A stretch of 29,844 nt of DNA from Candidatus Fermentibacterota bacterium (GCA_016928395.1 JAFGKV010000006.1:1-29844), one strand, 5' to 3'; positions 1 through 29,844 are shown, counted from the stretch's first letter. A program made the numbers and translations. The notes: generated by a model not told the origin, from the letters alone.

Positions 1-36
1 CGTCCCAGTCCATCGCCATCCGCGCAATGACGAAGT

Positions 37-77
37 GTTACCTATGTTCTGAACCTGAAACGTTACCCATGTTCTGA
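37..77. repeat. Two 16-bp direct repeats, possible insertion-sequence end
   Basis: GTTACCTATGTTCTGA (37-52) recurs as GTTACCCATGTTCTGA (62-77), one mismatch, 25 bp apart. Tandem sub-terminal repeats beginning near a TG dinucleotide are a known trait of some insertion-sequence ends, for example the IS21 family, where they bind transposase. No transposase gene is visible in the 36 bases to the left, so calling this the end of an element that lies mostly outside the window is an inference. The repeat itself is directly visible. Confidence 0.45.
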
Positions 78-90
78 CTTGACCCCTGGG

Positions 91-251
91 CTGCCTACCG
101 CCAACTGCCAACCGCCAACTGCCAACTGCCTACCGCCAACTGCTGACTGCCAACTGCCGACTGCCGACTGCCGACTGCCGACTGCCAACTGTCGACTGCT
201 GACTACCAACTGCCAACTGCCGACTGCCGACTGCCAACTGCCAACTGCCGA
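91..251. repeat. Heptanucleotide tandem repeat, 23 units
   Basis: 161 bp divides exactly into 23 units of 7 bp. The dominant units are CTGCCAA and CTGCCGA, with a few variants (CTGCCTA, CCGCCAA, CTGCTGA, CTGTCGA, CTACCAA). The array ends three bases before the stop codon of the minus-strand recombinase gene. Because 7 is not a multiple of 3 and the unit has no stop, the array stays open in several frames on both strands; the peptides encoded there are low-complexity and I do not call them genes. It resembles the short heptameric repeats known from cyanobacteria and other environmental genomes. There are no unique spacers, so it is not a CRISPR array. Confidence 0.9.
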
Positions 252-254
252 CTC

Positions 255-1181
255 TCACCCCCGCGGGTGGAATGTGCGGTGAACCTCGCGGAGGAAGTCG
301 CGATCGAGGTGGGTATAGATCTGGGTCGTCGTGATACTCGAATGGCCAAGAAGCTCCTGCACTACCCTCAGATCCGCGCCGCCCTCCAGGAGGTGGGTCG
401 CGAAGCTGTGGCGCAGCGTATGGGGGCTGACATCCGGCCCCAGGCCCGCCCGAAGTGAATAGGTTTTCACGATATGCCAGAGCGTAATGCGAGAGATCCG
501 GGTGCCCCGATTGGTCAAGAACAGCCAGTCGGCGTGCCGTCGTGCCAGCAGTGGTCGCGCCCTGTCGAGATAGTCTCCAAGCCACCGTCGAGCCACGGCG
601 CCGAAGGGCGCGATGCGAACCTTGCTTCCCTTGCCCAAGACCCTCGCTACTAGATCGGTCAGTGATGCGTCGGCAACCCTCAGGGTGATGATCTCCGAGG
701 CTCTCAATCCCGCCGAATAGAGCAGCTCCAGCATGGCTCGGTCACGGAGCCCCAGGGGTGTCGCGGCATCGGGCTGCGCGAGAAGTGCCTCGACACTCGA
801 GACGGATAGCACCTTCGGAAGCGTGCGGAGCATTCGGGGAAGCGAGACTGTCGCCGCGGGATCTGTCGAAACGATTCCCTCCGCTACGGCGAATCGGAAC
901 AGACTGCGTATGGCCGCGAACGCGCGGCGCTGACTGGCGCGGGCGAGCCCGATCTGTGCCAACTCACCCAGGTATGCCGACAGGTGTTTTTGCCGTACAG
1001 ACGCGGGCTCAGCCGTGCCTTGGGCAAAGAGCCACCGCAGGAGCCTGAACACTTCATGCTGATACTGGGAAACGGTGAGGGGAGAGAGGTTGCGCTCCAC
1101 GGCCAAGAAGGTGAGCCAGTGCGCCACGAGATCGTGGTATGGGGGCGGCAGTTGCCTATCCACCGTCCTCGTCATCCCCAT
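255..1181 (-). CDS. Tyrosine recombinase, XerC/XerD family
   Basis: A 308-residue site-specific recombinase, the usual length for XerC/XerD (about 300), which resolve chromosome dimers at dif; relatives are integrases of mobile elements. The N-terminal core-binding SAM-like domain spans about residues 11-102. The catalytic domain follows, with all active-site residues visible: R160 (in SAGLRASE), K184 (GKGSK), H254 and R257 (HTLRH), H280 (LLGHSS) and the nucleophile Y289 (IYTH). The spacings H254-R257-H280-Y289 match those of E. coli XerD (244-247-270-279). The start at 1181 reads MGMTRT; a second ATG lies two codons later. The C-terminus ends abruptly at HPRG, three bases from the heptamer array. 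It stands alone on the minus strand, divergent from the long operon. The sequence does not separate housekeeping Xer from an element integrase. Confidence 0.93.
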   Translation of the reverse strand: MGMTRTVDRQLPPPYHDLVAHWLTFLAVERNLSPLTVSQYQHEVFRLLRWLFAQGTAEPASVRQKHLSAYLGELAQIGLARASQRRAFAAIRSLFRFAVAEGIVSTDPAATVSLPRMLRTLPKVLSVSSVEALLAQPDAATPLGLRDRAMLELLYSAGLRASEIITLRVADASLTDLVARVLGKGSKVRIAPFGAVARRWLGDYLDRARPLLARRHADWLFLTNRGTRISRITLWHIVKTYSLRAGLGPDVSPHTLRHSFATHLLEGGADLRVVQELLGHSSITTTQIYTHLDRDFLREVHRTFHPRG

Positions 1182-1292
1182 GCCGCAGGCCGCCTCCGCA
1201 GAGCCATACGGGGCGGCACAGGCAATAGGCTTGACGCGGAGGCCATCCCGATCGAGCTTGCGGAAAAGCCTCCACGCCCACCGGAGTAGTTC
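1182..1292. promoter_or_regulatory. Divergent intergenic region with RBS for the plus-strand operon
   Basis: These 111 bp separate the minus-strand recombinase from the first plus-strand gene, so promoters for both should lie here or just inside the neighbouring genes. A ribosome binding site GGAG (1283-1286) sits 6 bp before the ATG at 1293 and supports that start. A TTGACG hexamer at 1231-1236 could be a -35 box, but there is no convincing -10 hexamer at the proper distance, so I do not call a specific promoter. Confidence 0.4.
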
Positions 1293-2147
1293 ATGTTCGC
1301 CATACGCTCATCGATCCGCTTCGCAGCCATCGTCATCCTCGGCCTGCCCTGTATGAGCAGCGGCGCTCCCGCCGATTACGTGAACTTCACGGCCGCCGAC
1401 TCTGCCGGTCTGGCGGGTGTCACCGTGGAGCGTTTCTTGTTCCGCAGCGGTCTTGAATGCCCATACACTCTGATACGTCACGGCGATGGAGAGGTCAAGG
1501 GGTTCCTGGTCTTGCTCCATGGCGCCGGTGACAATCCCACCAATTTCACGAAAATCGCGACCCGCCTCGGTCTGCGCGGCATGCAGCATATCCTGCCACG
1601 GGCGCCTTTCCCCATGAGCATTCGTCTTCCCGATCCCCTCACCGGGCGAGAGGAGTCATTTGCGGGGTACGGATGGCTCGACGATCCGACCAGCCCCTGG
1701 GTCGACCGGGGGACCGCACTCTCGGCCTTCACGGTGGGCTCCATCATCGATGAGGTGCGCCCTGCCCATGCCGAAGGCCCTCCTCTCGTGCTGGCCGGGT
1801 TTCGGCAGGCCGCGGGCATCGCGGCCCTGTGGGCGGCCGCCAATCCCGGGCGTGTGCAGGGGCTGGTACTCGTATCAGGGTATGCGGAGCCTCCCGTGCA
1901 GGAGGCACTGGCCGCCGGAGGGAGGGGGCTCGCCCTCCAGGATATGCCGTGTCTTGTCTTGATAGGAATCGACGCGCCCGACGCGGTCGACAGCGGCGAT
2001 CTCGCCGCAACGGTCCGAGATCTTGGTGCCCGTATTGAGCCGCACTTCGTGGCCCGGGGCGCGGACTTCAGTGAACTAGACTACGGGCTCATCCGTGCCT
2101 TTGTCGAGCGATGCACTGGCGCCATCCCTGCGGCGGAAGACCGGTGA
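1293..2147 (+). CDS. Secreted alpha/beta hydrolase-fold protein, catalytic Ser and His lost
   Basis: 284 residues, resembling the phospholipase/carboxylesterase family of alpha/beta hydrolases. A hydrophobic N-terminus (about residues 9-25, ending near SSGA) looks like a signal peptide, suggesting export. The oxyanion region is present (LLHGAGDN, from residue 74), as is the family stretch with LPRAPFP and the GYGWLDD block. The nucleophile elbow, normally GFSQG, reads GFRQAAG with Arg171 in place of Ser. Near the C-terminus, where the family has a Gly-His, the sequence reads GADFSELDYG with no His. The protein is therefore probably not a classical esterase and may be a binding or scaffold derivative. 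It opens the operon, has a good ribosome binding site, and its stop overlaps the start of the lipid kinase (TGATG). The fold is fairly certain; the function is not. Confidence 0.85.
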   Translation: MFAIRSSIRFAAIVILGLPCMSSGAPADYVNFTAADSAGLAGVTVERFLFRSGLECPYTLIRHGDGEVKGFLVLLHGAGDNPTNFTKIATRLGLRGMQHILPRAPFPMSIRLPDPLTGREESFAGYGWLDDPTSPWVDRGTALSAFTVGSIIDEVRPAHAEGPPLVLAGFRQAAGIAALWAAANPGRVQGLVLVSGYAEPPVQEALAAGGRGLALQDMPCLVLIGIDAPDAVDSGDLAATVRDLGARIEPHFVARGADFSELDYGLIRAFVERCTGAIPAAEDR

Positions 2148-3058
2148 TGGCGGCGCGACACCGCGTTGTGGTAAATCCCTTCAGTGGTAATGGGCACGGG
2201 CGTCGCATCGGCACGTTGCTGCCCGGCATTTTTGCGCGATTGGGCCTCACCGCCGAGTTTCACGAGAGCAGCACTGCCGAGCACTTCAAAGCCCTTGTCG
2301 GCGGCAGGCCGGCCGAGCCCGGAGAGCGTGTGGTGATCTGCGGGGGCGATGGCTCACTGAACATGGCGCTTTCGTGCGTCACGCCCGGCACCAGGCCGGC
2401 ATTGGCTCTGGTGCCCTGCGGTAGAGGAAATGACGTGGCCAGAAGCCTCGCCATCCCCGCCCATCCCGATGGCGCCGCCGCAGTGCTGGCCGAGGGTCGT
2501 GAACGCGCGATGGATGTCGGCTATGTGAACGACCGGCCATTCGCATCCATCGCTGCCATGGGCTTCGACGCCCTGGTCTCCTTGGCCGCCTCCAGGATGA
2601 GGCGAGTGAAGGGCCGTATGGTGTATGTCATAGCGGCGATCAAAGAGCTGGCTCGGTTCCATCCACCCTTATTCACCATAGAGAGCGACACGTTCACCTT
2701 CCAGGGTCGCGCGATGATGGTATCGGTGGCCAACTGCCCCTACTACGGCGGCGGCATGATGCTGTCGCCGGATTCCAAGATGGACGATGGTCTTGTGGAA
2801 ATCTGCGTGGTGCTGCCGATGTCCAAGCTCGGCCTGTTGCGGATGCTACCGAAGTTGTTCACGGGCGGCCACGTTGACTCGCCCTACTTTCTGATCGCGT
2901 CCGCGCAACGAGCCACCATCGGCTGCGATCCCGCCGTGCCTATCTGTGCCGACGGGGAGTATCTGACCATGAGCCCCGCCACGATCCGCATCGAGCCTGC
3001 CGCCGCGACCGTTATGGTTCCGCCAATGGGGATCTCTGCAGGAGCACCGACCCCGTGA
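2147..3058 (+). CDS. YegS/diacylglycerol-kinase-like lipid kinase
   Basis: 303 residues, the normal size for bacterial lipid kinases of the DAGK catalytic family, which transfer phosphate from ATP to diacylglycerol or related lipids on the inner membrane face. Visible motifs are NPFSGNG near residues 10-16, the nucleotide-binding GGDGSLN (66-72) and PCGRGNDVAR (90-99), corresponding to the family's GTGND with Arg in place of Thr. The last third matches the beta-rich second domain (DSKMDDG, ICADGEY). The ATG at 2147 overlaps the preceding stop, and the frame is open 12 codons further upstream; I prefer the overlap start because homologues begin close to the VVNP strand. Its own stop overlaps the GTG of the next gene by 4 bp. 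In this setting it may act on a lipid linked to the glycan pathway, but that is inference. Confidence 0.88.
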   Translation: MAARHRVVVNPFSGNGHGRRIGTLLPGIFARLGLTAEFHESSTAEHFKALVGGRPAEPGERVVICGGDGSLNMALSCVTPGTRPALALVPCGRGNDVARSLAIPAHPDGAAAVLAEGRERAMDVGYVNDRPFASIAAMGFDALVSLAASRMRRVKGRMVYVIAAIKELARFHPPLFTIESDTFTFQGRAMMVSVANCPYYGGGMMLSPDSKMDDGLVEICVVLPMSKLGLLRMLPKLFTGGHVDSPYFLIASAQRATIGCDPAVPICADGEYLTMSPATIRIEPAAATVMVPPMGISAGAPTP

Positions 3059-6000
3059 TCAGCCCGATGATGCTGTGCATCGCCTTGGCAGGTGAATCAC
3101 TGCCTCCGGTGATCAGCGTGATCCCGAGCCCGCCGGATCGGGTGATCCTTGAGGCACATTGGGAAACCGTATCGATAGCCCGCGATTCCTCTGGCCGGCT
3201 TCGAGTGATCGCGCCTAGTTTGGCCTATGCCATGCCGGTGGGCTCTCCTGATCTCCCTCATGGGGCAGTGGCCGTTGCCCTGCCTCCCCGAGGCGACTAT
3301 GAGGTGAGCGCGTTCCCATCGGGAGTGACATCCCACACCGGGCTCATCGCCGCGGTGGATGATACCCTCAGGACGGGGACCATGCGCGTGCCGCAGACCT
3401 GGCACGCGGTGACCGCCGAGGGCTGGCTGCGGCATCAGCGCATGATGGAGCTGACTCTGTTTCCCGCGATCCCAAGCCCGATGGGGCTCAGCACCGCACG
3501 GCGGGTTCGGGTGGAGATTCGGTTCACCGACATCGGAATCGGAGGGGGAACTGTCAAGGAAGAGCCCTCCTTCGAGGCCGTGTACCGGGTGGCGGTGAAT
3601 CACCAGCAGGCAACCGCCTGGCGGGCGACGCCCCCGGTGACGCTGCGGCGAGATCCCGTTTTGCCACCGGAACACGCGGTGAAAGTCTACGTTGACCGGC
3701 GGGGAATCACCGCCCTCTCCGGCGCCGATATGGAAATCGCCGGCATCGATATCTCCACGGTCGACCCATCAACATTACGCCTCACCTGCCGGGGCGAAGA
3801 TGTTCCGTACGCGTTTACTGGACTCGGCACACACATCCTCTCCCCCACTGACTCCCTGCTCTTTTTCGGGCATCCCAACTACCGTGCCGACGAAGGCTGC
3901 CGCCTGGTTGACTGGTGGGATCACTTCAGTGCCGCCAATGTCTACTGGCTCTCATGGGGGGAGGCTCCAGGGATACGTTTCACCCAACGCCCGGCCGCGC
4001 CGTCGGGCGCGCATCCCGTGGTGGAATGGCACGCGGCTGTTGCGCACGCCGAACAGGACCTGCTGGCCTTCCTCAGCAATGAGGGCGACGCGCCATGGCC
4101 TACCGAGTGGTATTGGCAGAGATGGAGCGCCGGCACGCAAGGGGTCACAAAGGACTTCACCGTGGTGGTGGATTCTCCGCGACCGACCCAGAGCGCTCTC
4201 CTGCTGCGCGCGTCACTGCACGGGTACTCCAATCTGAGCGGCGTACAGTGGCAGTATCATACGACATTCGCGCTGAACGGCAATCCCCTGGGTGATGTGT
4301 ACTGGGGCCAGTGGAACGGGCGGGTGCCGTTCTGTTATGACAGCCAGCAGCAGGGAGACCTGATCCAGGCGGAGTGGATACAGCAGGGCACCAATACGTT
4401 CGCCGTGCGGCTGCTGCCGGACATTGACCCGGAGAAGGGGCCGCTCAGCACCGCCTATTTTGATTCGTGGAGCCTCCGGTATGACCGCATACTGAAAGCC
4501 GTTCAGGATACTCTGGAATTCGAGGCCCCGCCGGGAACCGGCGCGGGAATGAGAACCTTTCGAGTCCAGGGCGTCTCCACGGCGGACGTGGTCTTGTTGG
4601 ACATGGTGCGCCAAGAGCGGCTGATTGGCGCCGATCATATCGGCACGACCCTGACCTTTGAGACCAGCGTTGCTGACTCGACGCGGTTTGCCCTGGCCTC
4701 CCGGGCCCGGCTTGTCCAGCCGCTCAAGATCGTCAAGGAGCGGCCAGCGGATCCGCCGCTGTCTTCGGGAGACGCACAGGCTGCCTACCTGATCATCTCC
4801 TATGACCGGGAAGAGGCGGGCGATGCGGATCCCTATCACAACCTGTTTGATGCGGCAATCAACCTGGCTTTGGCCAGAGATGCCGTCGTGCCCACCAGGG
4901 TTTTTGACGTGCAGGACATTTACGACGAGTTCAACTGGGGAATCATCGACCCTGAGGCCATCAGGGATTTCCTGAAGCATGCGTTTTCCACGTGGAGCCT
5001 CGTCCCGCCCGAGTATGTGCTCTTCTTCGGAGACGCTTCGTGGGACTACTTGGGGCGATCAGGCCCCACGGCCAAGAAGAGCTTCGTGCCATGCTGGGGC
5101 TATCCCATCTCCGAGAACCACTTTGTCGAACTCTCCGATGGCGACTTCTTTCCCGATCTCCATATCGGTCGCCTGCCGGTGGAGAACTCGTTCCAGGCGG
5201 ACAATGCGGTGGCCAAGGTGCTGGCCTACCCGGCGCCGTACCAGGAAGACGAAACGTGGCGGAAACGCGCCCTCATGGTAGTGGGAGGATTCACTGACTC
5301 CGAGCAGACCATTTTCGAAAGCCACGCCGAAAGTATCCTGACCGGCTATGTACTTCCTGCGCCTTTCCTCGGGGACCCCAGCCGGGTCTACCGCAGCCTG
5401 ACCGGCTATCAGCCGGGCTACTACAACCAGCGGATCGTGGACGCCATCAATGACGGGTGTGTGGCGCTGAACTACATCGGCCACGGCGCCGCACTCACCT
5501 GGGGTATCATGTTCGACGTCACGGATGTCGGCTCACTCACCAATGATCTCTCGCTTCCCGTTACCATGGGCCTGACCTGCAACTCCAATGCCTTTGGCGA
5601 ACCTGACACCAGTTGCCTCGGCGAGGTGTTCCTGCGCCTTGGAGATCCGGCCCACGGCGCCATCGCCTCGTGGGGGGCCACCGCCCGAGCCAATGAGTAT
5701 TCGGCCTGGCGCGGATCCCTGGCGTTCTTCCAGGCCCTCTGCATTGATCTTGAACGTCGCGTCGGGCCTTTGACTACCGCAGGCAAGATCGCAGGCGGCT
5801 CATCGGTGTGGACCATGTTCTCGCTCCTGGGAGAACCCCTGGTGGAGTTGCCGGTACCCACGGGCCCTGACCTTGTGATCAATGAGGACAGTCTCTCAGT
5901 GACGCCCTCCGTGGTGGGAGAGAACCATGATGTCGCCATCGATGTCGTGGTGGAGAACCACGGCAGGGCCTCTCCGGAACAGGTAATCGTGCGGTTCGCC

Positions 6001-9000
6001 GCCGGCCCCGAGGGAAGTTCCTCAGAGATCGCGGCGGTGTCCGACACGTGCGGCATGCGGCGCCGGAGCCCGTACACGGTCACATGGAACACCGGCGCGG
6101 GCCTGGGACCGCGCATTGTCTCTGCATCCGCTGATCATCTTGACGTGATGGCCGAGTTGCGGGAAGACAACAATGTGGCGACGCTGCCGTTTGAGGCGCT
6201 CCTGGCGCCGCCCTCGGTGGCGGCCCCCTTCGATTGCCAGGTGAGCACTACGGCCTCGGTGTGGCTCACCGTGAACAACCTCCCGGGGCAATCGACGGGG
6301 CGCACCTATGAGTTCCAGATCGCTCGTACGGACAGTTTCACTCCTTCATCACCAGGCTTCGCCAGTTCCGGCGCGGTGAGCCAGCAGCAGGGCTCTACGG
6401 GCTGGTCTCCGCTGGGCCTGATGCAGGGGACGACGTACTTCTGGCGATGCAAGGCCATGGAGGGTTCCTTTGACGGCGCATGGTCGCCCACGGCAAGTGT
6501 CACCATTGATACCACCGCATCCGGCACGGTCTGGGCACAACGGCATGGCGCCCAGTTTGCGGCGGATTCCCTGGCCCAGCTCGTCGTGGACCGCGAGCTG
6601 CACACCGTGGTGCTGCGCGCCCAGGTGAATCCGACCGACTATGCCCACGTGGATCAAGGCGCCACCGTACCCTTTGTCTCCAGCTACATGACGCAGCCGT
6701 ATACAGACCCCCTGAATCTCATTGGTGAGGATATCGGCAGCGGCGCCGGCCAGTACGGCCAATTCCTGTTCGCCAACAACGACTACGCGCAGGAAGCCCT
6801 CATCGATCTCGGTCAAGAACGAACCATTGGAATCGTGGGATCCGAGCACTGGATCGGTCTGGACGACAGGCCGGTCTGGTCTTTCTACCGGATCAGTTCT
6901 TCCTTGAACAATGTCGATTTTGAAGAGTGGGGAGCGCTGGGCCCCTACACACTGCCCAGTCTGGGCAATGTGCCCACGCCCATGTTCTTCTCGGTGGAAA
7001 CACCCCGCCCGGTGAAGTTCCTCCGGTTCCAGTTCGGACAGGGCCTCCCCCACCCCTTCCCCGGCGGTGCATTGTGGGGATCCCGGATCTATGAGGTGTT
7101 TGCCTATGCAGTGGATTTCTTGCCCTCCGGCACGCTCACCTCCTCCGCAGCAGGCCCCGCTGCCTCTTGGCAGCAGGCGACCTGGGATGCCGACATTCCA
7201 CCGGGGGCATCCTTTACCGTCACCGTGCTTTCCTCATCCACCGCGACGGGCCAGTTCCTTCCGGTTCAAGGCCTGGGTGGTTTGAGTGCCTCCCCCGTTG
7301 ATCTGAACGCAATCACGGATCCCTACGTGAAACTTGTCGGGACCGCCTCCACCACCGATCCGCGAGTGACACCAGCGTTGCACCAGTGGCGCCTCCGGTT
7401 CCAAGGAGGCGTGGATATGGCGTTCAGGGGCGGGCTCTCGGTGACGCCGCCTCTTCCGCCCGCAGGGAGTGTGGCCCAGATCGGCGGTGTGATGGTCAAC
7501 CAGGGTATCTCCACGGCCGACACGGTGCGCTTCCTGCTGCGCGATACGACGACGTCGGCCGCTGTTGACATCATGGATACCCTGCTAATCGGGCTTCAAC
7601 CGGGAGCAGTCTGGCAGTTTGCCGTGCCCTGGTTGTCAACGATCGGGCGGCACACCGTCACGGCATCCGCCGAGGTCCGTGGAGGGGCTCCTGAAGTGGC
7701 GCCGGGAGACAATGAGGCCGCGGTGGAAGTCGTAGTGCTTCCAGACCCGGCGTGCCTGGCCCTCAGGGCTGTTACGCCCCAACCCCAGCAGTATGGCGCC
7801 TTGCTTCTGGAGGGGATCATCGGCAACCAGGGATCCGTCTTGACCGATTCGGTGCCCTGGGTGCTTGAGAGCAAGGGCCCGGACGCGGCGGCTTTCGTCG
7901 CTGTGGATTCGGGGGCCACGGGCTTCGTGACACCGGGCGAGAGCATCGCGGTGGCCATCCAGTGGCCCCCGCCGCGCACTCCCGGGATGCATGATCTCCT
8001 CTTTGCCGTGGCATACTCCGGCGAACAGGTCAGCATCGCCAATGATACGGTAGAGATCAGCATACGAATCGCGGGGGCCGCTGATCTTGTCATCGATTCC
8101 CTCGCATTCTCCAATAGCCAGCCTCCTGCCGGTGACCCGGTGGGGGTTCGTCTGCGTGTCCTCAATGCCGGCGAAGCAGGCGTCGATAGTGTTTTCCTCG
8201 TGCTCTTCCACACTCCCCCCGGGGGAGATGAAGCAACGTTGGCGGTATGGGAGCTCAGTGTGGAGGGGGGGCAGGCCCGCGCCATGGAGGCGACCTTTGT
8301 CACGTCCGGTCTGCCGGGGCTGCACCGCATTCGGGCGGTAGCGGACCCGGATGACGTGATCCCGGAGGCCGACGAAGGCAACAACAGCAGAGCCGATTCG
8401 ATCACCGTACTCAGCGGCGCCGACCTGCTGTGTACGGGGCTGTCCCTCGCACCCCTGCCGGTGCTCACTCGCGACACCGTAGTAGCCTTCGCCACCGTGC
8501 GGAATGCCGGAGAGATCGCCGTCGGATCCTTCGAGCTCGCGTGGGAAGCAGCGGAGCTTCGCCTTCTTGCTGGTGACGGCACAGTAGGTGGCCTGGATGG
8601 AACATCAGAGGAGCAGGTATCCGCCACCTTTCTTGCGCCGTCTGTGCCTGCGGAGGGAGTCATACGCCTGATGATCGACGCGCCGGACAGCGTCGAGGAG
8701 ACCAACGAAGGGAACAATGTGGCGGAGAGCGCGGTGGGCATTGTGGCCGAGCCTGACCTGGCAGTTCGCAGCGACGAGGTCCGATTTGATCCTTCGGCAC
8801 CCACCGAGGATGATACCGTGGCGGTACGCTTTGTGGTCCGCAATAGCGGGGGAGCGCCCAGCGAGGAGTTTCTCGTTTCAGTCGCCCACCGCCCCGGCGG
8901 ATCCGGCGCGTGGACCGAGTTCTTCGCCAGCACCTTCAGCTCCATTGCCCCCGGTGGGTTCGCGGAGGGCCACGCAGCATGGATTGCAGACGACTACCGC

Positions 9001-9699
9001 CTCACCCACTGGTTTTGCGTTACCTGCAATCCTGACTCTGCGGCCCGGGAGCGTCGGCTTGACAACAACAGCGCCGAGCGATCGTTGATCGTGAGCCCGA
9101 AAGACCGCGACCCGCCCGTCATTACCCTGGCCGTGGCCTTGCCCGGCTTCGGCGATTCGGCCTGGGTGCCGCCCATGGTGCCGGTGATCTCCCATCTGAC
9201 GGATGCGGAAACCGGCATCGATACGGCCAGCGTGACGGTCTACGTTGATGATGAAACCTACCCCGTCACGCCCGTATGGCAGGTCGTCGATCCCGGGTTA
9301 CGTCTGGAGACAACGGTTGGTCCGTTGGCCCCCGGCCTGCACGCCCTTCGTCTTGAGGGGGCAGATCAGGCAGCCAACCGCGGCGTCAGCCCGACAGTGA
9401 TGGTCACCGTGGCGGAGGAGGCAGCCGGCATCAGTCTCGTGGCCATGCAACGCGATCATCTAGACGAGACCGTGTTCGTGGTGCGGTGCGCGTTCGAGGA
9501 ATCGGCGGAACTCGGTGTGTACACCGTATCGGGTCGGCTGCTGATGCGCTGGGGCGGGGAGATCGCACCCCCCATGACCATGGTGTGCTGGGATCGCCGG
9601 GATCGCGACGGTGACCGGGTGGCCAACGGCGTCTACTTCGTGCGGGCGGAGACCCAATCGGGCCATCGGGCAACCACCACCATGGCCCTCCTTCGCTAG
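3055..9699 (+). CDS. Giant gingipain-like C25 protease with CARDB repeats and C-terminal sorting domain
   Basis: 2214 residues from a GTG at 3055 (AGGAG 10 bp upstream; ATGs at 3067 and 3070 are alternatives). The N-terminus is only weakly signal-like. The order is: a beta-rich pro-region with a 'VDRRGITAL ... VYWLSWG' block (about 210-298) typical of C25/PorU-like proteins; the peptidase C25 domain (about 577-935) with His810 in YIGHGA and Cys842 in GLTCNS, the expected dyad; a CARDB module (about 936-1049); an Fn3-like module; a discoidin-like domain (about 1161-1354); a beta-sandwich; five more CARDB-like modules (about 1453-2014); an Ig-like module; and an FlgD/type IX-like tail (about 2123-2214) ending MALLR. 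It is probably an exported, surface-attached cysteine protease with Arg- or Lys-type specificity possible but not readable here. It sits in the polysaccharide operon just before a shorter paralogue. Confidence 0.9.
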   Translation: MISPMMLCIALAGESLPPVISVIPSPPDRVILEAHWETVSIARDSSGRLRVIAPSLAYAMPVGSPDLPHGAVAVALPPRGDYEVSAFPSGVTSHTGLIAAVDDTLRTGTMRVPQTWHAVTAEGWLRHQRMMELTLFPAIPSPMGLSTARRVRVEIRFTDIGIGGGTVKEEPSFEAVYRVAVNHQQATAWRATPPVTLRRDPVLPPEHAVKVYVDRRGITALSGADMEIAGIDISTVDPSTLRLTCRGEDVPYAFTGLGTHILSPTDSLLFFGHPNYRADEGCRLVDWWDHFSAANVYWLSWGEAPGIRFTQRPAAPSGAHPVVEWHAAVAHAEQDLLAFLSNEGDAPWPTEWYWQRWSAGTQGVTKDFTVVVDSPRPTQSALLLRASLHGYSNLSGVQWQYHTTFALNGNPLGDVYWGQWNGRVPFCYDSQQQGDLIQAEWIQQGTNTFAVRLLPDIDPEKGPLSTAYFDSWSLRYDRILKAVQDTLEFEAPPGTGAGMRTFRVQGVSTADVVLLDMVRQERLIGADHIGTTLTFETSVADSTRFALASRARLVQPLKIVKERPADPPLSSGDAQAAYLIISYDREEAGDADPYHNLFDAAINLALARDAVVPTRVFDVQDIYDEFNWGIIDPEAIRDFLKHAFSTWSLVPPEYVLFFGDASWDYLGRSGPTAKKSFVPCWGYPISENHFVELSDGDFFPDLHIGRLPVENSFQADNAVAKVLAYPAPYQEDETWRKRALMVVGGFTDSEQTIFESHAESILTGYVLPAPFLGDPSRVYRSLTGYQPGYYNQRIVDAINDGCVALNYIGHGAALTWGIMFDVTDVGSLTNDLSLPVTMGLTCNSNAFGEPDTSCLGEVFLRLGDPAHGAIASWGATARANEYSAWRGSLAFFQALCIDLERRVGPLTTAGKIAGGSSVWTMFSLLGEPLVELPVPTGPDLVINEDSLSVTPSVVGENHDVAIDVVVENHGRASPEQVIVRFAAGPEGSSSEIAAVSDTCGMRRRSPYTVTWNTGAGLGPRIVSASADHLDVMAELREDNNVATLPFEALLAPPSVAAPFDCQVSTTASVWLTVNNLPGQSTGRTYEFQIARTDSFTPSSPGFASSGAVSQQQGSTGWSPLGLMQGTTYFWRCKAMEGSFDGAWSPTASVTIDTTASGTVWAQRHGAQFAADSLAQLVVDRELHTVVLRAQVNPTDYAHVDQGATVPFVSSYMTQPYTDPLNLIGEDIGSGAGQYGQFLFANNDYAQEALIDLGQERTIGIVGSEHWIGLDDRPVWSFYRISSSLNNVDFEEWGALGPYTLPSLGNVPTPMFFSVETPRPVKFLRFQFGQGLPHPFPGGALWGSRIYEVFAYAVDFLPSGTLTSSAAGPAASWQQATWDADIPPGASFTVTVLSSSTATGQFLPVQGLGGLSASPVDLNAITDPYVKLVGTASTTDPRVTPALHQWRLRFQGGVDMAFRGGLSVTPPLPPAGSVAQIGGVMVNQGISTADTVRFLLRDTTTSAAVDIMDTLLIGLQPGAVWQFAVPWLSTIGRHTVTASAEVRGGAPEVAPGDNEAAVEVVVLPDPACLALRAVTPQPQQYGALLLEGIIGNQGSVLTDSVPWVLESKGPDAAAFVAVDSGATGFVTPGESIAVAIQWPPPRTPGMHDLLFAVAYSGEQVSIANDTVEISIRIAGAADLVIDSLAFSNSQPPAGDPVGVRLRVLNAGEAGVDSVFLVLFHTPPGGDEATLAVWELSVEGGQARAMEATFVTSGLPGLHRIRAVADPDDVIPEADEGNNSRADSITVLSGADLLCTGLSLAPLPVLTRDTVVAFATVRNAGEIAVGSFELAWEAAELRLLAGDGTVGGLDGTSEEQVSATFLAPSVPAEGVIRLMIDAPDSVEETNEGNNVAESAVGIVAEPDLAVRSDEVRFDPSAPTEDDTVAVRFVVRNSGGAPSEEFLVSVAHRPGGSGAWTEFFASTFSSIAPGGFAEGHAAWIADDYRLTHWFCVTCNPDSAARERRLDNNSAERSLIVSPKDRDPPVITLAVALPGFGDSAWVPPMVPVISHLTDAETGIDTASVTVYVDDETYPVTPVWQVVDPGLRLETTVGPLAPGLHALRLEGADQAANRGVSPTVMVTVAEEAAGISLVAMQRDHLDETVFVVRCAFEESAELGVYTVSGRLLMRWGGEIAPPMTMVCWDRRDRDGDRVANGVYFVRAETQSGHRATTTMALLR

Positions 9700-9708
9700 G
9701 GTATTCCC

Positions 9709-12700
9709 GTGTGGGTCGTGATGCTGGTAGCTGCCGCGCTGGCAACGGCCGATGAGCCGAGACTCCTGTGGTCAAGCCCCCAGGCGGCCCAGTTCGTGGT
9801 TGAGGCGGACACGGCCTCCATTCTGCGCGTGATCCGCGCTGGTGTCCCCTGGCCGGGCACACCGGTGCTGGTGGCTACCTCTGGTCCTTCTCGAGTGGAA
9901 TGGACATCCACCGAAGCCCCCATGGCTTTGGCTCTTCCCGACACCGCCACGGCCTGTGAGCTTGCTCCCGTGGCCGCCATCGAGGGTGAAGGGTTTTTTC
10001 GTTCACAGCACGTGAGTCGAGTGCTGGTGCAGCCGCTGCAGCGTGGGCGCGAGGGCTGGGTGCTGTACGGCCATGTGATCGTGACTGTCACCTTCCCCCA
10101 CGGAGACAGGCCGCGTGCCGGTACACCTGATCCGCTTATCGCCGATGTGCTGGCGCCGCTGGTCATCAACGGCCCTCTGCAGCCGACGGGCCCCCGAACG
10201 CGTTCGCTTCGCGAGATTTCGCCACCGCCGGAACCGTCGTGCAAGATCGTTGTGGATCACCGGGGACTCTATGCAGTCACCTGGGATGACCTCGTCGCGG
10301 CGGGGGTGAACATGGGCATTGTTCGCAGCGCCAGCCTGCGCCTTTGGTATCATGGCGTAGAGCAGGCGTTTCTGGTGAATGATGGCGGTGACGGCAGATT
10401 CGGCCCAGGCGATTCCATGGTGTTCTTCGGTGATGAGCGGTTCAGGGACAACCCGGCCGGTCGGAGAATCGACTATGTGAGCCAGTACTCCCGCGAGGCA
10501 ACGTACTGGCTTTCATGGGGAGGGGGTGACGGCCTACGATGGACCATAACCGATGCAACTGCCGGGGCTGGTGACCCTGCGGCGCCATGGTACTGGGAGT
10601 GGGTTCACGCTGAACAGGAGAATGTTGAGTTTGTCGGCACCCACAACGAGGCATTCAACAATGAGATCGAGTGGTACTGGCAGCAGCTAAATGCCAGTAC
10701 CGTCACACGGGAGTTTGCTGTCTTTGTGGATGAAATCGCCGCGGCGGATAGCTTCGTTCTTCGGGTGGGCCTCCAGGGTGGCTCGACGGGGGTTGGCCAT
10801 CACTCCCAGTTTTTTGTCATGGGAACTCAGGTCGGCGAGTCATGGTGGGGAGATGTCTCCGGCCGGGAGGCCTTGGTGTTCGACAGCGCCGACTCGGGCA
10901 TGGCACTGCCCGTGGCTTTGTTGAGTACTCCTGCCACCACCATCGGCCTCAAGGAACTACCCGACGGTCCCTCAGGCTCCGGCGCCTACAGTTTTCTTAA
11001 CTGGATCGAAATAGGCTACCCCCGCGGCCATGTCGCGGGAGGGGGCATTCTCGGATTCGCCGGCCCCCAGGGCTCGATGGGTGAACGGTACCGTTTCGGC
11101 GTGCGGGGTTTGACCGATGCAGATGTGTGCCTGGTGAACGTCACCCGATCCCAATGGCTTACGGGCTCCGCCATGAGCGGCGACACGTTGCTCTTCTCCG
11201 CTGACGCGGGCATGGATGACCTCATCTGGTTGCAGCATGATGCCGTTGCCGATTCAGTTGTGTCCATCGTGCCATATCAGGCCGTGGATCCGCCACTGGA
11301 CTCCTCTCAACGGGCCGCAGACTACATCGTGGTGACGCATCCGCTCCTTTCGGCCTCTGCCGACACCCTGGTTGCTCTGGCTGGTCAGGCCCACGGGCTT
11401 CGATCTGCACGCGTCGATGTCTACGATCTCTACGACAATTTCTCCGGAGGAGAGCCGCATCCCGATGCCGTCAGGGACTTCCTTGTGTGTGCCTTCGAGA
11501 ACTGGGCGCCTCCCGCCGTGTCCATGGCAGTGCTTCTGGGCGATGCAAGTTGGGATTTCCTTGGGGTGTCCGGTCCTGAGGCGCAGGCTAATCTCGTGCC
11601 AACCTGGGGCAATCCGGGGAACGACTTCTACTTCACCCGGCTGACCCATGACGGGTCGGGTACCTATGACTGGATACCCGATATTGCCGTGGGGCGGCTT
11701 GCCGCGCGGAGCGAAGACGAGGCGCGGGTCATGGTGAATCGCGTGGCAGTCTATCTTCGCCAGAACCACACGGCCAAGGGTCTGCTGTTCGTGGCCCACG
11801 GCAGCTCCGACTGGGAGCATCAGAGCTTCGCGAGCCTCTCGAACACCCTGGCCGAGCAAGGAGTTCCCTCGGAAATGCTGGCTATCCGCGATACCGTGTA
11901 TGCCGATCCTGAAGGGACTCCCGGTGCTCGATGGTACAAGGACGATTTCGTGAATGCGCGGCGGCGCGGACCGCTGTTGGTGCATTTCATGGGCCGGGGA
12001 GACTTCTATACCTGGTGCATGGAGTCGCACACCACCCTGCCCGATACCCTCGTCCAACCACTGCCTCTCCCGTTCCTCATAGGTGGCTCCTGTCATAGCG
12101 GGCGATTCGCCATGCCGGACAGTTCCTGCCTGGGCGAGGTCGAACTCCGCGCCGCACTTCCTGGTGCGGGCTCCATCGGGATCGTCTCTAGTACGGGTAT
12201 CACTTCCATTGGCCAGGCCTATGTGTGGTCACAGTATGCACTCACGGGGCTATTGTCCGGCCAGCCGGTGGGCAACGCCTATCTGGCGGGTGTGCTTTTC
12301 GCCGGGAGTTTTCTCGCGCAACGCTACATCCTTCTGGCAGACCCCGCATTCGCCCTGGCGCGGCCCTCACTCCCCGACCTGACGGCGCCAGAAGGATGGT
12401 TGACGGTAGACCCCCCCGAACCATCGGAAGGTGATCCCTCATCGTACCTCCATGCCATACTCTCCAACGATGGCTGCGCTGCGGATGCATCCCACGATTC
12501 ATGCTGGGTCGTGTTCTCCGATAGCAGTGCATCGGGGGTAGGGTCGCTGGGCCAGTTTCGGGTCGGGCTGCCCGTGCAGCGGGACACAATGTTGGTGCTG
12601 CCGTGGATTCCGCCGCCGGCCAGGGGCCTGCACCGCATCTCGGTGACTATCGATGCAGACAATGAGATCCACGAGTCCGACGAGACCAACAATGGAGCCG

Positions 12701-13890
12701 CCTGCGACGTCGCCGTCTTTTTCGACGCACCCGAGCCCTCTGCGCCATCGGATGGCGGGCTGATCCGCCACGCTGTCCAACTCGTGGTCGCCAGTATCCC
12801 GGGTGAACCGAACGTGTCGTACCGATTCCAGGCCGCCGCTGATCCCCGGTTTGCTTTCGACGAGACTTTGTACGACTCCGGCCTGCTGCCTGCCGGGGAG
12901 TACTACACGACGGCTACACCGCCGCCTCTTCCAGAACGAACTGCCCTTTATTGGCGGTGCAGAGCCGAGGATGGCGACATCCCCGGGGCGTGGTCGCCGG
13001 TGATGTCTTTTGAGATCGATCGCCTGGCGTCTTCCGGCGGATGGCGGCAACGGCACTGGGGTCAGTTCGTGGCTGATTCGCTCCTGCAATGCAGGGTGGA
13101 CACGGTGCAGTCCCTGGTGCGGTTAGCGACGTCCATGGGCGCCGACGTCGCCCTGGCGGATTCCGGCGCAACCGTGGTCTCCACATCCAGCGTGTATCCT
13201 GGCTCGAGTCCTGCCAAGCTCATCGGCCCCGGGTTCTTCCTCTTCGGCAACAATGATCTGGATCAGACGGCGACAATAGACCTGGGCAGTACCCGTACGT
13301 TGACCGCCGTGGGCGCCGAAGTGTGGGCCGGCGCCATGGACAGAGGCGTGTGGTCCTTGCTGGAGCTGGCCGGCAGCGTCGACGGCTCCGGCTATACCTC
13401 CTGGGTATACTACGGCGAATTCCCCCAGCCCAACCTTGAGATCCCGGCCAGGATCCACGTAGTCCTGGATAGTCCGCACCAATCCCGGTATATTCGCGCC
13501 CGATTCGGCGCAGGATGTCCTCACCCTGAGGCGCTGTGGGGTTCCCGTATCTACGAGGTGTATGCGTTTCCTCTCGTCCGGCCGGATGACGGCCGCGTGA
13601 TTGGCCCGATGGTGGGTCCGGCCGCTTTCTGGTTGGAGTGCATGGCCGAGGCCCTGATCCCACAGGCCCGTGATTCGGTGCTGGTGACCGTCGCGGGCTA
13701 TTCGGTCTCTCATCTGGCCTGGGAGCCTATTCAGGGCTTCATTGATCTCCCTGCGCCGGGATCCTGGTCGTTGGGTACGATCAATCCCGACGCCTATCCC
13801 TGGCTTCGGATGGAGGCGTCCCTCCGGGCCGGCGATGAGGGCGAAGGCCCCGCGCTGACAGCATGGAGTGTTTTCTACGCACCACGATGA
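9709..13890 (+). CDS. C25-family paralogue with catalytic His replaced by Arg; no sorting tail
   Basis: 1393 residues from GTG 9709 (GTG 9718 and ATG 9721 are alternatives); the N-terminus WVVMLVAAALATADE is a plausible short signal peptide. It follows the previous gene by 9 bp and parallels its first two thirds: the pro-region block 'VDHRGLYAVTW ... TYWLSWG' (about 182-270), the C25 domain (about 538-888), one CARDB module (889-1004), Fn3-like (1005-1104), a discoidin-like domain (1105-1290) and a final beta-sandwich ending FYAPR. The extra CARDB modules and the FlgD-like tail of the larger paralogue are missing. In the active site Cys795 is kept (GGSCHSG), but the GHG motif reads GRG with Arg763. 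The spacing from that residue to Cys is 32 in both paralogues, so the alignment is exact. Proteolysis is therefore unlikely; a structural or regulatory partner of the upstream protease is the simplest reading. Confidence 0.9.
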   Translation: MWVVMLVAAALATADEPRLLWSSPQAAQFVVEADTASILRVIRAGVPWPGTPVLVATSGPSRVEWTSTEAPMALALPDTATACELAPVAAIEGEGFFRSQHVSRVLVQPLQRGREGWVLYGHVIVTVTFPHGDRPRAGTPDPLIADVLAPLVINGPLQPTGPRTRSLREISPPPEPSCKIVVDHRGLYAVTWDDLVAAGVNMGIVRSASLRLWYHGVEQAFLVNDGGDGRFGPGDSMVFFGDERFRDNPAGRRIDYVSQYSREATYWLSWGGGDGLRWTITDATAGAGDPAAPWYWEWVHAEQENVEFVGTHNEAFNNEIEWYWQQLNASTVTREFAVFVDEIAAADSFVLRVGLQGGSTGVGHHSQFFVMGTQVGESWWGDVSGREALVFDSADSGMALPVALLSTPATTIGLKELPDGPSGSGAYSFLNWIEIGYPRGHVAGGGILGFAGPQGSMGERYRFGVRGLTDADVCLVNVTRSQWLTGSAMSGDTLLFSADAGMDDLIWLQHDAVADSVVSIVPYQAVDPPLDSSQRAADYIVVTHPLLSASADTLVALAGQAHGLRSARVDVYDLYDNFSGGEPHPDAVRDFLVCAFENWAPPAVSMAVLLGDASWDFLGVSGPEAQANLVPTWGNPGNDFYFTRLTHDGSGTYDWIPDIAVGRLAARSEDEARVMVNRVAVYLRQNHTAKGLLFVAHGSSDWEHQSFASLSNTLAEQGVPSEMLAIRDTVYADPEGTPGARWYKDDFVNARRRGPLLVHFMGRGDFYTWCMESHTTLPDTLVQPLPLPFLIGGSCHSGRFAMPDSSCLGEVELRAALPGAGSIGIVSSTGITSIGQAYVWSQYALTGLLSGQPVGNAYLAGVLFAGSFLAQRYILLADPAFALARPSLPDLTAPEGWLTVDPPEPSEGDPSSYLHAILSNDGCAADASHDSCWVVFSDSSASGVGSLGQFRVGLPVQRDTMLVLPWIPPPARGLHRISVTIDADNEIHESDETNNGAACDVAVFFDAPEPSAPSDGGLIRHAVQLVVASIPGEPNVSYRFQAAADPRFAFDETLYDSGLLPAGEYYTTATPPPLPERTALYWRCRAEDGDIPGAWSPVMSFEIDRLASSGGWRQRHWGQFVADSLLQCRVDTVQSLVRLATSMGADVALADSGATVVSTSSVYPGSSPAKLIGPGFFLFGNNDLDQTATIDLGSTRTLTAVGAEVWAGAMDRGVWSLLELAGSVDGSGYTSWVYYGEFPQPNLEIPARIHVVLDSPHQSRYIRARFGAGCPHPEALWGSRIYEVYAFPLVRPDDGRVIGPMVGPAAFWLECMAEALIPQARDSVLVTVAGYSVSHLAWEPIQGFIDLPAPGSWSLGTINPDAYPWLRMEASLRAGDEGEGPALTAWSVFYAPR

Positions 13891-13918
13891 CGCCCCAGGG
13901 CGAGAAGAGTAGGAGTGC

Positions 13919-14719
13919 ATGCTTTTTCGAACGAATCCATTGAACGAGTTTTACGAGTACCGCGAGCTCCTGCTGAACCTGGTGGCCAAGGAGTACAAGG
14001 CCAAGTACAAGGGCACGGTCTTTGGCTTCCTGTGGAGTCTTGTCGTACCCTTGATCATGGTGGGCGTCTACTGGTTCGCCTTCGGCTACCTCATGCGAGC
14101 TCCCATCGAGGATTTTCCGGTCTACCTCCTCTCTGGCCTGCTCCCCTGGACCTTCTTCTCCGGAAGCCTGATGGGCGCCGTGAGCTCCATCAGCGCCAAT
14201 GCCAGCCTGATCAAGAAGATCTACTTTCCCCGGGAGATTCTCCCCATATCAACCGTCTTGTTCAATCTAGTTCATTTCCTGTTGAGTTTCGTGATTCTCT
14301 TCCCCGCTCTGGCGATTTTCGGGCGGCCCATTCGTCTGGAGCTCTATCTCCTACTGCCCCTGGTGCTCATCGTTCATCTCGCCTTGACCTGTGGTGTTGC
14401 GTTGTTGGTGGCCGCGTGGAATGTCTTTTTCCGGGACGTGCAGCATCTGCTGGAAGTCCTCCTCATGGCATGGTTTTTCATGACGCCGATCATCTACGCA
14501 TACGACCAGGTGAGCGGGGCGCTTCGGGGCCCGCTCCTCCTGCTCTACAACCTCAACCCCATGGTTGGGGTGGTTGAGCTCTACCACGCCATCCTTTACG
14601 GCGCCCGGTTCCCTTCGCCCATGTCCGTGGCTCAGAGCATCGGTTCCGCCGCCGTGTGGCTGGTAGTTGGCTTGGTCGCGTTCAAACGGGTCGAGCCCAG
14701 ATTTGCTGAAGAGATCTGA
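13919..14719 (+). CDS. wzm: ABC-2 type polysaccharide exporter permease (Wzm-like)
   Basis: 266 residues, the usual size for Wzm/KpsM/RfbD permeases that move lipid-linked O-antigen or other polysaccharide across the inner membrane. The N-terminus EYRELLLNLVAKEYKAKYKG is the amphipathic interface helix typical of this group. About six membrane spans follow, with the conserved loop block KKIYFPREILP between spans 2 and 3 and NPMVGVVELYH near the last span. AGGAG at 13911-13915 lies 3 bp before the ATG. The gene begins 28 bp after the second C25 gene and stops 1 bp before the ATPase gene, so all are probably co-transcribed. The family assignment is secure; the exported glycan cannot be read from this gene. 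Confidence 0.95.
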   Translation: MLFRTNPLNEFYEYRELLLNLVAKEYKAKYKGTVFGFLWSLVVPLIMVGVYWFAFGYLMRAPIEDFPVYLLSGLLPWTFFSGSLMGAVSSISANASLIKKIYFPREILPISTVLFNLVHFLLSFVILFPALAIFGRPIRLELYLLLPLVLIVHLALTCGVALLVAAWNVFFRDVQHLLEVLLMAWFFMTPIIYAYDQVSGALRGPLLLLYNLNPMVGVVELYHAILYGARFPSPMSVAQSIGSAAVWLVVGLVAFKRVEPRFAEEI

Positions 14720-14720
14720 C

Positions 14721-16457
14721 ATGAGCCACATCGCCATCCGGTTCGAGAATGTATCTAAGCGCTTCCGACTCTATCACCAGAAACACTACTCACTCAAAGA
14801 GAGCGTGTTGAACCTCTTCCGGGATCGCGGGCGCTGGGAGGAGTTTTGGGCTCTGAAGGCCATCGATATTGAGGTTCCTGCCGGACAGATGCTGGGTATC
14901 ATCGGCGAGAATGGTTCCGGCAAGTCCACATGTCTCAAACTGCTGGCCAGGATCCTGGTGCCCGACACCGGCTCCGTGACCGCTCAAGGGTCAGTCTCGG
15001 CGCTCATAGAGCTGGGCGCCGGGTTTCAACCTGACTTCACGGGTCGTGAGAATGTCTATCTCAATGGTTCGATCCTGGGGTTCACCCGCAAGGAGGTCGA
15101 TGAGCGTTTCGATGATATCGTGCGCTTTGCCGAACTGGAGAGGTTCATCGATACTCCCGTGAAGACCTACAGTTCAGGCATGTACATGCGGCTGGGCTTT
15201 TCCATCGCCACCCACGTGGATCCCGATATTCTCCTTATCGATGAAATCCTCGCGGTCGGGGACGAGCCCTTCCAGGAGAAGTGCCTGGAACGTATCCAGC
15301 AGTTCCGCCAGGCCGGTAAGACCATCGTCTTCGTATCACACGCGTTGGGTGCGGTGGAGAATCTCTGTGACCGCGCCGTGCTCCTCTCCAAAGGCAGGCT
15401 GGTAGCTGATGCCCTCCCCGGCGAAGCCATCGAGTGCTACCGACGCATCCTGGGAATGGCCACCCAAACCCAGGTGCTTACCCCAATGCCGAGTCCTGAG
15501 CACGCCAGGTCTTTTGCGACTGAAGGGGAAGACCTTCAGCAGCAGGTCCGCACCCTCTGCGAGCGTATGGATTGGCTGGACCGCCGGATTAGCGCGCCGA
15601 TGTCAGTGGAGAACGCCTTCCAGAGGATTGTACAGCTTGAGACTAGCATGGGAGTCGTGCACCGGCAGGGCGAGACTCGAGATCAGGCGCTTCGCGACCT
15701 GAACGCCAAACATGCGGCGCTGGAGGGACAGCTTGCCGCGACCGGGCACCGAGAAGTCACCTCGAGCGGACAAGGCCTTTCAGAGGCGGGTGTGGTCGGC
15801 GCCGAGCTGCCTGAGAGGCTCGCATGGCTGGAGCGCCGCATAAGCGGCCCCATCTCCGTCGAGAATGTGCAGGAGCGCCTTGTGCAGCTCGAGGACACCA
15901 TGGGGGTGGTGCATCAGCAGGACGCGACGCGCGACGGCGCGCTGGGGGATCTGACCTCCAGGATACTCCAGCTTGAGAGCAGGATTGCCACCTTCTTGGC
16001 CGAAGGCACTGCAATGGTGCCCCGGCAGTATGGGACCAGAGCGGTTGAGCTCGTTGACGTAGTATTCTTCAACAGCGATGGCAAGGAGACAACGCATTTC
16101 CGAAGTGGCGACTCCTTGGTGATTCGCATCAAGTACAGGGTGAGATCATCGGTGCGCACCCCCGTGGTCGGGATTGCCTTCGCTGACCAGCGCGGAGCCG
16201 TCGTTTTCGGCAGCAATACCCAGATAGACGACACCGCGGCAGACCTTCGCGGGAATGGCGAGATTGAGATCGTCATCACGCGTCTGGTGCTGCTCGCGGG
16301 CCTGTTTTACGTTACCATCGCGGCCCACTCCGCAGATCACGCCGTTCAGTACCATCGGCTGGAAAACTGCTATAGCATCCAGGTTGAACCCCGTCGGGGT
16401 TTCGACGGCAAGGTCGATATGGAGTGTCGTTGGCGCGTGGTGGCCAACCGGGAATGA
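14721..16457 (+). CDS. wzt: ABC polysaccharide exporter ATPase with carbohydrate-binding tail (Wzt-like)
   Basis: 578 residues from the ATG at 14721, one base after the wzm stop. The ATPase domain (1-235) has Walker A GENGSGKS (62-69), the signature YSSGM (about 140-144), Walker B LLIDEILAVGD (161-171) and the switch His197. This is the TagH/Wzt branch with the linker FQPDFTGRENVYLNG. The last 140 residues (about 438-578) form a beta-rich domain like the Wzt C-terminal domain, which in E. coli O9a binds the capped non-reducing end of the glycan before export. Unusually, the linker contains a 58-residue coiled-coil-like segment duplicated at 281-338 and 365-422, making the protein much longer than typical Wzt (about 400-450). 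This long spacer lies next to two genes that are themselves largely coiled coil. Confidence 0.95.
   Translation: MSHIAIRFENVSKRFRLYHQKHYSLKESVLNLFRDRGRWEEFWALKAIDIEVPAGQMLGIIGENGSGKSTCLKLLARILVPDTGSVTAQGSVSALIELGAGFQPDFTGRENVYLNGSILGFTRKEVDERFDDIVRFAELERFIDTPVKTYSSGMYMRLGFSIATHVDPDILLIDEILAVGDEPFQEKCLERIQQFRQAGKTIVFVSHALGAVENLCDRAVLLSKGRLVADALPGEAIECYRRILGMATQTQVLTPMPSPEHARSFATEGEDLQQQVRTLCERMDWLDRRISAPMSVENAFQRIVQLETSMGVVHRQGETRDQALRDLNAKHAALEGQLAATGHREVTSSGQGLSEAGVVGAELPERLAWLERRISGPISVENVQERLVQLEDTMGVVHQQDATRDGALGDLTSRILQLESRIATFLAEGTAMVPRQYGTRAVELVDVVFFNSDGKETTHFRSGDSLVIRIKYRVRSSVRTPVVGIAFADQRGAVVFGSNTQIDDTAADLRGNGEIEIVITRLVLLAGLFYVTIAAHSADHAVQYHRLENCYSIQVEPRRGFDGKVDMECRWRVVANRE
15561..15734 (+). 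repeat. Wzt linker duplication, copy 1
   Basis: Codes for 58 residues (Wzt 281-338) starting ERMDWLDRRIS. It aligns without gaps to copy 2 with 33 of 58 identical residues by my count. The segment is helical in character with a VQLE and GVVH core. Confidence 0.88.
15813..15986 (+). repeat. Wzt linker duplication, copy 2
   Basis: Codes for 58 residues (Wzt 365-422) starting ERLAWLERRIS, the same length as copy 1 (174 bp each). A 26-residue spacer separates the copies. Confidence 0.88.
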
Positions 16458-16465
16458 GGTGAGTG

Positions 16466-17173
16466 GTGAATGAGATCCACCCCGCCGACGAACTGGATGT
16501 GCGGGAGATTCTGCGTGCCATCCGGGCCGAGGTCTCCGCCCCGACGCAGGAATCTGCGGAGCCATCCTCGGTGACGCACCGTGATTTGGAGATTCTGCGG
16601 TCACACCATGATGTGCGGCAGTATGATCTCTCCACGGAGCGGTCTCTTGGGCCCCTGGTGGTGGGTGCCAAGAAACTCGTCGAAGCGGTGGTGCGCCCGT
16701 ATGCAGGGCACTTCCTGGACAAGCAGGCCCATTTCAACGCAGCTCTCCAGCGGGTCGTCTCTCAGCTTCTCTCCCAATTGGAGGGCATCAACCAGCAGTT
16801 GGCGACAATCCAGAAGGACCAGCAGGCTTTGCAGCAACTGATTCGAAACGATATGGATGATCTCCGGACGAGGCTGGAGCGTCTCCGGGGAGAGATGGCA
16901 CAGCGGCACCAGAGCCTTCACACGGCCTTGCACGCGGGCCTGGAGGAGCAGGAACGGCTGTTTGCAGAGCGGGAGGCCGCCACCAGCAACGAACTGCAGG
17001 CCACCGCCATCGGGCTTCATCATGGTCTGTCGGAGGCTGTTGATCGTCTCCAGGCCAGGCTCTCCGACGTTGAGAAGAAGTCTCTTGAAAGCCAGAAGGA
17101 TATGCAGGATCGTCTCTCCAAGGAGATCGCCGCAGTCGTTGATTTCATCGAAGAAGTGCTGCCGGTGCTGTAG
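16466..17173 (+). CDS. Coiled-coil protein of the polysaccharide export locus
   Basis: 235 residues from GTG 16466 (GTG 16463 is one codon earlier), with GAGGTGAG just upstream. There is no signal peptide, so it is probably cytoplasmic. The N-terminus DELDVREILRAIRAEV is an amphipathic helix of a type often seen at the start of coiled-coil methyltransferases in glycan clusters. Residues about 55-110 (LGPLVVGAKKLVEAVVRPY ... DKQAHFN) resemble the helical block that precedes the coil in that family. From about residue 100 to 230 the sequence is an almost continuous heptad-like coil rich in Gln, Glu, Leu and Arg. No catalytic domain is present. It may be the detached front half of a family in which helix, coil and methyltransferase are one polypeptide, the methyltransferase being the next gene. 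The assignment to the locus is good; the biochemical role is inferred. Confidence 0.85.
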   Translation: MNEIHPADELDVREILRAIRAEVSAPTQESAEPSSVTHRDLEILRSHHDVRQYDLSTERSLGPLVVGAKKLVEAVVRPYAGHFLDKQAHFNAALQRVVSQLLSQLEGINQQLATIQKDQQALQQLIRNDMDDLRTRLERLRGEMAQRHQSLHTALHAGLEEQERLFAEREAATSNELQATAIGLHHGLSEAVDRLQARLSDVEKKSLESQKDMQDRLSKEIAAVVDFIEEVLPVL

Positions 17174-17200
17174 CCATGAGGCGGCGAGCCAGCTTGCCTA

Positions 17201-17206
17201 AGGAGG
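17201..17206 (+). promoter_or_regulatory. Shine-Dalgarno site fixing the methyltransferase start
   Basis: AGGAGG lies 5 bp upstream of the GTG at 17212. It favours this start over the in-frame ATG at 17176, which has no comparable site. Confidence 0.75.
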
Positions 17207-17211
17207 ACAAC

Positions 17212-18702
17212 GTGGCGCATGGGAAGGAATTGGACACGGGGGATGACCTCCAGAACGCTGAAGGCCCCTCCCCCATCACGGCCAGACTTCGGGCCATACG
17301 GGCCAGGGCCAAGGCCAGTGATGAACGTATGGACATGGTCATGCAGGCAGTCGATGAGGCAAAATCACAGCTGGAGGATCAACTGATCCGTACGCAGCGC
17401 GACCTCGATGACCGCGTGGCAACCGCGGAGACGCGAAGCCAGGAGCTTGAAACCAAGCTCCTGGAGATTCAGAGCGGTGCAACGGGTCTGCATACCCACG
17501 TAGCAGGAAGCGTAGAGTCAATGAAGGAATGGCTTCAACAGAAGATGGGGGAACTCGACCAAGAACTCTCAGGCCGGCTGGAGAGCATGGAGCGAGGCGA
17601 GCAGGAGGTGGAAGGACGTTTGAAGCGATTCGAGGACGTCGGCGAACGTCTGAAGGCCATGATCTCCGCCACCGAAACTATGGGGCCGGGCCTGAAGGAA
17701 CTACTGGGCGCGGTGGACGGGATGAAGGAGGACATAGGCGCCAGCATCGAGACGATGGCCACTGTTCGCGAGGATTTGCACGGCAGCATTGATGCCCTGA
17801 CGCAAGCCCAGGTCGATCTCGCGCGACGGCTTGCCGAGATTGAGACTGTGCAGACACAAGGCCAGGCCGATCTCTCCCGGCGTCTTGCGAGCCACGACGC
17901 CGCGTTGACCCAAACTCAGGGCGCCATCGATGCCGCGACCACGCAGGTGCGCGCCGCCCTGGATGAGGCCTTGGCGGTCTTCGATCGGCGGGCGGCCGAG
18001 GTGAGGGAGCTCACCGTGCTCTCTCCCAGCGATTTCCCCTACTTCCGCTTCGAGGATTTGCATCGCGGAAGCGCCGATGCCGTGCGGGATCTCATTCGTC
18101 CGTTCGTCCGTCATTTCGTCCGATGTCAACGCGTGGCTGATCTGGGGTGCGGCCGTGGCGAGTTCCTCGATCTCTGCACGCAGGAAGGGATCGGCGCGTA
18201 TGGAGTCGATTCCAACGAAGACATGGTACTGCACTGTCAGCGTATCGGCCTTGACGTGAAGTGCGAGGATATCGTCGAGCATCTTTCGGGGCTGAGTGCC
18301 AAGTGCATTGACGGGGTGTTTTGTTCCCAGGTCGTGGAGCATCTCCCCATGCAGAAGGTCCAGACGCTGTTGCGCGAGTGCTACCGGGCGCTCAAAGTCG
18401 GCACCCACATGGTAGTGGTCACCATAAACCCGCTCTCGTTGTTTGCCCTGGCCAACAACTTCTTCCTCGACCCTACCCACGTGCGGCCGCTCCCACCTGA
18501 GACCATGCGGTTTTTGGCAGAGGACGCCGGCTTCCGAAAGCTCACGGTGTCGTATTTCTCCCCGTTTGGGCCGGACTACAGCCTGGTTCCTGTTCGGTTC
18601 GATCCGGAGAGTGACGAGCAGCGCGCAATACGAGTGAACTTCGATAGGCTGAACCACGTGGTATTCGGCTACCAGGAGTACGCGCTCATTGGGCTCAAGT
18701 AG
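17212..18702 (+). CDS. Coiled-coil SAM-dependent methyltransferase, possible glycan chain-capping enzyme
   Basis: 496 residues from GTG 17212. The first 265 or so are a long coiled coil rich in Glu, Gln, Leu and Arg, starting with ITARLRAIRARAKA, which echoes the N-terminal helix of the preceding gene. The C-terminal class I methyltransferase domain (about 290-496) has the SAM-binding motif DLGCGRGEFL (near 310-319), the acidic GVDSNEDM that follows it, and FCSQVVEHLP (motif IV region), then DPTHVRPLPPETM, common in glycan methyltransferases. By analogy with WbdD of E. coli O9a, whose coil sets O-antigen length while its catalytic part caps the chain, this enzyme may methylate the glycan terminus that the Wzt tail then recognises. 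Here, however, the coil precedes the methyltransferase and no kinase domain is present. The methyltransferase call is firm; the capping role is inference. Confidence 0.9.
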   Translation: MAHGKELDTGDDLQNAEGPSPITARLRAIRARAKASDERMDMVMQAVDEAKSQLEDQLIRTQRDLDDRVATAETRSQELETKLLEIQSGATGLHTHVAGSVESMKEWLQQKMGELDQELSGRLESMERGEQEVEGRLKRFEDVGERLKAMISATETMGPGLKELLGAVDGMKEDIGASIETMATVREDLHGSIDALTQAQVDLARRLAEIETVQTQGQADLSRRLASHDAALTQTQGAIDAATTQVRAALDEALAVFDRRAAEVRELTVLSPSDFPYFRFEDLHRGSADAVRDLIRPFVRHFVRCQRVADLGCGRGEFLDLCTQEGIGAYGVDSNEDMVLHCQRIGLDVKCEDIVEHLSGLSAKCIDGVFCSQVVEHLPMQKVQTLLRECYRALKVGTHMVVVTINPLSLFALANNFFLDPTHVRPLPPETMRFLAEDAGFRKLTVSYFSPFGPDYSLVPVRFDPESDEQRAIRVNFDRLNHVVFGYQEYALIGLK

Positions 18703-20779
18703 GCTGACCGTAGTGGCCCCCCCACGGGGCGTCAATCGCGGCTACTGGTCATCTTTTACGGCCGCGATGCTGCCCAGGCTGCAACGCTTCTGGGAAGTGG
18801 TGATACAAAGCACGCCGACTTCCAGCGGCTTTGGGCCAGCCCACGGCAGTGACCCGGTGGTCGGTATCGGTCCATCCTGCGAGAGCACCCCTCCTCCCGG
18901 CCGTCTTGTGTGGATCCCCCGAATCGGCGAGCCTGTGAACCGCTCCCACCCCTGGTCCACCGCGGACCTGATATTACTGCCGCTGGGTGTCGGCCCGGTG
19001 GACGCCACGCTCCCCGTGACGCATTTGGGGTCAGGCCTGCCTGAGCGGGGCCAAGGCCATGAGGTTGATGCCTCCGCCGCACCGGTAGCCACAGTGATCT
19101 GGCCGGAGGAAGAGCACGGTCTCCCCATGTTTCTCCAGACCCTAGCCCGTGGGAGCATTCCTATTGTGCCCGCCAGGGATGCTTTGCTGGCCTATCTCTG
19201 CGAGCGAGGAGCCATGGGGTTACCCTGTCGCGACGAGGCGGAGGCGCGTTCTGCGGTGGGCTACCTATCGGCCAACCCCCTTCTCGCCGCCCGCATGCGG
19301 GAGGCAGGTCGTCGCTTTGCCCGGAGGTACTTGTCGTGGAGCCGGGTCTTCCAGCGTCTTCACGCAGGGCTTCGCGCACTTGGCGAGGCGTCGTCTTCCG
19401 CCCATGTCATCGTTCTGAACTGGAACGGGAAAGTCCTGCTGCCGGACTGTCTTGAAGCCCTTCGTGACCAGTATTACCCCCGCATGGTGCCGGTCATGGT
19501 GGACAATGGCAGCCGCGATGGCAGCTCCCGCTTCATCAGGGATGTCTTTCCCGAATGCAGGGTGCTTGAGAACCGAACCAACCTGGGGTTTGCCGAGGGC
19601 AACAATGTAGGTATCCGGGCCGCCATGGCTGAAGGGGCGGACTACATCGTGCTTCTGAACAACGATACCAGAGTCGCCCGCGGATGGCTTCGCGCTCTCA
19701 TCAGGCACGCGGATGAGGACCACTCCATCGGTGCGGCGGGATCGAGGATGCTCTTCTTCGATCGGCCACGCACCGTGAATAGTGCAGGCGGTGCCATGAA
19801 TCAGGCTCTGTACGGGTGGGATAGGGGAGTATTCGAGCGTGATGGGAAACGATGGCGGCAAGGGCGTGACTGCCTCGCCGTCACCGGAGGCTCAATGCTT
19901 CTCCGTGTCGAAGCCTTGCGCCGTGCCGGCCTCTTCGACAAGGCTTACTTCGCCTACTACGAAGACAATGACCTCTGCCACCGTATCAGGCTTGCCGGAT
20001 GGCGGGTCGTCTATGTTCCCGATAGCGCAGTGTTCCACAAACTATCCGCAACCTCAGGGCCTGTCTCTGAGTGGAAGACATTCCTGCTGGAGCGTTCCCG
20101 CTATCGATACATCCTGAAGAACGTACCGATGCGTTATCTGGCCCGGCATGGCAATGAGCTTCTGGCCCAAGAGTGGTCTGAACTCAGATCGTGGTGGCGA
20201 GCCCGGGAGTATCGCAGAATCCTCACGCAGATTCGAGCAGCGTGGGGGGCAGGATCAAGGCTTCCGGACGTCCTTCTCTGGCGTCTCCTGCGCAGGTCAG
20301 GTCGAGAGACAGGGTGGACTACGATGCTCATCAAGGGGTTCTCACGACCCGGGTTCCCCGGCGTGGTGGACGAGTTCGTGGATCTCTACCGCGGCATGAC
20401 ACCAGAGGGCCGTATCATCACCACATGCGTCTGCCAGCCCCTGCGGGGAGATTGGTCTCCCGTGCAGCCGACATTCCCGAAGCTCAGGCTCTTGCAGGGA
20501 TGCGGCACCGTCAGCATGACCAACCATCGCATAGTCGAAGGTTACCTCCAGATCCACCTCTTCCTCTACCCGGAACATGCGCCCGCGGAACTTGAAGTTT
20601 CGTGCCGGCCAGGGCACGATAGCGGCGTGGCCATTGCCACTCCGGGTTGGCACACCTTGGCAATCCCTGTCTGTGATGTCCCGCCCCGGGCGGTCGTACG
20701 ACTGGTTGCCAACCGCTCCGTAGGAATCAATGAGGTAAGCCTGCTGCCTGCGGACAGCCCACTTCTTCGCGCCTCCTGA
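18689..20779 (+). CDS. Fusion glycosyltransferase: degenerate GT-B half plus GT2 domain
   Basis: 696 residues from TTG 18689, overlapping the previous gene by 14 bp. A GTG at 18713 is possible, but that start would remove the first beta strand (LTVVAPP), so I prefer TTG. Residues 1-230 resemble a shortened GT4-type fold: an N-terminal strand with GVNRGYW, and a C-terminal part with HGLPMFLQTLARGSIPIVPA and a closing helix like other GT4 proteins. The canonical GT4 E-x7-E motif is not clear. From about residue 238 there is a full GT2 domain of the rhamnosyltransferase type: VIVLNWNG, VDNGSRDGS, LGFAEGNN, the metal-binding LLNNDT, GGSMLLR, and YYEDNDLCHR near its end. A beta-rich extension closes the protein (about 590-696). 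It likely adds sugars to the growing glycan at the cytoplasmic membrane; donor and acceptor are not predictable. Confidence 0.88.
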   Translation: MGSSRLTVVAPPRGVNRGYWSSFTAAMLPRLQRFWEVVIQSTPTSSGFGPAHGSDPVVGIGPSCESTPPPGRLVWIPRIGEPVNRSHPWSTADLILLPLGVGPVDATLPVTHLGSGLPERGQGHEVDASAAPVATVIWPEEEHGLPMFLQTLARGSIPIVPARDALLAYLCERGAMGLPCRDEAEARSAVGYLSANPLLAARMREAGRRFARRYLSWSRVFQRLHAGLRALGEASSSAHVIVLNWNGKVLLPDCLEALRDQYYPRMVPVMVDNGSRDGSSRFIRDVFPECRVLENRTNLGFAEGNNVGIRAAMAEGADYIVLLNNDTRVARGWLRALIRHADEDHSIGAAGSRMLFFDRPRTVNSAGGAMNQALYGWDRGVFERDGKRWRQGRDCLAVTGGSMLLRVEALRRAGLFDKAYFAYYEDNDLCHRIRLAGWRVVYVPDSAVFHKLSATSGPVSEWKTFLLERSRYRYILKNVPMRYLARHGNELLAQEWSELRSWWRAREYRRILTQIRAAWGAGSRLPDVLLWRLLRRSGRETGWTTMLIKGFSRPGFPGVVDEFVDLYRGMTPEGRIITTCVCQPLRGDWSPVQPTFPKLRLLQGCGTVSMTNHRIVEGYLQIHLFLYPEHAPAELEVSCRPGHDSGVAIATPGWHTLAIPVCDVPPRAVVRLVANRSVGINEVSLLPADSPLLRAS

Positions 20780-20782
20780 AGC

Positions 20783-22024
20783 ATGCGGTTCCTCATTGTG
20801 ACGCCGCTGTACTGGCCGGACAGCTCAGGCGCGACTAGGCTGCTGCAAGGGTATGCAGAGGGGCTTGCGGCCAAAGGGCATACTGTCGAGGTGTGGACCA
20901 CTGAAGCCGCGGAGAACAGGGCGCTGTACTTTGCTTCGGCGGCGCGGGTCTCCGTACGACAGACTATGCACGGGGGGGTGGGCATCCGGCGCTTCCGTTT
21001 GTGGCATCCAGCACACAAGGCGCAGTCCTTTGGCAAGGCGTTCCGGCTGCCGATGCCCGGGTCGGGGTATGCCTTCGACGAGCCCCATGTAACCTCGCTG
21101 GGTCTGCTCCGGGCCGCCTTCCTCTGGCGCGGCCGGTTCGACATGGTGCTGGCCGGCTATCTTCCGTTTACTGCTTTCATCTACGCGGGTTCCCTCGTAG
21201 CCAAGCGCCATGGGATTCCTCTGGCAGTCCTGCCGCTTCTCCATCTGGGAGAGCCCAGCGATCACACCCTGCTGGCCTCGTTCGGCCGGCCGTTGCAACG
21301 GAGGGTTCTCCACATGGCAGACATCCTGCTGGCCAATACCGACGTCGAGGTCGCCGCCCTTCGACAATGGGGAATAGAGCCTCGGCGGGTCGCTGTCGTT
21401 GGCGCCGGGATCGATCCCTCTACCCTGCAGGACGGCGTTGCCCACCGCTTCCGGAGGCAGTACGGGCTTCGGCACCCCATAGTGTTTCAGGTCTCGACCC
21501 AAACCCACGACAAAGGCTCTCATCATCTGGTGGAGGCAATGAAGCAGGTGTGGGCCACCGGGACGGAGGCACACCTGATCTTGGTTGGCCGCGTCCTCCC
21601 TGATTTCGATGAGTATTTCTCCCAACAGCCCAGGGAAGTCCTGGAGCGTGTAGTGTGCACGGGCCATCTGGGCGAACAGGCCAAGGCTGATTTGCTGGCC
21701 GCAGGAGACGTGATGGTCATGCTTTCCCGGGCGGAGAGTTTTGGCATCTCCTATCTGGAGGCCTGGTGGTACGGCAAGCCCGTCGTGGGCAGCTATGCTG
21801 GCTCGCTTCCCGCACTGATCTGGGATGGTGTTGATGGGTTCCTTGTCCCGTTTGCGGATGTGCACATGCTGGCGGAGACTCTGGTGAGATTGCTCACCCG
21901 GCCCGACTTGCGCGTCCACATGGGTGAGGCGGGCAGATCCAAGGCGCGTTCGTCGTTCTTGTGGCCCCAGCGGTTGGACCGTCTGGAGCGTGCGCTCTAT
22001 ACCGTGGACGGTAGGAAACGATGA
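20783..22024 (+). CDS. GT4 family glycosyltransferase
   Basis: 413 residues, typical size for GT-B retaining glycosyltransferases of family 4. The N-terminal Rossmann half starts LIVTPLYWPDSSGATRL, the acceptor-side motif. The C-terminal half contains FQVSTQTHDKG at the linker strand, then the nucleotide-sugar motif with E-x7-E in ESFGISYLEAWWYGKPVV. The ATG at 20783 is three bases after the upstream stop, and the gene overlaps the next by 4 bp (ATGA). It presumably adds a sugar to the lipid-linked glycan; the linkage cannot be predicted from sequence. Confidence 0.93.
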   Translation: MRFLIVTPLYWPDSSGATRLLQGYAEGLAAKGHTVEVWTTEAAENRALYFASAARVSVRQTMHGGVGIRRFRLWHPAHKAQSFGKAFRLPMPGSGYAFDEPHVTSLGLLRAAFLWRGRFDMVLAGYLPFTAFIYAGSLVAKRHGIPLAVLPLLHLGEPSDHTLLASFGRPLQRRVLHMADILLANTDVEVAALRQWGIEPRRVAVVGAGIDPSTLQDGVAHRFRRQYGLRHPIVFQVSTQTHDKGSHHLVEAMKQVWATGTEAHLILVGRVLPDFDEYFSQQPREVLERVVCTGHLGEQAKADLLAAGDVMVMLSRAESFGISYLEAWWYGKPVVGSYAGSLPALIWDGVDGFLVPFADVHMLAETLVRLLTRPDLRVHMGEAGRSKARSSFLWPQRLDRLERALYTVDGRKR

Positions 22025-23166
22025 TCCACAGGATAGGCATCGATATTTCCAGAACCCTGGGCCAGCCCGGAGGAGTCGGTTTGTTTGCGGATAGATTTGT
22101 CCGTGCTCTGGTGCGAGTGGACACGACGAATCGGTACACCCTGTATCCGTTCTTCTGGTTCTGCCATCCTCCAGACTATCGCCAGGCCTTCAAGCCAAAG
22201 ACCAGAAACTTCCGGCTGCATGACCAGAATCGAAGCTTCGAGACTCTCAGGCGGCGGTGGTCCGGAGAGGATCTGCCGCCGCGAGAGCTCCTCGGGCCCG
22301 TCGAGCTTCTTCATTCACCGGGATACACAGCTCCCTATGTGCCCGGAATCAGGCTGTGCGTGACCATCCATGACATGAGTTTCCTGACCCATCCCCATTT
22401 CCACACGGAGGAGAATCGGAAGTTCTGTATGGTACAGTCTCTTCGTGCGGCACGGCTCGCCGACGCGATTCTCTGTGACTCACAATCCACGGCAGATGAT
22501 GTGCGAAGGTACTTGCACGTTCCATTAGACCGGCTCTTCGTCATTCCCGGTGCGGCGGGTCCGGAGTTCCGGAGGCTCGAAGACTCACAGGCGATCGCCT
22601 TGACCCTGCTTCGACTCGGGATCACTGAGAACTTTCTGCTCTTTGTGGGATCCGTCGAACCGAGGAAGAACCTTTCCGCGCTTATCGAGGCCTTTGCACG
22701 GCTGAAGCTGGGCTCCCAAAGGCCTGAATGGCTGGTCATAGCCGGCGGGACAGGGTGGAAGAATGAACAGATCTACGAACGGGTTCGCGAACTCAAACTG
22801 GAGCACGCTGTACGGTTTCTCGGCTACCTACCCGTCGAAGACCTGGTGGTACTCTATAATGCCTGCCGGGCCTTCGTCTATCCCTCACTCTACGAGGGCT
22901 TCGGTTTGCCGGTGCTCGAAGCAATGTCATGCGGGGCGCCGGTGGTGAGTTCGGGGGTCTCGTCACTGCCCGAAGTGGCCGGCGATGCCGCGCTTCTCAT
23001 CGATCCCCACGATGGTGACGCTTTGGTGGAAGCAATGGAAGCGGTACTTGACGACGCGGGACTCCGGGCCACTTTGCGAGCGAAGGGGGTGGAGCAGGCG
23101 TCGCGGTTCTCCTGGGAACAGACGGCCCGGCTTACCGTGGAGGTGTACCAGAGATTTCTTTCGTAG
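22021..23166 (+). CDS. GT4 family glycosyltransferase (mannosyltransferase-like)
   Basis: 381 residues. It begins IGIDISRTLGQPGGVGLFAD, the GGVG glycine-rich acceptor loop common in GT4 enzymes of O-antigen clusters. Other family marks are VTIHDMSFL, DSQSTADDV, LFVGSVEPRKNLSALIEAF at the start of the second half, and the E-x7-E motif EGFGLPVLEAMSCGAPVV near residue 292. It resembles mannosyl- or rhamnosyltransferases such as WbdB/MtfB. Its ATG overlaps the previous stop, so the two GT4 genes are translationally coupled. The family is certain and the sugar is not. Confidence 0.94.
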   Translation: MIHRIGIDISRTLGQPGGVGLFADRFVRALVRVDTTNRYTLYPFFWFCHPPDYRQAFKPKTRNFRLHDQNRSFETLRRRWSGEDLPPRELLGPVELLHSPGYTAPYVPGIRLCVTIHDMSFLTHPHFHTEENRKFCMVQSLRAARLADAILCDSQSTADDVRRYLHVPLDRLFVIPGAAGPEFRRLEDSQAIALTLLRLGITENFLLFVGSVEPRKNLSALIEAFARLKLGSQRPEWLVIAGGTGWKNEQIYERVRELKLEHAVRFLGYLPVEDLVVLYNACRAFVYPSLYEGFGLPVLEAMSCGAPVVSSGVSSLPEVAGDAALLIDPHDGDALVEAMEAVLDDAGLRATLRAKGVEQASRFSWEQTARLTVEVYQRFLS

Positions 23167-23192
23167 GAGTGTGTGTGACCTGCGGAAGATAG

Positions 23193-23200
23193 AAGGAGGT
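23193..23200 (+). promoter_or_regulatory. Strong Shine-Dalgarno site
   Basis: AAGGAGGT matches the anti-Shine-Dalgarno tail over 8 bases, 5 bp before GTG 23206. It is the strongest such site I saw in the operon and suggests the small protein is made in larger amounts than its neighbours. Confidence 0.8.
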
Positions 23201-23205
23201 TTTCC

Positions 23206-23691
23206 GTGAGATCGAGAATCATGCGCATTGTTTCTGCGGCTCTGCTGACGGGGCTTCATTGCAGCACCAGCGAGCCGTCGGCGCACTGCGTTGCTGATCC
23301 CGGCCTGGACAATCGGCTGAGCTGGGAAGCACAGCACGCGAGCATCGCCGAAGGCACCGCCATCCTGAAGAGCCCGGATGGCATCGAGGTCGCTCAGGTA
23401 CGGCAGAAGCTCGAGACCCTCAAGCCTCATACGAACTACAATCTCTCCGTGAGGGTTCGGGCATTGCATACCCCGAGCGCACAACTGAGCCTCGACCTGT
23501 TCCTTGATGAAGGCTATGACAGCCCCGACCAGGAGCTGCTGGTTCTTCCCGATGCCATCGACGCCACCTTTCGGACTTTTCATCGAACGATAGGCACCAA
23601 TGCCTTTCCCGAGCAGCCCTATCTGAGAGTGTTCACGTTCAGCACCGTACCTGTCGAGGTCGATGAGATAGGGCTGGTCGAAACGAAGTGA
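23206..23691 (+). CDS. Small secreted protein with carbohydrate-binding-like beta-sandwich
   Basis: 161 residues from GTG 23206. The N-terminus MRSRIMRIVSAALLTGLHC is a signal sequence. The Cys at residue 19 could be lipidated, but the preceding residues (GLH) do not fit the lipobox, so this is undecided. The mature part reads like a CBM4/9-type jelly roll: W followed by a Gly-containing strand, the Q-x-L-x-x-L motif (RQKLETLKPHTNY), a 'LSVRVRA' strand, and a final strand VEVDEIGLVE, the usual last strand of that fold. It follows the GT4 gene by 39 bp inside the same operon. It may bind the exported glycan at the cell surface. The fold is only suggested by pattern, and I see no catalytic residues. 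Confidence 0.75.
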   Translation: MRSRIMRIVSAALLTGLHCSTSEPSAHCVADPGLDNRLSWEAQHASIAEGTAILKSPDGIEVAQVRQKLETLKPHTNYNLSVRVRALHTPSAQLSLDLFLDEGYDSPDQELLVLPDAIDATFRTFHRTIGTNAFPEQPYLRVFTFSTVPVEVDEIGLVETK

Positions 23692-23771
23692 TGAGTCCTC
23701 CAGTGTCATCCCCGGTCCGTCAGGTTTGATTCCGGCATACAGCGCATGGGGCCCGCGCGGAGCCTGACCCA

Positions 23772-24992
23772 GTGAACCGAACGGCGCGGGTGGTGCTGGT
23801 GCTGGCGGCTGCGGCGCCACTTGTGATGTCACGTGTGGTTCCGGTCGTGCGCTATGGCGACGCCAGCGACTATGTGATGATGGCGATGAGCATCGCCCGC
23901 GACGGTGATTTGCGGTATGACGACGGCGACCTCCAGCGGATCTTGGCGGACCGGCCGCCGGCGACGGACTACCCCGCAGGCATGTTTCTTGTCCGCGATC
24001 GAGTCGGCGGGCTTCACATCGGCGGCCACAGTTTCTACTACCCCTTGATTGCCACACCATTCTACATGGCCTTTGGCTTTCGTGGGTTCGCCCTGCTCAA
24101 CGCGCTCTTGCTGGGGGTTTCCTGCTTTCTTGTGAGCAGGCATTTTCAGCGTACAGGGTATTGGGGATCCGTCGTGTGGGCGGCCGCGGGGATACTCTGC
24201 TCGGCCAGCGCGACCTATACCATCTGGCCGACTTCAGAGGTGTGGCTTCTGTTTCTGAGCCTGGCGTTTCTGAGTGCGTATCAAAGCCATCGTATCGCCG
24301 TGGCGGGTTCTCTTCTCGGGCTTGCCGCCGCAAGCCAAGCGCCCATGGGTCTGTGGGTAGTGCTCCCCGTGGCAGATTGGATTCGAGGCCGTCTCGGTCT
24401 TCGTGACCTGGTTCGCCTCGGGGTGCTGGCACTGACGCTGGCGGCACCACAGGTGATCCACTACGCCCTCGTCTCGGGTCGCGCACACATTGCATGGTTG
24501 GACCTGCGTACCTCAAGTCGCTTTCTTTATTACCCGGTGGCATTTCCTGGTCAGGCCCATTTCGACCGGGCCGCGCACGCAGTGGCCTTCTCTGGTTTCT
24601 CCCGCCTGGAGCATTTCCATCCGGGCGATATCGTCCGGGCTCTGGTATCGCCCAGACTGGGGCTGCTGTGGTTCTATCCCCTTTCGGCACTGGCAGTACT
24701 GCGTATGTGGCGAGAGCGCCAGGGCGGACTTGCGGCAGGGGCGGCCCTGGTGGTGCTGGCGGCCTTCTGCACCGCCGGGCAACTCACCAGCCATCAAGTT
24801 GGGCTCCGTTACCTCAACCCTGTATACCCTGCCTTGCTGGTGGGATTTCGTTCCTTTCGGTGGGATCGAGTGGAGCGGGCGCTTCTGGTGATCGGAGTGC
24901 TCCTTGGCCTGAGCTTCCTCTTCTTTCCCCGGGCCAACTCCAGCGAACTCATCACACACAAGGCTGTGCCTACCACCGTGCTCTATCGGTGA
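23772..24992 (+). CDS. Multispanning membrane protein, GT-C-like glycosyltransferase
   Basis: 406 residues from GTG 23772 (GGAG at 23759-23762, 9 bp upstream). It starts with a signal-anchor helix, then a first large periplasmic loop beginning VRYGDASDYVMMAMSIARDGDL. The acidic residues after the first helix correspond to the catalytic Asp/Glu of GT-C enzymes (GT39/ArnT/PMT type), which use polyprenyl-phosphate sugars on the outer face of the membrane. I count about 8-10 membrane helices to the end. A short basic segment (RMWRERQGG) lies between helices near residue 315. It is the last gene of the plus-strand block and follows the CBM-like gene by 80 bp. It could modify the exported glycan or a lipid, but no specific substrate is indicated. 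Confidence 0.82.
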   Translation: MNRTARVVLVLAAAAPLVMSRVVPVVRYGDASDYVMMAMSIARDGDLRYDDGDLQRILADRPPATDYPAGMFLVRDRVGGLHIGGHSFYYPLIATPFYMAFGFRGFALLNALLLGVSCFLVSRHFQRTGYWGSVVWAAAGILCSASATYTIWPTSEVWLLFLSLAFLSAYQSHRIAVAGSLLGLAAASQAPMGLWVVLPVADWIRGRLGLRDLVRLGVLALTLAAPQVIHYALVSGRAHIAWLDLRTSSRFLYYPVAFPGQAHFDRAAHAVAFSGFSRLEHFHPGDIVRALVSPRLGLLWFYPLSALAVLRMWRERQGGLAAGAALVVLAAFCTAGQLTSHQVGLRYLNPVYPALLVGFRSFRWDRVERALLVIGVLLGLSFLFFPRANSSELITHKAVPTTVLYR

Positions 24993-25243
24993 GGGCTCCC
25001 GACACCGCGATCTCTCGGCATTCGGACGGTCTGTTCGAAGGGCGGTGTTCATTCATCTCAAGGATGGCGAGAGGCTGGCGAGAACGACGGGCGCCTTCCA
25101 TTGCCAAGGGTCGGCACGCTGAACGGTTTCCTGGGTACTCTCACGAGCTGGTTCGCCTGATCGGGACGCACGGGAGATCCTTGTGTGGTGCCGCACAGGT
25201 GTATCTGAGGGAGTAATCGGTTCCTTGGAGTTCGGCGGGGGAC
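24993..25243. other. Convergent intergenic region, no gene seen
   Basis: This 251-bp gap lies between the end of the plus-strand operon and the end of the minus-strand AOR gene. An inverted repeat ACACCGC (25002-25008) and GCGGTGT (25042-25048) with a 33-nt loop is visible, but it has no T-run and the loop is long for a terminator. I found no small gene with a ribosome binding site. Confidence 0.5.
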
Positions 25244-27211
25244 TCAGCCTGCCCACCCTATCCCCAGCTCCTCCAGCTTCCTCCCTTCGGGGCGTCCGGT
25301 GAGAGGATCCCATCCGCGAAGGTGATAGTATTCATCGAGAACCCTGCGAAAGCTTTCGGCCTTCATGGACATCGGCCTGCCCACCAAGGGATTGATGTGA
25401 TTCTCCGGAGCCGAGAAGTAGGGAATGACGGCTTCATCGTGATTCCGAGAACGGCTGAAGAGTCGAATCTGAATGCACCGATCGAGATTCACCACGCGCT
25501 CACAGATCGTTTCGAATTCGCCCTCGCCGATGTCGTGCCCGGTGGCAAGGCGGTACATCTCATGTTCGAATGACGGCCCCGGGATTCTTCTTCCTTCGAA
25601 GATCACTCGGGCAAAATGATCGTCGGTATGCAGACTGAAGATACGCGGGTAGATCTGATCTCCGACCGTGAGCGAATCCTTGATCACGCTTCGGTGCTGA
25701 TGCCACACTGCGGGATAGGCCTTGGCATTGTACCCGCTGCCAGGGCTGAAGGCGTCACGCGAGCCGTACACCCGCTCCCCGAGGCTCTCGATGATATCCC
25801 ACTTTAGGCCTTCCACGGGCGAGCAGGACTTGGACCATCCCATTACATTCTGTACATAGCCGTGACCGCTGCTGATGGGATCGCGAGTGTCGGTGGCCCA
25901 TTGAAGAGCAGACACCAGCCAGTAGGGGAAGTAGATGAAGTTGATATGGTCGCCGTGCCCGTCCCAATGGCCGGCATACCCCCATGCGGGATAGAACTCG
26001 CCGATGAACTCCTGGCCGAATCCCAGGATTCCGGCCGCGCGGACCCCTCCCTCCGCCAGGGCGTCACCGATCCCCTCGCGATACGCGATCTTGCGCAGCA
26101 GGCGATGCCAGATGACAGGATCGGAGAGATCGAAAGCCATGCCATCGAAATCCCGCAGCATGCCCTCCTGATGGCATCTCCTCAGCCACGGGATGATTCC
26201 CACGAGCAATTCCCAGTGGTTCAGACCGAAGTCGTTGGCGTAACGCCCCACCTCGAATCCGGCCTCAAACCCGATGTTCCAATCATAGAAGGTTCCCTTC
26301 GGCCCCGGAAACAACTGCGCGATGCAGTCCACCTGCCCCGAATGAAGGCCCTTCCCCACCACTGCCGGGACATTACGGTAGTACCGGGCGTCCCAACACT
26401 GCACCTGGCACTGCTGCGTGCATGCATGGTATCGCTGGCCATACTTCTCCACCAGGTCTCTGTTCAGAGGGCGTGTGCGCGGCCACCCGTGCGAGCCGTG
26501 GGCCTCATTTGCAAGAAGCCTGCAGAATGAACTGAACCGCTTTGGATCGGCGATGCGGATGGCGCCGCTGCCTCGAACGACGAGTGCCTTCAGCTTCTTA
26601 CCTGCCATGACCGCACCGAATCCGCCTTGGCCGGATGCGGACTCGGTTTCCGTGGCCATGACGGCGATGCGACAGAGGTTCTCTCCCGCGGGGCCAACAG
26701 CGAGGATCCTGCAGTCGCGGCCATGAACTGCCATGAGATCTTGCTGGGTCTGGTAGATTCCCTTGCCCCAGTGGCAGGCGGCACGGCGGAGTTGAATGGT
26801 GCCATCTTCGATGAGGAGATACACTGCATCAGGGGATATGCCGGTGATCACGATGCCGTCGAATCCCGCATACTTGAGGGCGGGGCCGAAGTGTCCGCCG
26901 AAACTAGAACGGGTGAACCACGGTACGGGCCACCCCTGAGGCGCCAGGCCGCAGACCGTTGTCCGTCCGGAGAACGGCGCCGCTGTTCCCGTAAGTGGAC
27001 CGGTCATCAAGATCAGAGGCGAATCCTCATGAAACGGATCCGCCGGCGAGGGCACCAAATCCCATGCCAGCCGCGTTGCAACGCCTCGGCCGCCCATGTA
27101 CTGGTAGACATACTCGCGGGAATCCATGGTCGAAATCGACCCGGAGCTCAAGTTGACCGTGAGGATTGCTCCCTGCCAGCCGTTCATGGCTGGCTGCGTC
27201 ACCCTATTCAT
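25244..27211 (-). CDS. Aldehyde:ferredoxin oxidoreductase family tungstoenzyme
   Basis: 655 residues from ATG 27211 (GTG 27223 and ATG 27187 are alternatives; homologues start near GWQGAIL, and ATG 27211 overlaps the ferredoxin stop, fitting coupling). Family marks include the N-terminal domain GWQGAILTVNL, YMGGRGVATRL and MTGPLTGTAAPFSGR, then GGHFGPALKYAGFDG, QGGFGAVMAGKKLKA, and the C-terminal YYHLRGWDPLTGRP. These enzymes oxidise aldehydes or reduce acids with a tungsten or molybdenum bis-pterin cofactor and pass electrons to ferredoxin. The iron-sulfur ligands are odd: Cys264, Cys268 and Cys272 are spaced Cx3Cx3C rather than Cx2Cx3C, and the usual fourth Cys (in DSLxxC) is Gly517 (DSLTVGDQ). 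The cluster may be altered or absent. The electron partner is probably the ferredoxin encoded just upstream. The substrate is unknown. Confidence 0.93.
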   Translation of the reverse strand: MNRVTQPAMNGWQGAILTVNLSSGSISTMDSREYVYQYMGGRGVATRLAWDLVPSPADPFHEDSPLILMTGPLTGTAAPFSGRTTVCGLAPQGWPVPWFTRSSFGGHFGPALKYAGFDGIVITGISPDAVYLLIEDGTIQLRRAACHWGKGIYQTQQDLMAVHGRDCRILAVGPAGENLCRIAVMATETESASGQGGFGAVMAGKKLKALVVRGSGAIRIADPKRFSSFCRLLANEAHGSHGWPRTRPLNRDLVEKYGQRYHACTQQCQVQCWDARYYRNVPAVVGKGLHSGQVDCIAQLFPGPKGTFYDWNIGFEAGFEVGRYANDFGLNHWELLVGIIPWLRRCHQEGMLRDFDGMAFDLSDPVIWHRLLRKIAYREGIGDALAEGGVRAAGILGFGQEFIGEFYPAWGYAGHWDGHGDHINFIYFPYWLVSALQWATDTRDPISSGHGYVQNVMGWSKSCSPVEGLKWDIIESLGERVYGSRDAFSPGSGYNAKAYPAVWHQHRSVIKDSLTVGDQIYPRIFSLHTDDHFARVIFEGRRIPGPSFEHEMYRLATGHDIGEGEFETICERVVNLDRCIQIRLFSRSRNHDEAVIPYFSAPENHINPLVGRPMSMKAESFRRVLDEYYHLRGWDPLTGRPEGRKLEELGIGWAG

Positions 27212-27644
27212 AGAGGAGGGCACCGAACATGCAGGCCTCGACGCAGAGGGGCGCCCCCAGGCAGGTATCGCACTTGATCACAATCCGTGCTGCCTCGTCC
27301 CAGAAGATGGCGCCCCAGGGACATGCCTGGATGCATAGTCGACAGCCGTCGCATCGCAGAGGATCCAGTACGACGATACCGGTACGCGCATCCGTGCTGA
27401 GTGCATTGTTGGGGCACACCTCAAGGCATTGTGGGGTCTCACACTGTCGACACACGGTGAGGATCGTGTCGCCCCCGAAGGGATCCAGCCCTATCCTGAT
27501 TCGTGACGAGGACGGGCTCTGATGGTGCGCCTTGCCAAGGCTGCATGCGGACATGCAAGAAAGACAGCCGGTGCAGAGGGTCTCGTGGAAGCGAATTCGA
27601 CGAGGGTTCGAATGCGGTCGGCGGCGATCCTCATTCCGGGGCAT
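27204..27644 (-). CDS. Four-cluster 4Fe-4S ferredoxin, partner of the AOR enzyme
   Basis: 146 residues from ATG 27644 (TTG 27653 is an alternative). Sixteen cysteines form four cluster-binding groups: C24-C27-C30-C34, C65-C68-C73-C77, C98-C101-C104-C108 and C125-C128-C134-C138. This layout is typical of HybA/DmsB-like electron-transfer subunits and of the ferredoxins found beside AOR genes. No signal peptide is seen, so it is probably cytoplasmic. Its stop overlaps the AOR start by 8 bp, so the two are almost certainly translated together. It should relay electrons between the AOR active site and another redox partner not in the window. Confidence 0.94.
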   Translation of the reverse strand: MPRNEDRRRPHSNPRRIRFHETLCTGCLSCMSACSLGKAHHQSPSSSRIRIGLDPFGGDTILTVCRQCETPQCLEVCPNNALSTDARTGIVVLDPLRCDGCRLCIQACPWGAIFWDEAARIVIKCDTCLGAPLCVEACMFGALLYE

Positions 27645-27741
27645 GGGCGGCAAATGCTCCTTGTGACTGTGGAAGCCCCTGCACGCAATGGGCGGGTAGA
27701 GAACACGGCGGAGAGGGGAAGAGTGCGCCGGACGAGGCCAC

Positions 27742-27781
27742 GAGCTGAGGGGGAGCAGCCGAAGCTGCTCCCCGCCAGCTC
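27742..27781 (-). terminator. Strong hairpin after the repeat-protein gene
   Basis: GGGGAGCAGC (27750-27759) pairs perfectly with GCTGCTCCCC (27764-27773) around the loop CGAA, a tetraloop-like sequence. An outer stem GAGCTG/CAGCTC extends it to 27742-27781 with a small internal loop. It begins 8 bases beyond the stop codon of the minus-strand gene ending at 27789, so it probably ends or protects that transcript. There is no T-run, so it may not be a simple intrinsic terminator. Confidence 0.7.
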
Positions 27782-27788
27782 TCGAATG

Positions 27789-29844
27789 CTACCGCAGCAG
27801 CACGATCTTCTGGATGCTGGCCCCGGCCCCACTGCGAACCCTCAACGCGTAGAGTCCGGTCGTCGGGCGGCCCATGGCGCGAAGATCAATGCCCACTCGA
27901 TGGGATCCACAGACAAGAGTCCCCAAGTCAACGGAGCCCACCAGTCTGCCCGCCATGTCGAGCATGTCAGCGAAGACCTGTTGCGTGGTTCCCACCGACA
28001 GGCTAAGGGAGACAAAGCCCTGGCATGGATTCGGGTTCACCGCATCAAGGGAAAGCGCCGAGGGTACCGCTGTTGGAATGTCCGAACCCTGTCCCTCGAA
28101 ACCCAGGGTGAAGTTGATATTGGTTGCCGGCGCCATGACCTGGGTGGCATCGAACGGCACCTGTACATACGGCATGAAGCCGTAGAAATAGTAGTAGCCG
28201 AAGGGCATGAAGAAGCCTAACTCAAAGGGCGGCATCTCGGCGGGGAGTTCCTCGTACCACTCGTCGGTGATCACGACCACCGCGTCAGGGTTCAGCATCC
28301 CATACCAGAACCATGAGAAGAAACTCCACGCGCGCACATAGTGGGTGCTCCCGCTGTACAGGCTTCTGATCTCGTATCGGCCGTCTTGCCAGGCCTGGTC
28401 GGTGGTGGGGTTGATGCCGCTGGGGGCGAATCCGCTCAGATGCCCGGTCAGGTCGTACGACGCCACAATCACCCAGTTGATTGGATCGCCGCCGTCTTCC
28501 CTCGTCACCACGCCGCTGATGGTGGCCGTGCCTGGGGCCAACGTGATGTTCACGTCAGATCCGTATGTCTGGCCGGCAACCAGCGTCAGGGACCCGCCCT
28601 GATCGAAGGTGTGGCCTCCGCCATAATAGCCGACAGCCGCCTGCGCGCCGTAGGGTACCGCAGCGATCTTGACGGGCCGGGCGGGTAGGCGTCTGATCCG
28701 GTATCCCGCACAGAATGTGTTGTTGTCATCATCGCAGACCGGTGCCTCGTCGGACACCCCGATGCCCACGGGGAAGCCTGACTGCGCGTCATAGGCGATG
28801 AGCACCACACTGACATCGGCATCGCCGGCCGGTGAACCGTCGGGCATCGAGACGAACCCCTGGACAATGGCCTCACGGTCAAGCTGCACGTCGATTCCCG
28901 TGGTGGACTGCCCCTCGGTGACTTGTACCGGCGTCGCCTCTTCGAAGTTGGATGTGCCTCCGTAGTACTCGGAACAGAAACCGATCTCGCCGTATTCGGC
29001 GAACTGCGTCGATACCCAGACTCTATAGCTTCCTGAGGGAAGGCCCAGGATGGTGTAGCTTCCGTCAGGCTGTACCGGCGCCGGGAAGAGGAACCAGAAG
29101 TCTTCATCCTCGGGGGGGAACTCCTCCGGGTACGCAATCACAAACTCGACGATCTCCGTGATGTCTGCGGCCCCCGGGGCAGTGACCCGGCCCGTGATCG
29201 TACCCCGGCTGGGTAGCGCGAAATCGATATTGTCAACGCCGCCCATACCCACTGTGACGATGGCGGCGTCTTCGAAGGAATGGGCATCGTCATAGTACAG
29301 GGGGATCATGGGGTATGGGAACCCCTGGAGCGAGACCTTGTAGTCTCCCTCCCGCAATCCGCCAACAGTATACGGGCCAATTCCAAAGGTAAGCCCCGAG
29401 GCCACCTCACGCAGGCTGTCATCGAGAGAATAGGCGGAGATGAAGAAAATGGTCTCTTCGAAGGCGCCCGGCGCATCCGACGTGATCTCGCCATTGATGG
29501 CCCCGCCCTGGGAGAGCACGAAATCTATCCCGGAAGTCGTCTGGCCTGGCTGGACCAGCACCAAGTCGGCGGTGTCTTGCGACGGCTTGTCGTCCCACCA
29601 TTCGTTCGCATAGTCCGGGAACATGAAGCCGGGCGACGCTCGCACGGCATACTGCCCGGGTGGCAGCCCGTTGACCGTGTAGGTGCCGTCCCCCATGACA
29701 ATGTCCGAAGCGAAGAATTCATCCTGGCCGGATTCGTACACTTCAATGGTGACGAACATGGCAGGGGAGCCGTCATCCAGGCTCACCGAGCCACTGATGT
29801 TTCCTCCCGGTGGGAGGTTGAACTGTATGCCCGAGATGGTTTGA
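27789..29844 (-). CDS. Secreted multi-repeat protein with C-terminal sorting domain (partial)
   Basis: The frame is open from the window edge to the TAG at 27789, about 684 codons, so the N-terminus lies beyond 29844. The edge residues TISGIQFNLPPGGNISG show the cut falls between repeats. It consists of about five beta-sandwich modules of 85-110 residues, each starting with a strand such as TTSGIDFVLSQGGAINGEI, like carboxypeptidase-regulatory or SdrD/Cna-B-like folds. The last 85 or so residues (NPNPCQGFVSLSLSV ... GLYALRV ... KIVLLR) form a type IX-like sorting domain ending LLR, as in the large C25 protein. It is probably an exported, surface-attached structural or adhesive protein. No catalytic residues are seen. 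It is followed by a strong hairpin and then by the ferredoxin and AOR genes, which look unrelated in function. Confidence 0.88.
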   Translation of the reverse strand, partial: QTISGIQFNLPPGGNISGSVSLDDGSPAMFVTIEVYESGQDEFFASDIVMGDGTYTVNGLPPGQYAVRASPGFMFPDYANEWWDDKPSQDTADLVLVQPGQTTSGIDFVLSQGGAINGEITSDAPGAFEETIFFISAYSLDDSLREVASGLTFGIGPYTVGGLREGDYKVSLQGFPYPMIPLYYDDAHSFEDAAIVTVGMGGVDNIDFALPSRGTITGRVTAPGAADITEIVEFVIAYPEEFPPEDEDFWFLFPAPVQPDGSYTILGLPSGSYRVWVSTQFAEYGEIGFCSEYYGGTSNFEEATPVQVTEGQSTTGIDVQLDREAIVQGFVSMPDGSPAGDADVSVVLIAYDAQSGFPVGIGVSDEAPVCDDDNNTFCAGYRIRRLPARPVKIAAVPYGAQAAVGYYGGGHTFDQGGSLTLVAGQTYGSDVNITLAPGTATISGVVTREDGGDPINWVIVASYDLTGHLSGFAPSGINPTTDQAWQDGRYEIRSLYSGSTHYVRAWSFFSWFWYGMLNPDAVVVITDEWYEELPAEMPPFELGFFMPFGYYYFYGFMPYVQVPFDATQVMAPATNINFTLGFEGQGSDIPTAVPSALSLDAVNPNPCQGFVSLSLSVGTTQQVFADMLDMAGRLVGSVDLGTLVCGSHRVGIDLRAMGRPTTGLYALRVRSGAGASIQKIVLLR

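Follow-up and report, generated by a model that had tools for sequence, protein, structure and literature searches.

Two adjacent genes for PorU-like C25 proteins, C25A (3055..9699, + strand) and C25B (9709..13890, + strand), lie within an operon for a polysaccharide exported by an ABC transporter, in a bacterium outside the Bacteroidota whose gene content indicates type IX secretion (T9SS), and a second genus of the family keeps the same arrangement. The window analysed is a whole contig of 29,844 bp (C327) from a Candidatus Fermentibacterota genome (G000) of 343 contigs, which is 94% complete. In Porphyromonas gingivalis PorU cuts the C-terminal domain (CTD) from secreted cargo and links the cargo to A-LPS, its own CTD remaining uncleaved (PMC11285876, PMC7468200). 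Several FCB phyla other than Bacteroidota may also have T9SS (PMC11285876), and the anchoring of its cargo outside Porphyromonas and Tannerella is hardly known. The explanation we favour, at somewhat less than an even chance, is that C25A would be a T9SS sortase dedicated to the glycan of this operon, with C25B as a non-catalytic periplasmic partner.

Structure of the operon

The sequence-only reading of this DNA placed both C25 genes, wzm and wzt on a single strand, with gaps of 9 bp between the C25 genes, 28 bp before wzm and 1 bp between wzm and wzt, and each gap proved exact to the base. The operon starts upstream of C25A with a gene for a secreted alpha/beta-hydrolase-like protein (1293..2147, +), assigned from sub-threshold Pfam matches to Hydrolase_4 and Abhydrolase_2 and an alignment of three orthologues, followed by a syntenic gene for a lipid kinase of the YegS/diacylglycerol-kinase family (2111..3058, +; Pfam YegS_C and DAGK_cat, TIGR00147 above cut-off). 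C25A opens with a GTG codon that overlaps the kinase gene by 4 bp (3055-3058) and encodes 2214 aa, with a PF01364 Peptidase_C25 match of 196 bits; C25B, also read from GTG, encodes 1393 aa and matches the same family at 146 bits. The ABC-2 polysaccharide export permease gene wzm (13919..14719, +; PF01061 ABC2_membrane; NF050109 galactan export Wzm at 79 bits, below cut-off) has its ATG at 13919 and its stop ends at 14719; wzt (14721..16457, +) has its ATG at 14721, an earlier start given by the ORF lister being a TTG at 14667. It encodes an ABC ATPase (PF00005 ABC_tran) with a C-terminal carbohydrate-binding Wzt_C domain (PF14524), the sole Wzt_C match in the genome. It had been allowed that the C25 genes might have a promoter of their own; in the C25A-C25B and C25B-wzm gaps promoter-like matches are near chance level, and neither gap holds a terminator-like site.

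Beyond wzt the same operon continues with a coiled-coil protein lacking any Pfam family match (16463..17173, +; 41% identical in the second genus), a protein combining a coiled coil with a SAM methyltransferase (17176..18702, +; Pfam Methyltransf_11/23 at 305-456, SMC-like coil matches) and three syntenic glycosyltransferase genes, namely a GT2 with an N-terminal extension of ~230 aa (18689..20779, +; PF00535; 51%) and two GT4 (20783..22024 and 22021..23166, both +; PF00534; 66% and 69%). A small probable lipoprotein follows (23206..23691, +), its translation having a lipobox-like LHC/LGC after the signal peptide and a syntenic orthologue at 62%, and the operon ends at ~24992 with a polytopic membrane protein (23772..24992, +; syntenic, 52%), possibly a GT-C enzyme, which matches NF047440 (putative glycosyltransferase family) at 33 bits, below cut-off. 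No gene for a linking sugar (Wbp/Vim-like) was recognised in the operon. Beside it, on the opposite strand, is a gene for a secreted repeat protein with a T9SS C-terminal sorting domain (27789..29786, -; Por_Secre_tail at E=2.5e-4, just below cut-off; TIGR04183 at 17 bits), a predicted T9SS cargo.

The O8 and O9a antigens of Escherichia coli are O-polysaccharides of the ABC-transporter type, made with Wzm, a Wzt carrying a carbohydrate-binding module (CBM) and WbdD. The present operon resembles theirs in its Wzm, its Wzt with Wzt_C, its coiled-coil methyltransferase of variable coil and its several glycosyltransferases; we know of no C25 protein, lipid kinase or hydrolase in the O8/O9a operons. 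The methyltransferase at 17176-18702 is joined to a long coiled coil, as in a WbdD-type terminator, and coil length varies between the genera (proteins of 508 and 382 aa), which makes it a candidate chain-terminating, or capping, enzyme like WbdD; a WbdD-type kinase domain was not matched there. Together, the coiled-coil methyltransferase and the carbohydrate-binding Wzt suggest a capped, length-controlled chain comparable to those of O8/O9a. The coiled-coil part differs by >100 residues between the two genera, as would be expected if it set chain length.

In the hydrolase-like protein at 1293-2147 the nucleophile Ser is replaced by Arg (GFRQ for GxSxG) in all three species of the phylum, and it is probably a pseudo-enzyme, the second conserved apparent one in the operon.

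Conservation across the phylum

Three searchable genomes represent the phylum: that of the window, one of the same genus (G001) and one of another genus in the same family (G002). The submitters' names of the latter two, 'Candidatus Eisenbacteria' isolate Prado127 and 'Candidatus Fermentibacteria' isolate CSMAG_2897 respectively, disagree. All window genes except that for AOR are found in G002 in identical order and orientation at 41-73% protein identity, with 12 bp between C25A and C25B and 33 bp between C25B and wzm; because the block is collinear there, the gene order is more than chance. In G001 the block is divided between two contigs, xerC-hydrolase-kinase-C25A and C25B-wzm-wzt, the C25A-C25B junction coinciding with the contig ends and the C25B-wzm gap again being 28 bp. 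The wzm orthologues are 86% and 73% identical.

Synteny extends to the flanking xerC and sorting-domain genes. The latter is cut by the window end at 29844, and contig C151 (L303) of the same genome has its first ~240 residues, that is, the 5' part of 27789-29786; since both contigs appear to hold parts of one gene, and from the order in G002, C151 probably continues the window to the right. It adds two further genes, a 605-aa cargo, a PorV paralogue, a 1279-aa sorting-domain-like protein and an outer-membrane-receptor-like protein, as in G002, where a PorV paralogue and sorting-domain proteins likewise adjoin the block. The AOR (aldehyde ferredoxin oxidoreductase) gene at 25244-27223 comes after the glycan operon and before the sorting-domain gene; in G002 no such gene was found there.

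The two C25 proteins

C25A matches the PorU model NF033707 at 200 bits (cut-off 420), residues 206-936 aligning to model positions 5-736 in a match that spans both the N-terminal region and the catalytic domain, and the C-terminal part of the model matches at 9094-9678. The protein aligns to gingipain and PorU structures through the catalytic His (GHG) and Cys (TCNSN), both of which are kept in C25A of all three species, and finishes in a sorting-type domain (DGDRVANGVYF...ALLR) of which DGDRVANGVY is common to its paralogues. C25 fold, His/Cys pair, conserved N-terminal region and a sorting-type domain of its own are thus shared with PorU, and the genome, like those with PorU systems, encodes SprA and PorV-family proteins; C25A is unlike PorU in its score, its length, which is about twice as great, its CARDB Ig repeats (Pfam) and its Wzm/Wzt operon. 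Against the PorU2 model NF052324 it scores 176 bits, under the cut-off of 450.

The NCBIfam PorU cut-off of 420 is reached by no gene of the phylum. Five genes of the window genome are PorU-like (C87, C59, C262, C25A and C25B), and because the best PorU match is C87, a gene of PorU-like size that scores 289 bits, C25A is not necessarily the general sortase of this genome. Another PorU-like C25 gene has a GT2 gene directly upstream in both genera (L168:10523-11605 on G000:C59 and L169:11970-13085 on G002:C18) and is thus the phylum's second PorU-like gene linked to glycan genes.

C25B scores 149 bits with NF033707 (cut-off 420), over the N-terminal region and the catalytic domain, and 142 bits with NF052324 (cut-off 450). 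In all three species its catalytic His is replaced by Arg (GRGDFYTWC) and the Cys kept, and the aligned orthologues have no sorting domain, the protein ending ahead of it. Among 75 aligned PorU-like proteins from many lineages the Cys is present in every one and the His in 72, the exceptions being only the three C25B orthologues. That both genes encode active sortases is ruled out by the missing His. A His four residues earlier (LVHF) is unsupported as a relocated catalytic residue, because the proteins of locus L299 have the LVHF His in addition to the normal one.

Decay of C25B is also ruled out, by a frame open in both complete copies (that of G001 is cut by a contig end) and by a dN/dS against G001 of 0.156. 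The value for C25A is 0.158, and although synonymous sites are near saturation and both ratios are rough, their near equality indicates equally strong constraint on C25B and C25A. In the shared alignment columns C25B is 51.0% and C25A 52.6% identical to the G002 orthologue, and the two are sisters in the tree with moderate support (0.70). AlphaFold models of the C25B halves are too poor to serve as search queries (pLDDT 57 and 46) and lend no structural support to the favoured explanation. The PorU-likeness originally ascribed to the pair therefore applies to C25A, in its domain order, intact dyad and sorting-type C-terminus, but has to be qualified for C25B, which has neither the His nor the sorting domain.

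Type IX secretion in the genomes

SprA and PorV genes, a search for which had been proposed, were both found. SprA/Sov is over the cut-off in all three genomes (463 bits combined in G000), the PorV family is over the cut-off at about nine places in G000 with 16 matches in all, and type A sorting domains number 72, 56 and 70 in the three genomes. On these components, SprA/Sov, many PorV-family proteins and 56-72 sorting domains in each genome, the host appears to be a T9SS bacterium outside the Bacteroidota. The Bacteroidota model of GldL/PorL had no match in the three genomes, in a search that had no positive control and gave no match anywhere. The earlier proposal of a version of T9SS outside Bacteroidota is supported by SprA, the PorV family and the sorting domains; C25A itself stays well short of the PorU cut-off. 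With 23 C25 matches, of which a minority are PorU-like, and 16 PorV-family matches, G000 may have several parallel PorV/C25 branches of T9SS.

PorU-like genes in glycan loci of another phylum

In a second phylum, sampled by 82 genomes, PorU-like genes are present in 62 at E <= 1e-40. We compared 40 PorU-like loci with 20 control windows from the same genomes, using GT2, GT4, WecA, Wzx, UDP-glucose dehydrogenase and Wzm as neighbour queries. Counting all groups, 26 of the 40 loci have a glycan gene <=6 kb upstream on the same strand, and 29 have any glycan match; none of the controls has any (Fisher p = 2e-8 for 29/40 versus 0/20, a value that overstates independence, many loci being orthologous).

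At least three different glycan-gene arrangements surround these genes. The association is closest in a long group (~1750-1950 aa), for which 17 of the 18 loci with usable flanks are next to glycan genes. One of its subgroups has the order Wzy-GT2-GT4-GT4-WecA (PF00953)-PorU-like-epimerase, with the PorU-like gene directly downstream of the glycan genes, and another has Wzx ... GT2-GT4-PorU-like. By comparison, a clade of PorU size (~1340 aa) is next to glycan genes at one locus in seven, and around the PorU-like genes of two other lineages, G057 and G289 (PorU2), no glycan locus was found. Linkage to every PorU-like gene is thereby ruled out, and because the G289 and G057 genes stand outside glycan operons, the linkage is a property of some PorU-like lineages only. 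On one side of the tree stand the long group, the G057 group and the home phylum's four genes, and the node uniting them carries no support value after midpoint rooting; the long group with G057 has support of 0.998 and the PorU-size clade of 1.0.

Nor is Wzm/Wzt the general partner, a rule excluded by the finding of no wzm at any of 60 loci examined outside the home phylum. The adjacency of the C25 pair to wzm/wzt, which was to be checked in relatives, is thus seen in G002 and, with the block split over two contigs, in G001, and was seen in no other phylum, while the wider tie between such genes and glycan loci recurs in the second phylum but with partners of Wzy, WecA or Wzx type. For A-LPS synthesis P. 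gingivalis requires a homologue of Wzx together with Wzy and Wzz, and its LPS genes are mostly scattered (PMC3684754).

NCBI already has models for PorU2 and PorV2, and the wider family is therefore known to its curators. NF052324 is named 'putative type IX secretion system sortase PorU2', and our literature search found no paper describing it. One long-group relative, encoded in a glycan operon (L238), scores 393 against the cut-off of 450; in the sole genome over that cut-off, G289, PorU2 is preceded by a PorV-like gene and is not accompanied by a glycan operon.

In a third PorU-like clade (~1630 aa; L248:13255-14268, L253:5608-6669) a PorV2-like gene comes after the PorU-like gene, and most loci have UDP-glucose dehydrogenase and GT4 genes 3-7 kb away.

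Function of the C25 pair

Under the explanation we favour, the operon would build one surface glycan, its GT2 and GT4 enzymes feeding the ABC-transporter route; the coiled-coil methyltransferase would probably cap the chain and Wzm/Wzt, with its glycan-binding domain, export it. C25A would cross the outer membrane through SprA by means of its own C-terminal domain and, acting as a PorU-like cysteine transpeptidase, would cut the sorting domain off T9SS cargo and link this cargo to the glycan or glycolipid that has been exported. Having no sorting domain, C25B should remain periplasmic, most likely as a non-catalytic partner that binds or hands over the glycan, or binds C25A.

Next after this explanation, and rather doubtful, is that the two C25 proteins are secreted surface proteins of an ordinary kind, a protease and a pseudo-protease or adhesin co-expressed in an envelope operon, neither acting as a transpeptidase nor using a glycan as substrate. 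Most of the 23 C25 matches in the genome are not PorU-like, C25A is far longer than PorU and its CARDB repeats are typical of adhesive surface proteins, and both proteins are below the PorU cut-off, all of which would suit such a role. However, upstream glycan genes on the same strand accompany only PorU-like C25 genes, being absent from all 14 regions around non-PorU-like C25 genes in G000; the match of both proteins to the PorU profile takes in the N-terminal region along with the catalytic domain; and a like pairing recurs in another phylum.

It is unlikely that the pair instead modifies or attaches the glycan itself, as periplasmic or surface anchors (for example, with the polymer ligated onto C25A or a carrier protein) without any general sorting of cargo. 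The position next to wzm/wzt and the lipid kinase would fit this, as would a C25B that is probably periplasmic, where the polymer emerges, but C25A has the sorting-type end expected for surface delivery, and the genome encodes many potential cargoes. We think it improbable that the genes stay adjacent through passive inheritance of synteny in a single small phylum, without functional meaning, for although only three genomes sample the phylum and the flanking xerC and sorting-domain genes are syntenic too, tight same-strand spacing is kept at ~50% protein identity, the neighbours of another PorU-like gene (C262/C10) have nothing in common between the same genomes, and related genes in another phylum stand in glycan operons of different make-up.

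Taking the sortase reading beyond this phylum, we tentatively suggest that a clade of glycan-dedicated PorU-like sortases may exist outside the Bacteroidota, each in the operon of its own glycan (Wzm/Wzt here, Wzy/WecA elsewhere), such that a single cell could fix separate sets of cargo to separate glycans; here the sortase would be joined by a conserved non-catalytic periplasmic pseudo-sortase. A precedent is provided by the exosortase/PEP-CTERM system (EpsH), in which a protein-sorting transpeptidase is likewise encoded in exopolysaccharide loci (PMC1569441), although exosortases are integral to the inner membrane and recognise a different signal, whereas here the enzyme is of C25 type and the signals are T9SS sorting domains. 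Should the linkage be functional, gene neighbourhood would directly predict the glycan used by a PorU-like enzyme, in the way that exopolysaccharide loci led to the exosortases. If the sortase reading is true, the locus would represent a second way in which Gram-negatives anchor proteins to glycans, one encoded in an operon, and C25B would be a conserved pseudo-sortase. The component parts are of known kinds and the arrangement is provisionally new: in an incomplete literature search we found no description of a sortase-like enzyme with a dead twin in a Wzm/Wzt operon, nor, with the same proviso, of PorU-like genes tied to glycan operons in the other phylum.

Tandem PorU-like genes also occur outside the phylum. 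At L299:7460-13576 (G217) two lie 12 bp apart, both members intact in His and Cys and with no recognisable sorting domain, and G130:C259 also has two in a row.
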